DNA of 64,000 nucleotides from Acuticoccus yangtzensis (GTDB taxonomy: Bacteria > Pseudomonadota > Alphaproteobacteria > Rhizobiales > Amorphaceae): contig NZ_MJUX01000006.1 of assembly GCF_001927245.1 (NCBI RefSeq), forward strand, positions 186,001 to 250,000, written 5' to 3'. Position numbers and translations under genes: made by a program. This document shows, piece by piece, positions 1 through 64,000 of this stretch. Each line of letters opens with the position of its first letter. Position 1 is the stretch's first letter. Under the pieces are notes generated by a model. It was not told the origin of the DNA and did not search any database. It saw only the letters and a list, made by a program, of their open reading frames with translations.

Positions 1-27
1 CCATGGTCCGGCCCATTATCCAGATTT

Positions 28-37
28 CAACAAAGCC
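28..37 (-). repeat. IS-like terminal inverted repeat (left of TRAP gene)
   Basis: Read on the minus strand the sequence is GGCTTTGTTG followed by AAATCTGGAT. The ten bases GGCTTTGTTG are repeated exactly, in opposite orientation, at 3067-3076. They resemble the termini of IS5/IS903-type insertion sequences as I remember them. No transposase is visible, because the element would lie to the left of the window. A ten-base match could be chance, so this is only a suggestion. Confidence 0.25.
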
Positions 38-153
38 CTTTGTTTCAGACAAAAAGCGTGGAACGCTGAACTTGGCCAAAATCTGCGCAAGCCGATCCGG
101 CGAGCAGACGCGGCCCACAGCATCGATCGACCTCGACCGACAGGGACCGGCGC

Positions 154-2823
154 ATGAACCACAGCACCTCGACACACGCCCCCGGTGCGGCGACGTCAGG
201 CGACGAACTCGTCGCCTCCGTCGACACAGGGGCGCGCAACCCCCTCGGCTGGCAAGCCTGGCTGATCCCGGGCATCGCGATGGTCTGGTCGCTGTTTCAG
301 CTCTACGTGATCCAACCGCAGTTCTGGCTCGGCAATCTCGTCGGCAACTCGGTCGTCTTCAACAACACCGAAATCCGCGCCATCCACCTCGCCTTCGCAC
401 TGGTGCTGGTGGCGATGGCCTTTCCCCTCTTCGCCAAGGCCAAGCTCGACCGGATCCCCTGGTACGACTTCCTCCTCGCCGCCGCGGGCGCTTTCGTCTG
501 CCTCTATCTGGTGCTGAACGCGGACCAGATCGCCCGCCGCTCCGGCCTTCCGACCACCATGGACCTCGCCGTGTCCACCGCGGGGCTTCTGCTGGTCGGC
601 ATCGCCGTTTACCGCGCGCTGGGGCTGCCGCTCCTCATCGTCGTGTCGGTCTTCCTCGCCTACGTCTTCTTCGGCTCGTCCGACATCTTCCCCGACGTGA
701 TGCGCTGGGCCGGCGCCTCCTACGGCAAGGCCACCTGGCACTTCTGGATGCAGACCGAAGGCGTGTTCGGCGTCGCGCTCGGCGTATCGGCGACGCTCAT
801 CTTCCTGTTCGTGCTGTTCGGCGCCATTCTGGAGCGCGCGGGGGCGGGCAACTTCTTCATCCAGATCGCGTTCGGCCTGCTCGGCCACCTGCGCGGCGGG
901 CCGGCCAAGGCCGCGGTCGTGGCGTCGGGCCTCTCCGGCATCTATTCCGGATCGTCCATCGCCAACGTGGTGACGACCGGCACCTTCACCATCCCGCTGA
1001 TGAAGAAGACCGGATTCCCCGCCGAGAAGGCGGGCGCGGTCGAGGTCGCCTCTTCCACCAACGGCCAGCTCACGCCGCCGGTGATGGGCGCCGCCGCCTT
1101 CCTCATCGCCGAGTTCACGGGCACCGCCTACACCGACCTCATCGTCTACGCCTTCCTGCCGGCGATCGTCTCCTACATCGCCCTCCTCTACATCGTTCAC
1201 CTCGAGGCGCTGAAGCTCGGCCTGCAGGGCCTTCCCGCCCACGCCGACACCAAGGCGAAGTCCCGCGCGCGCAAGATGGGCGGCTTCCTCGTCGGCTTCC
1301 TCATCCTCGCAGTTCTGGGCCTCGCCGTGCACTTCGGCCTCGGCTTCCTGCGGCAGATGTTCCCCGGCGGCGGCATGCTGGCGGCGATGTGCATCTTCCT
1401 CGCCTTCTACATCCTGTGTCTCATCATCGCCGCCGGCCGGCCCGACCTGAAGGTCGACGATCCCGACGCGCCGCTTCACGAGATGCCGCGCGCCGGTCAG
1501 GTCGCGCTGACGGGCCTGCACTTCGTCCTGCCGATCATCATCCTTCTCTATCTCGTCATGGTGGAGCGCCTTTCGCCGGGCCTGTCCGCCTTCTGGGCGA
1601 CGATGGCGATGATCTTCATCGCGCTGACGCAGCACCCCATCAAAGCCCTGTTCCGCGGCGGGCGCGGCCTCGGCTCCGCCACCCTCCAGGGCATCGAGGA
1701 GTTCTTCCACGGCATGGTGGGCGGCGCGCGCAACATGATCCCGATCGCCGTGGCGACGGGCGCTGCGGGCATCATCGTCGGCACCATCTCTCTCACCGGC
1801 GCGCACCAGGTGGTCGGCGCCCTCATCGAGTCGCTGGCCGGCGGATCGCTGATGGCCATGCTCATCCTCGTCGCGGTGATGAGCCTGGTGCTCGGCATGG
1901 GGCTGCCGACGACGGCGAACTATATCGTCGTCTCCTCGCTGATGGCGCCGGTCATCCTGTCGCTCGCCGCGTCCGAGGGGCTGATCATCCCGGCCGTCGC
2001 CGCCCACCTCTTCGTGTTCTATTTCGGCATCCTGGCCGACGACACACCGCCCGTGGGCCTTGCCGCCTATGCCGCTGCGGGCATATCAGGCGGCGACCCG
2101 ATCAAGACCGGTTTCCAGGGCTTCGGCTACGACATCCGCACCGCGCTGCTGCCCTTCCTCTTCATCTTCAACACCGAGCTTTTGTTGATGCATGTGGAGT
2201 TCGTCGACGGGCAGCCGGTGGCGACCTTCGTCGACTTCTTCACCGGGCTGAAAGCCTTCCTCATCGCCACGGTGGCGATGCTGGTCTTCGCCGCGGCGAC
2301 GCAGCGTTACTTCTTCGCCAAGTCGAACATCTTCGAGACGGTGATGCTGCTGGCCGCCGCGCTGCTGCTCTTCCGTCCCGGCGCCGCGCTCGACATGGTG
2401 CAGCCGCCCTTCATCGCCCAGCCGGGTTCGGCGGTCTACCAGGTCGCCGAAAGCGTCGAGCCGGGGACGACCATCCGCCTCGAGCTGACCGGGACGGACT
2501 TCAACAACATCGACAAGCGCAACTCCATCTTCATCGTCGTGCGCACGAACGAGGGCGCGACGGGCCAGGACCGCCTTGCCGATATCGGCCTCGACTTCCT
2601 GGAGGACGGCGACCAGATCACCGTGGAGGAGCCCTTCCCTGCGACCCCGTTCGCCTATCTCAGCCAGGACTTCGACTTCTATGCCGACGAGCCGGTGGTC
2701 CTCTCCACCGTTCAGACCCGTGCGGAGCGGATGCCGAAGGAAATCTTCTACATCCCCGCCTTCCTGCTCATCGCCTTCGTCATCCTGATGCAGCGCCGCA
2801 GGCAGACGGTGCCGGCCTTCTGA
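154..2823 (+). CDS. TRAP transporter fused permease (DctQM type) with C-terminal DUF3394-like domain
   Basis: This 889-residue protein is an inner-membrane permease of the TAXI-type TRAP family, in which the small DctQ-like and large DctM-like subunits are fused in one chain. It uses an ion gradient to import a solute, usually a carboxylate, delivered by a periplasmic binding protein. Hydrophobic segments run almost continuously from about residue 30 to 750. The conserved DctM-type motif GMGLPTTANY lies near residue 580. A polar domain follows at about 768-865, then a last membrane helix and a short basic tail, which fits the DUF3394 extension of this family. The start is chosen for an AGGGA ribosome site eight bases upstream. 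The partner TAXI binding protein is not in the window and may lie to the left. An intrinsic terminator follows directly. The substrate is unknown. Confidence 0.93.
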   Translation: MNHSTSTHAPGAATSGDELVASVDTGARNPLGWQAWLIPGIAMVWSLFQLYVIQPQFWLGNLVGNSVVFNNTEIRAIHLAFALVLVAMAFPLFAKAKLDRIPWYDFLLAAAGAFVCLYLVLNADQIARRSGLPTTMDLAVSTAGLLLVGIAVYRALGLPLLIVVSVFLAYVFFGSSDIFPDVMRWAGASYGKATWHFWMQTEGVFGVALGVSATLIFLFVLFGAILERAGAGNFFIQIAFGLLGHLRGGPAKAAVVASGLSGIYSGSSIANVVTTGTFTIPLMKKTGFPAEKAGAVEVASSTNGQLTPPVMGAAAFLIAEFTGTAYTDLIVYAFLPAIVSYIALLYIVHLEALKLGLQGLPAHADTKAKSRARKMGGFLVGFLILAVLGLAVHFGLGFLRQMFPGGGMLAAMCIFLAFYILCLIIAAGRPDLKVDDPDAPLHEMPRAGQVALTGLHFVLPIIILLYLVMVERLSPGLSAFWATMAMIFIALTQHPIKALFRGGRGLGSATLQGIEEFFHGMVGGARNMIPIAVATGAAGIIVGTISLTGAHQVVGALIESLAGGSLMAMLILVAVMSLVLGMGLPTTANYIVVSSLMAPVILSLAASEGLIIPAVAAHLFVFYFGILADDTPPVGLAAYAAAGISGGDPIKTGFQGFGYDIRTALLPFLFIFNTELLLMHVEFVDGQPVATFVDFFTGLKAFLIATVAMLVFAAATQRYFFAKSNIFETVMLLAAALLLFRPGAALDMVQPPFIAQPGSAVYQVAESVEPGTTIRLELTGTDFNNIDKRNSIFIVVRTNEGATGQDRLADIGLDFLEDGDQITVEEPFPATPFAYLSQDFDFYADEPVVLSTVQTRAERMPKEIFYIPAFLLIAFVILMQRRRQTVPAF

Positions 2824-2862
2824 CGCGACTTGGTACGCGGCAGGGTCCGCCGAGATCGAGAA

Positions 2863-2888
2863 AGCCGGCCTTCGGGCCGGCTTTTTTC
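2863..2888 (+). terminator. Intrinsic terminator after the TRAP permease
   Basis: A perfect eight-pair stem (AGCCGGCC / GGCCGGCT) is closed by a TTCG tetraloop and followed by TTTTTT. It lies 40 bases after the TRAP stop codon and has the classic form of a Rho-independent terminator. Confidence 0.92.
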
Positions 2889-3306
2889 GTGGCTGGCACC
2901 ACGCCGAAAGGTGAATTTGCTGTAAGCCATAGAGTTGCCATATTCGGCTTCTAGAGGGCTCGCCAGCGCCGAAGGATCGTTTGGATTCCGGTGCTACGGC
3001 TCAGTTCATGCGGAAGAAGAACGCCGGCGTTCGCGCCGGATTAATGCATTGCATCAAGCAGTTAATGGCTTTGTTGCAAAAATTGATCATCCGCATCGGC
3101 TGGAATGCCAATGTGTTGCCATATCTGTTTGGTCAAGGACAACCACCAGGCCACCAATTGATGGGTTTGGTCTCTTTCGCTTACCGTCTCTGAAATAAAG
3201 TGGCGCCATAGTCATCAGAGGCGCCCGCCAAAGACGGACGAAGGCGGCCGTGCCGCGTGTGGGAACGCGCCCGCCATCCCAAAGTGTGAGACAGTAGAGT
3301 TTTCGG
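2889..3306. other. Gene-free, lower-GC intergenic region
   Basis: About 420 bases between the TRAP terminator and the GGDEF gene hold no convincing gene. The stretch 2890-3200 is visibly poorer in G+C than its surroundings, which suggests foreign or degraded DNA. It contains the IS-like end at 3067. Short open frames here have no ribosome site or recognisable protein. The promoter of the GGDEF gene presumably lies in the last 100 bases, but no clear -35/-10 pair was seen. Confidence 0.5.
3067..3090 (+). repeat. IS-like terminal inverted repeat (right of TRAP gene)
   Basis: GGCTTTGTTGCAAAAATTGA reads rightward from 3067. Its first ten bases match the inverted copy at 28-37. It sits in the lower-GC spacer, and only about 230 bases separate it from the GGDEF gene, so if it is an IS end the element has been lost or truncated. 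No matching target duplication was seen. Confidence 0.25.
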
Positions 3307-4488
3307 ATGGACGCCGCGACTTCGAGTGTGATTGCCGCCATTACCTTGGGTCTCACGGGCTGCTTCCTGGCCTGGACCTGGCACACGCAGCGTACGACAC
3401 CCGCCCTCGTCTGGTGGTGTGCCGCATTCTTTTGTGCGTCCGCCGCGTCGCTGGCGATGTCCCGCGCCCAACTGGGCAGCTTCAGGACGCCCCAGGCCAC
3501 CTACGCCGACGATCTCCTGTCGATCCTCGCCTACGTGCTGATCTATTACGGGTTCCGCCGGTTCAACTTGCGTCCCCTCGCGGTCGAGCCGCTGGTCCTC
3601 GCCATGGTGGCCTACGGCGGCTCCCACATCCTTCTCGATTGGGCCCCCGCGCGGTTTTACGACATCACCATCGCCATCAACCTCGTCATCATCACCGCGA
3701 CGGTGGTGGAGGTCTGGCGTGCCGAGCAGCGCGACGGAATGTGGCGCAACATCGTGCTGGCGCTCCTTGCCTTCTGCGTCTTCGGCAGCGCGTGCCAGTT
3801 CGTCACCGGGGCGGCGGGACAGGCTGGCCCGGTTCATGAGAGCGACGCGGTGCTGATGCTGGTGGCGCTGATGCTGCCGATCGTCCTCAGCGTCGCCTTC
3901 GGGTTCAGCCTTCTCGGCATGGTGATGGAGCGTGACACGGCCCGTCTGCGCCTCGCGGCGCTGGCCGATCCTTTGACCGGCGCACTCAACCGGCGCGGGG
4001 CCAGCGAGTGGCTTCGGCTCCAGGTGCCGCGGCTGCGCGCCTCGGCCGTGCGCCACCCGATCAGCCTCGCCGTGCTTCTGGTGGACGTCGATCACTTCAA
4101 GTCCGTCAACGACACGCACGGTCATGCGGTGGGCGACGCGGCGCTTGTCGCCGTGGCCGAGCGGCTGCGCACCAATGCACGGCCGGACGATGCGGTGGTG
4201 CGCCTCGGCGGCGAAGAGTTCGCCGTCCTCATGCCCGCGACCAGCGCGACGGATGCGTTCGAGGCGGGCGAGCGGATCCGCTTCGCCATGGCGGCCGAGC
4301 CGCTCAACAGCGGGGTGGCCGATCTCCACCTGACGGTGAGCGTCGGATGTGCGGTCACCGCCGCGATGCCGACCGAGTCCGGGCTGGCTCGCCTTATCGC
4401 CGAGGCGGACGGTGCGCTCTATCGCGCCAAACGTTCGGGCAGAAACCGAGTCGCATCGGCATCGGTGCCTATTCTCACGCCAGCTTAA
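3307..4488 (+). CDS. Membrane-bound diguanylate cyclase (GGDEF domain)
   Basis: The 393-residue protein makes the second messenger cyclic di-GMP from two GTP. The first 215 residues form six or seven hydrophobic segments with no periplasmic sensor domain of recognisable family, so the membrane part itself may be the sensor. The GGDEF domain covers about 222-388. The active-site signature is GGEEF at 301-305, a catalytically competent variant. An inhibitory-site motif RPDD at 292-295 lies exactly five residues before it, so product inhibition is expected. The metal-binding and substrate motif DVDHFKSVNDTHGH is intact. The gene stands alone between two spacers. No EAL domain is present. The signal sensed is unknown. 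Confidence 0.92.
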   Translation: MDAATSSVIAAITLGLTGCFLAWTWHTQRTTPALVWWCAAFFCASAASLAMSRAQLGSFRTPQATYADDLLSILAYVLIYYGFRRFNLRPLAVEPLVLAMVAYGGSHILLDWAPARFYDITIAINLVIITATVVEVWRAEQRDGMWRNIVLALLAFCVFGSACQFVTGAAGQAGPVHESDAVLMLVALMLPIVLSVAFGFSLLGMVMERDTARLRLAALADPLTGALNRRGASEWLRLQVPRLRASAVRHPISLAVLLVDVDHFKSVNDTHGHAVGDAALVAVAERLRTNARPDDAVVRLGGEEFAVLMPATSATDAFEAGERIRFAMAAEPLNSGVADLHLTVSVGCAVTAAMPTESGLARLIAEADGALYRAKRSGRNRVASASVPILTPA

Positions 4489-4836
4489 CCTGCAAGAATG
4501 AATCTCTTCGCCGCGCGCGCAAGAGTTGTTTCATTCTGCGCAAGATCATAAGCGGCGGCGGAAGATCGCAGATTCTTCAATTCTTCTGCGGGATTAACGC
4601 GTTAGAAAGGATAGGCTCGGATATCCCCAAGGGCGAAAACAAACTCGTGTGATTTGAAACACACTCGAGGACAAAGCCACCCTTCATATCTGTCAAAGCT
4701 TTTCCAGGCGCCAGCGGTGACGCATTCTTGGCCTCATAAGGGCAACCTTGAGGCGAGGGTGTGAAAGCGCTCAGCCGCGCAGGAGGAGCTGGGCCAAACC
4801 ACGCGGCCCGATGTGTGCGTAGGTCAACGGGGCTGG
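4489..4836. other. Intergenic region with one imperfect hairpin
   Basis: This 348-base spacer follows the GGDEF gene. At 4495-4537 an imperfect hairpin (AGAATGA / TCATTCT, then CTCTT / AAGAG inside) lies seven bases after the stop; it lacks a T-run, so its termination role is uncertain. The middle (4540-4700) is relatively AT-rich and is the likely promoter region of the following ABC exporter group. An AGGAGGAG sequence near 4781 looks like a ribosome site but has no start codon at a proper distance. Confidence 0.4.
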
Positions 4837-7050
4837 ATGGCGATGACGACTCGACCGTCTCACGGGATTCCGGGCGGGACTGAAAGGGGCGCGCTCCTGG
4901 CGACGGTGCTTGGCGCCGCCCTCGTGGCTCTGGTTCTCGACCGTCTGCTCATGGATGCGCCCGGAGCCGTGGCCGACCTCCTGGAATTCGGCCGAAGCTG
5001 GTCCGGCGTGACCTTCGCCGCGCTCTGGGGCGTCGGCCTCGGCGCGCTGCCTCTGCTCTATGCGGTTGGCCGCCTGCACCCGCGCCTGTCCCGCGCGCTG
5101 CGGCGCCAAGGGGCGACCCCCGTCTCCAACATGCGCGGTTTCTGGGGCCTCTTGTCGGCCTACTGGCTGTCCGAGCGCTGGGTCGAGGCGTGGTCTCTGA
5201 CCTTCGCCGTCTTCGCCATCACCACCGTCATCTCCAAGAGCAGCGTGTGGGCGGCGACCGCGAGCGCCGACTTCCTCAACTCCATCGTCTCGTTCCACGA
5301 GCCCACGAACGGCGCCGATCCGGTCGCCATCCTGATGGCGTCCGTCGCCCTGTTCGCGGCCATCTTCCTCGGCCGTTATGCGCTGATCGGACTGCGTCAC
5401 TTCGTGTCCGCCACGCTGCACCGCAAGGCGCGCGGGTGGACGCAGGGGCAGTTCTCCGCCGCCCTGCTCGGCCGCAACCACATCGCCATGAACCTGATGT
5501 CCAACCGCGACGCAGGGCCGAATGCCGTCGGCCGGATGCCGGACAACGTCGACCAGCGGCTCGACGAGTGCACGAACTCCATGTTCGGCGGCATCATCGG
5601 CCTCGCAATGGGCATCTGGGGCTCGGTCACGTCGATCTATTTCGTGTCCTCCGCCATCATCGAGCGGTCGGTCGCGGTGCCGTTTCTTGAACGCTGGTTT
5701 GCCGCGATCGGTTCCAAGGCGACGGAACTTTTTGGCCCCGCCGTCGGTTCCGCGCTCACCTTCTCGCCCGGCGACTACGGTTCGGCCCTTCTGGTGGCCC
5801 TCCTCATCATCGTCTACGTGCCGCTGGGCACCTTCTGCGCATGGCTTTTGGGCCGCGTCCTGGAGCGTCAGACGCTGGAGCGCCAATCCCGCGACGGCAC
5901 GTGGCGCGGCGAGCTGAACGAGATGCTGGGCCGCTCCGGCCAGCTCGCGATCAGCCACGGCCAGCGCGTGCAGCAGCGCACCAACGGCAAGCTCTACGGC
6001 CACATCGACGACGTGTGGCACCGCATGAACATCACCCAGGCCGGGTTCATGATGTTCACCAACAGCTACAACTTCCTCTCCAAGCGCCTCGTCTCCTACC
6101 TGCCGGCGTTGCCGGGCTACCTGTCGGGCGCCCTCTCCTTCCGCGCCTATTCGGCGACGTCGGAGCTGGCGGCCGAGCTGATCGAGGATTGCTCCTGGTT
6201 CATCCAGGTAATGCCCGCCATCGCCACGCTGAAGGCCAACGCGGTCCGTCTGACGGAGGTCGCCAACGCCATCGAAATCGCCAGCGACCAGACCGACTTC
6301 TACAGCCAGACCGGCGTTCACGCCTTCCGCCATCTGGATCAGGACCCGCGCTTCGGCCTGACCTTGAAGAACGTCGCCCTGCACCACCGCGGCAAGGACA
6401 CCGCGCCCTTCCTGACCGTGCCGCACATCTCCATCCGCCCCGGTCAGTGGGCCTACGTGCGCGGCCAGAATGGTTGCGGCAAATCCTCGTTGATGAAGGC
6501 GATCGCGGGGCTGTGGCCCTACGGCTCGGGCGACATCGTCCACCCGGCCGGAAGCCGCATGTTCTTCGCCGGGCAGGACCCGGACCTGCCCACGCGCCTG
6601 ACGCTGAAGGAACTGATCTGCTACCCCGACTTCGGGGGCAAGTTCACCGACATTCAGATCGCCGCAGCGCTGGCGGAGGTCGGCCTCGGCAAGTTCATCG
6701 GCGACCTGGAGGACGACCTCCACCACGGGAAGCCCTGGAACAGCGTCTTCTCCGGCGGCCAGCGCCAGCGCCTGGTGCTCGCCCGCATCCTCCTGCAAAA
6801 GCCCGACGTGCTGCTGCTGGACGAGGCGTGTGCGGCGCTGGACCCGCTCGCCACGCTGGAGTTCCACCGCCTGCTCGCCGAGCACCTGCCGAAGGCGATC
6901 GTGATCTCGATCATGCACACGCCCGAGCCTCCCGTGGCGCCCGGCGGCAAGTCCTTCTACGACCGGATTCTCTACATCGAGGATGGTATCGGCGACATCC
7001 ACGCCCTAGGTCAGGTGGCGAAATCGGTCGACCAGATCGCCGCCGAATAG
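4837..7050 (+). CDS. SbmA/BacA- or YddA-type ABC transporter, fused permease and ATPase
   Basis: This 737-residue protein joins an N-terminal membrane domain of the ABC_membrane_2 type (six segments within about 20-350) to a C-terminal ATPase (about 510-730). The ATPase shows Walker A GQNGCGKS at 543-550, the signature FSGGQRQR near 638, Walker B with LLLDEACAALD near 665 and a switch histidine in SIMHTPEPP. Homologues include YddA and the peroxisomal ABCD half-transporters; the membrane part is related to the peptide importer SbmA/BacA. Members work as homodimers. The ATG at 4837 was chosen; a GTG at 4813 and an ATG at 4843 are also in frame, none with a strong ribosome site. The GH3 gene starts 15 bases after the stop, so they are probably cotranscribed. 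The substrate is unknown. Confidence 0.88.
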   Translation: MAMTTRPSHGIPGGTERGALLATVLGAALVALVLDRLLMDAPGAVADLLEFGRSWSGVTFAALWGVGLGALPLLYAVGRLHPRLSRALRRQGATPVSNMRGFWGLLSAYWLSERWVEAWSLTFAVFAITTVISKSSVWAATASADFLNSIVSFHEPTNGADPVAILMASVALFAAIFLGRYALIGLRHFVSATLHRKARGWTQGQFSAALLGRNHIAMNLMSNRDAGPNAVGRMPDNVDQRLDECTNSMFGGIIGLAMGIWGSVTSIYFVSSAIIERSVAVPFLERWFAAIGSKATELFGPAVGSALTFSPGDYGSALLVALLIIVYVPLGTFCAWLLGRVLERQTLERQSRDGTWRGELNEMLGRSGQLAISHGQRVQQRTNGKLYGHIDDVWHRMNITQAGFMMFTNSYNFLSKRLVSYLPALPGYLSGALSFRAYSATSELAAELIEDCSWFIQVMPAIATLKANAVRLTEVANAIEIASDQTDFYSQTGVHAFRHLDQDPRFGLTLKNVALHHRGKDTAPFLTVPHISIRPGQWAYVRGQNGCGKSSLMKAIAGLWPYGSGDIVHPAGSRMFFAGQDPDLPTRLTLKELICYPDFGGKFTDIQIAAALAEVGLGKFIGDLEDDLHHGKPWNSVFSGGQRQRLVLARILLQKPDVLLLDEACAALDPLATLEFHRLLAEHLPKAIVISIMHTPEPPVAPGGKSFYDRILYIEDGIGDIHALGQVAKSVDQIAAE

Positions 7051-7065
7051 GGCTGAGCCGTCCCC

Positions 7066-9330
7066 ATGCCGCACTCCGACTTTGTCGCTGCTCTCCTGCA
7101 GCGCATGACGCTGGCCGAGAAGATCGGCCAGCTCAACCTCCTCAGCGCCGGCGAGGGGCCGGAGACCGGAAGCCCCGCCACGCGCAACATCGAGGGACGG
7201 CTGGCCGCGGGTCAGCTCGGCGGCCTCTTCGGCACCAAGTCCGTCGCCTCGGTGCGCGCCTGGCAGGAGATCGCGCTGAAGGGATCGGCGCACGGCATTC
7301 CGCTGTTCTTCGCCGAGGACGTGATCCACGGCCACCGCACGATCTTCCCGCTCCCCATCGCGCTCGGCTGCGCCTTCAATCCGCAGCTCTGGCACGACGT
7401 GGCGCGCGTCGCCGCCATCGAGGCGTCGGCGGAGGGCATCAACCACGTCTATGCGCCGATGGTGGACATCGCCCGCGACCCGCGCTGGGGCCGCATCGCC
7501 GAGAGCCCCGGTGAGGACCCCTTCCTCGCCGCCCGCTACGCCGAGGCGATGGTCCGCGGCTTCGAGGGTGACGACCCGCGCGCGCCGGACACCGTGGTCT
7601 CGTGCCTCAAGCACTTCCTCGCCTATGGCGCGGCCGTCGGCGGGCGCGACTATGACAACGCCTCGCTGTCGCCCGAGGAGGCGATCGGCGTCTATGCCGA
7701 ACCCTTCCGCGCCGGTGTGGCGGCGGGGGCGGGCTCCGTCATGGGGTCCTTCAACGCGCTGAACAAGCGGCCCATGCACGCCCACCGCGCGCTGATCCGC
7801 GGCTGGCTGCGCGGCACCGCCGGCTTCGACGGGCTGATGGTGGCCGACTATACCGGCATCATGGAGCTCGCCGCCCACGGCCTCGGCGACCGGGAGACGG
7901 TGGCCGGTCTCGCCCTGCTCGCGGGCATCGACATGGACATGATCGGCGAGGACTACCTGAACCACCTGCCGAAGCTCGCCGAAGAGGGCCTGTCACGCCC
8001 CGAATCCGGCATTGACATCCCCGCCGCCGACATCCGCGCGGCGATCGACGAGGCGTGCGGCCGCGTCCTCGCCCTCAAAGAGCGCATCGGCCTGTTCGAG
8101 GATCCCTACCGCTATTGCGATGACGAGCGCGCCGCGAGCCTGCCGCTGTCGCCGCCGCACCGGCGCCTTGCCCGCGCCGCCATCGCCGAGAGCGCGGTCC
8201 TGCTCAAGAACAACGGCATCCTGCCGCTGGCGCCGGGCGCGCGGGTGGCGATGGTCGGCGCCCAGGCGGACGACCAGACCAACCTCCTCGGCACATGGGC
8301 GGTGTCCGGTGACCACCGCCAGGCGGTGACGCTGCTGGAGGGCCTCCACGCCGGCCACACCGGGCCGATCACCTGCGTGAAGGGCGCCGACATCGTCGAC
8401 GACCGCATCCTCGCCGACCGGCTGAACGTCCACGGCCAAACGGTGTTTCTCGACACCCGCAGCGCGGCGGTGATGCTGGACGAGGCGGTCGACGCCGCGC
8501 GCGCCGCCGACGTGACGGTGGCCGTGGTGGGCGAGGCGAAGGAGCATTCGGGCGAGTGCTCCTCGGTGACCGACCTCGGCCTCCCTGCCCCGCAGAAGCG
8601 TCTCGTCGAGGCGCTGGCGGCGACCGGCATGCCGCTGGTTCTCGTCGTCAAAGGTGGCCGCCCGCTGGCCCTGGAGCCGGAACTCGCGCTGGCCGACGCG
8701 GTGCTCTTCGCGTGGTTCGCGGGCACCGAGGCCGGGCACGGCATCGCCGACATTCTGACCGGCAAGGTCGACCCGTCGGGCCGCCTGTCCGCGGCCTTTC
8801 CGGCGCGCACGGGCCAGGTGCCGGTGCATCACCAGGCGGAGGCGACGGGGCGGCCTTATCCCGGCCGCTTCGAGAAGTTCAAGACCGGCTATCTCGACCT
8901 TCCCGACACCGTCGCCCCGGCGACGGGCCTCCTCCCCTTCGGCTTCGGCCTCTCATACACCACCTTCGCCTACTCGAAGCCGAGCGTCGACGCGGACCGG
9001 CTGAAGGGCGTGGACGCCACAGCCACCGTGCGCGTCACCGTCACCAACACCGGCGCGCGCACGGGCACCGAGGTGGTGCAGCTCTACGTCTCCGATCCGG
9101 TGGCGCGGATCACCCGGCCGATGCAGGAGTTGAAGGGGTTCGAGAAGATCACGCTCGCTCCCGGCGAGGCGCGCGAGGTGGCCTTCACCCTCAACCGCCG
9201 CGACCTCTCCTACGCGATGGGCGAGACGATGACCTCGGTCGAATGGGTCTGGGACCCCGGCACATTCGTCCTCAAGGTCGGCCCCAACTCGCGCGATCTG
9301 CAATCCGCCCAGATCGTCTGGGACGCCTGA
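7066..9330 (+). CDS. bglX: Beta-glucosidase, glycoside hydrolase family 3
   Basis: The 754-residue protein has the full BglX architecture: an N-terminal TIM barrel (about 10-330), an alpha/beta sandwich (about 370-590) and a C-terminal fibronectin-III-like domain (about 660-750). The predicted nucleophile is Asp261 in LMVADYTG, where the family usually shows a similar SDW motif; the KHF signature for substrate binding is also present. It removes terminal beta-D-glucose from oligosaccharides. Unlike E. coli BglX it has no signal peptide, so it is probably cytoplasmic. That fits coupling to the transporter encoded 15 bases upstream. There is no clear Shine-Dalgarno sequence, so translational coupling is possible. 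The bglX symbol reflects the family and not a proven orthologue. Confidence 0.92.
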   Translation: MPHSDFVAALLQRMTLAEKIGQLNLLSAGEGPETGSPATRNIEGRLAAGQLGGLFGTKSVASVRAWQEIALKGSAHGIPLFFAEDVIHGHRTIFPLPIALGCAFNPQLWHDVARVAAIEASAEGINHVYAPMVDIARDPRWGRIAESPGEDPFLAARYAEAMVRGFEGDDPRAPDTVVSCLKHFLAYGAAVGGRDYDNASLSPEEAIGVYAEPFRAGVAAGAGSVMGSFNALNKRPMHAHRALIRGWLRGTAGFDGLMVADYTGIMELAAHGLGDRETVAGLALLAGIDMDMIGEDYLNHLPKLAEEGLSRPESGIDIPAADIRAAIDEACGRVLALKERIGLFEDPYRYCDDERAASLPLSPPHRRLARAAIAESAVLLKNNGILPLAPGARVAMVGAQADDQTNLLGTWAVSGDHRQAVTLLEGLHAGHTGPITCVKGADIVDDRILADRLNVHGQTVFLDTRSAAVMLDEAVDAARAADVTVAVVGEAKEHSGECSSVTDLGLPAPQKRLVEALAATGMPLVLVVKGGRPLALEPELALADAVLFAWFAGTEAGHGIADILTGKVDPSGRLSAAFPARTGQVPVHHQAEATGRPYPGRFEKFKTGYLDLPDTVAPATGLLPFGFGLSYTTFAYSKPSVDADRLKGVDATATVRVTVTNTGARTGTEVVQLYVSDPVARITRPMQELKGFEKITLAPGEAREVAFTLNRRDLSYAMGETMTSVEWVWDPGTFVLKVGPNSRDLQSAQIVWDA

Positions 9331-9431
9331 CCATCGGCGCAGGCGCCGCAACCCGCGCGCCCGTCACGGGGCCGGAGACTTGACCGCGCCCCGGCTCCAT
9401 GGTTCGCCCTATGGCCTATCTGGAGACATGA

Positions 9432-10430
9432 ATGACTGACGCACGCTTCGACGTTCTCGGCATCGGGAACGCCATCTTCGACATTCTGGGCCACGTGAAG
9501 GACGATTCGCTGGAGCGCCTCGGCGTCGCGAAGGGCTCGATGCGGCTCGTCACCGAGGAAGAGGCGCGCGCGGTCGACGCGGAGCTGACGGACTCGGTGC
9601 GCGTGTCCGGCGGGTCCGCGGGCAACACGGTGGCGGGTGTGGCCTCGCTCGGCGGTCGCGCGGCGTTCATCGGCAAGGTGGCGGACGACGCCAACGGCGA
9701 AGCCTACGTCCACGACATGCGCCATGCGGGCGTCGTCTTCACCACACCGCCGCTGATCGGCGGGGCACCGACGGCGACCTCCACCATCCTGGTGACGCCG
9801 GACGGCGAGCGCACGATGAACACCTTCCTCGGCGCAAGCCAGGAGCTGACGGTGGCCGACATCGCCGAAGGGCTGGTGGAGAGCGCCGCCATCACCTTCC
9901 TGGAAGGCTACCTGTTCGACCCGCCCGCGGCGATGGACGCCTTCTACCTCGCCGCCAAGCGTGCGTCGGACGCGGGCCGCATCGGCGCCATCACGCTTTC
10001 GGACTCCTTCTGCGTCGAGCGTCACCGCGACGACTTCATGAAGATCCTGTCCGGCGGCACCATCGGCCTGTGCTTCGCCAACGCGGCGGAAGTGAAGTCG
10101 CTGTTCCAGACCGAGGACGTGGACGCTGCGGCGGCGAAGCTCGGCGAGCTCGTCCCCACCGCGGTGGTGACGATGAGCGAGAAGGGCGCGCGGGTGATCA
10201 CGAAGGGCGTCGCCGAGGACGTTCCGGCGGAGGCGACCAAGGTGGTCGACCTGACCGGCGCGGGCGACCTCTTCGCGGGCGGCTTCATGCTTGGCTATGC
10301 GCGCGGGATGGCTCCGGCGGACTGTGCGCGCATCGGTGCGCTGGCGGCGGCGGAGGTGATCTCCCACTTCGGCGCGCGGCCGCAGACCTCGCTGGCGGAT
10401 CTCGCCAAGGCGAAGGGCTTCTCGTTCTGA
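9432..10430 (+). CDS. Adenosine kinase-like PfkB carbohydrate kinase
   Basis: The 332-residue enzyme is a PfkB/ribokinase-family kinase of the adenosine-kinase subgroup common in Alphaproteobacteria. It would phosphorylate adenosine or a related nucleoside or sugar with ATP. The N-terminal substrate signature (GGSAGNTVAGVASLGG) and the C-terminal signature DLTGAGDLFAGG are present, with catalytic base Asp279. A GGAG ribosome site lies eight bases before the ATG. The spacer to the GH3 gene is 101 bases. Its stop codon overlaps the inferred start of the GumN-like gene. Substrate choice within PfkB enzymes cannot be proven from motifs alone. Confidence 0.9.
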   Translation: MTDARFDVLGIGNAIFDILGHVKDDSLERLGVAKGSMRLVTEEEARAVDAELTDSVRVSGGSAGNTVAGVASLGGRAAFIGKVADDANGEAYVHDMRHAGVVFTTPPLIGGAPTATSTILVTPDGERTMNTFLGASQELTVADIAEGLVESAAITFLEGYLFDPPAAMDAFYLAAKRASDAGRIGAITLSDSFCVERHRDDFMKILSGGTIGLCFANAAEVKSLFQTEDVDAAAAKLGELVPTAVVTMSEKGARVITKGVAEDVPAEATKVVDLTGAGDLFAGGFMLGYARGMAPADCARIGALAAAEVISHFGARPQTSLADLAKAKGFSF

Positions 10431-11479
10431 GCCTCGCCCTGCCCGGCCGGCGCGCATCGATCCGCGCCGGGATCGCCGGGCGGGCGTCGCGCGCCGTCTA
10501 TGGTGCGCTGGCGGCGGCGCTCCTCGCCGTCGCCCCGGCGGCGGCCGAATGCGGCGTGCCACCGGGTGATGCGGCGCTGCTGTCCGCGCCGGTCACCGCC
10601 GCGGCGCTCGACCGTGCGGCGGAGACGATGCCCAACGCTTCGGGCCGCCTGTGGCGGGTGGAGACCGACCCGCCGTCCTACCTCGTCGGCACGTTTCACG
10701 TCCCCGTCGGAGGGATCGATACGCCGGGGCCCCTCCTCACCCACCTCGTGGGCGAGGCGCGGGGCCTCCTCGTCGAGCTCGAGACGGACACGCTGGACGA
10801 GGAGTTCGCCCGCTGGTCCGCCGACCCCGCAAACGTGGTGCGCCAAGACGGGGCGCGCCTGACCGAGGCGATGAGCGAGGACGAGCGCGCCCACGCGGCG
10901 GCCGTTCTGTCGCGCTACGGCATGCCGCTGGTGGTGGCCGAGACGCTGCGGCCGATGATGCTGATCGGCCTTCTCAGCGTGCCGCCCTGCGCGATCGACG
11001 CGGTGAGCCGCCCCGGCCTCGACGCGCGGCTGCAAGGCATCGCCCGCGCGAACGGCGTTCCCGTGACGGCGCTGGAGACGGTGGGCGAGCAGGTGACCGC
11101 GCTCGACGCCGACCCCGAGGCGAGCATGCAGATCCTGCGCATGATGCTGGCCCAGAGCGGCGACGATCTGACGACCTGGTTCACCAACCTCGCCCTCTAC
11201 CGCACGCGCCACATCGGCGCGATGTGGACCTACGGGCTGGCGCTGGCGGCCGATGTCCTCGGCGAGGAGGAGGCCGAGGCGTTGTCGGCGGTGTTCTGGA
11301 ACCGGATCGTCGCCGCCCGCAACAGGCGCATGGTGGAGCGGGCGGCTCCCGCTCTGGCCGCGGGCGGTGTGGTGATTGCGGTGGGTGCGCTGCATCTGCC
11401 GGGCGAGGACGGGCTGGTGGCCCTGCTGCGCGCCGCCGGTTTCGCCGTGGTGCCCATGAAGGAGCCGCCGCCGCGCTGA
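10427..11479 (+). CDS. TraB/GumN family protein with signal peptide, probable CTG start
   Basis: The protein belongs to the TraB/GumN family, a metalloprotease-like fold of uncertain role. The first family motif is VGTFHVPVGG and the last is VGALHLPGEDGL. A clear signal peptide (hydrophobic stretch ending AVAPAAAEC) lies at the N-terminus, so the mature protein should be periplasmic or, if the Cys is lipidated, membrane-anchored. No ATG, GTG or TTG exists in frame upstream of the signal peptide within reach. The best start is the CTG at 10427, which overlaps the TGA of the kinase gene (CTGA) and has a GAAGG sequence about ten bases upstream. An ATG at 10628 would delete the signal peptide. 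The family call is firm; the start is inferred. Confidence 0.82.
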   Translation: MSLALPGRRASIRAGIAGRASRAVYGALAAALLAVAPAAAECGVPPGDAALLSAPVTAAALDRAAETMPNASGRLWRVETDPPSYLVGTFHVPVGGIDTPGPLLTHLVGEARGLLVELETDTLDEEFARWSADPANVVRQDGARLTEAMSEDERAHAAAVLSRYGMPLVVAETLRPMMLIGLLSVPPCAIDAVSRPGLDARLQGIARANGVPVTALETVGEQVTALDADPEASMQILRMMLAQSGDDLTTWFTNLALYRTRHIGAMWTYGLALAADVLGEEEAEALSAVFWNRIVAARNRRMVERAAPALAAGGVVIAVGALHLPGEDGLVALLRAAGFAVVPMKEPPPR

Positions 11480-11579
11480 CGCCCCCGCCTGCACCCGCGC
11501 CGGACTGCCCTTTGCACGTCGGGGCGCCGGCTTAACGGCCGCGGCCGGCCGCAGGCGCGCGGCCGTCCACCCGGCCCGC

Positions 11580-12056
11580 TCAAACGCCGCGTTTGCTGCG
11601 GATGAGCGCGTCGGCGAAGGCGTCGGCGAAAGTGGCGCGGTCGCCGGGGTTCAGAAAATCGCCGATGACGATGGACCGGCCGTGCGAGCCGACGCGCAGG
11701 CGCACCACCTCTTCCTCGCGCCGGTTGATGGTGATGCGCGCCCATGCGGTGTGGAAGCGGTGCTCGCTGACCCTGCCGCCGGGCGACACCTTGCGCACGA
11801 CCACCTCGTCCTGGGTGACGGTGACTTCCTCGAACGCCTTGCCGGAGCGGTAGGAGAGGTGGAAGGCGCCCCACACGAGCAGGATGTCGAGGACGGAGAA
11901 GACGGCGACGGGCCAGGCGCCGAGGGCGAGGGTGCGCAGCGCGGCGAAGCCGAGCGTGCCGCCGACGATCACCATCAGCACCGCGAAGCCGCGCCGCGAG
12001 AGCGAGCGGTGGGGGAAGAGAACGGCGTGGAAGGGCGCGGTCTCGTGCGTGAGCAT
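11580..12056 (-). CDS. DUF2244 family membrane protein
   Basis: The protein of about 158 residues matches DUF2244, a small alphaproteobacterial family of unknown function often encoded near cytochrome oxidase or nth genes. Two membrane helices (about 20-60) are followed by a cytoplasmic PH-like beta domain with the conserved pattern of basic residues (TAWARITINRREEEVVRLRVG). The start at 12056 gives MLTHETAPFHAVL; an ATG at 12086 is also in frame and would add ten residues. It is convergent with the GumN-like gene, with a 100-base GC-rich spacer containing palindromic GGCCGC-type sequence between them. Confidence 0.85.
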   Translation of the reverse strand: MLTHETAPFHAVLFPHRSLSRRGFAVLMVIVGGTLGFAALRTLALGAWPVAVFSVLDILLVWGAFHLSYRSGKAFEEVTVTQDEVVVRKVSPGGRVSEHRFHTAWARITINRREEEVVRLRVGSHGRSIVIGDFLNPGDRATFADAFADALIRSKRGV

Positions 12057-12235
12057 GGCCCCAATATAGCGTGCCCTCCGCGCCACGGCGATCCGGCCCC
12101 ACCAAAGGCATAACCGCTCCGCGCCAGAAGGTGGTCCGCGCCGCAGCCCGTTGCGGCGCGCGGCCTGACACCCAAGGTGACGCCGCCGCCGCTCTCGCCT
12201 CTTTTACAGCCCCCTAACCCGGCCCCGCACCGCAG

Positions 12236-12845
12236 ACGCGCCCATGGGCCGTGCGCGCGGCTCGCGAAGGAGCGCTGCGCCCCAACTGCCACGATGTCGC
12301 AGGATCGATGACCCACGCCTGAGTTGGCGCAGCTCGGGAACGCCGCGCCTCCGGACGCGGCCGCGCCCATGGCCCGCACGAGCACCCCTCCCCACGAAGC
12401 GCTACAGCGCCCCGCCAGCCACGACGCCGCACATACAATCCCCCGTGCCTGAAGTGTCGCAGCTCGGGAACACCGCGCGTCCGAACGCTGCCGCGGCCAC
12501 GGCCCGCACGAGCACCGCCGCCCACGGAACGACGCAGTGCCCGCCAGCCACGATTCCGCAACGACAATCCCCCATGCCTGAAGCGTCGCAGCTCGGGAAC
12601 GCCGCGCCTCCGGACGTTGCCGCGGCCACTCCCCGCACGAACACCGCCGCCCATGGAACGACGCAGAGCCCGCCAGCCACGATGCCGCAACGACAATACC
12701 CAATGCCTGAAGCGTCGCAGCGCACCAAGGAGGCGGCCGTGCCCATAGCCCGCACGAAATCCGCCGCCTCCCCGAGGCACCCAGCGCCTCACCACCCAAG
12801 GCGCCGCAGAACCGCTCGCCCACGCCTAAGGTGCCTAAGCTTTGG
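12236..12845. repeat. Minisatellite: about five degenerate copies of a 129-130 bp unit
   Basis: The sequence AGCTCGGGAA marks successive units at 12331, 12461 and 12590 (spacing 130 and 129); the next expected site at 12719 has only AG before the copy diverges. Degenerate copies extend to both sides. The three central copies are about 85-90% alike by eye. One unit has an extra base, so no reading frame is kept through the array. All frames are open because of the base composition. I see no ribosome site or known protein, and treat the array as non-coding. It occupies most of a 1.2 kb gap between the DUF2244 gene and the ABC permease. Confidence 0.8.
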
Positions 12846-12990
12846 ACGCCGCTCCCCGGACAAAGCGGCGCCCACAAGCACGCCGTCCGCCCGCCACGCT
12901 CGCACATGGCAGCGCCCCAAAATATGTGTTGATCCCGGAAGGCGCGGCAGCGACGGCGGGAGGTGGTTCGGCCGGTCCGCCGCGGCGCTG

Positions 12991-13096
12991 TGGCATCGCG
13001 CCGCGCCGCTCCACTCTCTTTGCGGCTTGGGCGGGACGTGGCATCGCGCCGTGCCGCTCCACTCTCTTTGCGGGGTGGGCGGGACGTGGCATCACC
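12991..13096. repeat. 48-bp direct repeat, about 2.2 copies
   Basis: TGGCATCGCGCCG begins at 12991 and again at 13039, and TGGCATC at 13087, giving a strict 48-base period. The first two units differ at only a few positions. The repeat ends about 65 bases before the probable translation start region of the ABC permease and could affect its expression. Nothing else was seen between 12846 and 12990. Confidence 0.8.
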
Positions 13097-13247
13097 GGCG
13101 GGCCGCGACAAGGTCTGGCCCGCCGCAGACGCCAGCCGCCGCCGTAGGAGGAACGTCACCATCGAGCCGACCGGCACCCTGCACGCCCTCCCCGCATCCG
13201 GCGCCGGACGCCGCACGCCCGGCCGAGGCCACGGGCTGACGGGCGCC

Positions 13248-14900
13248 GTGGTCGCGGGGTGGGCGGTCAAACTCGTCATCGTGGTGCCGGTGGCGGCGGG
13301 GCTTCTCGGCGTGCTTCTCCCGGCGTTCGGCTATTTTCCGGCGGCGGGATCGGCAGCGCTCAGCCTCGCCCCGTTCGCGGCGCTCGCCGAATGGCCGGGC
13401 CTTGCCCGCTCGGCCGCGCTGTCGGCCGGCACCGCCTTCGCCGCGACGGCACTCTCGGTGGTGGCCGCCGCGCTGATCCTCGCCGGCACGTTCGGCACGC
13501 GGGCGATGCGGATCGCGGATCGCGCGCTCGCCCCGCTCTTGTCGGTGCCGCACGCGGCGGCGGCGCTGGGCTTCGCGATGCTCTTCGCCCCGTCCGGGCT
13601 CCTCTTGCGCGCCCTCTCGCCCGGCATCACCGGGTTCACCGCACCGCCCGACATCGCCCTCGTCAAAGACCCCTACGGCCTCGCCCTCACCGCGGCGCTG
13701 GTGCTGAAGGAGACGCCCTTCCTGGTCCTGATGGGGATCGCCGCACTCGGCCAGACCGAGGCGCCCTCCCGCGTCGCCCTCGCCCGCTCGCTGGGCTACG
13801 GGCGGATGGCGGCCTTCCTCCACGGCGTCTGGCCGCTGGTCTACCGGCAGATGCGCCTTCCCATCCTCGCCGTCCTCGCCTTCTCGGTGTCGGTGGTGGA
13901 CGTGGCGCTGATCCTCGGCCCCACCCGCCCGCCGACGCTCGCGGTGCGCGTCCTCACCGCCCTCTCCTCGCCCGACATCGCCGCCTGGCTGACCGGATCG
14001 GCGGGCGCGGTGCTGCTGCTCGCGCTGATGGCGGGCCTCGCCCTCGCCTGGGCCGGGCTGGAGCGGGCCGCTGGAGCCGCCGCCGCACGCCTTCGCCGCA
14101 GCGGGCGGCGCTGGACGCACGACGCCCCCGCCCGCGCCGCCGCACTCGCCCTCGCGGCGCTGTTCGCGGCCATCATGGCGGCAGCGACGATGGCGCTGGC
14201 GGCCCAGTCGGTCGCCGGATACTGGCCGTTCCCGGACCTCGTTCCGCCGAACCCCAGCCTCGCCACATGGGTCGAGCGCCTGCCGCAGCTCTGGCCGGCC
14301 CTCGTCACCACGCTCACCGTCGCGCTCGGCGCCACGGCGGTGGCGATGCCGCTGGCGGTGACGCTTCTCGCCAGCGGTGTGCGCACGGGCCGGGCGATCT
14401 ATGTGCCGCTGGTGGTGCCGCAGGTCGCCTTCCTGTTCGGCATCTCCACCCTATCCATCGGCCTCGGCGTCGCGCCGGGGCTCGTCCCGATCGTCTTCGC
14501 CCATGCCCTCTTCGCGCTCCCCTACGCCCTCATCGCCCTGGCCGGACCCTGGCGCGCGCTGGACCCCGGCTATGAGCGCCTCGCCCGCAGCTACGGCGTC
14601 GCCCCGTGGCGGCGCTTCGTGACGGTGCGGCTCGCCCTCCTCTCGCGCCCGCTGGCGGTGGCGGCGGCGCTTTCGGTGGCGGTCAGCGTAGCGCTCTACG
14701 TCCCGACGCGGCTCGTCGGCGGCGGCACGGTCGTCACCATCACCACCGAGGCGGTGGCGACCGCGACCGGCGGGGACAGGCGCCTCGTCGCCATCCTGGC
14801 ATTGGTGCAGCTCGCCCTCCCCTTCGCCGCCTTCGCCTTGGCGCGCGGGATACCGGCGGCCCTGTTCCGCCACCGCGCCGGCATGGGCGGGCGGGTATGA
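13248..14900 (+). CDS. ABC transporter permease, two fused BPD domains (YnjC/ThiP type)
   Basis: The protein has about 550 residues and some twelve membrane segments. It consists of two homologous permease halves separated near residue 290, as in the fused permeases YnjC and ThiP. The EAA-like coupling loops appear as AARSLGYGRMAAFLHGVWP-type sequence in the first half and ARSYGVAPWRRFVTVRL in the second. It would import a solute with the ATPase encoded next, whose ATG overlaps its stop (ATGA). No periplasmic binding protein gene is present. The start is uncertain. GTG 13248 opens directly into the first helix. A strong GGAGG at 13147-13151 stands nine bases before an in-frame ATC at 13161, which would give a longer N-terminus. 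The far upstream ATG at 12963 lies within the repeats. Confidence 0.85.
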   Translation: MVAGWAVKLVIVVPVAAGLLGVLLPAFGYFPAAGSAALSLAPFAALAEWPGLARSAALSAGTAFAATALSVVAAALILAGTFGTRAMRIADRALAPLLSVPHAAAALGFAMLFAPSGLLLRALSPGITGFTAPPDIALVKDPYGLALTAALVLKETPFLVLMGIAALGQTEAPSRVALARSLGYGRMAAFLHGVWPLVYRQMRLPILAVLAFSVSVVDVALILGPTRPPTLAVRVLTALSSPDIAAWLTGSAGAVLLLALMAGLALAWAGLERAAGAAAARLRRSGRRWTHDAPARAAALALAALFAAIMAAATMALAAQSVAGYWPFPDLVPPNPSLATWVERLPQLWPALVTTLTVALGATAVAMPLAVTLLASGVRTGRAIYVPLVVPQVAFLFGISTLSIGLGVAPGLVPIVFAHALFALPYALIALAGPWRALDPGYERLARSYGVAPWRRFVTVRLALLSRPLAVAAALSVAVSVALYVPTRLVGGGTVVTITTEAVATATGGDRRLVAILALVQLALPFAAFALARGIPAALFRHRAGMGGRV

Positions 14901-15574
14901 CGGACACCCCCGCACGAAGCGGCCTCGTCGCCGACATCCACGTTGCGCTGTCCGGGCGCGAACTCGCCAGCCTCGCGGCCGCCGTCGCGCCGGGCGAGGT
15001 CCTCTCCGTCATCGGCCCGTCGGGCGCCGGAAAATCCACGCTGCTCCTCGCGATCGCCGGGCTGTTGCAGCCGCCCTTCACCGTCACCGGCCGGCTGTCG
15101 CTGGGGTGCGAGGACATCGCCGCCCTGCCGGCCGAGCGGCGCGGCATGGGCCTCATGTTCCAGGACGCGCTCCTCTACCCGCACATGTCGGTGCTGGAAA
15201 ACGTGATGTTCGCCGTCCCGCGCCGCGCGGAGGGCCGCCGCCTGCCGCGGGCCGAGCGCCGTGCCCGCGCCGCCGCCCACCTCGCCCGCACGCAGATGGC
15301 CGGGACCGAGACCCGCGACCCCGCGACGCTGTCGGGCGGCCAGAAGAGCCGCGTCGCGCTAGCCCGCACCCTCGCCTCGGCCCCGCGGGCGCTGCTGCTG
15401 GACGAACCGTTCGCCGCCCTCGACCCGGCGCTGAGGGCCGACGTTCGGGCTATGGTGTTCACACTCGCCCGCGAAGACGCGCTTCCCGTTGTCATGGTGA
15501 GCCACGATCCTGCGGATGCGGAGGCCGCGGGGGGCAAGATCGTCGAGATCCGGCCTTGCCAAGAGGGGTCATGA
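14897..15574 (+). CDS. ABC transporter ATP-binding protein (YnjD type)
   Basis: This 225-residue ATPase drives the preceding permease. Walker A is GPSGAGKST near residue 43, the Q-loop lies in GLMFQDALLYPHMSV, the signature is LSGGQKSRVALAR, Walker B is ALLLDEPFAALDP and the switch histidine is in MVSHDPAD. It is shorter than thiamine or iron ATPases because it lacks a C-terminal regulatory domain, as YnjD does. The start ATG overlaps the permease stop by four bases, which indicates translational coupling. Substrate cannot be assigned: YnjBCD, thiamine and metal importers share this layout. The SRP RNA begins about 15 bases downstream with no terminator seen. Confidence 0.9.
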   Translation: MTDTPARSGLVADIHVALSGRELASLAAAVAPGEVLSVIGPSGAGKSTLLLAIAGLLQPPFTVTGRLSLGCEDIAALPAERRGMGLMFQDALLYPHMSVLENVMFAVPRRAEGRRLPRAERRARAAAHLARTQMAGTETRDPATLSGGQKSRVALARTLASAPRALLLDEPFAALDPALRADVRAMVFTLAREDALPVVMVSHDPADAEAAGGKIVEIRPCQEGS

Positions 15575-15587
15575 TATTGATATAGGG

Positions 15588-15690
15588 CGTTGGGAGGTCG
15601 GCGGTGGACGGACCCTTCGCCAACCGGGTCAGGTCGGGAACGAAGCAGCCCTAACGATTCCGGTCCGGGTCATTCGCCGGCCTCCTTCTC
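15588..15690 (+). ncRNA. ffs: 4.5S RNA, small bacterial signal recognition particle RNA
   Basis: The hallmark apical sequence of SRP RNA is present: GGTCAGGTCGGGAACGAAGC followed by AGCCCTAACG, at 15627-15656. This includes the tetraloop and the asymmetric loop that bind Ffh. The arms close with an eleven-pair helix between GGAGGTCGGCG (15593-15603) and CGCCGGCCTCC (15675-15685), with one G-U pair. The position directly before dnaX-ybaB-recR is the usual alphaproteobacterial one. The RNA works with Ffh and FtsY to target membrane proteins. Exact ends are estimated from the helix. Confidence 0.95.
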
Positions 15691-15774
15691 ATCGCCCTTC
15701 GGTGTCGCGCCTTGAGGTGCCGCACCGCGCGGCGCCTTATTCTGGATCGTGCCTGCCTCAGGCCGGAGCCTCGC

Positions 15775-17472
15775 TTGTCCGACAGCCCCGTTTCGAGCGC
15801 ATCGCCCTACACGGTCCTCGCGCGTAAATATCGCCCGAGCCATTTCGGCGAACTCATCGGCCAGGCGCCGATGGTGCGCACCCTCAAGAACGCCTTCGCC
15901 CACGACCGGATCCCCCAGGCGTGGATGCTGACCGGCGTGCGCGGTGTCGGCAAGACGACCACCGCCCGCATCCTCGCCCGCGCGCTGAACTACGAAAAGG
16001 ACGGCGTGCGCAAACCCACGGTGGATTTCACCGAGCGGGGCGACCATTGCCAGGCCATCATGGAAGGCCGCCATGTCGACGTGATCGAGATGGACGCCGC
16101 CTCCCACACCTCGATCAACGATATTCGCGAGATCACCGACGCGGCGCGCTACAAGCCCGTCTCGGCGCTCTACAAGGTCTATATCATCGACGAGGTGCAC
16201 ATGCTGTCGACGGCGGCCTTCAACGGCCTGCTGAAGACGCTGGAAGAGCCGCCCGAGCACGTCAAATTCATCTTCGCCACCACCGAGATCCGCAAGGTGC
16301 CGGTGACGGTGCTGTCCCGCTGCCAGCGGTTCGACCTGCGCCGAATCGACGCCGCGGAGCTGACCGAGCATCTGACCAAGGTCGCCGCCTCCGAAGGCAT
16401 CACCGCCGAGGACGAGGCGCTGCGGCTGATCTCCCGCGCGGCGGAGGGCTCGGTGCGCGATTCCCTCTCCCTGATGGACCAGGCGATCAGCCACGGCGGC
16501 GGCGTCATCTCCGCCGAAAGCCTGCGCGACATGCTGGGCCTCGCGGACCGGGCGCGCACCGTCGACCTGTTCGAGCTGATCATGAGGGGTGACCCGGCCG
16601 GCGCGCTGGCCGAACTCGCCGCGCAGTACGAGGTCGGCGCCGACCCGGCGGTGGTGCTGTCCGACCTCGCCGCCTTCACGCATCAGGTGACGCGCCTCAA
16701 GGTGACCAACGGCCCGCCCGACGCCGGCGAGCCGCAAGACGTGCGCGAACGCGCCGCCGGATTCGCCGAGACGCTGGGCATGGCCGCTTTGTCGCGCATG
16801 TGGCAGGCGCTTCTGACCGGCATTCAGGAGGTGCAGTCTGCCCCCAAGCCGATGATGGCGGCCGAGATGGTGCTGATCCGTCTGTGCTACATGGCGAGCC
16901 TGCCGGACCCCGACCGCCTGCCCTTGTCGGACGCGCCGCAGGCCCCCGGCGGCGGCGCGGCGCGAACGCCCGGCAGCGCCGCGCGAGGGCCCGCCCGCGG
17001 TCCCGCGGCGACGCAGCGCGCCCGCCCCGCCGTGTCCGAGCGTCCCGCGCCGAAGTCCTTCGCGGACGTGGCCGAGCTGATGGGCTCCCACTCGCTGATC
17101 CTGAAGAAGGCGGTGGAGCAGGACATGCGGCTGAAGAGCTTTGCCCAGGGCCGCATCGAGGTGTCGCTGACGGACAGCGCCAACGCCGCCGCGGCAGGCC
17201 AGCTCGGCGCCAAGCTGACCGAGGTGACGGGCGAGCGCTGGATCGTCTCGGTGAGCGACGGCGCCACAGGACCGACGCTTTACGAGGTGCGCGCCGCCGA
17301 GCAGCTTCGCCTGAAGGCCGAGGCGGAGACCGATCCGCTGGTGAAGGCGATCCTGGAGCGCTTCAGCGACGCCGAGATCAAAGAAGTCCGCAAACATGAC
17401 GGCCCCGACGACGCCGCCGAGGGTGACACGACACCCGGCGAGCAGCACGGCCGCACGCACCGAAAGGATTGA
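15775..17472 (+). CDS. dnaX: DNA polymerase III subunits gamma and tau
   Basis: DnaX is the motor of the clamp loader that places the beta clamp on primed DNA and couples polymerases in the replisome. The 565-residue protein opens with PYTVLARKYRP, has Walker A GVRGVGKT at 54-61, the Walker B/DEVH box at 139-142 and the sensor region TTEIRKVPVTVLSRCQRF. Three of the four zinc-ligand cysteines known in E. coli are missing after Walker A; only one (GDHCQAIMEG) remains, which appears usual for alphaproteobacteria. A Pro/Ala/Arg-rich linker (about 385-430) leads to a C-terminal tau domain. The TTG at 15775 is chosen because a GGAG site lies six bases upstream; another TTG at 15712 would add 21 residues. 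No typical frameshift slippery run was noted. ybaB follows after one base. Confidence 0.96.
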   Translation: MSDSPVSSASPYTVLARKYRPSHFGELIGQAPMVRTLKNAFAHDRIPQAWMLTGVRGVGKTTTARILARALNYEKDGVRKPTVDFTERGDHCQAIMEGRHVDVIEMDAASHTSINDIREITDAARYKPVSALYKVYIIDEVHMLSTAAFNGLLKTLEEPPEHVKFIFATTEIRKVPVTVLSRCQRFDLRRIDAAELTEHLTKVAASEGITAEDEALRLISRAAEGSVRDSLSLMDQAISHGGGVISAESLRDMLGLADRARTVDLFELIMRGDPAGALAELAAQYEVGADPAVVLSDLAAFTHQVTRLKVTNGPPDAGEPQDVRERAAGFAETLGMAALSRMWQALLTGIQEVQSAPKPMMAAEMVLIRLCYMASLPDPDRLPLSDAPQAPGGGAARTPGSAARGPARGPAATQRARPAVSERPAPKSFADVAELMGSHSLILKKAVEQDMRLKSFAQGRIEVSLTDSANAAAAGQLGAKLTEVTGERWIVSVSDGATGPTLYEVRAAEQLRLKAEAETDPLVKAILERFSDAEIKEVRKHDGPDDAAEGDTTPGEQHGRTHRKD

Positions 17473-17473
17473 G

Positions 17474-17800
17474 ATGGACCTTTTCAAGATGATGGGCAAA
17501 GCCCGCGAGATCCAGAGCCGGATGGGCGATCTTCAGGAAGAGCTGAAGACCATCGAGGCGTCGGGTGAATCGGGTGCCGGCTCCGTCAAGGCGACGATGA
17601 ACGGCGCCATGGTGCTGACCGCGCTTTGGATCGACCCGGCGCTGATGAAGCCGGACGAGAAAGAAATCGTCGAGGACCTGGTCATGGCCGCCGTGGCCGA
17701 TGCGCAGGCCAAGGTGCAGGGCCTGGTGCAGGAGCGCACGCAGGACCTGATGGGCGACCTCGGCCTTCCCCCCGGCATGAAGCTGCCCTTCGGCGGCTGA
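17474..17800 (+). CDS. ybaB: YbaB/EbfC family nucleoid-associated protein
   Basis: This 108-residue protein matches YbaB/EbfC, a dimeric DNA-binding protein with a tweezer-like fold that coats nucleoid DNA. The N-terminal helix ([19 protein letters not shown]), the central sheet ([20 protein letters not shown]) and the C-terminal [12 protein letters not shown] tail are typical. The ATG lies one base after the dnaX stop, so it is translationally coupled, and recR follows 64 bases later. This dnaX-ybaB-recR order is widely conserved and links it to replication and repair. Confidence 0.95.
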
Positions 17801-17864
17801 CCCGTCCGACCGGCCGCCGAGCACCCCGCGTGCGGCGGCCGATCTTTTTCCCGGAGAGCGTTGC

Positions 17865-18467
17865 GTGGCGGTTGCCGGCCCCGAGATCGAGCGTCTGATC
17901 GCGCTTCTGGCGAAGTTGCCGGGGCTTGGCCCCCGCTCGGCCCGCAGAGCCGCGCTGCACATGGTGAAGAAGCGCGAGGTGCTGCTGCACCCTCTCGCCG
18001 CGGCGATGGCGGAGGTGGGCGAGCGTGTCGGCCTCTGCTCCATCTGCGGCAATGTCGACACGTCCGACCCCTGCACCGTCTGCGCCGACGCCTCGCGCGA
18101 TCCCGCGCTTCTCGTCGTGGTCGAGGACGTCGGCGATCTGTGGGCGCTGGAGCGTGCGGCGGTTCTGCGCGCCCGCTATCACGTTCTGGGCGGCACGATC
18201 TCGGCGCTGGACGGGTTGGGGCCGGATGACATCGGCATCGGCAAGCTGGTGGAGCGGGTGGCGGACGGTGGCATCGCCGAGGTGCTCCTGGCGCTGAACG
18301 CCACGGTGGAGGGCCAGACCACGGCCCACTACATCACCGAGCGGCTGGAGCCGACGGGCGTCACCATCTCGCGCCTCGCGTCCGGTGTGCCGATCGGCGG
18401 CGAACTCGACTATCTGGACGAGGGCACGCTCGCGGCTGCGATCAACCAGCGCCGCCCGTTCGGCTGA
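17865..18467 (+). CDS. recR: Recombination mediator RecR
   Basis: RecR acts with RecO (and RecF) to load RecA on single-stranded DNA at gaps. The 200-residue length is standard. It has an N-terminal helix-hairpin-helix ([19 protein letters not shown]), a four-cysteine zinc finger (Cys58, 61, 70, 73) and a Toprim domain beginning [15 protein letters not shown]. The GTG start is supported by GGAGA eight bases upstream and by alignment of the first residues. It is the last gene of the dnaX group; a hairpin-rich spacer follows. Confidence 0.97.
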
Positions 18468-18807
18468 TTTTCGACAGCATCACGGATCTGAAGGCTGGCG
18501 GCGGGGTCAAGATCCCGCCCGGACCGGCGCGCGGTCCGCTTCTTCAGCGGACGAGCACGGGGAGGACGGTGGTCTTGACGCCGTCGCGCGCCTTCACAGC
18601 CTTGCATCAGGTGTTCAGTCTCGGGCTTCTGCAGCCCGAACTGAACGCCTGCCCGCTGGCGAGCCCCAATTCCGCTGTTGCGCAGTCGAGCATGATGGAT
18701 CCTGAAATCGGCAACAGCCGACTTCAGTGGGAGCGCGAGGGGGGAACTCCCCTCGTTGAGGCGCCTCCGCCAATCTAGCGCCGGAACTTGCGCGAGCCCG
18801 CCCCGCC
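18468..18807. other. Convergent spacer with several perfect hairpins
   Basis: This 340-base spacer separates recR from the convergent SH3 gene and holds no convincing gene. Hairpins seen: GGACCG/CGGTCC (18521-18537); GTCCGCT/AGCGGAC (18534-18552), which shares bases with the former so the two exclude each other; GTTCAGT-C-TCGGGCT/AGCCCGA-ACTGAAC (18613-18646), fourteen pairs with one bulge; and CGAGGGG/CCCCTCG (18736-18755). None has a T-run. They may serve as Rho-type or bidirectional end signals, or belong to a structured RNA. Confidence 0.55.
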
Positions 18808-19344
18808 TCAATCCACCGTTTCGCTCGGGTATACGCCCCACAGGGTGCGCTGCGGCACCATGCCTTGCCAGTTGGCGCCTTCGATGGCGCACCATGCCCC
18901 GTCGCATCGCTTCACGTCGGCCAGCACGAAGGGCTGCAGGTAGGCGACCGGGTCGGCGCTCGGGCTCGGCTCGCGCAGCAGCGGCACCGTCTCGGTGTCG
19001 GACCACGGCGCCACCAGGGCGGTTCGCTTGCCGGACAGGAGCGAGCGGTGGATCCACCCCTCTTCGCCCTCAGAATCGCGCACACGCCGCCAGTTGCCGT
19101 ATTCGCGCACGATCTCCACCGGCAGGCCGCGCTTATTGAAGATCCACTTGATCTTGTACGACGGGCCAGGCCCCACCCGCACGTTGACCGTCCCCGCCGA
19201 CAGGCTGACGAAACGCGGCAAGGGCAGGCCGCTGGGGCCGGTCTCCACAGGCTCGGCCGCCGTGGACGGAAGTGCGGAGATGATGGCGAGACCCATGCCA
19301 AAGGCCAGGGCCACAGTTGCGCGAGAAAATGGGATAGGCTTCAT
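18808..19344 (-). CDS. Exported SH3-domain protein
   Basis: The 178-residue protein has a signal peptide (cleavage likely after PSTAA) and two bacterial SH3-like segments: a first complete one (about 45-110; VNVRVGPGPSYKIKWIFNKRGLPVEI region) and a second, less typical part (about 115-172) with conserved cysteines in KRCDGAWCAIE. Such proteins bind cell-wall peptides or other ligands in the periplasm; the exact role is unknown. This family sits beside a 2-hydroxyacid dehydrogenase gene in many alphaproteobacteria, here divergently oriented with 120 bases between. A GAGGGA ribosome site precedes the ATG. Confidence 0.88.
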   Translation of the reverse strand: MKPIPFSRATVALAFGMGLAIISALPSTAAEPVETGPSGLPLPRFVSLSAGTVNVRVGPGPSYKIKWIFNKRGLPVEIVREYGNWRRVRDSEGEEGWIHRSLLSGKRTALVAPWSDTETVPLLREPSPSADPVAYLQPFVLADVKRCDGAWCAIEGANWQGMVPQRTLWGVYPSETVD

Positions 19345-19465
19345 CGTTCCCTCTTTGGCGGGGACCGATAAGGTGGCATCGAACCGGTTGCGGCATCGTT
19401 AGCAAGACCGGCCGCTTCGTCGGAACAGGCGGACCCGCCGGAAGGGCGGGGTGATGAGGAGCGAT

Positions 19466-20473
19466 ATGTCGACCAGCGTCATCGTCACGCGCAAGCTGCC
19501 GGAGCCGGTCGAAGAGCGCATGGGCCAGCTTTTCGACGTGAAGCTGAATGCCGACGACCGGCCGATGACCCAGGCCGAGCTGGTGGAGGCGGTGCGCCAC
19601 GCCCGCGTCCTCGTGCCGACCATCACCGACAGGATCGACGCGGCGGTGCTGGAGCAGTCGGGGCCGCAACTCGGCCTCATCGCCAACTACGGCAACGGCA
19701 CCGACAATATCGACATCGAGGCCGCGGCGGCGCGCAAGATCCTCGTCACCAACACACCGGGCGTGTTGACCGAGGACACCGCCGACATGACGATGGCGAT
19801 GATCCTCGCCCTCCCGCGCCGCATCGTCGACGGCGTGGAGGTGATGCGGGACGGCGGCTTCCACGGCTGGGCGCCGACGTGGATGATGGGCAACCGCGTG
19901 TGGGGCAAGCGCATCGGCATCGTCGGCATGGGGCGGATCGGCACCGCCGTCGCCCGGCGCGCGAAGGCGTTCGGCATGTCGGTGCACTACCACAACCGCC
20001 GGCCCGCGGCGCCGTCCATCGTCGAGCCGATCGGCGCGACCTACTGGCAGAGCCTCGACCAGATGCTGGCGCGGATGGATTTCGTCAGCATCCACTGCCC
20101 GCAGACACCGGCGACCTTCCACCTTCTGTCCGCCCGCCGCCTGGCGCTGATGAAGCCGGACGCGATGGTGGTGAACCTCGCCCGCGGCGACATCGTCGAC
20201 GAAGACGCGCTGATCCGCATGATCGAGGACGGCAAGCTGGCGGGCGCGGCGCTCGACGTGTTTTCCAACGAGCCGGAGGTGAACCCGAAGCTCATCGCGC
20301 TCGCCAAGGCGGGCAAGGCGCTGCTCTTGCCGCATATGGGGTCCGCCACGCGCGAAGGGCGGATCGACATGGGCGACAAGGTGATCATCAACATCCGCGT
20401 TTTTCTGGACGGGCACAGGCCGCCGGACCTCGTCCTGTCGCAGCCGCCGGTGCACCGTCCGCTGTCGGCGTGA
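19466..20473 (+). CDS. D-2-hydroxyacid dehydrogenase (glyoxylate/hydroxypyruvate reductase type)
   Basis: This 335-residue NAD(P)-dependent enzyme interconverts 2-oxoacids and D-2-hydroxyacids. The Rossmann motif GMGRIG lies near 154-159. The catalytic triad is Arg in NLARGDIVDE (about 238), Glu in SNEPEVNP (about 270) and His in LLPHMGSAT (about 289). The sequence NYGNGTDNIDIEAAAARKI marks the substrate loop typical of glyoxylate reductases, but lactate- or formate-type activity cannot be excluded. The ATG at 19466 is chosen because GAGGAG lies five bases upstream; a GTG at 19451 and an ATG at 19454 are in frame. Confidence 0.93.
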   Translation: MSTSVIVTRKLPEPVEERMGQLFDVKLNADDRPMTQAELVEAVRHARVLVPTITDRIDAAVLEQSGPQLGLIANYGNGTDNIDIEAAAARKILVTNTPGVLTEDTADMTMAMILALPRRIVDGVEVMRDGGFHGWAPTWMMGNRVWGKRIGIVGMGRIGTAVARRAKAFGMSVHYHNRRPAAPSIVEPIGATYWQSLDQMLARMDFVSIHCPQTPATFHLLSARRLALMKPDAMVVNLARGDIVDEDALIRMIEDGKLAGAALDVFSNEPEVNPKLIALAKAGKALLLPHMGSATREGRIDMGDKVIINIRVFLDGHRPPDLVLSQPPVHRPLSA

Positions 20474-20734
20474 GGCGGCCGCCGCCGACGGCCGCGCGGC
20501 GGTGCCGAGGGTGGGTGTGTGCATGATGGTGCCGAAACGGCCGTCGAAGCGCCAGCGAATTTGCCCTCCCCCCTTCAACCGCGCCCCGCGTTAACGGTAT
20601 ATCGACAGGTCCGGGCCGACACGGTTAGAGGACCGTCGTCGTGCGATGCGCCGCGCCGATGGGTGACACGCGCTCGGAACCTGCCGGTGTCCCGTACCGG
20701 CGTTGAATGCCAGAGGCCTGAAGGGGCAAATGTG

Positions 20735-21307
20735 ATGATCGAGTACCGTTCCACGCCGCGGGCATTGCACCTCGCGATGGTTGGCGCCCTGACACTTGCC
20801 GCAGGCGGCTGCATGACGCAGCGCACGCAGACCATCGCCTCGGTGCAGCCGGCCCCGTCGCGCCCGGTGCAGCAGGCGCCGCTCGCCCCGCCGCCGACGC
20901 TGGAGCCGGTCCAGCCGGAGGTGCCGGAAGCGCCGATCGCGTCCGAGCCGCTGCCGGGCACCGAACCGAACTTCGGCGGCGGCGTGCAGACGGCAGCCGC
21001 GACGCCCGCCCCGTCCGGCGTCAGCGTCGGCCGCACGGATCTTCTCGGCGGGTGGACCATCTCGTCCGGCGGCGCGAGCTGCCAGCTCTTCATGTCGCTG
21101 ACGACGTGGACGGGCGGCTACCGCGCCTCCACGCGCGGCTGCTCGGCGCCGTCGCTGGCCGGCATCGCCGCGTGGGACCTGAACGGCAGCACGGTGACGC
21201 TGAAGGGCGGCGACGGTTCGACGCAGGTCGCCACGCTGCGGGCCGACTCGGCGCAGAGCTTCTCCGGCTCCACGTCCGACGGCGCGGGCATCACCGTCTC
21301 ACGCTGA
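20735..21307 (+). CDS. AprI/Inh (Omp19-type) protease-inhibitor lipoprotein
   Basis: The 190-residue protein has a short signal sequence ending AAGGC, a plausible though not ideal lipobox, so it is probably anchored to a membrane by Cys24. A Pro/Ala-rich linker (about 30-95) leads to a C-terminal domain (about 100-190) with the AprI/Inh fold signature LLGGWTISSGGASCQLFMS, the paired cysteines and ends near SFSGSTSDGAGI. Related Omp19 of Brucella inhibits proteases and is an outer-membrane lipoprotein. AAGGGG lies eight bases before ATG 20735; GTG 20732 is an equal choice. A GC-rich hairpin (GCGCCCC/GGGGCGC, 21321-21342) follows, between this gene and the convergent one. Confidence 0.85.
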   Translation: MIEYRSTPRALHLAMVGALTLAAGGCMTQRTQTIASVQPAPSRPVQQAPLAPPPTLEPVQPEVPEAPIASEPLPGTEPNFGGGVQTAAATPAPSGVSVGRTDLLGGWTISSGGASCQLFMSLTTWTGGYRASTRGCSAPSLAGIAAWDLNGSTVTLKGGDGSTQVATLRADSAQSFSGSTSDGAGITVSR

Positions 21308-21386
21308 GGCCGGCCCGGGCGCGCCCCGTTGCGGCGGGGCGCCCGCGGTTCAGCGCGGCGCAAGCCGGTCAGCGCGAGAGCCGCGT

Positions 21387-22658
21387 TCAGCGGAAGAGGA
21401 CCAGCGCGGGCGTGCCGAGATGCTGGTCCTTCACGGGCAGCGCCATCACGCCCGACAGGTCCGGGAACGGCACCACGCGGTCGATGATCGCGGCGGCGCG
21501 GGCCATCTCGTTCAGCATCGCCTCGGACACGGTCACCTCGAAGCGGCGGCGCTTGGTGGACCAGGCGAAGACGTCGCCGGCCCTGTAGGACGGCGCGTTG
21601 AGGATCATCGGCAGCGTCGGCACCGGGGCCGGCCCCTGGCGCGTCATCAGGCCGATGCCGGGTGAATTGACGACGATCGCCGCATCGAACCCCTTCGCCT
21701 CGGCGTCCAGAAGCCGCTTGGCGGTGGAGACCTGATCGCTGATATGGGCGAGCGACCCCTCCGGCAGCGTGCCGAAGTCGTAGGCGCCGAAGTCTTCCTC
21801 CGAGAAGGTGTCGCGGGCGATGGCGCGGGCCAGCTTGTCGGCGTCCCGCGCCAGCGCCACCACCTTGGCGGTCGAGGTCGCGTAGGCGGCGGCGACGGCG
21901 TCCGCGCTGGCCCCGGCGAGGGCGATCAGTTTCGGCTCCAGCAGCGACACCAGCACCGCGGTCGACACGAAGTCGTCCTCGTGGAAGGTCGGGCTCTGGG
22001 CGTGCTCGCGGGTGAAGTCCAGCGTCTTGGCGATGGCGGAGCGATAGGCGTCGGTCACCGCGCCGCCGGTGGCGATATATTGGCGGAAGTGCGCTTCGGC
22101 GGTGTCGATGGCGGCGGCGAGCAGGCGCTCGGCGAGGTCCGGCGCGATGTCGACCGACGGCGCGCTCGCCGGGGACGTGCGCATGTAGGGATTGGGCACG
22201 CGGCGGCGCCTGCGCGGTGCATCCGGCGCATCGTCGCCCGTGGCGGCGGCGGCGGGCGCGGCCGGGGCCGGGGCGGCCGCGATGACGGCTTCGGCGGCCG
22301 GTGTCAGCGGCGGCGCGGTCAACGGCTCGGCGGCTCCTGCACGGGCGGCCTGGCGGGCGGCACGGTTCGCCTGCTTCTCGGCGCGTGTGGCTTGCTTTTC
22401 GGCGCGGGCGAGTTGCTTTTCGGCCCGCATGCGTTGGCGCGCGGCGCGCCGTTCGGCCTTCTCCGCACGGGTCAGGCGCTGCCCCTCGGGGCGCTCGACC
22501 TTGCCGGGACGTTCGCCCTTGCCGGGACGCTCGGCCTTGCCGGGGCGCGAAGCGCGCGCGCCCCCCGCTTCGGCCGCATCGCGTCGGCGCGGCCGTTCCG
22601 CGCCGGCAGCGCCAGGGCGGCCGCGACGGGGCGCAGTCAGATCGTCCTCGTTGCTCAC
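21387..22658 (-). CDS. Hypothetical protein with basic repeat N-terminus
   Basis: I do not recognise this 423-residue protein. Residues 1-150 are very basic and repetitive: first RPGKAERPGKGERPGKVERP, then several copies of RAEKQ(A/L)xRAEKQ, then an Ala/Pro-rich stretch and RRRRRVPNPYMR. This part may bind nucleic acid or another polyanion. The remainder (about 165-423) looks globular and largely helical, with a beta-rich end (SYRAGDVFAWSTKRRRFEVTVSE). There is no signal peptide or membrane helix. The GTG start has GAGAGG six bases upstream. It lies about 200 bases after hslU on the same strand. Confidence 0.75.
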   Translation of the reverse strand: MSNEDDLTAPRRGRPGAAGAERPRRRDAAEAGGARASRPGKAERPGKGERPGKVERPEGQRLTRAEKAERRAARQRMRAEKQLARAEKQATRAEKQANRAARQAARAGAAEPLTAPPLTPAAEAVIAAAPAPAAPAAAATGDDAPDAPRRRRRVPNPYMRTSPASAPSVDIAPDLAERLLAAAIDTAEAHFRQYIATGGAVTDAYRSAIAKTLDFTREHAQSPTFHEDDFVSTAVLVSLLEPKLIALAGASADAVAAAYATSTAKVVALARDADKLARAIARDTFSEEDFGAYDFGTLPEGSLAHISDQVSTAKRLLDAEAKGFDAAIVVNSPGIGLMTRQGPAPVPTLPMILNAPSYRAGDVFAWSTKRRRFEVTVSEAMLNEMARAAAIIDRVVPFPDLSGVMALPVKDQHLGTPALVLFR

Positions 22659-22856
22659 CAGCGGCCTCTCACAACGCTCGGGCAGCCGGGCCGCCCTCCT
22701 CGGAAGTCACAGCGCAAGGGCGAATCACCCGGCAAACTGGACGGTTCTTCGCCGATACCATGGCTCGCGCGGAGGGGTCCACGGCGGCGGCGCGCCATGG
22801 CCGCCGCCCATCCCCATAAACCGCCGCCCGCGCCCACGGATGCGCCGCGCCGCCCA

Positions 22857-24161
<1,305 letters not shown>

Positions 24162-24267
24162 GGTGTTCCTTTCCGACGGCGGACCGTGGTCCCGCCGTGC
24201 GCCGCCCTGACGGCACGGCAATTCGACTGCAACGCAACCAACGGCGGCCGCGCCGCGTTCACGTGGC

Positions 24268-24789
24268 ATGCTTGATCTATATTCTGACGCGCCGCGGGTC
24301 GTACAAGTGGCGATGCTCGCCGTCGCATCCTATGCGGCACTCGTCGTTCTCCTGAGGATCAGCGGGAAACGGACGCTCACCGACCTCAACGCATTCGACT
24401 TCGTCGTGACGGTGGCGCTCGGCTCCGTTCTCGCGACGACGATCCTGTCGCCGAGCGTCTCCCTGTCGCACGGTCTCGCCGCGCTTCTGGCGCTCGTCGT
24501 GTGCCAGGCGGTCGTCGCCTTCGCCGGCGCCCACTCCGCCGCCGCACGGCGCGCGGTGAAGTCGGAGCCGACGCTGGTCGTGCGGGACGGCGTGCTTCTC
24601 ACCGAAGCGATGCGCGCCGCCCGCCTGTCCGAAGCCTCCGTGCTCGCGGCCGTGAGGTCGGCGGGATATGCGGGACTGTCGGGCATCCACGCCGTGGTGC
24701 TGGAGACGAACGGCGCGCTCAGCGTGATCACGCACGCACCGGCCGGTGACGGGTCCGCGCTGGCCGCGGTGCGCCAGCCTGGCGTCTGA
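24268..24789 (+). CDS. YetF/DUF421 family membrane protein
   Basis: The 173-residue protein has three membrane helices in its first 90 residues, followed by a cytoplasmic DUF421 domain. The signature [26 protein letters not shown] is characteristic and the C-terminal part ([25 protein letters not shown]) is also typical. The function of the family is unknown. There is no Shine-Dalgarno sequence before the ATG. It lies on the plus strand between hslV and hslU, ending three bases from the hslV stop and diverging from hslU by about 105 bases. Confidence 0.88.
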
Positions 24790-24792
24790 CCA

Positions 24793-25350
24793 TCAGGCGG
24801 CAGCGTCCAGGCTTTCGACGATGACGCTGTCGTTGGTGTAGACGCAGATTTCCGCGGCGATCGCCATGGCGCGGCGGGCGATCTCCTCGGCGCTCATGTC
24901 GGTGTCGGCGAGCGCGCGGGCGGCGGCCAGCGCGTAGGTGCCGCCGGAGCCGATGCCTGCGATGCCGGCTTCCGGCTGCAGCACGTCGCCGTTGCCGGTG
25001 ATCACCAGCGTTTCGTTGGTGTCGGCGACGATCATCATGGCTTCGAGGTGCCTGAGGTAGCGGTCGGTGCGCCAGTCCTTGGCGAGTTCCACGGCGGCGC
25101 GCATGAGCTGGCCCGGATACTGCTCCAGCTTGGCTTCGAGGCGTTCCAGCAGCGTGAAGGCATCGGCCGTGGCGCCGGCGAACCCGGCGATGACCTTGCC
25201 GCCGCCGATCGGCCGCACCTTGCGCGCCGTGCCTTTGACGACCGTGTGGCCCATCGTGACCTGGCCGTCACCGGCGACGACGACCTTGTCGCCCTTGCGC
25301 ACGGTGACGATCGTCGTCCCGTGCCAGACGGCGTTGTTCGAGTCTGTCAT
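24793..25350 (-). CDS. hslV: ATP-dependent protease proteolytic subunit HslV
   Basis: HslV is a proteasome-like threonine peptidase that forms a double hexamer capped by HslU. The mature N-terminal Thr lies in [14 protein letters not shown] after a propeptide of eleven residues if the ATG at 25350 is used; an ATG at 25371 would add seven. Typical motifs follow: [29 protein letters not shown] and [16 protein letters not shown] possible RpoH promoter at 25381-25409 would place the transcript start only about five bases before the upstream ATG, which favours 25350. The ribosome site (AGGA) is unusually close to it, so the start remains open. Confidence 0.95.
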
Positions 25351-25380
25351 GTCCTGAGATACCGTTGTCATTCGGGCCTG

Positions 25381-25409
25381 ATATGGGCAACCGTGACGCG
25401 GCAAACAAC
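25381..25409 (-). promoter_or_regulatory. Possible RpoH heat-shock promoter of hslV
   Basis: On the minus strand GTTG, an 18-base spacer and CCCATAT precede hslV. The alphaproteobacterial RpoH consensus is CTTG-N17/18-CYTATNT, so there is one mismatch in each box. HslV is a known heat-shock gene. The match is moderate only. Confidence 0.35.
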
Positions 25410-25467
25410 CGAGGGGCGGACAGGTGCGCCGCCGCGGCCGGGCCGCGATACGGCGGGTCGGGATGCC

Positions 25468-26256
25468 TCAGGCGGCGACCGCGGCCACGCCCTCGTCGGA
25501 CCGGTAGGCCCACACGCGCGCCGGCGGCAGATTGGCGATGACCCAGCGCGAGGTGGACCAGGTGATGCCGACGAGGCCCTTCACCGCCGGAACCAGCGCG
25601 TAGGAGAACTGGATGAACGGGGCACCCGGCGACATCGCGGCCATCGCCGCGGACATCAGCGCCTGACGCTCCGGCAGCGGCCGCGTGAAGAGCGGCAGAC
25701 CGGATACGACCGAGGCCACAGGCGGGTTGCCGAGGTCGTCCAAAACGTCGCCGAGCGCGTAGGCGTTGCCTTGCACCACCGTCGCCTGCGGAAAGCGCTC
25801 GCGCAGCAGGGTGCAGAACTCGGACGAATATTCGATGAGGAGGAGGCGCTCCTGCGGGACGCCGCGCTCCACCAGCGCCTGCGTCACCGCGCCGGTGCCC
25901 GGCCCCAGCTCGACGATGACGCCCGGCCGGTCCAGCTCCACGTAGCCCGCCATCAGCCGCGACAGCTCCTGCCCGGACGGGGCGACAGCGCCGGTCTTCA
26001 GCGGGCTCTCGGCCCATTGGCGCAGGAAGCGCGCTTCGTCGAGGACGCGCGACTGCACGCGGCGCAGCTTGGCGCGCGTTGTGTCGGAGGGGCGCAGCTC
26101 CGCCTCGGTGCGCCGGGCGAGCGCCCGCAATTCTTCCACGATGCGGAGCTCGCGGGTTGCGTTGACCCCTTCGGCGCGCTTCTGCTTCAAGTTCTGCATC
26201 TCTTGCGTCAGGCGCGTGTGCATCTCGCGCGCGCGTTGCCGTGCTTGGTCAATCAT
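25468..26256 (-). CDS. PmtA-like class I SAM-dependent methyltransferase
   Basis: This 262-residue protein resembles the phosphatidylethanolamine N-methyltransferase PmtA of rhizobia and the related KsgA-like group. An extended basic, helical N-terminus (about 1-75) is followed by SPLKTGAVAPSGQELSRLMA, the substrate-loop motif, and SAM motif I VELGPGTGAVT near 115. Further motifs include LLLIEYSSEFC and the post-II region VVSGLPLF. The C-terminal LPPARVWAYR is shared with PmtA. A GGAG site lies five bases before ATG 26256. The position next to dnaJ is common for this gene. The activity could be phospholipid or another methylation; the long basic N-terminus is unusual for PmtA. Confidence 0.85.
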   Translation of the reverse strand: MIDQARQRAREMHTRLTQEMQNLKQKRAEGVNATRELRIVEELRALARRTEAELRPSDTTRAKLRRVQSRVLDEARFLRQWAESPLKTGAVAPSGQELSRLMAGYVELDRPGVIVELGPGTGAVTQALVERGVPQERLLLIEYSSEFCTLLRERFPQATVVQGNAYALGDVLDDLGNPPVASVVSGLPLFTRPLPERQALMSAAMAAMSPGAPFIQFSYALVPAVKGLVGITWSTSRWVIANLPPARVWAYRSDEGVAAVAA

Positions 26257-26289
26257 GGGGGCTCCGCTCACCGCAGGGGTCCGCTGCCG

Positions 26290-27438
26290 CTATTGGGACA
26301 GGTTCTCGAAAAACTCACGGGCACGGGAGAAGAACCCGTGACTCTCCGGATGGTTCTCATTCGAGGACAGTTCTTCGAATTCGGTTAAGAGCTCGCGCTG
26401 ACGGCGGGTCAGTTTCTGCGGCGTCTCGACCACCACCTGGATGTACATGTCGCCCGTCTGCGAGGAGCGCAGCACCGGCATGCCCTTGCCGCGCAGGCGG
26501 AACTGGCGCCCGGTCTGCGTCGCCTCGGGGATCTTCACCTTGGCCTTTTCGCCGTCGATGGACGGCACCTCGATGGATCCGCCGAGCGCCGCGCGCGCCA
26601 TGGAGATGGGCACGCGGCAGTAGAGGTCCGCCCCTTCGCGCTGGAAGAAGTCGTGCGCCTTGATGGTGAGGAAGATGTAGAGATCGCCCGGAGGCCCGCC
26701 CATCACGCCGGCCTCGCCGTCACCCGCGAGGCGGATGCGCGTGCCGTCCTCGATGCCGGCGGGAATCTCCACCGACAGCTCGCGCTCCTTGGAGACGCGG
26801 CCGGAGCCGCCGCAATGGGCGCACGGGTCACGCACGACCTGGCCGCGGCCGGAACAGGTGACGCAGGTGCGTTCCAGCGTGAAGAAGCCCTGGCTGACGC
26901 GCACGCGGCCCGCACCGTGGCAGGTCGGGCAGCTCACCGGCTCGGTGCCCGGCTTGGCGCCGGTCCCGGTGCACACGTCGCACGTGGCGCTGGTCGGAAC
27001 GTTGATGGTGACGCGCTTGCCGCGGAAGGCGTCTTCCAGGCTGATTTCGAGGTTGTAGCGCAGGTCCGAGCCGCGGTGCCGCGCGTTGCGGCCACCGCCG
27101 CCGCCGCGCGCTCCGCCGAAGAACTCGTCGAAGATATCGCTCATCGCCGAGGCGAAGTCGTTGCCGAAACCGGGGCCGCCGGCGCCGCCGCCACCCATGC
27201 GCCCGTCGAAGGCGGCGTGGCCGAAGCGGTCGTATGCGGCGCGCTTCTGCGGGTCACGCAGGATGTCGTAGGCCTCGGTGCACTCCTTGAACATCACTTC
27301 GGCTTCGGCATCGCCCGGATTGCGATCCGGGTGATACTTCATGGCCAGCTTGCGATAGGCACTCTTAAGGCCCTTCTCGTCCACCGTCCGAGAGACCTCG
27401 AGGAGCTCGTAGTAGTCGCGCTTCTGAGTGGTTGCCAT
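26290..27438 (-). CDS. dnaJ: Chaperone DnaJ (Hsp40)
   Basis: DnaJ delivers unfolded clients to DnaK and stimulates its ATPase. The 382-residue protein has the J domain (about 5-70) with the HPD triad in MKYHPDRN, a Gly/Phe-rich linker (about 75-135) and four zinc-finger repeats of the CxxCxGxG type ([32 protein letters not shown]). A C-terminal substrate-binding region completes it. It is downstream of dnaK, but a terminator and a 400-base spacer separate them, so it may have its own promoter in the AT-rich leader just before the start. Confidence 0.98.
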
Positions 27439-27769
27439 CGCTCTTCTTAGATTAACTCATGCATTGTCATCAATGGAGACGGACCCTGCGGGATCCGCTG
27501 GGGAGACATGCGCACGGATGAAAAGGCGTTGCCGGGTCCGGCCCGGCGGTGCTGCGCGCCGAGCCCAGCACGGCGGTGCTGCGATGCCCTGCCGGGTGCG
27601 CATCCGCCAAGGGCGGACGGGGCGGCGCGTGAGGCGGCGCAGAAGAGGGAGGATCGCGCCGTGCGCGCCGGGGTCCGGTCGATCGCTGCGCCGCCGAAGC
27701 GTGTGCCGCGAGACGCGGTCCCGAAAGGTGCGCCACAGGACGGCGCCGATCCGGAGCATCCGGCCCCAT
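27439..27769. other. dnaK-dnaJ spacer, no gene seen
   Basis: About 330 bases before dnaJ hold no supported gene. The last 60 bases before dnaJ (minus strand) are AT-rich and end with GAAGAG as ribosome site; they may contain a promoter, though no good RpoH match was found. CGGCGGTGCTGCG occurs twice, at 27544 and 27571. The rest is GC-rich with every frame open. Confidence 0.4.
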
Positions 27770-27801
27770 GAGAAAGGGTGCGGCCCCTGAGGACCGCACC
27801 C
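27770..27801 (-). terminator. Probable intrinsic terminator of dnaK
   Basis: On the minus strand GGGTGCGG and CCGCACCC form a perfect eight-pair stem with a ten-base loop, followed by TTTCT. It begins about 45 bases after the dnaK stop. The T-run is short, so termination may be partial and allow some read-through into dnaJ. Confidence 0.65.
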
Positions 27802-27846
27802 GCCGTGTCATGTGTCAGGCCGGTTTTCACCATGCCCTCCGGCGGC

Positions 27847-29763
<1,917 letters not shown>

Positions 29764-29884
29764 GTTCTCTCCTTCGTGGCGGACCGGCGGGACCCGCTCG
29801 CGGCGTCCCTCACACTCGCGCGACCGGTCCCCGGTTCGCGTGACAGACATCGGGGGCCGCAAAAGGCCCCCTCACACTGTGCAG

Positions 29885-29912
29885 ATATAAGGAGAGTGGC
29901 CGGGCGCACAAG
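29885..29912 (-). promoter_or_regulatory. RpoH (sigma-32 type) heat-shock promoter of dnaK
   Basis: Minus-strand CTTG (29912-29909), a spacer of exactly 17 bases and CTTATAT (29891-29885) match the alphaproteobacterial RpoH consensus CTTG-N17/18-CYTATNT at every defined position. The promoter points at dnaK and lies about 120 bases before its start. No CIRCE element was seen. Confidence 0.85.
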
Positions 29913-29940
29913 TCGGTCGGCGCGCCCTATCACAATCGTG

Positions 29941-32900
29941 TCAGAGCCTGTCTGCTATGATCCTGAAGCGTACGCCCACCTCCGGCGATATGGTGCCGCC
30001 CTTCGGATCGCTGCTCGCGCCGACCTTGTAGTCGAGCCGGCGCAGCGCCGTGCCGCCCTCGGCCACCGCCCGGTCGCCGTCGATGTCGAGGCTGAAGGTA
30101 AGCTCCACCCGCCGCACCACACCGCGCAGGGTGAAGGGCCCCTCCGCCGCGTAGGTGGCCTCGCCGGTCCGGCGGATCGTCTCGGACGTGAAGGTTGCCG
30201 GGACGCCTGATGCGGCGGCCAGCCCGTCCGGCCCTGTAATCTGCGACAGCGAGAGGTCTCCGGTGGCGATCAGCGCGCTGTCGAGGTCGACGCTGACGGC
30301 GATCGACGACGCGGCGAGGTCGTCCGGGTCGAAGGCGATGCTCGCGGAGAACTCCTCGAACTGGCCGACGACCTGGGCGGACTGGTAGCCGAACGCAAAC
30401 GCCAGCGTGCTCTGTTCGGGGGCCAAGGCCCATTGCGACACGCCGGCGGCCTCCGGCGCGGCCTCTACGGCGGCGACCGTCTCTGGGGCTGCGGCCGGAG
30501 CTTGCGCCGGAGCACGAGCCGCCTCCGCGTCCGTGCCCGCGTCCGCCTCCAGGTCCGCGTCCGCTGCCATGGCCGCATCGTCCTGCGAGGCCGACGCGGC
30601 CGCGGGATCGACAGGGCCGGCGGCCGGCGCGGGATCAGCGACCGGCCCAGGATCGCCAGCCGGCGCGACATCGGCGCTTGGTGCGGGACCGCCGGCCGGT
30701 GCGGGTTCGGTTCCCGGCGCGGGTTCGGTGGCCGGTGCGAGTTCGGTTGCCGGTGCGGGTTCGTTGGCTGATGCGGGTTCGGTGGCCGATGCTGGTTCGG
30801 TGGCCGATGCGGGTTCGGTTGCCGGCGCCAGATCCGCGGCCGGTGCGGCTACCATCACCTCGGGCCCGTCGTCCGCGACGGCGGCATCGCGCGCTTCGGC
30901 GGTCTGCGGCACGTCGGCAGCTCGCGGTGCGAGGGCGGGGGCCTCGTCCGTCATCTCGTCGACGGACGGCATTTCGGCATCCGACCCATCCGTCACGCTG
31001 CCGGGTGGCGGATCCATGGTCGCCACCACGGCGGCGGCCACTTCCGGCTCACTCGGCTCCGCTGTTTCGAGTGCGGGAGCCTCGTCCGGTGCCACGGCCT
31101 CCGGTGTGACGGGCTCGGCAGAAGCGTCCATTTCGGCCACCACCGCGGCGGCAGACTCCGGCTCCCTCGGCTCGGCAGTTTGCAAGGCGGGAGCCTCGTC
31201 CGGTGCCTCGGCCTCCGGGGCGGCGTGCTCGGCGGCGGGATCCATCTCGGCCACCACCGCGGCGGACGCCTCCGGCTCGCTCGGCTCGGCAGCTTCCAAC
31301 GCCGGAGCCTCTTCCGGTGCCTCGGCGTCCGGCACGGCGGGCTCGGCGGCGGGATCCATCTCGGCCACCACCGCGGCGGACGCCTCCGGCTCGCTCGACT
31401 CGGCAGTTTCCAAGGCCGGAACCTCGTCCGGTGCCTCGGCCGCCGGTGCGGCGGGCTCGGCAGCGGTGTCCATGTCCGCCACGACGGCGGCGGTCGGCTC
31501 GGCCTCGCTCGGCTCAGCTGTTTCCAGCGCCGGGGCCTCGTCTGTCGCGTCAGCCTCCGGCGTGGCGGGCTCGGCGGCGGGATCTACCTCGGCGATCACC
31601 GCGGCGGACGCCTCGGTATCGCTCGGCTCGGCAGCTTCCAACCCCGGAACCTCGTCCGGTGCCTCGGCCTCCGGGGCGGCCGGTTCGGCGGCGGGATCCA
31701 TCTCGGTCACCACTGCGGCGGACGCCTCCGGCTCGCTCGGCTCGGCAGTTTCCAAGGCCGGAACCTCGTCCGGTGCCTCGGCCTCCGGGGCGGCGGGCTC
31801 GGCAGCGGCGTCCATGTCCGCCACCACGGCGGCGCCGGTTTCGGCCTCACTCGGCTCGGCTGTTTCCAACGCCGGAGTCTCGTCTGTCGCTTCAGCCTCC
31901 GGGGCGGCGGGGTCCGCCTCGGCGACCACGGCGGCCGCCGGCTCGGAGTCGCTCGGCTCGGCCGTCTCCAGCGTCGGGGCTTCGTCCGGGGCCTCGGCCT
32001 CCGGAGCGGCGGGTTCGCCGGCGGGATCCGCCTCGGCGATGACGGTGGCGGCGGGCTCGGGCTCACTCGGCTCGGCCGTCTCCAGCGCCGGGGCCTCGTC
32101 CGGCGTCGCGGCCTCCGGGGAGGCGGCAGCGGCCTGCGGGGCCGTGGCAGGCGCCGCGGCTACCGGCGCTTCCGCAGCGGGGCCCGTCGCCAAGCCCGGC
32201 ACGGCGGACGACCAGTCGAACCCGCCCGCACCGGCGGAGGCGCCGTCCGTCACCGCAGCATCCGCGAGCCCTCCGGGTGCGATCGCGGCACCCGATGCCA
32301 GAACGCTGCCCTGGTCGGGCGACACGCCCCCAAAAAGCTCACCCGACGATGCCCGCGCCTCACGCGCATTATGGCGCGCGATCCCGGCCGAACCGATGAT
32401 CACGCCGCCCACGACGAGCGTCGTCACCACCGTGGTCGCATGGCCGTAGGCGTTGCGCGGCCCGTCCCCTCCGGACACCGGCAGCATGCGCCTCAGATAG
32501 GCCTTGTCCGCCAGATGATGCTTCACCGCGCCCGCGATGTGGAGGAGCACAAGGACACCCATCGCATAGGCCAGAATCTCGTGGGTCTCTGCAGCGATAC
32601 CTTCGACGAGCTCACGGCTCTGCGCCCCCAGCGCGCCGAGGCCCGGCAGATGCGGCCACGGCAGCCAGGTTTGACCGTAGAGGATCGTCTCGATCTGGAT
32701 CGGCGACACGGTGATCACCACCCAGCCCGCCAGAGGGATCGCGAGAAGGAGGACATAGAAGGCCTTGTGCACGACGCCGGCGATCACGCGGTCCCGCCGG
32801 CTGACGCTGGCCGGCTCGACCGGCGGCGGATTGAACACCCGCCACACGATCCGCGCCACGGTGAGGAGCAGCACGGTCGCGCCCAGGCTCTTGTGGAGCT

Positions 32901-33063
32901 GGAACAGCCAATATTGCGTCGGCGATCCGGCCGAAACGAGCGCACCCATCGCCCAACCGCCGGCGATCTGAGCGATCACCAGAAACGCAATCGACCAGTG
33001 CAGCAGGATCGCGACCGTGGTGTAGCGCGAGGCCTTGAAAGGGGGAACGGTGGTTGTCGGCAC
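29941..33063 (-). CDS. Cytochrome b561 fused through a long repeat linker to a YceI domain
   Basis: This 1040-residue protein combines a di-haem cytochrome b561 domain and a YceI domain. The first 190 residues hold four membrane helices with haem ligands expected at His22, His57, His161 and His175. A further hydrophobic segment lies near 200-220. Then comes a linker of over 600 residues rich in Ala, Glu and Pro, with ten copies of a 38-residue acidic repeat and an array of six-residue EPASAT-like repeats. The last 175 residues form a YceI lipocalin-like domain, which in other proteins binds isoprenoid quinones. The GTG at 33063 (PTTTVPPFKASRYTTVAILLHW) fits the family start; an ATG at 33114 is in frame. 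The preceding gene encodes a free YceI protein. A quinone-linked electron-transfer role in the periplasm is inferred. Confidence 0.88.
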   Translation of the reverse strand: MPTTTVPPFKASRYTTVAILLHWSIAFLVIAQIAGGWAMGALVSAGSPTQYWLFQLHKSLGATVLLLTVARIVWRVFNPPPVEPASVSRRDRVIAGVVHKAFYVLLLAIPLAGWVVITVSPIQIETILYGQTWLPWPHLPGLGALGAQSRELVEGIAAETHEILAYAMGVLVLLHIAGAVKHHLADKAYLRRMLPVSGGDGPRNAYGHATTVVTTLVVGGVIIGSAGIARHNAREARASSGELFGGVSPDQGSVLASGAAIAPGGLADAAVTDGASAGAGGFDWSSAVPGLATGPAAEAPVAAAPATAPQAAAASPEAATPDEAPALETAEPSEPEPAATVIAEADPAGEPAAPEAEAPDEAPTLETAEPSDSEPAAAVVAEADPAAPEAEATDETPALETAEPSEAETGAAVVADMDAAAEPAAPEAEAPDEVPALETAEPSEPEASAAVVTEMDPAAEPAAPEAEAPDEVPGLEAAEPSDTEASAAVIAEVDPAAEPATPEADATDEAPALETAEPSEAEPTAAVVADMDTAAEPAAPAAEAPDEVPALETAESSEPEASAAVVAEMDPAAEPAVPDAEAPEEAPALEAAEPSEPEASAAVVAEMDPAAEHAAPEAEAPDEAPALQTAEPREPESAAAVVAEMDASAEPVTPEAVAPDEAPALETAEPSEPEVAAAVVATMDPPPGSVTDGSDAEMPSVDEMTDEAPALAPRAADVPQTAEARDAAVADDGPEVMVAAPAADLAPATEPASATEPASATEPASANEPAPATELAPATEPAPGTEPAPAGGPAPSADVAPAGDPGPVADPAPAAGPVDPAAASASQDDAAMAADADLEADAGTDAEAARAPAQAPAAAPETVAAVEAAPEAAGVSQWALAPEQSTLAFAFGYQSAQVVGQFEEFSASIAFDPDDLAASSIAVSVDLDSALIATGDLSLSQITGPDGLAAASGVPATFTSETIRRTGEATYAAEGPFTLRGVVRRVELTFSLDIDGDRAVAEGGTALRRLDYKVGASSDPKGGTISPEVGVRFRIIADRL
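30690..30830. repeat. 18-bp coding repeats (six-residue EPASAT-like units)
   Basis: About seven or eight tandem 18-base units encode variants of T-E-P-A-S/P-A within the linker of the b561-YceI fusion, on the minus strand. Copies differ at one to three bases. They lie downstream (towards the YceI domain) of the 114-bp repeats. Confidence 0.8.
31005..32120. repeat. Ten 114-bp coding repeats (38-residue acidic units)
   Basis: Minus-strand units encode PEAEAPDEVPALETAEPSEP followed by EASAAVVAEMDPAAEPAA with variation; ten copies can be counted, one of them four residues shorter. The frame is kept throughout, and changes are mostly conservative, which indicates that the repeats are translated and selected. 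Such arrays expand and contract readily, so copy number probably differs between strains. Confidence 0.9.
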
Positions 33064-33275
33064 GGGGCACTCAACTCCACATCGGCCGCGCACGGCCTCG
33101 AACAATGGCCGCATGCGGCGCTCGGAACATCGGCACGGCCCGACGCGCTCGGACCACCCCACTCATCGCACAAAGTCCGCTCCGGGCCACCGTCGACGGC
33201 GCCCGAAGCGGAGTCGCATCATGCCGGCAAAGCTTTGCCAACTGGTTTGCCCGCGCCGCAACGGCGCCGGACAGA

Positions 33276-33884
33276 TTATTGTGGCAGGAATTCGGCCTGA
33301 ATTTCGATCGACACCGCGTCGGACACCGGGCCGAGCAGGCCTTCGTTGCCCCACTGCGAACGGTTCAGCGTGCCGGTAGCCGAGATGCCGAAGGCCGGAA
33401 CGCCCGCCATCGGGTGGTTGGCCGCCTGGTTCAGCGTCGCCTGCAGCGTAACGGGGTGCGTCTGACCGGCGATGGTCAGGTCACCGGTGATCTCGGCCGT
33501 GTTCTCGCCCGTCACCTCGATGCCGGTGGAGACGAAGGTGATTTCCGGATACTCGGCCGTGTTCATGAACATCGCCGACTCGATCTCGCCGTCGAAATCG
33601 GTCTCGTTCGGATGGCCCGTGGTCACCCCCTGGCCGTCGACCGTCACGTTCAGGCTCGACTGGGCGACGTCGTCCGCGTCGAGTTCCACCGTCGCCGCGA
33701 TGCCGCCGCGGGCGAAGGAGCCGGTGTAGGTCGAAAATCCGAGGTGGCTCACCTTCCACAGGATCGACGTGTGGGTCGGGTCGTTGACGTAGGTGCCGGA
33801 CGGGATGTCCAGCGTCTCGGCCATGGCCGGGGCGGCGAGGCCGAAGGTGACGGCAGCGGCGGCCGCAGCGAGGAAATGGCGCAT
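33276..33884 (-). CDS. Periplasmic YceI family protein
   Basis: The 202-residue protein has a signal peptide (ending LAAPAMA) and one YceI domain: TYVNDPTHTSILWKVSHLGF at the start, then GHPNETDFDGEI and the C-terminal GLLGPVSDAVSIEIQAEF strand. Family members bind polyisoprenoid chains such as quinones in a lipocalin-like barrel. GGAGA stands five bases before ATG 33884. It lies 212 bases upstream of the b561-YceI fusion on the same strand, so the pair probably acts together. Confidence 0.93.
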   Translation of the reverse strand: MRHFLAAAAAAVTFGLAAPAMAETLDIPSGTYVNDPTHTSILWKVSHLGFSTYTGSFARGGIAATVELDADDVAQSSLNVTVDGQGVTTGHPNETDFDGEIESAMFMNTAEYPEITFVSTGIEVTGENTAEITGDLTIAGQTHPVTLQATLNQAANHPMAGVPAFGISATGTLNRSQWGNEGLLGPVSDAVSIEIQAEFLPQ

Positions 33885-34144
33885 CTCAGTCTCCAGGTGT
33901 CGGTGACGCGGCACGTCACCTGCGGTGTGAACATGGGGCGCGGGACCGTCCCCGCGCCGACCGCGCAACACCTAAGAGATTGGATTTGCGCCGAAAGAGG
34001 GCACCTTCAGGTGACCTGCGTCCCGCCGAGGTAACAAATGGGGCGATCCGCGGCATACGCCGGCGACAAAAATTTGCGTTCGCCTGCGGGATCGGGCAGA
34101 GGTCGCGCCACATGCCTGTCCCGTACAACCGAGGTGGTGAGCCT

Positions 34145-34759
34145 ATGGCCGATGTCATCGAGGCCGACGGACTTGCGATTCTGCCCGGCCGGATCACGCC
34201 CGCGGAACAGCGCGCGCTGGCCGAGGACATCCGCAAGATCATCAAGAAGGCGCCGCTGTTCCAGCCGGTCATGCCGCGCACGGGCAAACCCTTCTCGGTG
34301 GAGATGACCAATTGCGGCCCGCTCGGCTGGGTGTCGGACCGCGCCGGCTACCGCTATCAGCCCAACCACCCGGTCACCGGCCGCCCCTGGCCGGCGATCC
34401 CCGAGCGCCTGGTGAAGCTGTGGCAGGACCTCGGCGCCCCGGCCGAGCCGGAAGCCTGCCTCGTCAACATCTACGCCGAGGGTGCCCGCCTCGGCATGCA
34501 CCAGGACCGCGACGAAGCGACCTTCGACGCACCCGTCGTCTCCGTCTCGCTGGGCGACACGGCCGTCTTCCGCCTCGGCGGGACCGAGCGGCGCGGCCCG
34601 ACACGCTCCGTACGCCTCGCATCCGGCGACGTCGTCGTGTTCGGCGGACCGTCGCGCCTCATCTATCACGGTATCGACAGGGTGCTGTCCGGCTCCTCCC
34701 GCCTTATCGACGGGGGCGGGCGCATCAATCTCACGCTGCGGCGCGTCAACCCGTTCTGA
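34145..34759 (+). CDS. alkB: AlkB-type 2-oxoglutarate/Fe(II) dioxygenase
   Basis: The 204-residue enzyme matches AlkB, which reverses 1-methyladenine and 3-methylcytosine lesions in DNA or RNA by oxidative demethylation. The iron ligands are His119 and Asp121 in MHQDRDE and His175 in IYHGIDR. The 2-oxoglutarate arginines are Arg193 and Arg199 in RINLTLR. The lesion-recognition loop PFSVEMTNCGPLGWVSD is present. ATG 34145 follows GGTGGTGAG; an ATG at 34112 is in frame. It is divergent from the yceI gene, and the adaptive-response regulator Ada is not nearby. Confidence 0.94.
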   Translation: MADVIEADGLAILPGRITPAEQRALAEDIRKIIKKAPLFQPVMPRTGKPFSVEMTNCGPLGWVSDRAGYRYQPNHPVTGRPWPAIPERLVKLWQDLGAPAEPEACLVNIYAEGARLGMHQDRDEATFDAPVVSVSLGDTAVFRLGGTERRGPTRSVRLASGDVVVFGGPSRLIYHGIDRVLSGSSRLIDGGGRINLTLRRVNPF

Positions 34760-34763
34760 CGGC

Positions 34764-35402
34764 TCACATATTGGCGGCGAGAAGACCCGGCATCGCCACC
34801 ATGTTGACGATGACGTGGCCGACGATCGGCCACCCCACCGCCCCGGTCCAGAAGGCGGCGACGGCCCAGACCGTCCCCAGCACCGCCGTCCCGAAGACGA
34901 CGGTGACGGCGCTTTCGCCGAAGGTGACGCCCGCCGCCAGCATCAACGGGATGTGCCACAGCGCGAACAGCCACACGCCCACCGCCTGGATCAACGGATT
35001 GCGCCGCGCCACCGAAAGATAGGCCCCGCGCCATGCGAATTCCTCAAGCGGCGCATTGATGAAGGCGAGCAGCGCGCCGAGGGCGAGAAGCTCCAGCGGC
35101 ACGTCGGCGAGCCCCTTCGTCAGCCCATAAGCCACATAGGAAAGCGCCTGCACCAGCACGACGACCGGCACCCACACGGCCCGGCCGACACGCAGCGACA
35201 TCCCTCGCGCGAACGCGCCCGACAGCAAGCCGACAGGCACGCAGAACAACACCCAATAAAGCGCCAGAACGGTCAGATAGCCGGCGAGGCCGCCGGGCCA
35301 GATCGCGGTGAGCACCGGCACCGCGACGAAGGCCGCCGCGATGAGGCCGGCCCCGGCGAGGATCAGCCGTCCCGATGTCAATCTCAGGCGGCCGGTGTCC
35401 AT
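34764..35402 (-). CDS. CPBP family intramembrane metalloprotease
   Basis: This 212-residue protein has six or seven membrane helices and the CPBP (Rce1-like, ABI) motifs: the glutamate pair EEFAWRG at 120-126, His150 in LFALWHIPLM, and His196 with Asn200 in VGHVIVNM. Members cleave membrane-bound or prenylated peptides, often as self-immunity or processing proteases. The ATG shares its A with the stop codon of tenA (TGATG), so translation is coupled. Its target is not known. Confidence 0.88.
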   Translation of the reverse strand: MDTGRLRLTSGRLILAGAGLIAAAFVAVPVLTAIWPGGLAGYLTVLALYWVLFCVPVGLLSGAFARGMSLRVGRAVWVPVVVLVQALSYVAYGLTKGLADVPLELLALGALLAFINAPLEEFAWRGAYLSVARRNPLIQAVGVWLFALWHIPLMLAAGVTFGESAVTVVFGTAVLGTVWAVAAFWTGAVGWPIVGHVIVNMVAMPGLLAANM

Positions 35403-36070
35403 CAGAGCGGCCAGTCCGCCCGGCGATAGGCCGAGTCCCAGAAGAGATATTCGAGCTGCGTCGCGGCGTTGTAGGCAGACAGCATCTTTTCGCGCGTGTC
35501 GGCGGTCGCGGCGGCGGCGGCCTCGTCGGTGGCCATCTTCATGCCGTCCACCGCCTCGTGAAAATGCGGGTCGTTGTAGGTGTCGATCCACGCTTGATAG
35601 GGATTGTTCTGCGCCGCGCGGCCGTGGATGTCGCGCCCCACTTCGGCATAGATCCAGAAGCACGGCAGCAGCGCCGCGAGCAGGATCTCGTAAGGTTCGG
35701 CGAAGGCGGTGGCGATCAGATAGGACACATAATGATGGCACGCGGGCGAAACCGGCGTGTCCGCGAAGGCGCCCGCCGTGATCCCCCACTCCTTGAAGAA
35801 CGACCCATGCAGGGCGCGCTCGACCACGATCGCCTCGCGTGCGGCGTCGGAAAATTGAACGATCCTGTCTGGATGAGGGGCCTTGGCCGCAGCGAGCGCC
35901 AACGCACGCCCGAAGCCGACGAGATAGTGCGCGTCCTGGACCATGTAGTGCTCGAACGTGTCGCGCGGCAGCGTTCCCTCGGCCAGCTCCGCGTTGAAGG
36001 GCATGGTGCGGATGGTCTCATAGGCCGCCGAATTGCGGGCCCAGGCCGTTGCGGAAAAGCCGGTCGTCAT
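35402..36070 (-). CDS. tenA: TenA family protein (thiaminase II / aminopyrimidine aminohydrolase)
   Basis: TenA salvages thiamine breakdown products by hydrolysing aminomethyl-hydroxymethylpyrimidine. The 222-residue protein is standard in length. The catalytic cysteine is Cys137 in ALLPCFWIYAEVG and the catalytic glutamate is Glu207 in QLEYLFWDSAY; the substrate tyrosine and aspartate region VQDAHYLVGFGRAL is present. No other thiamine gene adjoins it, and I found no TPP riboswitch upstream. CPBP protease translation is coupled to it by a TGATG overlap. Confidence 0.93.
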   Translation of the reverse strand: MTTGFSATAWARNSAAYETIRTMPFNAELAEGTLPRDTFEHYMVQDAHYLVGFGRALALAAAKAPHPDRIVQFSDAAREAIVVERALHGSFFKEWGITAGAFADTPVSPACHHYVSYLIATAFAEPYEILLAALLPCFWIYAEVGRDIHGRAAQNNPYQAWIDTYNDPHFHEAVDGMKMATDEAAAAATADTREKMLSAYNAATQLEYLFWDSAYRRADWPL

Positions 36071-36179
36071 AAGGCGCACATCATTCCTGTTGTGGCGGGG
36101 ATCGTCGCCGGCGCGACCATCGCGCCGACGTCCATCAGACCTCGCCGGCCGCACGCACGGCGCGGCTGAGAAGAACTTA

Positions 36180-36376
36180 TGGCCTGCCCGAAGGAGAGCA
36201 AGCCGGCAATCCGCCGCCGACCGTTGGGGCCGAACCGTGGGGGACGAAAAAGTTCGGCCCCATGGCGGAACCTTCCGCCGTCCGGCGCGTCTTCTTCATG
36301 TAGTCCTCGGTCGTCCCCCGGCCCGAGAGCGACATCCACCTTCGACAAACTGGCCGCATCTCGCGGCCATTTTTTT
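36180..36376 (+). ncRNA. Candidate plus-strand structured RNA ending in an intrinsic terminator
   Basis: Between two minus-strand genes the plus strand carries a perfect ten-pair hairpin (GGGGCCGAAC 36226-36235 / GTTCGGCCCC 36252-36261), a GGCGG/CCGCC hairpin (36264-36279) and finally a canonical terminator (36351-36376). Nine loop bases of the first hairpin (GGGGGACGA, 36239-36247) are exactly complementary to TCGTCCCCC at 36311-36319, allowing a pseudoknot. No promoter was clearly seen, so the 5' end is a guess. The opposite strand has a 40-codon open frame (36177-36299) with a GAGGA site, which is an alternative explanation. Confidence 0.35.
36351..36376 (+). terminator. Plus-strand intrinsic terminator between two minus-strand genes
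   Basis: TGGCCGC and GCGGCCA form a perfect seven-pair stem with loop ATCTC, followed by seven T. In the plus direction this is a textbook terminator, but no plus-strand gene precedes it. In the minus direction the stem is followed only by GTTTGTC, so it could also be a weak end signal for the antiporter gene whose stop is 43 bases away. Confidence 0.8.
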
Positions 36377-36411
36377 CGCCTCGCGCATCGGGCGCCCGGC
36401 GCAGCGTCGGC

Positions 36412-38196
36412 CTATGCGGTGTCGCTCTTGCCCGCCCGCGCCGCGTCGGCCAGCTCGCGCCGCCCCGCCTCGCGCTGATCTTCGATCAACGAGTGGGCCG
36501 CCTCACGCGGGAAGCCGAGCGCCACCAGCGTTTCCTCGCCCATCTGCAGAGACGCCTCGAACGCCTCCAGCACCACCTCGTCGGCGCCCATGGCATAGAG
36601 CTCGCCCGCATGTGCCTTGTCGCGGGCGCGCACGACCACCGGCACCGCCAACCCCGCCTCGCGCACCAGCCGCACGACATCGGCGTTGGCCGAAGGGCTG
36701 TCCATGGTGAGAACGATGGCCCGCGCGGTGCTCACATGCGCGTTCTTCAAGACGTCGAGCCGCCGCACGTCGCCGAAATAGACGGGGAGATTGCGCTTGC
36801 GCGCCATCGTCACCGCCTTGGAGTTCATTTCCAGCGCCACGTAAGGAATGCGCCGGGCATCCAACAATGCGCCGATGGAGCGGCCGATCCGCCCGAAGCC
36901 TGCGACGATGACGTGATTGTCGGGCGCGGCCGTCTCCAGCCGGGCCGTGGAGGGAGCGTGCTCGGCCCGTGCCGGGGTCGTCAGGCGGTCGGTCAGCTTC
37001 TGAATGAGGCCGGACGTCGCGGTCGTCAGCGCCATCGCCACGCCCGCCGAAACCACCAAAAGCCGCGCGATGTCCTCCGGAACCACGCCCAGCGTGTAGG
37101 CGAGCGACAGGCCGACGAGCGAAAACTCGCCGATCTGCGCAAGCATCAGCCCGCTTTCCACGGCGACCGGAAGGGACTGCCGGAACGCGAGCGCCAGAAG
37201 CATGATCACCACCGCCTTGATCAGCGACACGGCGATGATGATACCGACCAGCGCCAGCGGCGATTGAAGGACGATCGCCGGGTCGATCGTCATCCCCACC
37301 GAAAGGAAGAAAAGGCCGAGCAGCAGGCCCTTGAAGGGTGCGATCTCCACCTCGAGCTGGTGCGAAAATTCCGTGTCGGCGAAGACGAGACCGGCGAGGA
37401 AGGCGCCGAGCGCCATCGACAGCCCAGCGATGGAGGTGGCCTCCGCCGTGCCGATGATGACGAGAAGCGCCGCCGCGGTGAACATGTCCCGGTCCTGCCG
37501 CGCGCCGATGAAGCGCAGCACCGGCGCGAGAATCCGCCGCCCGGCCAGGAGGATGGCCGTGATCATCACCGCCGCGAGAGCGAGGCTCTGGGCCAGGTGC
37601 ATGGCGATGCTTGTCTCCCCCGCCGACGCCATGGACGAGATGACGAGGAGCACCGGAACGACGGCGATGTCCTGCATCAAGAGGATCGAGAACATCACCT
37701 GCCCCGAGGGCGAGGCGAGGCGTCCGGCGCTGATGAGAAGCTGCACGACGATGGCGGTGGACGACAAGGCGAGGGCCGCGCCGACCGCCACCGCCGCCTC
37801 GACGCCGAGCCCCGCCGCGATCCCCGCGCAGGTCAACGCCGCCGCGGTGAGGACGACCTGGAGCCCGCCGAGGCCGAACACCAGCCGGCGCATCGCCCAC
37901 AGGCGCGGGGCCGACAGCTCCAGTCCGATGAGGAAGAGGAGGAAGACCACACCGAGCTCGGCGATCGAATGGACGCCCTCGGTGTCGGTGATGGTGAAGG
38001 CCGAGACCGGGACGCCGAACACGCTGTCGCCCAGCTGGGCGATGCCGTAGGGGCCGACCGCCACACCGGCCAGCAGATAGCCCAGGATCGTATTCAGGCC
38101 GAAGCGCTGAAGGATCGGGACCACGAGCCCGGCCAGCGCGAGAAAGATGGTCGCTTCCTTGAGAAATGGAATGCCGTGCGCGACTTCGCCTTCCAT
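36412..38196 (-). CDS. CPA2-family cation:proton antiporter, KefB/KefC-like
   Basis: The 594-residue protein has twelve or so membrane helices (about 5-385) followed by a cytoplasmic TrkA-N domain (about 420-540) with the Rossmann motif VAGFGRIGRSIG. Conserved antiporter features are LLFLIGLELS, the VQLLISAGRL region and the QDIAVVP motif. It would exchange K+ (or Na+) for protons. The typical Kef glutathione-binding residues cannot be confirmed, so YbaL- or RosB-like function is possible. AGGAG lies five bases before ATG 38196. It is divergent from trkH, making a K+ efflux and uptake pair. Confidence 0.92.
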   Translation of the reverse strand: MEGEVAHGIPFLKEATIFLALAGLVVPILQRFGLNTILGYLLAGVAVGPYGIAQLGDSVFGVPVSAFTITDTEGVHSIAELGVVFLLFLIGLELSAPRLWAMRRLVFGLGGLQVVLTAAALTCAGIAAGLGVEAAVAVGAALALSSTAIVVQLLISAGRLASPSGQVMFSILLMQDIAVVPVLLVISSMASAGETSIAMHLAQSLALAAVMITAILLAGRRILAPVLRFIGARQDRDMFTAAALLVIIGTAEATSIAGLSMALGAFLAGLVFADTEFSHQLEVEIAPFKGLLLGLFFLSVGMTIDPAIVLQSPLALVGIIIAVSLIKAVVIMLLALAFRQSLPVAVESGLMLAQIGEFSLVGLSLAYTLGVVPEDIARLLVVSAGVAMALTTATSGLIQKLTDRLTTPARAEHAPSTARLETAAPDNHVIVAGFGRIGRSIGALLDARRIPYVALEMNSKAVTMARKRNLPVYFGDVRRLDVLKNAHVSTARAIVLTMDSPSANADVVRLVREAGLAVPVVVRARDKAHAGELYAMGADEVVLEAFEASLQMGEETLVALGFPREAAHSLIEDQREAGRRELADAARAGKSDTA

Positions 38197-38524
38197 CGGA
38201 TCTCCTGAGCATCTGGACCGGGGCGATCCGTGCCGCAGCACCGGACCGCGGGTGCGGACGATGGGCGCAAGCCTAGGCGATGCGCGAACGCTTTGTCCCC
38301 GGTCGCCGCGCCAAAGTCCAATATTCGTCGGCGAAATCGGCGGCTTGAGAGCCGGGCCGGGCGGCGCCCTTGCGCTCAGCACCGCGTCCGCCGGGCGATG
38401 TGACCTCGCAGTCACGGCGCGCCACCGAATGCGCCCCGCGGCGCCGTCACCGCTTTATCCGCTATCGGGCTTGGCCTATCGCGGCCATCTTGACCTGTCG
38501 CCGAGTGAAAAGGGCTGAGCCTCT
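38197..38524. other. Divergent promoter region between antiporter and trkH
   Basis: This 328-base region separates two divergent K+ transport genes and must hold both promoters. No clear -35/-10 boxes or operators were found. Open frames within it are GC-composition artefacts without ribosome sites. Confidence 0.4.
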
Positions 38525-40027
38525 GTGGCGCATATCAGCGGTCGGAACGAGCGGAAATACCACCACGTGCCGCGCGGTGTCCTGCACTTGCGCCCGGCCC
38601 TTTATATCGCGAGCTTCTTCGGCATCGTCCTCGCCGGGACGATGCTCATCCCCGCCCTGCTCGACCTTGCGGACGGCAACGACACGTGGAGCGTCTTCGC
38701 CGTCTCCGCGGCGGGCGTCTTCTGCATCTCGACCCTCGGCGTCATCTCCCTGCGCGAGCCGATGCCCGCGTTCACACCGCGTTTCGGCTTCCTGCTCACC
38801 AGTGTCATCTGGCTGACCTCCTGCATCATCGGGGCGATCCCCTTCTGGCTGTCGGACCTGCCGATGACGATCGGCGGCGGCATCTTCGAGTCGGCGAGCG
38901 CCCTCACCACCACGGGCGCCACCGTCCTGTCCGAGCTCGACGCGATGGAGCGATCGATCCTCCTGTGGCGCTCGATGCTGCAGTGGCTCGGCGGGATCGG
39001 CATCGTCGCCATCGGCCTCTTCCTGTTTCCGTTCCTCAGGATCGGCGGCATGCAGGTCTTCCGCACCGAAAGCTCGGACCGGTCCGACAAGGCCCTGCCA
39101 CGCCTTGTCTCCGTCACGCGGGCGCTCTGCTTCATCTACGTCTTCGTGTCGATCGCCTGCGCCATCGTCTATGCCGCGCTCGGCATGAGCGTGTTCGACG
39201 CCATCTGTCACGCGATGACCACCATCTCGACCGGCGGCTTCTCCAATCACGACCGCTCGTTCGGCTTCTTCCAGGATTCGCGCATCCTCTGGGCGGCGGT
39301 CTTCTTCATGATCGTCGGCGCCCTGCCCTTCGTCCTCTATGTCGAGATCCTGGTCCGCGGCCGTTTCAACATCCTCACCGACTGGCAGGTGCGCACCTTC
39401 CTCATCGGCATCACCGCGGTGACGCTGATCCTCGCTTTGTGGCTCGACCAGACGCGCAACATCGACCTGGCCGACGCGATCACCCAGGCCGCCTTCAACG
39501 TCGTCTCGATCGTCACCACCACCGGCTATGCGTCCGACGACTATGCGGTGTGGGGACCGTTCGCGTTCGGGATCTTCTACATCCTGACCTTCATCGGCGG
39601 CTGTTCGGGGTCGACCACCGGCGGCATCAAGGTCTACCGCTTCATCATCGTCTTTCAGGCGTTGCGGCGCGCCTTCACCCGCCTCGTCTACCCGCACGCC
39701 ATGCAGCCGCTGCGGTTCGGCGACCGTGTGATCGAGCAGGACGTCTACGATTCCGTCATCATCTATTTTATCGCATTTTTTCTGGTATACGGTTTTTCGA
39801 TCCTTGCGCTGTCGCTGGCGGGGCAAGACTTCATCACGGCGTTGACCGGTGCGCAGACGGCGCTCACAAACGTCGGCCCGGGCCTTGGTGAGACCATTGG
39901 CCCTTCGGGCAATTTCGCCTCGCTCGGCGAATTCGAGCTGTGGCTCCTCTCGTTTATCATGGTCCTCGGCCGGCTCGAGATCATGACTGTGCTGATCCTG
40001 TTCACGCCGGTGTTCTGGAGGGACTGA
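38525..40027 (+). CDS. trkH: TrkH family potassium uptake protein
   Basis: TrkH is the membrane pore of the Trk K+ uptake system. The 500-residue protein has about ten to twelve helices and four pore-loop filters: SALTTTGATV, MTTISTGGFSN, IVTTTGYAS and ALTNVGPGL. The region GGCSGSTTGGIKVYRF between them matches the intramembrane-loop segment of TrkH. It needs a TrkA partner, which is not in the window. The GTG start gives MAHISGRNERKYHH; the ribosome site AAGGG is a little far. The stop overlaps the metZ start (TGATG). Confidence 0.95.
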   Translation: MAHISGRNERKYHHVPRGVLHLRPALYIASFFGIVLAGTMLIPALLDLADGNDTWSVFAVSAAGVFCISTLGVISLREPMPAFTPRFGFLLTSVIWLTSCIIGAIPFWLSDLPMTIGGGIFESASALTTTGATVLSELDAMERSILLWRSMLQWLGGIGIVAIGLFLFPFLRIGGMQVFRTESSDRSDKALPRLVSVTRALCFIYVFVSIACAIVYAALGMSVFDAICHAMTTISTGGFSNHDRSFGFFQDSRILWAAVFFMIVGALPFVLYVEILVRGRFNILTDWQVRTFLIGITAVTLILALWLDQTRNIDLADAITQAAFNVVSIVTTTGYASDDYAVWGPFAFGIFYILTFIGGCSGSTTGGIKVYRFIIVFQALRRAFTRLVYPHAMQPLRFGDRVIEQDVYDSVIIYFIAFFLVYGFSILALSLAGQDFITALTGAQTALTNVGPGLGETIGPSGNFASLGEFELWLLSFIMVLGRLEIMTVLILFTPVFWRD

Positions 40028-41238
40028 TGTCTGACGATTGGGCTTTGGCCACACGCCTCGTTCACGAAGGCGCGATGCGATCCCAGTTCGGCGAGACCTC
40101 AGAGGCGATGTTCCTGACCCAGGGGTTCGTCTACGACAGCGCGGAGGAAGCCGCCGCGCGCTTCGCCAACGAGGCGCCGGGCTTCGTCTATTCGCGCTAC
40201 GGCAACCCCACCGTGGCGATGTTCGAGCAGCGCATGGCCGCCCTGGAAGGCGCCGAAGCCTGCCGCGGCACCACCTCCGGCATGGCCGCGGTGACCGCCG
40301 CGCTCACCGCCGCGCTGAAGGCGGGCGACCACGTCGTCGCCGCGGGCGAGCTCTTCGGCGGCTGCCGCTACATCGTCGAGACCTATCTGCCGCGCTTCGG
40401 TGTCGAGACCACGCTGGTCGAGGGCAAGGACCTCGCCGCCTGGGAAGCCGCGGTAAAGCCGAACACCCGCGTCTTCTTCATGGAGACGCCGACGAACCCG
40501 ACGCTCGCCCTGGTCGACATCGCCGGCGTCGCCGCGATCCGCGACGCGAAGGCGCCGGGCGCGCAGGTCGTCGTCGACAACGTGTTCGCCACGCCGCTGT
40601 GGCAGAGCCCGCTCGCCCTCGGCGCGGACGTGGTCGTCTACTCGGCCACCAAGCACATCGACGGTCAGGGGCGCTGCCTCGCCGGGGCGATCCTCGGCCG
40701 TGAGGCGTGGATCAAGGACAACCTCGACGTCATCCTGCGCCAGACGGGCCCCGCCTTGTCGCCCTTCAACGCCTGGGTGATGCTGAAGTCCCTGGAGACG
40801 CTGCCCCTTCGCATCCGCGCCCAGACCGAGACGGCGGCGCGCGTGGCCGACGCTCTCGCCACCCATCCGGCGGTGAAGCGCGTTCTCTATCCCGGCCGCG
40901 CCGACCATCCGCAGGCCGAACTGGCGCAGCGGCAGATGAAGGGCGGCTCCACCCTCCTCGCCTTCTCCGTGGATGGCGGGCGCGCCGCCGCCTTCCGCGC
41001 CGCCAATGCGCTGAAGCTCGTGAAGCTGTCCAACAATCTCGGCGATGCGAAGAGCCTCCTCACCCATCCGGCGACCACGACGCACAAGAACCTGACGCCG
41101 GAGGCGCGCGAAGCCGCGGGCATCGACGAGGGTCTGCTGCGCCTGTCGGTCGGGCTCGAGGATGCAGGCGACCTCATCGCCGACCTGACCCGCGCGCTGG
41201 ACGCCGCGGCGATGAAAGTGCGCCAAGCCGGCGAGTAG
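40027..41238 (+). CDS. metZ: O-succinylhomoserine sulfhydrylase
   Basis: MetZ makes homocysteine directly from O-succinylhomoserine and sulfide in methionine synthesis, a route common in Alphaproteobacteria. The 403-residue PLP enzyme belongs to the Cys/Met-metabolism family. The PLP lysine is Lys209 in VVYSATKHIDGQGR; other family motifs are YSRYGNPTV, EACRGTTSGMAA and the substrate loop SLLTHPATTTHKNL. GGAGG lies six bases before the ATG, which overlaps the trkH stop. Coupling to a K+ transporter is unexpected. Cystathionine gamma-synthase and related enzymes are close, but the GQGRCLAGA segment fits MetZ. Confidence 0.93.
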   Translation: MSDDWALATRLVHEGAMRSQFGETSEAMFLTQGFVYDSAEEAAARFANEAPGFVYSRYGNPTVAMFEQRMAALEGAEACRGTTSGMAAVTAALTAALKAGDHVVAAGELFGGCRYIVETYLPRFGVETTLVEGKDLAAWEAAVKPNTRVFFMETPTNPTLALVDIAGVAAIRDAKAPGAQVVVDNVFATPLWQSPLALGADVVVYSATKHIDGQGRCLAGAILGREAWIKDNLDVILRQTGPALSPFNAWVMLKSLETLPLRIRAQTETAARVADALATHPAVKRVLYPGRADHPQAELAQRQMKGGSTLLAFSVDGGRAAAFRAANALKLVKLSNNLGDAKSLLTHPATTTHKNLTPEAREAAGIDEGLLRLSVGLEDAGDLIADLTRALDAAAMKVRQAGE

Positions 41239-41964
41239 ATGGCAGGCCGACTGGGGCCGAACGTGACGCGAAGCGGGCGGCAGACTGTGGCGTGGAGCCG
41301 CAGCCTGCCCCCGAAGGTCGCCCCGTGCCCCGCCGCGTCGTCGACGGTTCGGCCATGAGTCCGGCCCGGCCCCCGGCGCCGATCGGGAGTGCCGCATCCC
41401 GCCTCGAGGACGCGCTAAGCCGTTGACGATACGCCCGTTCGCGGCGAGCCGGCCACTTATCCCGCCAATCCCCTCGGCCACCGCGCCGCCACCCGCGCGA
41501 CATCGCCACGCCTTACGAGCCACCCCCGATCGGCATCCGCACCGCGGCTGATCGACCACACGGGCCGCCCGCTCGCAGCGCTGCGGTGGTGCCGCCGGGC
41601 GACGCTCGGTGAGGGCGCCCCTGGCCCTCGCGCACACGCATCACCACATCCGCGTGACCGGGGCGGACGTGCCGCACCGGTGCCCCCGCAACGGGCAGAT
41701 GACGGGTATGCCGTGATGTGTGCCAGGACGAGGCCGCTTCGGCGCGCGGGCTGTGCCGAGCCTTTCGGCAACCGCTCGTGGAGCTTGGCCCCAGCCGAGC
41801 CGCGCCTCACGCCGCCTTCACAAGCCCCGGCGGGATGGTTATCTGATAGCTTAGCCGGAGCCTTCAGCATTCCGGCTCCAGGACCGCGCGCCTCTCGCGC
41901 GGGTTTCGCCGTCGGCGCACCCCGCCGGCCAACGGAGCGCCTCGCGCTCGCTTGGGAATTCTTC
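41239..41964. other. 726-bp spacer, no gene supported
   Basis: The region is GC-rich with every frame open, but none has a ribosome site or recognisable product. A GGAGCC/GGCTCC hairpin lies at about 41859-41881. TGCCCCCGCAACGGG at 41681-41695 resembles the core of cobalamin riboswitches, but the other conserved parts are absent or wrongly spaced. TerC-type genes are often preceded by Mn2+ (yybP-ykoY) riboswitches; I could not find the conserved elements of one here. Confidence 0.45.
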
Positions 41965-43023
41965 ATGACCACGACCGCTCGCTACCTCGGATGGCCTCTC
42001 GGCCTCACAGTCGTCGGACTGATCCTTGCATTCGCGGTCGGCTATTTCTCCTCGGGCACCCTCGCCGGCGGTGTCTCATTCCTCGCCATCGGCATCGTCC
42101 TGGCGGCGCTCGAAATCTCGCTCTCCTTCGACAACGCCATCGTCAACGCCAACAAGCTGAAGACGATGGACCCGAAGTGGCAGCGGCGCTTCCTCACCTG
42201 GGGCATCATCATCGCCGTCTTCGGCATGCGCGTCGTCTTCCCGCTGCTGGTGGTGGTGATCGCCGCCAACATCGGCCCGATCCAGGCCGTCGTTCTCGCC
42301 GCCACCCAGCCCGAGCAATACGCCGCCATCATGGACGACGCGCACCTGTCCATTGCGGCGTTCGGCGGCACCTTCCTCATGATGGTCGCCCTCACCTACT
42401 TCATCGACGAGGAGAAAGAGGTGGACTGGGTCCACGCCGTGGAGCATCGCCTCCGCCGCTGCGCCTCCATCCGCGGCCTCGAGATGGCGTTCGTCCTCAT
42501 GCTCGCCCTGCTTATCGCCGAGGCGCAGCCGGAATCGGACGAGATGACCTTCCTCTTCAGCGCCGTGTGCGGGCTCGTCACCTTCTCGGCGGTCGACATC
42601 CTGGGCCGGGTCCTCGACGCGCCGAGCGAAGTCGCGGGGGTCGCCGCGCGCGGCGGGTTCGGCGCCTTCCTCTACCTCGAAGTGCTGGACGCCTCGTTCT
42701 CGTTCGACGGCGTCGTCGGCGCCTTCGCGCTGACGCAGAACCTCTTCCTCATCGCCATTGGCCTCGGTATCGGCGCTCTCTACGTGCGGTCCATGACCAT
42801 CATGCTGGTGGAGCGCGGCACGCTGGCGCAGTTCCGCTACCTGGAGCACGGCGCGTTCTACTCCATCCTCGTGCTGTCGGTGATCATGTATGCGCAGTCG
42901 ATGGTGCATGTGCCGGAGATCGTCACCGGCCTTCTGGGCGCCTCACTGATCATCCTGGCGCTGTGGTCGTCGGTCCAATACAACAAGCGCGTCGCGGCCG
43001 GCGAGGCACCGCGCCACGCCTGA
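41965..43023 (+). CDS. DUF475 family TerC-like membrane protein
   Basis: The 352-residue protein has about nine membrane helices and belongs to DUF475, a branch of the TerC superfamily. Characteristic acidic membrane motifs are LEISLSFDNAIVNA near residue 50 and EVLDASFSFDGVVGAFALT near 235. TerC relatives are linked to tellurite resistance, Mn2+ efflux and the metalation of exported proteins. The role of DUF475 itself is unproved. The ATG at 41965 has only a weak GGGAA site; the frame stays open for 95 codons upstream, but that part is not family-like. Confidence 0.9.
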   Translation: MTTTARYLGWPLGLTVVGLILAFAVGYFSSGTLAGGVSFLAIGIVLAALEISLSFDNAIVNANKLKTMDPKWQRRFLTWGIIIAVFGMRVVFPLLVVVIAANIGPIQAVVLAATQPEQYAAIMDDAHLSIAAFGGTFLMMVALTYFIDEEKEVDWVHAVEHRLRRCASIRGLEMAFVLMLALLIAEAQPESDEMTFLFSAVCGLVTFSAVDILGRVLDAPSEVAGVAARGGFGAFLYLEVLDASFSFDGVVGAFALTQNLFLIAIGLGIGALYVRSMTIMLVERGTLAQFRYLEHGAFYSILVLSVIMYAQSMVHVPEIVTGLLGASLIILALWSSVQYNKRVAAGEAPRHA

Positions 43024-43083
43024 CCGCTACGGCATTTGCGCCGCCACCCCGCCACCGCCGCATCGCCGCTACCGCACCGACCG

Positions 43084-44112
43084 ATGAACGACGCCCGCGC
43101 CCTTCCTGATCCCCGAGCCCGCCCCGACCCCGGCGCCCTGCACGAGTCGCTCCTCGCCTACCACGCCCGGCGCCCTCCCGCCGCCGTCACGCCCATCGTC
43201 GAATTCCTGGACGGGGCGACGGTGACCATTCCGGGCCCGCTACGCACGGTGCCGGAGGGCGTCGAGATCCAGGACAGCGGCGTCTATGACGGCGAAGGGC
43301 GGCTCTGTCCCCTCGCCCTCCACCGCGCCGGCAACCTGCCGAAGGACAACGTGGCGCCCGAGACGCTGCCCGAGGCGCGCGCGGCGGCGGGAGAGACAGT
43401 CTCGGGGAGGCATCTCTTCGCCGGTCTCATCGGCCCGCACTTCGGTCATTTCCTGGTGGAGAGTCTCGGCCGCCTGTGGGCGCTGGACGAACTCGCGGGC
43501 CCGTTCGACTCGCTCGTTTTTATTCGCGGCCACGGACCTGGCCACGCGCCGGTCGACAGCTTCGGCCGCGCCGTGCTGGACGCGCTCGCAATCGCGCTGC
43601 CGGTGACCTCCGTCGGCGCCGCCACGCGATTCGAGAGGCTGGTGGTGCCGAGCCAGCTCTTCGGCTTCCACCTGCGCCACGGTCACCCCGCCTTCCACGC
43701 CTTCGTTCACAACCGGCTGCGCGGCCATAGCGGCGACGGGCCGCGGGCCAAACGGCTCTATGTCTCGCGCGGGCTCATCGGCGACATTCCGGGCGAGCCG
43801 GCGCTCGAAGCGCTGCTGACCGAGCGCGGCTTCACCATCATCCATCCCGAGACGATGAGCTTCGCCGCCCAGATCGCGGCTTATAATGGGGCGCGGACGA
43901 TCCTGGCGGCGGAGGGTTCGGCGGTCCACGTGATCGGGCTCGTCGCGCGGGGGGACCAGAAGGTCGGCGTCGTGCGCCGCCGCCCCGGACAGTTCGTCAT
44001 GGGGATGCACCAGCTCGCCGGCTTCTCCGGCCGCACCGCCCGCCTGTTCGACGGGCCGGCCGACCTTGCCGCCCTCACTGCCCAGCTCGAGGCGCGCGGC
44101 TTCCTGCGCTGA
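43084..44112 (+). CDS. Glycosyltransferase family 61 protein
   Basis: The 342-residue protein matches GT61 (DUF563), which includes bacterial capsule- and glycolipid-associated transferases. The family hallmarks are GPHFGHFLVESLGRLWAL, RLYVSRG and the C-terminal EGSAVHVIG segment. It is probably cytoplasmic or peripheral. The start lacks a clear ribosome site. It converges with the lipid-synthase operon, ending 60 bases from the end of the second synthase, so it could glycosylate the product, although shared function is inferred from position only. Confidence 0.87.
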   Translation: MNDARALPDPRARPDPGALHESLLAYHARRPPAAVTPIVEFLDGATVTIPGPLRTVPEGVEIQDSGVYDGEGRLCPLALHRAGNLPKDNVAPETLPEARAAAGETVSGRHLFAGLIGPHFGHFLVESLGRLWALDELAGPFDSLVFIRGHGPGHAPVDSFGRAVLDALAIALPVTSVGAATRFERLVVPSQLFGFHLRHGHPAFHAFVHNRLRGHSGDGPRAKRLYVSRGLIGDIPGEPALEALLTERGFTIIHPETMSFAAQIAAYNGARTILAAEGSAVHVIGLVARGDQKVGVVRRRPGQFVMGMHQLAGFSGRTARLFDGPADLAALTAQLEARGFLR

Positions 44113-44172
44113 CCCGCCCGGCCGGACGCGCACCGGTCGAGGCGCGGCCGACAGGGCAGAGCCGAGCCGCCC

Positions 44173-47100
44173 TCAGAGGTAGGCCACCGCCACCACGGAG
44201 GTCTCGCCGAGGCCGAGGCACACCTCGACCTCCGACCCGTCAGGCGCGACGATCGCCGCCGCGCCCGCCTCGGGGTCGAGAAGGTGAAGCCCGAAGGCGG
44301 TGGGCTGGCCGTTCAGCCCCGTTCCGAGGCACTTGGCCGCGGCCTCCTTGGCGCACCACGCCTGCAGAACGTCCACCTCGCCGTGCGCACCGAGCTCGCT
44401 CATGTAGCGCCGCTCGGCGTCCGAGAAGCCGGCCGCCATGACGTCCGACGGCTCCACCCGGCCGAATACCTCGAGGTCGATCCCCACCGGCACCCCCGGA
44501 GGCGCGGCCACCGCGACCGTCTGCCCCGCGACATGGGCGACGGACACCTCGGGCACGGCGCCGAGGATGGCAAGGCCCTCCGCGTCCACGAAGGGTTTGC
44601 CGTGTGGGTCGACACGGATCACCACGTCCGCCGGCAGCACGGCCATGTTCATGTGGCGCATGTACCAGCCGCGCACCGCCTCCTTCAGCGCCACGCGGCC
44701 GAGCAACCACTCGTCCGCCCGCCGCGGCTTGCCGGCAAATTCGTGCCACTCCGCCCGCTCGTCCTTGGACAGCACCGTGTGGGCGAGGACGCGGCGCCAG
44801 ATGCCGCCCGCATCGTCGAGGAAGCCTTGGGGAAAGGCCGGGACCTCCCACACCAGGGCGTCCTCCGGCAGCGCGGCGAAGAGGTCCGACGCCTCGTGGC
44901 CGTAGAACTCGTCCCGTGGCTGCCAACGCGCACGGTAGTAGGTGTGCGGCACGTCGAAGAAGCGGTCGCGCCAGCCTCTGATCCTGAGGATCGGCGCCCC
45001 GTCCGCGGCGATGCAGACGAAGTCGCCGGTCAGGTAGTTGGTGCCGTCGCCCTCCTCGAAGCCGAGGCGGCCGGACATCAGCGCCCCCGCCGTGTCCTCG
45101 CGCCCGGCGTCGAACAGCTCGATGACGTCGATCCGCGAGGGGAAGGACGAGAAGTCGGTCCCCATCCCCTGCGCGATCCAGAAGGCGGTGACGTGGCCCA
45201 CCTGGTCGAGCAGCGCCGGGTTGAGGATGAATTGCGGCCGCGCGCCGGGGGTGAAGAAGCCGTCGAGCGGCGTGTCGGCCATGATCGCGTCGAGGCCCGT
45301 GTGGTCCCACGAGTGCAGGCTGGCGATGCCCTGGAAGAGCGGGCCGTGGAACATGCCGGTGCGGTAGAGGTCCTCGTCCCGCCAGACCGGCCATTGCGGC
45401 TCCTCCAGCGGGGTGACGGCGACGCCCTCCGGCACCGCGGGCGCGGCGGAGAGGACGACGTTGCCCTCCACCAGCGGACCGCCCGACTGGTCCACCACAC
45501 GCACCACGACGACGGCCTCGGTGCCGTGGCCGTTCTGCTGGTCCGACAGCCGCGTCGCCTCGATGCCGATGGTGCGCGCCCCCTCGTCCAGCGCCACCCA
45601 ATTGTAGGCGCGCACCTTCTCGAGCCGCACCGGCATCATGCCGCGGGTGAGCGCGGCGGCGGCCTCGGCCATCATCTCCATGGTGACGGCCATCGGCACC
45701 ACCGGCAGCGCGCACAGGTCACGGTCGATGTCCGACACCTCCATGGCGTAGAGCACGTGGTGGCGCAGGAAGGCGTCGCGGGTGAGGTCGAGGTCGCATT
45801 CGGCGACCAGGCGGCGCGCATCGTTGACCGACAGGCGCTGCAGGAAGGGATAGGCCCCCGCCGGAAGCGGCGCGCGGGACGGCGGCGCCTCGGCGGGCAC
45901 ATCCTCGTCCACGCTCTCGCTGACCGGGGCCGCGGCGACGCGCGGCGCACCGGCCGGGAACATCGCCGCGCGCAGCTCGGCGATCGCCTCGTCCGGCAGG
46001 CGCACGATGGGGAGCGTGTTCTGGATGATCTTCTCCGGCCGCCTCTTGCCGCGGTCGGTGGCGACGTCGGACGGGCCGAAGCGGCGCCCCTCGAACAGCG
46101 CGCCGACCTCGACGCCGACGCCCGACACCCACAGGCGCCCCAGCGAATGCATGAGCTGCACCAGCGAGGAGCGGCGGCGGCTGCCGAAGGCGACGGCGAG
46201 CACGTCCTTGCCCGTCAACGTGTTCTCGATGAACCCGGTCAGGTTGGCCGACGGGCCGAGCTCCACGAAGGTGCGCACGCCGTCGGCATACATCTGCTCA
46301 ACCGTCTCGGTGAAGCGGACCTTCGACTGCCACTGGAGCGCGGCCAGCGAGCGGATCTCCTCCGGCAGGTTCGGCATCGGCTCGGCGGAGGCGCAGGAAT
46401 AGACCGGCATCGACGGCGCGGCGAAGTCCAGCTTCTCGTAGATGCCGCGCACCATGTCGGCGACCGGAGCGAAGAGCGAGGTGTGGTAGGGCCGGTCGAA
46501 CGGCAGGAAGGCGCACAGGGCGGATTCCTTGCCCGCCTCCGCCACGATCTTGTCCAGCTCCTTGCGCTGGCCGTAGAGCACGGTCTGCTGCGGGCAGTTG
46601 TCGAGCGCGACGTGGACGTCGTCGGCCTCGCCCGCCAGAGCGTGCACCTTCTCGCGCGCCAGCCCGCCGATCGTCAGCAGCGCGCCACCGGCGATGGTGG
46701 TCGATTCCTCGATGGCCTTGTAGAGCGTGTTCAGCTCCAGGATACGGCTTTCCAGCTCGTCCCACCCTTCGGCGCCCAGCACACCGGCTTCATAGAGCGC
46801 GGCATGCTCGCCGGAGGAGTGCCCCACCACGCAGTCGGGCGAGAGGCCCAGCTTGGCGGCGACGGCGGACAAAGCGCGGCTGGCGATGAAGGCCGACTCA
46901 GACCCCATCTCCAGGCCGAAGAGCGCGCGGTCCAGCTCGTCCTTCGCGTCGGAGCCGACGAAGGTGGGCGGCGGGAAGACGGATTCGGACGGGCGGAAGC
47001 CGCGCGCGTCGCCATAAAGGCCGTCCCAGAAGTCGAACCAGCGGCGCGCTTCGGGGAAGGGGCCCATGATCTCGGCCAGCATGGACTGATATTGCGCACC

Positions 47101-48855
47101 CTCGCCGGGGAAGACGAAGGCGAGCTTGCCGGGCGTATCCCCGTCCGAGCCGTAGATGCCCGAGCGGACCTGGAAGCGGGTGCGCCCGCCCTCGATGCGT
47201 CCGCGCGCCTTGCCGAGACGGTCGGCCAGCTCAGCGGTGGAGGTGGCGACGATGGCGAGCCGCACCGGCCCCACCTTGGCGTAACGCTCTGCGCAGCCCT
47301 TGGCGATGCCGCCGAGGGGCTCACCGGCGAGCGGCCCGGTGACGGCCGCCGTCAGCTCGTCGATCCGCGCCAGGAGCTCGTCGCGCGTTTCGCCCGCAAG
47401 GATGACGAGTTCCACCGGCCAGAAGGTCGGCCGCGGCGGCTTCGCCTCGTTCTCGGGCGACTCTTCCAGGACGCAGTGCGAGTTGATACCGCCGAAGCCG
47501 AAGGCGTTGACGCCCGCCCGGCGCGGCTGGCGGCGCGACTGGATCCACGGCCGCATCTCGGTGTTCACGTAGAGCCGCGACTGCTCGATGCCGATGGAGC
47601 CGGACGGCTCGGGGCACAAGGTCGGCGGGATGGTGCGGTGGTAGAGGGCGAGCGTGGTCTTGATCATCGCCGCGATGCCCGCCGCGGGGATGCAGTGGCC
47701 GATCAGCGACTTCAGCGCTCCGAGTGCGATCTCCGGCACCTCGCGCCGCTTGGCGCCGAACACCTCGCGCAGCGCCGACACCTCTGTCTGATCGCCGAGC
47801 GGGATACCGGTGCCGTGCGCCTCGATCAACGTCACCGTGTCCGGCGACACGCCCGCGTCCTTGTAGGCTCTGCGGATGGCGGCGATCTCACCCTCCAGCC
47901 GCGGCGCCAGAAGGCCGGAGCCCTTGCCGTCCGACGACTGGCCGAGCCCCTTGATGACGGCGTAGACCGTGTCCCCGTCGCGCACCGCATCGTCGTAGCG
48001 CTTCAACACCACGGCGCCGACGCCTTCCGACAGCAGCGTCCCGTCCGCATCCTCGGAGAAGGGGGTGACGGACGAGGTCTTGGACAGGGCGTCGAGCTGG
48101 GTGAACACCATGTTCACCTCGGCCGGGATGGCGCCGTTGGCCCCGCCGGCGATCATCATGTCCGACCGCCCGGCGCGCAGCTCCTCCACCGCCGAAAGGA
48201 CGGCGAGCAGCGAGGACGAGCAGGCCGCGTCGAGGATGTAGTTCGGCCCGCGCAGGTCCAGCCTGTTGGCGATGCGCCCGGTCATCACGTTGGGGACGAG
48301 GCCCGGCGCGGTGTCGGCGTTGAACGGCGGCAGATGGTCGAGCAGAACGTCGCGCAGCTTGCCGAGCGCATCCTCCGGCACGTCCGGCAAGAGGGCGCGC
48401 ACCAGGTCGACGGTCTGGTCCAGCACCACGCCGTGCTGCACCACGTTGGCGTTGCCGCGGTGCAGGTAGGTGGAGTGGCCGAGGATGATGCCGGTCGTCT
48501 CGTGGTCGTAGCCGGTGAGGTAGCCGGCATCCTCCAGCGCGTCACGCGCCACCTTGAGGGCGAGGAACTGGTCCGGCTCCGACCCGTCGACCGAGTTCGG
48601 CATGATGCCGAGCGCGGCCGGGTTGACGCGGCAGAGGTCGCCCAGGAAGCCGCCCGCCGCGGAGGTGATGTGCGTGGTGGAGTCCGAGGAGAGGTAGCGG
48701 TCCGCCTCCCACTCGGCCACCGGCTGGCGGATCGCGACGTGCTTGTCGCAGATGTTCTTCCAGAACTGGGCCGGACCGTCGGCGCCCGGAAAGACGCAGC
48801 CCATGCCGATGATGGCAATATCTCGTGTGCGGTCAGCCTGGCCAGCGTCGGCCAT
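44173..48855 (-). CDS. Iterative lipid/polyketide synthase: KS-AT-DH-PPTase
   Basis: The 1560-residue protein contains four parts. A ketosynthase (about 8-465) has active Cys in DAACSSSLLAV near 212 and His motifs EAHGTGIPLGD near 345 and SLIGHCIPAAG. An acyltransferase (about 575-885) has VVGHSSGEHAALYEAGVL near 679 and an unusual RPYHTSLF where malonyl enzymes have HAFH. A double-hotdog dehydratase-like part (about 1030-1310) has LPVVPMAVTMEMMAEAA and NPALLDQVGHV. A C-terminal 4'-phosphopantetheinyl transferase (about 1340-1560) has GIDLE near 1458 and WCAKEAAAKCLG near 1500. It thus corresponds to parts of PfaB, PfaC and PfaE in one chain, but has no ACP or chain-length-factor KS. It lies 39 bases after the larger synthase; GGAGAG precedes its ATG. 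Confidence 0.9.
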   Translation of the reverse strand: MADAGQADRTRDIAIIGMGCVFPGADGPAQFWKNICDKHVAIRQPVAEWEADRYLSSDSTTHITSAAGGFLGDLCRVNPAALGIMPNSVDGSEPDQFLALKVARDALEDAGYLTGYDHETTGIILGHSTYLHRGNANVVQHGVVLDQTVDLVRALLPDVPEDALGKLRDVLLDHLPPFNADTAPGLVPNVMTGRIANRLDLRGPNYILDAACSSSLLAVLSAVEELRAGRSDMMIAGGANGAIPAEVNMVFTQLDALSKTSSVTPFSEDADGTLLSEGVGAVVLKRYDDAVRDGDTVYAVIKGLGQSSDGKGSGLLAPRLEGEIAAIRRAYKDAGVSPDTVTLIEAHGTGIPLGDQTEVSALREVFGAKRREVPEIALGALKSLIGHCIPAAGIAAMIKTTLALYHRTIPPTLCPEPSGSIGIEQSRLYVNTEMRPWIQSRRQPRRAGVNAFGFGGINSHCVLEESPENEAKPPRPTFWPVELVILAGETRDELLARIDELTAAVTGPLAGEPLGGIAKGCAERYAKVGPVRLAIVATSTAELADRLGKARGRIEGGRTRFQVRSGIYGSDGDTPGKLAFVFPGEGAQYQSMLAEIMGPFPEARRWFDFWDGLYGDARGFRPSESVFPPPTFVGSDAKDELDRALFGLEMGSESAFIASRALSAVAAKLGLSPDCVVGHSSGEHAALYEAGVLGAEGWDELESRILELNTLYKAIEESTTIAGGALLTIGGLAREKVHALAGEADDVHVALDNCPQQTVLYGQRKELDKIVAEAGKESALCAFLPFDRPYHTSLFAPVADMVRGIYEKLDFAAPSMPVYSCASAEPMPNLPEEIRSLAALQWQSKVRFTETVEQMYADGVRTFVELGPSANLTGFIENTLTGKDVLAVAFGSRRRSSLVQLMHSLGRLWVSGVGVEVGALFEGRRFGPSDVATDRGKRRPEKIIQNTLPIVRLPDEAIAELRAAMFPAGAPRVAAAPVSESVDEDVPAEAPPSRAPLPAGAYPFLQRLSVNDARRLVAECDLDLTRDAFLRHHVLYAMEVSDIDRDLCALPVVPMAVTMEMMAEAAAALTRGMMPVRLEKVRAYNWVALDEGARTIGIEATRLSDQQNGHGTEAVVVVRVVDQSGGPLVEGNVVLSAAPAVPEGVAVTPLEEPQWPVWRDEDLYRTGMFHGPLFQGIASLHSWDHTGLDAIMADTPLDGFFTPGARPQFILNPALLDQVGHVTAFWIAQGMGTDFSSFPSRIDVIELFDAGREDTAGALMSGRLGFEEGDGTNYLTGDFVCIAADGAPILRIRGWRDRFFDVPHTYYRARWQPRDEFYGHEASDLFAALPEDALVWEVPAFPQGFLDDAGGIWRRVLAHTVLSKDERAEWHEFAGKPRRADEWLLGRVALKEAVRGWYMRHMNMAVLPADVVIRVDPHGKPFVDAEGLAILGAVPEVSVAHVAGQTVAVAAPPGVPVGIDLEVFGRVEPSDVMAAGFSDAERRYMSELGAHGEVDVLQAWCAKEAAAKCLGTGLNGQPTAFGLHLLDPEAGAAAIVAPDGSEVEVCLGLGETSVVAVAYL

Positions 48856-48894
48856 CGTACTCTCCGATGTCGCTCAGGGTGTTGAGGCGCGGGG

Positions 48895-51800
48895 TCAGAC
48901 CCGCACCTCGCCGTCGTAGCCGCGGAAGCGGTTGAGGGCTTCGCTGGAGGTGGACTCCAGCTCGTCGATCACCATCACCGTGCGCCCGTCCGCGTCGAGG
49001 ATGAAGACCTCGCTGGAGAGGGCCGGCGCCTCCACATCCTGGCGGACGTGAAGCACCATCCGTGCCGGAGCACCCGCCCCGGCGAAGCGGCGCACGGGGC
49101 CGATGCGGTTGGGCAGTGCCGGCGCGCCGCGGTGGGCGATGGACCACACCCACGCGAGTTGCGCCGCGGTGTCGATCAGCGAGGGATCGAACAGCCAGGC
49201 GGCGCCCGGTGCACAGATGGCGACGAACTGGTCACCCGGCCCGCGCGAGACGATGTCGGCGACGATGCCGGTCTCGTCCATGCCCACCAGCGCCGTCATG
49301 GCCTGGAAGCAGGGGCCGTGGAACAGCATCTCGCGATAGACCTGATGCGCCGTGATGGTGGCGGAGCGCGGGTCGATGGGGAGGTCCATCACCTCCGCCT
49401 CGGGGAGCCGGTCGGCGAGCTTCAGCGCGGCACTATAGTGCAGCGCGCCCTTCTCACCGGCGGACTTGATGCGCACCGCTGCGTTGAAGCCGGAGGCGTC
49501 GCCATGCTCGGAGGCGAGCACGGTGATCTCCACCGGGGCGGGCTTGTCGCCTTCCAGGCGCAGGCCCTTCAGCGCCCGCACGTCGCTGACTTCGACGATC
49601 TCCCAGCCGGGGAAGACCATCGCCCCCGCTTCGGCCGCCATCTCCAGCCCGCAGGCGGCGGGAAGGACGGGCGCGCCGTCGATCCTGTGCTGGTCCAGAT
49701 AGAGGTCGTGCGCCAGCGACAGGGTGCGCGTCAAAAGGCGTCCGCCGCGCGCGCCCTCGGTGTTGGTGACGCCCGGCAGCATCGGCAGCGCGGACGCGTC
49801 GCCTTTGCCGACGACCTCCGCCGCCACGGCCGAGGCGAGCAGCGCCGACTGGTCGGTCTCGTGCTTCTCCCACGGCCCCTCGCCGAAGACGACCTCGACC
49901 ATGTCGGTCGGCGCCTTCAGGATCTCGTCGCGGCAGGCCTCGGCGCCGCCGGCGGGCTCCACCAGGATGACGCCCTTGCCCTCAAACTTGCGGCGCGTCT
50001 CGTCCGACACCATGCCGGGGCCGTGGCGCGTGCCCGCCCAGGGACCCCAGTTGGCCACCGCCACCTTCACCGTGTCCGGCCACAGAGCGCGGAACTGCAG
50101 GCCGAGCCGGTTCAAAAGCTCGTTGGCGGCGGAATAGTCGGACTGGCCGGCATTGCCGTAGCGTCCGGCGACGGACCCGAACATGACGAAGAATTTCAGG
50201 CTTTTGGGGTCGATCGCGCGGGCCATGGCGAGAGCGCCGAGGATCTTCGTCTCGACCACGCGCAGCCAGCTCTCGGCGTCCTTCTCCACCAGCAGCCGGT
50301 CCTCGATCACACCGGCGCCGTGGATGATGCCGTCGACCCGGCCGAGGTCGCGGTAGAGGTCTTTCACCATGCGCGTCAGGGCTTTGGGGTCCTGCGCATC
50401 GGCGATGCGGTATTCGATCGTCACCCCCGCCGCCTTGAACTCGGCGAGGTTGGAGAGGATCTCGCGGTCGCGCAGGATGGCGCGCGCCTGGCGCTCCACC
50501 AAGGCGGGCTTCAGCGGTTCCTTCTTGGCCTTCGCGTCGGCGATGATGGCGCCGCGCAGGTCCGCCAGCGTCTTGGCCGCGGGGAAGCGATCCGCGTCCT
50601 GCGTCGGCAGCGGCGAGCGGCCGACGATGACGAAGGTCACCCCGTCCTTGGCGATGGCGTGCAGCGCCTCGGCGGTGATGCCGCGCGCCCCGCCTGTGGC
50701 GACGACGACGGCGCCTTTGGGAAGCGCGTCGCGGTCCGCGACGTCCGGCACGTCCTGCGCGACGGAGCGGAAGATGGTGCGGGTGCCTTCGGGATAGCCC
50801 ACCTCGATGCGCCCGCCCGGCAGGCGAAGCTCCTCGAAGACGATGCGGGCCGACAGCTCCTTGGCGGCCTTCGGGTCGAGGTCGATCGCCTTGGTGGCGG
50901 CGTTCGGCCACTCCTCCTTGGCGCTCTTGGCAAGGCCGGTGCCGCCGCCCGACAGGCGCAACGCCGTCGCCGCCAGATCGCGCCCGAAGCGCCCGCCGAG
51001 GCCGGAGACCAGCACCACACGCCCGCCGTCCGCCAGCGAGGCGCCGAACTTGCGCAGCGTCTGGTGCGGGAAGAGCTCGTTGCGCAGAAGCTCGTTGCGC
51101 CATTGGGACGGGTCGCTGTCCGCCTCGAGCCGCGCTGCGGAGAGCGGAGCGAGGTGGACGAAGCCGACCACCGGGGCGGCCGGATCCGGCGTCAACGCCT
51201 CCAGTGCCTTGAGGTCGGGCTGGATGAGGCGCGCGGTTCCGCCCGCCTCCTCGATGAGGGCGGCAACCTTGCGGGCGACCCCGCCGCCTGCGTCCTCGGA
51301 GATGAGGTAGGTCCCCTTCGGCAGCGCATAGGCCGCCGAGGGGCCGATCGGTTCAGCAAATTCCATGATGACATACCGAGACGGACGGGCGGATGCCGGG
51401 GCCGCCACAGGGGTAGAGGGCTTGTCCGCCTCGGTTAAATCAAAAGGGGCTGTGGCTCCTTGGGCGCCCGCACCGATGCGATCGGCGAGGGTGTCCAGAA
51501 TGCCGTTGAGGGTCTTCTGCGCGTTGAGCGCCTCACCGAGGTCGGCGACGTTCGGCTGAACGCCCGCGGGCAGACCCTTCAGAAGCGCGCCGACGATCTC
51601 GACCCGCTTGATAGAGTCGATGCCGAGGTCGGCCTCGAGGTTCTGGTCCATGTCGAGCATGTCGCGCGGGTAACCGGTGCGATCCTCGACCACGGTGAGC
51701 AGGATCTCGGAGATCTGCGCGCGGCCGAGATTGTCGCTGGCCGCGGGGGCGGCGGCAGCGGCAGGCGCAGCGACCGGGGCTGCGGGCGCCGGAGCGGCCG

Positions 51801-54800
51801 CAACGGCGGCGGGCGCCGGACGAGGCGCTTCGGCGACACCGGCGCCGTTGGCCGCGCCATTGGCATAGGCCGCGCCGTTGCCGTTCGCATAATGGCCGTT
51901 GCCGTTGGCGTAGTGGCCGTTGCCGTTCATGACGGGCGCCGGGGCCTCCGCGGCGGGAGCCGGAGCCGCGATGCGGGTCGCCGGACGGGCGCCGCCTTGC
52001 GGGCGGGCCGGCAGACGGGCCGGTTCGCGGGCCATTTCGCGGGACGGGCGCGCGGGGAGCGCGGCCGGCTGCTGCGTCATGGATGCGGCCACGTCGGCAC
52101 CGCCGAGATAAGCCAGCATCACGCCTTCCTGGACATCCAGGAAGCGTTGCATCGTCGCCTGGAATTCGGCGAGCGACGCGTCGTGCGCGGTCGTTCGCGT
52201 CGGATCAACCATTCGAGCTCTCTCCTTATTCAAGATGCCTCTACGAGCCGCCCTGGGGGCCGCGGCCCTGGCCGTCATCGTGCGATTCTCCTGGGGTTGG
52301 CCGCTGTCAGGCCGCGCCGCCCCCGCCGTTTCTGCCGAGCCGTTGAGCCCGTTATGTGCCGGAGCATCCGCCCCGTTCGTCGCGGGGTCATGGGCCCCGT
52401 TCGTCGTCGCGGCGGCCGGTTGGCCCGCCGCAAGGTCGGATGCCGGTGCCGCGGCACCCTGGTGACGCGCCGCCACCATCGCCTCGGCTTCTTCCAGCGT
52501 GAGGACCGGCAGCGGCGGGGTGCCGTAGGGGCGCGCGCCGGAGCCGTTCAACAGCCACATGTGCTTCGCCGGCGCCTTGGTGCGGGCGATCGGCTTCATG
52601 TCCATGGCGAGCGGGCGGCAGTCGCGCCCGGCCCACAGCCGCTCGAGGTCGACGGCGACACCTTCCGCCATCAAGGCACCGACCGCGCGAAGGAGGCCGT
52701 CGAGCGTACCCTCGCCGCTGTCCAGCGTCACCGAGCGGTGCGGCCGGTCGCCCAGCACCTTCTTGACCATGTTGGCGTGCGCAGGCTTCGGCCCGACCGA
52801 GAGGAAGATGCGCGCACCCGCCTCGTACATCGCCTCGATCTCGGCCACGAACTCGACCGCCGAGGAGAGATGGATGCCCATCGCTTCGGCGATGGTCGCG
52901 GGGTCCGCGTCGTGCGGTTTGCCGGTGCGGTTGGAGTAGACCGGGAAGGCCGGCGCGGCGAGCGGCATCGCGCCGATGTGCTGCGCGAGACGCGCCCCCG
53001 CCTTCGCGATGATCGGCGAGTGGAAGGCCGCGCCCACCGGGATCTTCTGCGCCTGCAGGCCCGCCTTCTCCATCGCCGCCAGCGCCGCATCGATGCCCGC
53101 CTTGGAGCCGGACAGCACGGTCTGGTCCGGCGCGTTGTGGTTGGCGATCCACACGTCCGCGACGCCCTTCAGCGCGGCGGCGACGTCGGGCTTGTCGGCC
53201 CGCACGGCGGCCATGGTGCCGAGGTCGCCGCCTTCGCCGGCCTCGATCATCAGCCGCCCGCGCATCTCCGACACGTCGAGGAGTTGGGCAAGATCGAACA
53301 CGCCCGCCGCATAGAGCGCGACGAACTCGCCGTAGGAGTGACCGGCGGCCATGTCGGCACAGATGCCGAGCGCCTTCATGAGGTTGAGAAGCCCCGCCTC
53401 GACCGCGCCCAGCGCTGGCTGGGCGATGTCGGTGCGGGTCAGGCGCGCCATGGCGGCCTTGCGGGTCTCGTCGTCGTAGGTGGCGCGGGCGAAGACGGTG
53501 CGGCTGAGCCGTCCGCCGGGGACGCCCTTGGCCTCCATCGCCTCGGCCAGCACCGTGTCGGCCTTTTCCAGCCCCGCGCGCGTCTCCTCGAAGAGCAGCG
53601 CCAGCTCGCGGAACATGCCGACATATTGGCTGCCCTGGCCGGGGAAGACGAAGGCGGTCTTGCCGCCGTCCGCCAGCGGCGCCTCGGAGAAGGACGCGGC
53701 CGGGGCGAGCGGGCCGCCGGACGCCAGCGCCTCGGCGAGCGCGGCGATGGCGGCATGGGGATCGGCGCGGCCGTCCACCACCAGCGTTGCGGTGACGCCC
53801 TTGGCGGGGAGCTTGCGGGCGAGCGTCACGGCGAGATCGCGCACCAAGGGCGCGTTGCCGAAGATGCGGTCCGCGGTCTGCTTCACGCTGGCGGCCAAGG
53901 CGGCCCGGTCCGGCGCGCGCCAGACGAGCAGCTCGTGGCTCCACGTCTCGCGCGGTGCGGGCGCCGGAGCGAGGCTGTCATATTCCTCCACGGTGACGTG
54001 GAAGTTGGTGCCGCCGAAGCCGAAGGCCGACACGCCCGCGCGGCGCGTCTCCCCCTCGCGCACCAGCCAGGGGAGCGCGTCGTCGACGATGTAGAGCGGC
54101 GCGTCCTCGGCGGTCAGCGTCGGGTTCGGCTTGTCGAGATAGCCGTGGGGCGGCAGCGTCTTGTGGTAACAGGCGAGCGTCGCCTTCATCAGCCCGGCGA
54201 TGCCCGCCGCGGCCTTCGTGTGGCCGATCAGCGCCTTCACCGAGCCGATCGCATGCTCACCCTGCGGCGATCCGCCGACCTCGTCGATGGCGCGGCTCAC
54301 GGTGGTCAGCTCGGCGGTGTCGCCGGCGACGGTGCCGGTGCCGTGCGCCTCGAACAGGCCCACGGTCTGCGGCGAGTAGCCGGCCATGTCGTAAGCACGG
54401 CGCAGCGCGCGGATCTGCCCGTCCGGGTGCGGCGCGGTCATCGACTTGGCGCGCCCGTCCGACGAGCCGGCGACGCCTTTGATCACGCCATAGATGCGGT
54501 CGCCGTCACGCTCGGCGTCGGCAAGGCGCTTCATGGCGACAATGGCGATGCCCTCGGAGATCGCGATGCCGTCGGCACCGGAGTCGAAGGTGCGGCAGCG
54601 ACCACGCGGCGAGAGCGCCTGCGTCTTGGAGAAGCAGAGATAGCCGAACGGGCCCTGCACGGTGTCGACACCGCCGGCGATCACGCAGTCGGAGCGCCCG
54701 GTCTCCAGCTCGAGGACGCCTTGATAGACGGCGGTCAGCGAGGAGGCGCAGGCCGCGTCCACGGTGTAGTTGACGCCGCCGAAGTCGAGCCGGTTGGCCG

Positions 54801-57363
54801 ACCGCCCGGCGGCGACGTTCAGCAGGATCCCGGCGAAGGAGTCCTCGGTCCAGGTCGGCAGGCGGTCGGCAGCGGCGGGTTCCAATTCGCCCAGGAAGCG
54901 CGGCATTTCGGACCGCACGGCGTATTGCGCGCCGACGTCACCCGCACCGCCCGAAGCGCCGAGGATGATCGACATCTTCTCGCGGCTGTCCGGCGCCTTC
55001 TCGATGCCGGCATCCGCCAGGCACCGGCGCACCAGCTCCAACGTCATGAGCTGCAGCGGGTCGACCGACTTGATGGCTTTCGGCGGCATGCCGAAGTCGA
55101 ACGGGTCGAACAGGAGATCGGCCGAGAAACCGCCCCAGCGCGAATAGATCTTGTCCGGCGCGTTCCGGTCCTCGTCGAAATAGATGCGCCAGTCCCACCG
55201 CGTCTCGGGGATCTCGGAGACGGCGTTGACCTTGTCGACGATGTTTTCCCAGTAGGCTTGCAGCGTCTCCGCCCCCGGCAGCGAGGCGGCCATACCGACG
55301 ATGGCGATGTCGGTCTGGTGGCTGCGTCCCTTGCGGGCGGCGGTCAGGGCCGCGTCGTCGGCGTCGAGCTTGCGGGCGGAAAGCAGCGCCTGCCCACCGG
55401 CGGAAATCTCGTCGTGCAGCTCGGCCACGGTGGTGATCGCGTCGCGGATCGTCGCGACCTGGCCGATCATGTACATGCCCTCGGTCTGCTGGCGCTCCAG
55501 CGGGACGGGCTGCACGTCGCCGTTCGGCCCGCCGCGCTCGGTGCCCTTGGAGGCGAGGCGCAGACGGCCGAGGGACAGGGCCTCCAGCTCCTCGCGCGCG
55601 TCGTCGGCGGACACGTCGCTGGTGGCAAGCTCCAGGCGGCGGCGCTCGAACTCGTCGGTGAAGGGGGATTCCGCGGCGCGCGAGGCGTGGCCGGGGCCGG
55701 TCTCCAGCGTGTGGGTGACGGTGCAGGCGATCGCGGTCTTCTGGAACTCGTCGACGATCGCCTCGGAGGCGACGATTTCCTTGGTGAAGAGGTAGGCCGT
55801 GCCGACGAGGACGCCGACCTTGAACCCCGCCTTGGCGAGCGGGGCGGCGATGGCCGACACCACCGCGGCCGAGTGCGCATCGTGGATGCCGCCCGCGAAG
55901 AGGACGTGGATCTCGGCGTTCTTCTCGGGGCTCTTGGCGTTGGCGAGCAAGGTCGTCACCATCGCGTCCCACAGGACGAAGGACGACAGCGGGCCGACAT
56001 GGCCGCCGCACTCGCGCCCTTCCAGCACGAACTTCTTGGCGCCCTGTTCGATGAACATCGTGAGAAGGCGCGGCGATGGCACGTGGAGGTAGGTGGCGAT
56101 ACCGTCGTCCTCGAACGCCTTCGCCTGGTCCGGACGGCCGCCGGCGATGAGCGCGAACTTCGGCCCGTAGCGGCGCGCGACCTCCACCTGGGCGGCGACG
56201 AGATCGGCGGGCGCGAAGCCGAGGAGGCCGAGGCCCCAGGGCTTGCCGGCGAGGCGCTCGGCGGACTCCTTCAACAGCGCCTCCGTCGGGCCGGGGCGCA
56301 TCAGGGCGAGGGCGAGCATCGGCAGCCCCCCACCCTCGCCGACGGCTTGGGCGAAGGCGGCGGAGTCGGACACGCGCGTCATCGGCCCCTGGACGATGGG
56401 GTAGTCGGTGCCGTGGGTGGCGGCGACGCCCTTGCCCTTGCCGAGAACGTCCATCTCCACCGCGAGGGCGAGGCGGGCTTCGCTTTCGGCGAGCATGGCG
56501 GCGGCGAGGCGCCCGAAGGTGCCGTAGGTTTCGGCGAACGGCGCGGCGAAGGCGGCGGCCTGGCCGAGCGGCACGATATCGCTCATCGGGTCCGCCCAGC
56601 CGAGGCGGGCGGCCACGGCGGCTTCGGCGACGTCCGCCGGGGCGGGGCGGATCTCGCCGCGCAGGGTGCGCAGGTGGCGGAAGGACGGCTTCTCGAACAC
56701 GCGCCAGGTCTTCGTTCCGGCGACGATGCGACCGGTTTCGAGCCCGGTGAGGTCCTTGAGCGCCGCGCGGGCCTTCTCGGTCAGCGGGGATTCGGCGAGC
56801 AGCAGGAGCTGATCGTCCAGCACCACGCCGGAGGCGCCCGCGGCACGGCAGGCGGCGGCGGAGTGCATCCCTATGCCGCCGCGCACGAGGACCGGTGCGG
56901 ACTGCCGGGCGACCGCCTTCTGCAGCAGTATGAAGGCGGTCTCTTCGCCGATCTCACCGCCGCATTCGTGGCCCTTCACCATCAGGGCTTCGTGGCCGGA
57001 CAGCGTGGCGAGGCGCGGATCCCACGCCATCGCCTCGACGATGACCTTCACACCGACGGCCGAAAATTTTTCGATGACGGCCGGGAACTCCAGCGCGTCG
57101 GCGGCGTTGATGATCACCCACCCCACGCCGTCGGCTACATGGCGGGCGACGATTTCGACGACAGAGTCATCGGCCTTGGCAAGCTTGACGCCGAAGGGAG
57201 AACGCGTGCGTCCGGCAAGGGTCGCAATCGCATCGTGCGGGAACGCGCCGATTTCGGCGTTGAGGATGCCGAGATGGCCTGCGCGGTCGGCTGCGAAGAC
57301 GAGGCGCGGGTCGGCGAGACCGGCGGGCGTCAGCGCAAGGATGCGGAAATCGTCGGCCGTCAT
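48895..57363 (-). CDS. Pfa/Hgl-type multidomain lipid synthase: ER(x2)-KS-AT-ACP-KR-DH
   Basis: The 2822-residue protein begins with two tandem nitronate-monooxygenase-like TIM-barrel parts of the PfaD enoyl-reductase type (about 5-240 and 310-590). The second keeps ECGGHVGP (about 451); the first has ECGGEIGE, with Glu for the catalytic His. Next come a ketosynthase (about 680-1125; Cys near 871 in DAACASSLTAV, EAHGTGT, GHTKAAAG) and an acyltransferase (about 1236-1540; AGHSYGEFVALY, GAAFHSP). A low-complexity linker rich in Asn-Gly follows (1600-1880). A single ACP has LGIDSIKRVEI (Ser near 1914). A ketoreductase has TGGARGIT near 2220 and GQSDYSAANE near 2407. A C-terminal dehydratase has DQHRIDGAPVLPAA and FDPSLIDTAAQLA. 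GGGAG precedes ATG 57363. Product unknown. Confidence 0.92.
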   Translation of the reverse strand: MTADDFRILALTPAGLADPRLVFAADRAGHLGILNAEIGAFPHDAIATLAGRTRSPFGVKLAKADDSVVEIVARHVADGVGWVIINAADALEFPAVIEKFSAVGVKVIVEAMAWDPRLATLSGHEALMVKGHECGGEIGEETAFILLQKAVARQSAPVLVRGGIGMHSAAACRAAGASGVVLDDQLLLLAESPLTEKARAALKDLTGLETGRIVAGTKTWRVFEKPSFRHLRTLRGEIRPAPADVAEAAVAARLGWADPMSDIVPLGQAAAFAAPFAETYGTFGRLAAAMLAESEARLALAVEMDVLGKGKGVAATHGTDYPIVQGPMTRVSDSAAFAQAVGEGGGLPMLALALMRPGPTEALLKESAERLAGKPWGLGLLGFAPADLVAAQVEVARRYGPKFALIAGGRPDQAKAFEDDGIATYLHVPSPRLLTMFIEQGAKKFVLEGRECGGHVGPLSSFVLWDAMVTTLLANAKSPEKNAEIHVLFAGGIHDAHSAAVVSAIAAPLAKAGFKVGVLVGTAYLFTKEIVASEAIVDEFQKTAIACTVTHTLETGPGHASRAAESPFTDEFERRRLELATSDVSADDAREELEALSLGRLRLASKGTERGGPNGDVQPVPLERQQTEGMYMIGQVATIRDAITTVAELHDEISAGGQALLSARKLDADDAALTAARKGRSHQTDIAIVGMAASLPGAETLQAYWENIVDKVNAVSEIPETRWDWRIYFDEDRNAPDKIYSRWGGFSADLLFDPFDFGMPPKAIKSVDPLQLMTLELVRRCLADAGIEKAPDSREKMSIILGASGGAGDVGAQYAVRSEMPRFLGELEPAAADRLPTWTEDSFAGILLNVAAGRSANRLDFGGVNYTVDAACASSLTAVYQGVLELETGRSDCVIAGGVDTVQGPFGYLCFSKTQALSPRGRCRTFDSGADGIAISEGIAIVAMKRLADAERDGDRIYGVIKGVAGSSDGRAKSMTAPHPDGQIRALRRAYDMAGYSPQTVGLFEAHGTGTVAGDTAELTTVSRAIDEVGGSPQGEHAIGSVKALIGHTKAAAGIAGLMKATLACYHKTLPPHGYLDKPNPTLTAEDAPLYIVDDALPWLVREGETRRAGVSAFGFGGTNFHVTVEEYDSLAPAPAPRETWSHELLVWRAPDRAALAASVKQTADRIFGNAPLVRDLAVTLARKLPAKGVTATLVVDGRADPHAAIAALAEALASGGPLAPAASFSEAPLADGGKTAFVFPGQGSQYVGMFRELALLFEETRAGLEKADTVLAEAMEAKGVPGGRLSRTVFARATYDDETRKAAMARLTRTDIAQPALGAVEAGLLNLMKALGICADMAAGHSYGEFVALYAAGVFDLAQLLDVSEMRGRLMIEAGEGGDLGTMAAVRADKPDVAAALKGVADVWIANHNAPDQTVLSGSKAGIDAALAAMEKAGLQAQKIPVGAAFHSPIIAKAGARLAQHIGAMPLAAPAFPVYSNRTGKPHDADPATIAEAMGIHLSSAVEFVAEIEAMYEAGARIFLSVGPKPAHANMVKKVLGDRPHRSVTLDSGEGTLDGLLRAVGALMAEGVAVDLERLWAGRDCRPLAMDMKPIARTKAPAKHMWLLNGSGARPYGTPPLPVLTLEEAEAMVAARHQGAAAPASDLAAGQPAAATTNGAHDPATNGADAPAHNGLNGSAETAGAARPDSGQPQENRTMTARAAAPRAARRGILNKERARMVDPTRTTAHDASLAEFQATMQRFLDVQEGVMLAYLGGADVAASMTQQPAALPARPSREMAREPARLPARPQGGARPATRIAAPAPAAEAPAPVMNGNGHYANGNGHYANGNGAAYANGAANGAGVAEAPRPAPAAVAAAPAPAAPVAAPAAAAAPAASDNLGRAQISEILLTVVEDRTGYPRDMLDMDQNLEADLGIDSIKRVEIVGALLKGLPAGVQPNVADLGEALNAQKTLNGILDTLADRIGAGAQGATAPFDLTEADKPSTPVAAPASARPSRYVIMEFAEPIGPSAAYALPKGTYLISEDAGGGVARKVAALIEEAGGTARLIQPDLKALEALTPDPAAPVVGFVHLAPLSAARLEADSDPSQWRNELLRNELFPHQTLRKFGASLADGGRVVLVSGLGGRFGRDLAATALRLSGGGTGLAKSAKEEWPNAATKAIDLDPKAAKELSARIVFEELRLPGGRIEVGYPEGTRTIFRSVAQDVPDVADRDALPKGAVVVATGGARGITAEALHAIAKDGVTFVIVGRSPLPTQDADRFPAAKTLADLRGAIIADAKAKKEPLKPALVERQARAILRDREILSNLAEFKAAGVTIEYRIADAQDPKALTRMVKDLYRDLGRVDGIIHGAGVIEDRLLVEKDAESWLRVVETKILGALAMARAIDPKSLKFFVMFGSVAGRYGNAGQSDYSAANELLNRLGLQFRALWPDTVKVAVANWGPWAGTRHGPGMVSDETRRKFEGKGVILVEPAGGAEACRDEILKAPTDMVEVVFGEGPWEKHETDQSALLASAVAAEVVGKGDASALPMLPGVTNTEGARGGRLLTRTLSLAHDLYLDQHRIDGAPVLPAACGLEMAAEAGAMVFPGWEIVEVSDVRALKGLRLEGDKPAPVEITVLASEHGDASGFNAAVRIKSAGEKGALHYSAALKLADRLPEAEVMDLPIDPRSATITAHQVYREMLFHGPCFQAMTALVGMDETGIVADIVSRGPGDQFVAICAPGAAWLFDPSLIDTAAQLAWVWSIAHRGAPALPNRIGPVRRFAGAGAPARMVLHVRQDVEAPALSSEVFILDADGRTVMVIDELESTSSEALNRFRGYDGEVRV

Positions 57364-57421
57364 AGATGCACTCCCAGTCGGTCGAGAAGATTCGCGTGTC
57401 ACCCGGTCTCACCCAATACTG

Positions 57422-58117
57422 TTACGAAACGTCGTCGCTCGGTGTGTCCGCGCCGGAGGCCGGCGGGGTGGTGGTTGCACGAAGCGCGCCGCGTAACTCG
57501 GCCACGTCGGCTTCGAGTTTTGCGACCCGTTCTTCCAAGACGCGGTCCCGGTCCGCCCGCGCCTGACGCGCACGGGCAGCGAGCGGCCCGTCGCCCTTTC
57601 CGGCCAATCCCTGCCCTGCGGCGAGGCCCTGCCCTGCGGCAAGTCCCTGCCCGACCAGAGGCGCCGCGGCCGGAGCGGCTCCGTCTGTCGCGCCCTGGGC
57701 CTGCCGCGCCTCCATGATGCGCCGCAGGAGCTGGCCGCGCTGCGGGCCGCCGCCGGCTCCGCCCGCCCCCTGAGATTGGGGCACCGATTGAGCGGCGGAA
57801 TTGTTCTGCATCACACGTCGGAGCAATTCGCCGCGACCGCCGCCTTGCCCGCCCGCGCGTGCGCCGAGACCGCCGCCCGCTCCGGGGCCGGAACCTCCAG
57901 CGAGGGCGCCACCGGCTCCGAGAGCGCCGCCGGCACCGAGAGCGCCCTGGCCCCTGCGGCGCTGGATCAACTCCCGCAGCGCGCCGCCTTGCGGGGCACC
58001 GGCCGTTCGCGCCGCGGGAGTGGCCCCGTCGCCTTGAACCGCGGCACCCGCCTGGCCGCGCTTCTCACGCAGGTTCCGCAACCGCTCGCGGCGTTTGTCG
58101 GCATCCGTGTCGCTCAT
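57422..58117 (-). CDS. Gly/Ala-rich protein with repeated LLRR motifs and a C-terminal coiled coil
   Basis: I do not recognise this 231-residue protein. It starts with a basic segment (KRRERLRNLREKRGQ), then shows three spaced amphipathic motifs (GALRELIQRRRGQ, GRGELLRRVMQNN, QRGQLLRRIMEARQ) separated by Gly/Ala-rich stretches. A short array of GQGLAA repeats follows, and a predicted coiled coil (DRDRVLEERVAKLEADVAELRGAL) ends it. There is no signal peptide or membrane helix. It lies between the sulfatase-fold enzyme and the large synthase, 58 bases before the latter, so it is likely part of the lipid-synthase operon; a scaffold or docking role is only a guess. Confidence 0.72.
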   Translation of the reverse strand: MSDTDADKRRERLRNLREKRGQAGAAVQGDGATPAARTAGAPQGGALRELIQRRRGQGALGAGGALGAGGALAGGSGPGAGGGLGARAGGQGGGRGELLRRVMQNNSAAQSVPQSQGAGGAGGGPQRGQLLRRIMEARQAQGATDGAAPAAAPLVGQGLAAGQGLAAGQGLAGKGDGPLAARARQARADRDRVLEERVAKLEADVAELRGALRATTTPPASGADTPSDDVS

Positions 58118-58174
58118 GGTTCGCCCCTCGCCTTCCGTCACAGCCCTACAGACTTTCGCCCCACCCTGAACAAC

Positions 58175-58996
58175 TTAGGGTCGTTTGCCTTCCAAAAATG
58201 GCACAGTGAAGGCAATTTCATGCATGACAGGACCGTGCCCGAAGTAGCCGCCTTCGCCAAACGCTTCGCCATGGTCACCCACAATCACGAAGTAGGTGTC
58301 TTCAGGCGCCTTCTCGAGCAGTTCGCCGAACAGACCATCGACATACTCGACGCAGCGGACCTGCTGATCATGAAGCGACTTCATCATAGCATCATCGAAG
58401 AATTCATCATCGACCTTCCCGCCGCCGTCGCCGCCTTTGGCGAGGGATTTCACGGCGCCGTGGACGCCTGAAATGTGCGGCAAGTTCTCGCCCGAAAGCA
58501 TATAAGGGTAGTGAGTCTCGCCGAGGTTCAGGAAGTAGTAGGTCGGCTTCTCGGCAGAGAAGGTCATTTCCTTCACCATGCCCGCGAAGTCGTTATGGTT
58601 CGACATCAACTTATAGTCATCGAAAAATTTGTTAATAAGTGTAAAGCCGTTCAGAACCGGCATCGAGACCCGGCCGACCGTTTTGTAGCCATGGTCGCGC
58701 AACAGCTTCGGCAGTGAGAGTTCCGGGATGAAGTTCTTGAACCCGAGGTCCGGAATACCGAGTCGCTCGACCCAGGCGCCGAAGTCTTCTTTGTAGACTT
58801 CGGACGCATACACACCCTGCGGGCTGCGATGGGGGACGAGACCCATCGTGAAGGTGTAATGGGACGGCGCGGTCCACGAGGCGTAAGAAAACCGCTTCTC
58901 CGCCGTGCCGAGACGGTCGAAGTTCGGCGTCTTTGCCCGCATGAAGCTGTCATACCGGCAGCTGTCGAGGACCATGAAAACGAGATTACGCGGCAT
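58175..58996 (-). CDS. Soluble sulfatase/alkaline-phosphatase-superfamily enzyme
   Basis: The 273-residue protein has the metal-dependent hydrolase core of the sulfatase superfamily in compact form. Asp11 in FMVLDSCRYDSF, Thr42 in YASWTAPSHYTFTMGL at the nucleophile position, and Asp241, His242 and His254 in VGDHGEAFGEGGYFGHG would hold the metals. It lacks the C-x-P-x-R formylglycine motif, so it is not a classical sulfatase; phosphodiesterase or phosphotransferase chemistry is as likely. No signal peptide or membrane helix is present, so it should be cytoplasmic. Its ATG is two bases after the TPR gene stop. The G+C content is visibly lower than in its neighbours. Confidence 0.85.
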   Translation of the reverse strand: MPRNLVFMVLDSCRYDSFMRAKTPNFDRLGTAEKRFSYASWTAPSHYTFTMGLVPHRSPQGVYASEVYKEDFGAWVERLGIPDLGFKNFIPELSLPKLLRDHGYKTVGRVSMPVLNGFTLINKFFDDYKLMSNHNDFAGMVKEMTFSAEKPTYYFLNLGETHYPYMLSGENLPHISGVHGAVKSLAKGGDGGGKVDDEFFDDAMMKSLHDQQVRCVEYVDGLFGELLEKAPEDTYFVIVGDHGEAFGEGGYFGHGPVMHEIAFTVPFLEGKRP

Positions 58997-58998
58997 CC

Positions 58999-60141
58999 TT
59001 AAGCACCTGTCGCTTGGAAGGAGCGGAGGTTACGGTTGCGGCGGAAGCCCCCGAAGCGTCGCTCGGTCGTCCCGGATTCGCGCTGCGTCTCCGCTAAGTT
59101 GGCAAGATAGTCTTTGACCTTCAAAGCTTTCGCCTTGGGGTCGCCGGGCTCGTCGATCATCCCGGGCAGATCGGGATGCTTGGCCACGAACTCGGGCGAG
59201 CCGACGAGCGCGGCCCGGTATTCTTCGAGCGCCTGCTCGGGACGCTCCATCGCCACATAGACATCGCCCATGCGCTTGTGGATCGGACCGGTCTGCCGCG
59301 CACCGCGCAACGCCCCGCGCAAGGTCTTCAGCGCGTCGTCGTGACGGCCGAGATCGACCATGCACTCCGCCGCACCGAGCGCGAAGGGCTGCGACTTCGG
59401 GTTCAGCTCCATCGCCGCCTCGAAGGCATCGAGTGCCGCCTCGGCCTTGCCTTGCGCGCGCAGCACGAAGCCGAGCGTGGCATAGGGCGTCGGCCGGTCG
59501 TCCGCCTGCTCGATCGCGGTGAAGAGAAGCTCCTCCGCCTCGGCGTAGTTCTTGTCGCGAATGTGAAGCATGGCGAGGCGATAGGCGGCCATCCCCATCT
59601 GCGGATTGACCTCGAGGATGCGCTTCAGCTCCTCCTTCGCCCCGGCGATATCGCCCGACTTTTCGAGGTTTCCGGCCAGCATGAACCGCGCCGCCAACTG
59701 CTGCGGATTGCGCTTCAACGCCTCGCGCAGCCGGGTCGACGCCTCGTCCAGATCACCTTCTTTGGCGAAGATGCGGCTCATGCGGATCTGCGACGAGCCG
59801 CGCGCCGGGTCGAGCTGACCAACCTCCTCATAATCCTCCAGCGCGCCGTCGATGTCGCCGAGCTTCTCGCGTGCACGGGCGCTCATGTTGAGCGCCATCG
59901 CCGACTGCGGGTCGATCTCCAGTGCATCCTGGAAATATTTCAGCGCCGTCTCGGGATCGCCTTCCTGCATGTGCACCTGGCCGAGACCGATATAGCCGAG
60001 CGTCACGTCGGGGTGCGCTTCGACCATTGCCACGAACGCATCGCGCGCGGCGTCGAGCTGGCCATCCTTCAAGAATTGCATCGCCGTTTGAACATCGCGA
60101 CGCAGCTTGAGCTTGGTCCGGGTGTCCATGGTCTCTTTCAT
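58999..60141 (-). CDS. Tetratricopeptide repeat protein
   Basis: The 380-residue protein consists of about eight TPR units between residues 10 and 315, for example DAARDAFVAMVEAHPDVTL and ETALKYFQDALEIDPQSAMA, which form a protein-binding superhelix. The C-terminal 65 residues are non-repetitive and basic (RRFGGFRRNRNLRSFQ). There is no signal peptide. The ATG at 60141 gives MKETMDTRTKLKLRRD; one at 60129 is also possible. It is the first gene of the five-gene minus-strand operon with the sulfatase-fold enzyme and the two lipid synthases, and may hold the enzymes together. Confidence 0.88.
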   Translation of the reverse strand: MKETMDTRTKLKLRRDVQTAMQFLKDGQLDAARDAFVAMVEAHPDVTLGYIGLGQVHMQEGDPETALKYFQDALEIDPQSAMALNMSARAREKLGDIDGALEDYEEVGQLDPARGSSQIRMSRIFAKEGDLDEASTRLREALKRNPQQLAARFMLAGNLEKSGDIAGAKEELKRILEVNPQMGMAAYRLAMLHIRDKNYAEAEELLFTAIEQADDRPTPYATLGFVLRAQGKAEAALDAFEAAMELNPKSQPFALGAAECMVDLGRHDDALKTLRGALRGARQTGPIHKRMGDVYVAMERPEQALEEYRAALVGSPEFVAKHPDLPGMIDEPGDPKAKALKVKDYLANLAETQRESGTTERRFGGFRRNRNLRSFQATGA

Positions 60142-60924
60142 CGCGAATGTCCCTGATGACCCGCACCGCCGAGGAGCGGGCGCTCGCAGCCTGTTCCAAG
60201 ATGATGGCAAATGTTGCGCGCCGCGTCGGCACACGTTTCAGTGCGGTAAACGTCAAGCGCGGCCTGAAATTCCGCAGAACATCCCCCGCGCGCATTCATC
60301 CGCGCCGCCTCCCCGCTCGCTCCGCGGGGCCGGTGCATTCCGCTGTCGGAATGCCCTGGGGTGGGGTCATATGGGTCCATGCAACCCCGCGCTATACCGG
60401 GGCGCCTTACACAATTCGCAAACCATAAAGACTTACGCGCGAAACTCACAGTTGACATACACCGGCCCGGGCAAAGCCCGGACAACGCCGAACAAAAGGC
60501 ACCAAATTAACCTTAACCCGTGGCCCCCGTGTCCACCGGCCGCCATGCTTCTGTCGCCATGCACTAATTCCGACCACTGTCTATAAAGTTCGCTGCAGAT
60601 AAGCGCAACCGTTAGCCTCGGCCTGCGTGGGCCCGCCCCATCACTTCGCGAGGGGGCCGGATGCACCATTTCGTGATCGTCTCCGCAGCGCTTTGATCGC
60701 ACGTTTCCCGCATCTCCTGCCCCATTGGGAAGCCGACGCCCCCTTAGAGGCAAGTTCGCGGCCAACGCCCTTTTTGCCCGTAAAGGGCATCACAAATGCC
60801 CCTTCCGCGACCCGCTCAAGGCGCTCGAAAGGCCCTTCGGAGGGCGTTCGGCCGGCCAACTATCAGCTCGGCTTGTCAGTGCCGTGACGGGTCCGCCCAG
60901 GCGGCACGCGCACGGCTGCAATGC
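60142..60924. other. 783-bp spacer with operon promoter region, no gene supported
   Basis: This spacer lies between the TPR-led operon and the end of the TRAP operon. The part 60410-60520 is relatively AT-rich and likely holds the promoter of the five-gene operon; TTGCGA and TATAGC on the minus strand are weak candidates. A CCGGGC/GCCCGG hairpin with an AAA loop lies at 60468-60482 and a GCCCTTT/AAAGGGC hairpin at 60767-60788. A 72-codon minus-strand frame at 60641-60859 resembles nothing known and lacks a ribosome site. Confidence 0.4.
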
Positions 60925-60954
60925 AAAAATGCCCGGACCGTTAAGGTCCGGGCA
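60925..60954 (-). terminator. Intrinsic terminator of the dctPQM operon
   Basis: On the minus strand TGCCCGGACC and GGTCCGGGCA form a perfect ten-pair stem with loop TTAAC, followed by TTTTT. It lies 28 bases after the DctM stop codon. Confidence 0.93.
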
Positions 60955-60982
60955 TTCGGTTGCGTGAAGGGCCACTGCGGCG

Positions 60983-62767
60983 TCAGACGAGGAGCAGCGT
61001 GATCTGCGGGAAGAAGAGGATCAGCGCCAGGGTCAGAAGCTGCAGGCCGATGAAGGGGAGGAAGCCCTTGAAGATGTCCGGCAGCGTGATGTGCGGCGGG
61101 GCGACGGACTTCAGGTAGAAGGCCGCGGGGCCGAAGGGCGGCGACAGGAAGGACACCTGCATGTTCACGCAGAACAGGATGCCGAACCAGATGCGTACGT
61201 CGCCCGGATCCATGCCGAGGTCGAGCTTCAGGATGATCGGCAGGAAGACCGGCATCACCAGGAGCACGATGCCGACCCAGTCCATCAGCGCGCCGAGGAA
61301 GAGGAAGATGAGCATCATGATGAGGATGACGGTCATCGGCGCGAGGTCGGCCCCGGTGATGAGATTGGCGACGTAGGCCGGGCCGCCGGCGATCGAGTAG
61401 GAGCCGGCCAGCACCGTCGCACCGAACGTCACCATCAAGATGGTGCCGGTGGATTTGAAGGTGCGCTGCAGCGACTGGTAGAACAGCGCCCAGGTGAACT
61501 CGCCGCGCACGATGATGAAGAGCAGCACCGCGACGCAGCCCATGCCCGCCGCCTCGGTGATCCCCGTGACGCCGCCATAGATGGAGCCGAGCACGACGAG
61601 AACGACCACCATCGGCGCGACGAGGCCCTTGCCCATCGCCCAGCCCTCGCCGGACACGCGGCGGCCGAACACCAGGAAGAGAAGCACCGCGAGCAGGCCC
61701 GAGATGGCGAAGAGCATCGCCGCATCGGTGATCGGATCGGCGGTGAAGAAGCCGGAGGTGCGCCCGCCGACGGTGCCTTGGGCGAGGAGGAGCGCACCCG
61801 CGACGACGGCGATCCCTGAGACGAGGGTCGTCATGAAGGCGGCGAACCGCACCGGCTTCTGCCAGCCGACGAGGTCGTCCTCCTGCGCCGGCGGCAGCGG
61901 GGCCAGCGACGGGTTCAGCTGCGTGCGCACGACGATGTAGATGAGATAGGTCGACGCCAGGATGAAGCCCGGCAGGAAGGCCGCCGTGAACAGCTTCTGG
62001 ATCGAGGTCTCGGTGACGAGGCCGTAGATGATGAGGACGATCGAGGGCGGGATCATCGTCCCCAGTGAGCCGGACGCGCAGATCGTGCCGATGGCGAGGT
62101 TCTGGTTGTAGCCGAGGCGCAGCATCTGCGGCAGGGCGATGAGGCCGAGAAGCACCACCTCGCCGCCGATGATGCCCGACATCGCCGCCATGATGATCGC
62201 CATGATGGCGGTGACGAGGGCAATACCGCCGCGGGTGCGGCTGAGCCACACGTTCAGCGACGAGTACATGTCCCGCGCGAGGCCCGAGCGCTCCAGCAGC
62301 GAGGCCATGAAGATGAAGAGCGGTACCGAGATGATGACGTAGTCCGTCATCAGCCCGTAGATGCGCTGCGAGAAGACCGAGTAGGGCCCGGTGCCGAACT
62401 GGCGGAAGAGCACGTCCGGCCCGAACCGCAGGTAGAGCACGACGACGGCGAGGAAGCCGGACGCGAAGCCGAGCGGCATGCCGATGGCGAGCAGCACGAT
62501 GATGCCGACCAGGAGGATGACCGAGATCGTCGCGATGTGCATGCCGGAGATCTTCGGCAGCGCGCTATAGGCCTGCCAGAAGACGTCGCGGGCGGGCTGC
62601 GAATCGAAGGCGCCCGAGAAGTCCGGAGGCAGCACGAAGATGAGCACGATGGCCGCGCCCGCGAGCACCACGGCGGCCCCGCGATTGTAGCCGCGCAAGG
62701 TGAGCACGACGAACGCGGCCAGCGAGATGATGAGGGCAGCAAGCCAGGGGTAGAACGGGATCGGCAT
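60983..62767 (-). CDS. dctM: TRAP transporter large permease DctM
   Basis: The 594-residue protein is the large membrane subunit of a DctP-type TRAP importer, with about 14 hydrophobic segments. The family signature lies in the first half: GIIGGEVVLLGLIALPQM followed by ASGSLGTMIPPSIVLIIYG. A second half-repeat contains AAGMGCVAVLLF and GALMDWVGIVLLVMPVFLP. It is longer than typical DctM (about 430) because of a hydrophilic loop and extra helices near 300-400, as in the mannitol/chloroaromatic-type large permeases. It lies 186 bases after dctQ. The terminator follows. Confidence 0.94.
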   Translation of the reverse strand: MPIPFYPWLAALIISLAAFVVLTLRGYNRGAAVVLAGAAIVLIFVLPPDFSGAFDSQPARDVFWQAYSALPKISGMHIATISVILLVGIIVLLAIGMPLGFASGFLAVVVLYLRFGPDVLFRQFGTGPYSVFSQRIYGLMTDYVIISVPLFIFMASLLERSGLARDMYSSLNVWLSRTRGGIALVTAIMAIIMAAMSGIIGGEVVLLGLIALPQMLRLGYNQNLAIGTICASGSLGTMIPPSIVLIIYGLVTETSIQKLFTAAFLPGFILASTYLIYIVVRTQLNPSLAPLPPAQEDDLVGWQKPVRFAAFMTTLVSGIAVVAGALLLAQGTVGGRTSGFFTADPITDAAMLFAISGLLAVLLFLVFGRRVSGEGWAMGKGLVAPMVVVLVVLGSIYGGVTGITEAAGMGCVAVLLFIIVRGEFTWALFYQSLQRTFKSTGTILMVTFGATVLAGSYSIAGGPAYVANLITGADLAPMTVILIMMLIFLFLGALMDWVGIVLLVMPVFLPIILKLDLGMDPGDVRIWFGILFCVNMQVSFLSPPFGPAAFYLKSVAPPHITLPDIFKGFLPFIGLQLLTLALILFFPQITLLLV

Positions 62768-62953
62768 GATACAAGGGTCCGTTGGCGCGAAGCGCGTCAG
62801 CGTCAGATGCCGCTGGCCCGCGCTGGGGTGGCCGGCGGCCCGGAGGGCAGCGCCGGAGCCGCCGACTGGCGGCCCGCTCGGCGCATCGAGAACCGGGCGC
62901 AGAGCGTCCGGGAAGCAGAGGCCGGGCGGAGGTCGACCACCGCCGGCCGAGGA

Positions 62954-63529
62954 TCAGTCGTGGCGATCGCTCACGGTCTGGCGATAGGAACCCTTCAGTT
63001 CCTCGATGACGTCATCCTCCACCACGCCTTCCGGCAGCGGCGTCTCGTTCCAGTCGGCGATCAGATTGGCGATCGACTGCAGGATGATGAGCGCCGAAAT
63101 GATGAGGATGGCGGGCTTCATGGTCGCCGGGATCGGCGGATCCCATGCGGTGCCGAAGGTTTCCCAGCGGCCATATTTCTGGACCGCTTCGGTCATGCCG
63201 CCGTGGATCACCATCGCCGCGAAAATGCAGATGCAGATGGTCGAGATGACGTCGAACACCCGTTGCACCCAGCGCGGAACAGCATCGTAAAGCAGCGTGA
63301 TGCGGATGTGACCGCGCTGCTGCAGCACGTAGAGCCCCGCCAGGAGATAGATGAAGCCGCCGATCCACAGGCTCATCTCGTTGACCCAGAGCGTCGGCCT
63401 TTCGAAGAAGTACCGCATGACGACTTCATAGAACATGATGCCGACGATGACGGCGACCAAGAACAGCCCGACGCGACTGATCGCGAGGCTGATATAGTCG
63501 ATCGGAGATTTGGGTTTGACTTCGTACAT
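62954..63529 (-). CDS. dctQ: TRAP transporter small permease DctQ
   Basis: The 191-residue protein has four membrane helices (about 15-35, 50-70, 90-112, 135-160) and the DctQ-type motifs RYFFERPTLWVNEMSLW and YVLQQRGHIRITLLYD. It forms the membrane complex with DctM. It follows dctP by 66 bases and precedes dctM by 186 bases; that gap is GC-rich with no gene. Confidence 0.93.
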   Translation of the reverse strand: MYEVKPKSPIDYISLAISRVGLFLVAVIVGIMFYEVVMRYFFERPTLWVNEMSLWIGGFIYLLAGLYVLQQRGHIRITLLYDAVPRWVQRVFDVISTICICIFAAMVIHGGMTEAVQKYGRWETFGTAWDPPIPATMKPAILIISALIILQSIANLIADWNETPLPEGVVEDDVIEELKGSYRQTVSDRHD

Positions 63530-63595
63530 GCGGGCGGGGCCTCGGCGCTTCGCGGGAGGGAGAAGGCGGCGGGCCGGAACCCGCCGCGGATCGTG

Positions 63596-64000
63596 CTATT
63601 TTTCGTCGCCGATCAGGCCGATCAGCTCGATGAAGGACTTCTGCGAGGCGATGATCTCCTTCGCCCGCTCGGAATCGCCGTAAGCGTCCCAGGCCTTCAG
63701 CGCGCCCTCGCGGAACGCCTTGCGGTCCTCCGGCGTCCAGGCATAGAGCGTCTTGCCGGCGGCCTTCAGCTCGGCCGCGGTGCGGGCGATCTCGACCTCG
63801 TGCTCGAGCGAGTTGCGGAAGGACAGCTTCTGCCAACCCACCTCGACGATGCGCTTGATGTCGTCCGGGAACCCTTCCCACTGCTCCAGGCGGATGGCGA
63901 AATGGTCCGCCGGCATGGAGTGGAAGCCCGGATAGGTCGCGTGGTCGGCGATGTCGTAGAGGCCGAGCGACTTGTTGATCGACAGGTTCGAGGCGTCCGC
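63596..64000 (-). CDS. dctP: TRAP transporter substrate-binding protein DctP (partial, C-terminal part)
   Basis: The visible 134 codons are the C-terminal end of a DctP-type periplasmic binding protein; the start lies beyond the right edge. The sequence begins ADASNLSINKSLGLYDIADH and continues through FHSMPADHFAIRLEQWEGFPDD, which fits the family region before the last long helix. It captures the solute for DctQ and DctM. The final residues (SFIELIGLIGDEK) are typical. The ligand cannot be inferred. Confidence 0.9.
   Translation of the reverse strand, partial: ADASNLSINKSLGLYDIADHATYPGFHSMPADHFAIRLEQWEGFPDDIKRIVEVGWQKLSFRNSLEHEVEIARTAAELKAAGKTLYAWTPEDRKAFREGALKAWDAYGDSERAKEIIASQKSFIELIGLIGDEK

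Follow-up and report, generated by a model that had tools for sequence, protein, structure and literature searches.

A two-chain Pfa/Hgl-like secondary-lipid synthase of Acuticoccus yangtzensis and a scattered partner gene set that may lead to a sulfated long-chain lipid

The window, meaning the whole stretch of 64,000 nucleotides from Acuticoccus yangtzensis that was analysed, carries two long open reading frames that together encode a multidomain synthase (Table 1). An ORF check confirmed the pair as initially annotated, with 1560 residues for chain 2 and 39 bases between it and chain 1, which lies upstream. The 2822 residues originally given for chain 1 hold if translation begins at the ATG at 57363; the GTG at 57402, giving 2835 residues, is the more likely start, because both orthologs from the genus have a recognisable counterpart of the 13 added residues. 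Full-length orthologs of both chains, with 77-84% identity, are present in two of the seven same-genus genomes searched, and the frames are therefore not chance reading frames. Codon-position GC also backs gene status for both. The DnaK of the organism agrees with an alphaproteobacterium, its 12 best rows in the plasmid collection all being alphaproteobacterial, at identities of up to 83%.

Table 1. Features of the synthase locus in the window, and partner genes on other contigs of the same genome.
Feature	Position	Strand	Description
Synthase chain 1	48895..57402	minus	ER1-ER2-KS-AT-ACP-KR-DH, 2835 aa; 2822 aa from internal ATG 57363
ER1	56503..57345	minus	FabK/PfaD-like; conserved His missing (GGEIG instead of GGHVG)
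ER2	55483..56445	minus	FabK/PfaD-like; conserved His kept
KS1	53866..55314	minus	Cys-His-His motifs
AT1	52756..53652	minus	GHSYGE
Single ACP	51538..51705	minus	LGIDSIK
KR	50035..50709	minus	Pfam
DH1	48934..49764	minus	Pfam
Synthase chain 2	44173..48855	minus	KS-AT-DH-PPTase, 1560 aa
KS2	47350..48825	minus	Cys-His-His motifs; not a chain-length factor
AT2	46210..47118	minus	GHSSGE
DH2	44926..45828	minus	Pfam PS-DH on residues 1163-1296 only; wider bounds from a home-made profile seed
PPTase	44275..44490	minus	Pfam match; P1a HGKP and P1b' VSVAH just upstream of the match
Ala/Gly-rich ORF	57422..58141	minus	Between sulfatase-like gene and chain 1
Sulfatase-like protein	58175..58996	minus	Alkaline-phosphatase superfamily; Thr at nucleophile position (WTAPSH); conserved synthase partner
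TPR-repeat protein	58999..60234	minus	Conserved partner, mainly in alphaproteobacterial relatives
Contig L195			Propeller, two sulfotransferases, esterase
Contig L204			Propeller and HlyD protein
Contig L210			ACP, two SDRs, alpha/beta hydrolase, phosphodiesterase

Pfam identifies KS-AT-ACP-KR-DH on chain 1 and KS-AT-DH-ACPS on chain 2, and has no match in residues 1-690 of chain 1. This N-terminal region is matched by the NCBIfam FabK family (TIGR03151), best over residues 331-671, and a profile built from it aligns with solved FabK-type proteins at residues 30-289 (5gvh, 5gvj) and 323-618 (9pl0). As this profile matches twice over, two ER-like domains are supported, and the domain order of the initial annotation, ER-like(x2)-KS-AT-ACP-KR-DH followed by KS-AT-DH-PPTase, is borne out. 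Catalytic motifs are present, with the exception of ER1, which lacks the conserved histidine that we take to be catalytic in FabK, and which is probably a non-catalytic ER partner.

The two chains together have one PP-binding (ACP) match, and the tandem ACPs that are usual but not required in secondary lipid synthases are absent. The KS, ACP and KR that make up the minimum for such synthases are all matched by Pfam. In the C-terminal region of chain 2, HGKP is at residue 1418 and VSVAH at residue 1437, and inspection by eye of this region found no P0-type motif (hRxhLS). Chain 2 thus has the P1a and P1b' motifs and no P0, the combination that an excerpt of PMC3098273 gives for the PPTases of Types M-T: P1a x(G/D)xP and P1b' hShxH, without P0.

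The class of the synthase was examined using KS trees of 158 and 69 rows. In the larger tree, KS1 falls in the ER-linked KS1 clade, to which the clade of PfaA-type KS rows is sister. KS2 forms a separate clade of its own in both trees, and the modular PKS domains, represented by 8 modular-type rows, stand apart. The supports in the 69-row tree are 100/98 for ER-linked KS1, 100/99 for KS2, 100/99 for PfaA KS and 100/100 for modular PKS. Neither KS of the window lies in the modular clade in either tree, which rules out a modular PKS origin, and the assignment of the pair as a Pfa/Hgl-like secondary-lipid synthase is supported by these positions. It had also been annotated that no chain-length-factor KS is visible. 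This is correct, since KS2 has its Cys-His-His motifs and groups apart from the chain-length-factor rows, and a chain-length-factor reading of KS2 is thereby ruled out. In the 158-row tree, three entries (L053, L057, L129) were partly replaced by longer stretches of the same genomes and short KS pieces were dropped; one KS2-labelled row (L062), on a long branch, is excluded from the KS2 clade, and L127, labelled as the KS of a KS-CLF pair, is included in it.

Within the 158-row tree, KS1 of the window belongs to a clade of 47 rows that includes Rhodobacteraceae and an Anthocerotibacteraceae cyanobacterium (L088). Five ars-type chains make up their own subclade apart from the window. Two Fischerella PfaA-like KS rows, presumed to be Hgl-like, are placed with PfaA, apart from the window. 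Chain 1 scores 1021.5 bits against the NCBIfam PfaA model, over its cut-off of 1010.1; chain 2, at 516.1, is below it.

The fusion of PfaD-like and PfaE-like activities to the synthase chains was at first regarded as special, and this no longer stands. The ER is fused to the KS in 80 of 80 relatives; these were retrieved with the ER region as query and are the best 80 of its 549 relatives, so that the fusion is partly an effect of the search. The same fusion is found in the Beijerinckia phenolic-lipid type and in a two-chain Streptomyces cluster, and excerpts of PMC13291983 already describe fused pfaDA and pfaBC-with-PPTase genes, which they liken to Renibacterium. Nor is the architecture unique, the domain-order search having found the order of the window in 33 of 60 complete chains (domain calls on relatives, like the partner calls below, use home-made profiles and author-set thresholds). 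The synthase pair is therefore of a common bacterial type, and what looks new is its partner gene set. That the product is an undescribed lipid, as initially suggested, is plausible.

Several known systems resemble the window to different degrees. Canonical PfaABCDE has the same kinds of domain, but differs in having a KS-CLF pair, more than the single ACP of the window, and ER and PPTase unfused. On a plasmid of Streptomyces sp. NBC_01243, as in the window, a chain of ER-ER-KS-AT-ACP-KR precedes one of KS-AT-DH-PPTase, and the synthase is followed by a free ACP and an alpha/beta hydrolase, as in the partner set described below; the window chain 1 differs by its additional C-terminal DH. No propeller, phosphodiesterase, HlyD protein or sulfotransferase was found in the Streptomyces locus, and no propeller on the plasmid, the only part searched. 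In our reading this plasmid is a stand-in for the Type M secondary lipid synthases of Shulse and Allen, which include Frankia, Streptomyces and Renibacterium. Its KS rows, the stand-ins for Type M in the 158-row tree, fall there in other subclades than the window.

Type P, to which Beijerinckia belongs (PMC3098273, excerpt), is represented by ArsA/ArsD of Azotobacter and Beijerinckia, and shares with the window a fused ER-ER-KS-AT-ACP-KR chain and a DH-PPTase protein. Unlike the window, it has type III PKS genes between its two synthase genes, an ArsD-like chain with no KS-AT, and a place in another subclade. Type O (Dinoroseobacter, Parvularcula, Gloeobacter) has the same PPTase motifs of Types M-T as the window, and was compared through stand-ins instead of its own sequences, the nearest being L088, L036 and G354, all in the 47-row clade; L088 is presumably a relative of Gloeobacter.

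Adjoining the synthase in the window are two conserved partner genes only, encoding the sulfatase-like and TPR proteins, and the other partners are encoded in trans. The sulfatase-like family has Thr at the nucleophile position in 11 of 11 aligned sequences, and we take the Thr of WTAPSH to be the catalytic nucleophile. The fold neighbours of the window protein include phosphoethanolamine transferases as well as sulfatases. On both grounds its identity as a formylglycine sulfatase was rejected.

Synthases of this branch co-occur with a free ACP, a phosphodiesterase-like protein, an alpha/beta hydrolase, a beta-propeller, an HlyD adaptor and often sulfotransferases, a set of which no description was found in the open-licence PMC literature. 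In the genome of the window these partners sit on three further contigs, and are presumably linked to the synthase, given that their homologs are near it in Bosea sp. 117, Roseivivax, Frigidibacter, two Pseudomonas, Fischerella and others. The genes for propeller, sulfotransferases and esterase sit together as a block in Roseivivax, Frigidibacter and the genome of the window, and in Bosea they lie on both flanks of the synthase.

The neighbourhoods of 23 branch genomes contain ACP in 21, phosphodiesterase in 21, alpha/beta hydrolase in 20, HlyD in 20, sulfotransferase in 15 and sulfatase-like protein in 14, in a biased set, because most of its 17 downstream regions were picked where the propeller was known, making the propeller 23/23 by construction. 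Seven loci whose downstream stretch is missing (L055, L056, L058, L059, L076, L079, L089) are excluded from this tally. The frequency of the ACP and the hydrolase makes it doubtful that the synthase is self-sufficient, as had been suggested. In 30 control loci from 29 genomes, with shorter downstream DNA, there are ACP in 9, hydrolase in 7, type III PKS in 5, HlyD in 2, SDR in 2, phosphodiesterase in 1 and TPR in 1, and no sulfotransferase or propeller; four of these controls (L036, L049, L050, L126) lie in the 47-row clade or come from genomes that do. The free ACP scores 17.6 and 18.8 bits against Pfam PP-binding, below the cut-off of 20.8.

A fairer test than the neighbourhood tally is a whole-genome search for the propeller, which covered 37 of 80 named loci and 3 plasmid records. 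Of the 26 records searched whose KS1 is in the 47-row clade, 25 give a strong propeller match. Members of this clade with no propeller are SC52, for which the plasmid record alone was searched, and G354, if the class sample is the same as the earlier genome sample, as the listing suggests. The Brocadia MAG L079 also has none, and another Brocadia, outside the clade, has one. Among 385 genomes of the class, with few candidates scored per genome, the propeller was found in one, the genome of the window. In 10 genomes of the family, the propeller and the phosphodiesterase are each present in exactly the 3 that have the synthase, a pattern that may reflect a single event if the positive genomes form one clade.

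The two sulfotransferases encoded on contig L195 match, at E<0.01, only two entries among solved structures, 4gbm (CurM) and 4gox, a polyketide synthase entry that we take to be the Ols enzyme. As a control (n=1), an unrelated Sulfotransfer_3 protein from the same genome was searched with its matched stretch of 183 aa, and finds tyrosylprotein sulfotransferases instead. These matches place the linked sulfotransferases in the polyketide lineage. The CurM and Ols sulfotransferases are PKS domains, whereas those linked to the window synthase are stand-alone proteins serving alongside a secondary-lipid synthase. Because no sulfotransferase was seen in the remaining 8 of the 23 neighbourhoods, sulfation would not be universal across the branch. 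Four of the 23 neighbourhoods contain the sulfate-activation genes CysD and CysNC together.

From the observed gene content, domain order, motifs, tree position and co-occurrence, we infer the reactions, their order and a sulfated lipid product as follows. The synthase would form the first stage of a multi-gene pathway, encoded in one region in many relatives and scattered in the genus of the window. The C-terminal PPTase of chain 2 would charge the ACPs, the AT domains would load malonyl units, KS1 together with KS2 of chain 2 would extend the chain, and KR, DH and ER2 would reduce it. After transfer to the free ACP, the acyl chain would be trimmed by two SDR reductases and would receive a sulfate on a hydroxyl from one or two sulfotransferases of the polyketide type; the alpha/beta hydrolase would then release it, and an HlyD-type adaptor system would export it from the cell. 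The product would accordingly be a long-chain acyl compound, sulfated or sulfate-activated. We regard this scattered pathway to a sulfated long-chain lipid as the best explanation, and on balance a probable one. More tentatively, it is possible that a single pathway spans phyla, in which the synthase with ACP, type I phosphodiesterase-like protein, hydrolase, propeller, HlyD protein and sulfotransferases would yield an exported sulfated long-chain lipid, being spread over three or four loci yet complete in the genus of the window, with holders in Alpha-, Beta- and Gammaproteobacteria, Cyanobacteria, a Desulfobulbaceae MAG and a Brocadia MAG.

The same sulfotransferase matches, and the near-constant free ACP and hydrolase, would also suit a terminal-alkene pathway, in which a beta-hydroxyacyl-ACP is sulfated for activation and the hydrolase then hydrolyses and decarboxylates it to a long-chain terminal olefin with loss of the sulfate, as in Ols and curacin (mechanism summarised in an excerpt of PMC3908369). 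However, the ACP and hydrolase are retained in genomes with no sulfotransferase found in the vicinity, and the alphaproteobacterial relatives have two sulfotransferases together with export-type genes. In addition, among the best 60 of 103 PDB matches of the G003 hydrolase, which are esterases, epoxide hydrolases and similar enzymes, neither a CurM nor an Ols thioesterase is named. We consider the alkene unlikely. The neighbourhoods with no sulfotransferase would suit an ordinary secondary-lipid synthase, making a very-long-chain acid or alcohol, saturated or with few double bonds, for the envelope; the sulfotransferases and esterase would then act in a pathway of their own, and the common partners would only load, release and export the lipid. 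ACP and hydrolase occur with no sulfotransferase in Streptomyces L034, Planctomycetota L087, L105, L107 and L111, and likewise, together with a phosphodiesterase, in L116; and plain fatty acids of C23-C25 are the products of ArsA, an enzyme of the phenolic-lipid type (PMC4824345, excerpt). Against this stand the polyketide lineage of the linked sulfotransferases (the one control differing), the linkage of CysD with CysNC in four genomes, and the propeller-sulfotransferase-esterase block that flanks the synthase in Bosea, and a purely ordinary lipid seems to us rather improbable.

The resemblance to Type P raises the further option of a phenolic-lipid (ars-type) synthase that supplies a type III PKS. 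Chain 1 aligns collinearly with the ArsA-like chain of Beijerinckia, at 38% identity over 2044 aa, and chain 2 has the same DH-PPTase end as the ArsD-like gene. However, a profile from two Beijerinckia enzymes finds type III PKS in 0 of 23 branch neighbourhoods, including the window and its three partner loci, and the five ars-type chains are in a separate KS subclade. A genome-wide search of the genome of the window with PF00195 gave 0 matches, which is a weak test, as the Beijerinckia type III PKSs, identified through their Chal_sti_synt_C matches, themselves miss PF00195. The ars-type reading is very improbable, and was rejected as the likely case on the 0/23 count. Returning to the sulfated lipid, there is a parallel in the swf clusters of sponge symbionts, where a sulfotransferase accompanies a type I FAS/PKS and the suggested product is an alkyl sulfate (PMC3908369, excerpt); they differ in having a single KS-AT-DH-ER-KR-ACP chain and a reductase-sulfotransferase fusion, and no two-chain ER-ER-KS system.

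PfaA-like clusters are present in very many genomes, and clusters of this kind with no known product have been on record since 2011 (PMC3098273, excerpt). A fixed partner set for one large branch narrows the chemistry to an alkyl sulfate, a terminal alkene or a plain very-long-chain lipid, and the propeller and phosphodiesterase provide marker genes by which the pathway can be traced also in genomes that carry it in scattered form. Should the product prove to be a sulfated lipid, widespread bacteria, among them named strains of Pseudomonas, Roseivivax and Solimonas, would have an envelope lipid or exported lipid that has so far gone unrecognised.

It is worth adding two minor observations. The M50-like part of the adaptor is represented by a single weak family match, to the Bosea protein. 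The Ala/Gly-rich ORF upstream of chain 1 is weakly conserved, and occupies the identical place in both orthologous loci of the genus.

The unexpected result of this analysis is that one branch of secondary-lipid synthases is marked, in several phyla, by a conserved set of partner genes, which in this genus is scattered. The set comprises a free ACP, a phosphodiesterase-like protein, an alpha/beta hydrolase, a predicted beta-propeller, an HlyD protein and often sulfotransferases. No publication on it was found in the literature searched (open-licence PMC).

The two-chain synthase described in the initial annotation is confirmed. Both reading frames are present on the minus strand with gene-like codon-position GC, and searches of Pfam, NCBIfam and solved-structure profiles identify the domains listed in the table. 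The synthase contains one ACP, and the expected motifs were found for KS, AT, ACP, KR, DH and PPTase. The GGHVG motif is kept in ER2, with GGEIG at the ER1 counterpart, and none of seven aligned sequences, the window's among them, has His at the ER1 motif position. Full-length orthologs of both chains occur in two of seven same-genus genomes (G003 and G005), at 77-84% identity.

Features of the synthase region and of the partner loci in the same genome
Feature	Location	Remark
Housekeeping genes dnaX, AAA_2-type ATPase, dnaJ, dnaK	window 15712-33162
DUF475/TerC-type membrane protein and GT61 glycosyltransferase	window 41680-44112	converge on chain 2
Chain 2	window 44173-48855 (-)	KS, AT, DH, PPTase
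Chain 1	window 48895-57402 (-)	ER-like, ER-like, KS, AT, ACP, KR, DH
Ala/Gly-rich ORF	window 57422-58141	same place in both same-genus loci
Sulfatase-like gene	window 58175-58996	synthase-adjacent, kept there in relatives
TPR gene	window 58999-60234	synthase-adjacent, kept there in relatives
TRAP-type transporter genes	window 60983-63529	adjoin TPR gene
Propeller, sulfotransferase, PHB-esterase-like, sulfotransferase	contig C12 (L195)
Second propeller, HlyD protein	contig C28 (L204)
ACP, two SDRs, alpha/beta hydrolase, phosphodiesterase	contig C22 (L210)

The housekeeping surroundings place the synthase in a core chromosomal region. In the same-genus loci the large TRAP permease also adjoins the TPR gene (84-87% identity), and the Ala/Gly-rich ORF is only 36-40% identical to its copies there, well below neighbouring genes. 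No homolog of the DUF475/TerC-type or GT61 gene was found in the same-genus stretches fetched, and no partner beyond the sulfatase-like and TPR genes lies within the 64-kb window.

The fusion of activities and the missing chain-length factor (CLF) had been held to be unusual, which is not borne out. Named genomes were scanned with the ER region, and each of the best 80 of at least 549 relatives has its ER pair joined to a KS. The window-like order ER-ER-KS-AT-ACP(n)-KR-DH is seen in 33 of the 60 chains complete in the fetched DNA; for 28 of these 33 the next chain reads KS-AT or KS-AT-DH and continues past the end of the fetched stretch. Longer fetches revealed the full KS-AT-DH-PPTase partner chain in Bosea sp. 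117, Alexandriicola marinus and Pseudomonas alcaligenes. Related clusters from Beijerinckia, Methylosinus, Streptomyces and one Rhodobacteraceae strain, identified among plasmids by tblastn, have ER-KS-AT-ACP-KR chains that align with most of the length of chain 1. Fused pfaDA, pfaBC without CLF and pfaBC with PPTase genes, likened to Renibacterium, are reported in PMC13291983. On these grounds both features are already known and common, and the architecture is ordinary for its group of synthases.

Two KS trees, a quick one of 158 rows and a careful one of 69, were concordant; references were picked by architecture in sampled genomes, plus Fischerella and Singulisphaera genomes. In the 69-row tree the ER-linked KS1 rows form a single clade (support 100/98), the KS2 rows another (100/99) and PfaA-type KS a third (100/99), with PfaC-type KS, CLF and modular PKS rows all outside them. 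In the 158-row tree the PfaA rows are sister to the KS1 clade, and two KS2-related rows are odd: L062, labelled KS2, lies outside the KS2 clade on a long branch, and L127, labelled as the KS of a KS-CLF pair, lies inside it. The window's KS1 and KS2 lie deep within their respective clades, nearest to same-genus rows, followed by Bosea and Rhodobacteraceae.

The relatives' synthase flanks also contain sulfotransferases, CysD, CysNC and an HlyD adaptor, to which one family match, in a Bosea protein, assigns an M50-like part. They further encode a 460-550-aa protein with no Pfam family above cut-off, predicted to be a beta-propeller from a model based on a three-row alignment (pTM 0.81, mean pLDDT 72.7); its top fold matches include Kelch-like propellers. 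Both propeller and phosphodiesterase occur in exactly three of ten family genomes, the same three as the synthase, and at E up to 1e-20 the propeller profile matched one of 385 sampled genomes of the window's class (Alphaproteobacteria, judged by DnaK), this one. It matched 30 of 40 genomes or records with an ER-KS synthase. Of these 40, 26 have their KS1 in the 47-row clade that holds the window in the 158-row tree, and 25 of the 26 match strongly (best E 9e-213 to 1e-153), the sole miss being Rhodobacteraceae SC52, where the search covered its plasmid alone. Outside the clade (n=14), one Brocadia match is strong, four are weak (3e-43 to 6e-82) and nine genomes or records have none; the nine include the holders of ars-type synthases, and two are plasmid records alone. 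G354, also in the 47-row clade, is without a propeller match, provided that the 385-genome sample contained it.

The neighbourhoods were tallied in 23 genomes with fetched flanks, where the propeller is present in all 23 by choice of regions. The free ACP and phosphodiesterase are each found in 21, alpha/beta hydrolase and HlyD in 20, sulfotransferase and PHB-esterase-like protein in 15, sulfatase-like protein in 14, SDR in nine, TPR in eight, CysNC in five (one a short piece, in Fischerella) and CysD in four. The 30 control loci, which have shorter flanks and include four tied to the 47-row clade, gave ACP in nine, hydrolase in seven, type III PKS in five, HlyD and SDR in two each, phosphodiesterase and TPR in one each, and sulfotransferase and propeller in none.

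In the present genome the partners are spread over three contigs other than the window's. In G003 and G005 the C28-type and C22-type sets are merged in one locus, giving three loci per genome. All three in G003 are on a single 5.1-Mb contig (at about 1.09, 1.87 and 2.94 Mb), and the loci are therefore truly apart. Two propeller paralogs are present in this genome, G003, G005, Roseivivax and Frigidibacter, one near sulfotransferases and the other near HlyD or ACP-SDR-hydrolase genes.

CurM/Ols-type sulfotransferases act on polyketide acyl chains. For both L195 sulfotransferases, the only solved-structure matches at E <0.01 are 4gbm (CurM) and 4gox, an entry named polyketide synthase and presumably the Ols sulfotransferase. 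A matched stretch of one control, another Sulfotransfer_3 protein of this genome, matched tyrosylprotein sulfotransferases and neither of these entries. Sequence similarity thus places the L195 proteins with sulfotransferases of polyketide acyl chains; PMC3908369 summarises the curacin case. A Thr occupies the nucleophile position in the alkaline-phosphatase-like protein, and the model of this protein (mean pLDDT 68.1) has phosphoethanolamine transferases and sulfatases among its fold neighbours, so that head-group transfer is possible.

These observations are best explained by an iterative synthase of two chains that feeds a free-ACP tailoring pathway. The synthase would build a long acyl chain and pass it to the free ACP, on which it would be tailored, sulfated, released and exported. 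The sulfate might be retained in the product, or sulfation may serve solely to drive terminal-alkene formation. That the enzyme is instead a phenolic-lipid synthase working with a type III PKS is very improbable, there being no type III PKS in any of the 23 neighbourhoods, while a plain-lipid synthase is unlikely, though less so. Both estimates reflect the weakness of the genome-wide type III PKS search, which used PF00195 and gave no match. The type III PKS profile applied to the neighbourhoods came from two Beijerinckia proteins matching Chal_sti_synt_C; the two ars-type Beijerinckia type III PKSs (L032) match that family and not the N-terminal PF00195, which is therefore a poor probe for this type.

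Several related loci are arranged differently. In Rhodobacteraceae SC52 and G354 (L036, L049-L050) the synthase chains are separated by other DNA, encoding in SC52 a TauD-like dioxygenase and a methyltransferase, and no full KS was called in the second chain of these loci. Much of the partner set is present in the Cyanobacteria Fischerella muscicola (L068, L222) and Synechococcus sp. Tobar12-5m-g (L071, L223), where the chain is split into ER-ER-KS-AT-ACP-ACP and KR-DH; Fischerella has the set and synthase alongside separate PfaA-like (presumed Hgl) clusters. An additional large PKS region, which appears to be modular, is present in G003 (L051 and L052, G003:C1:4718000-4757999).
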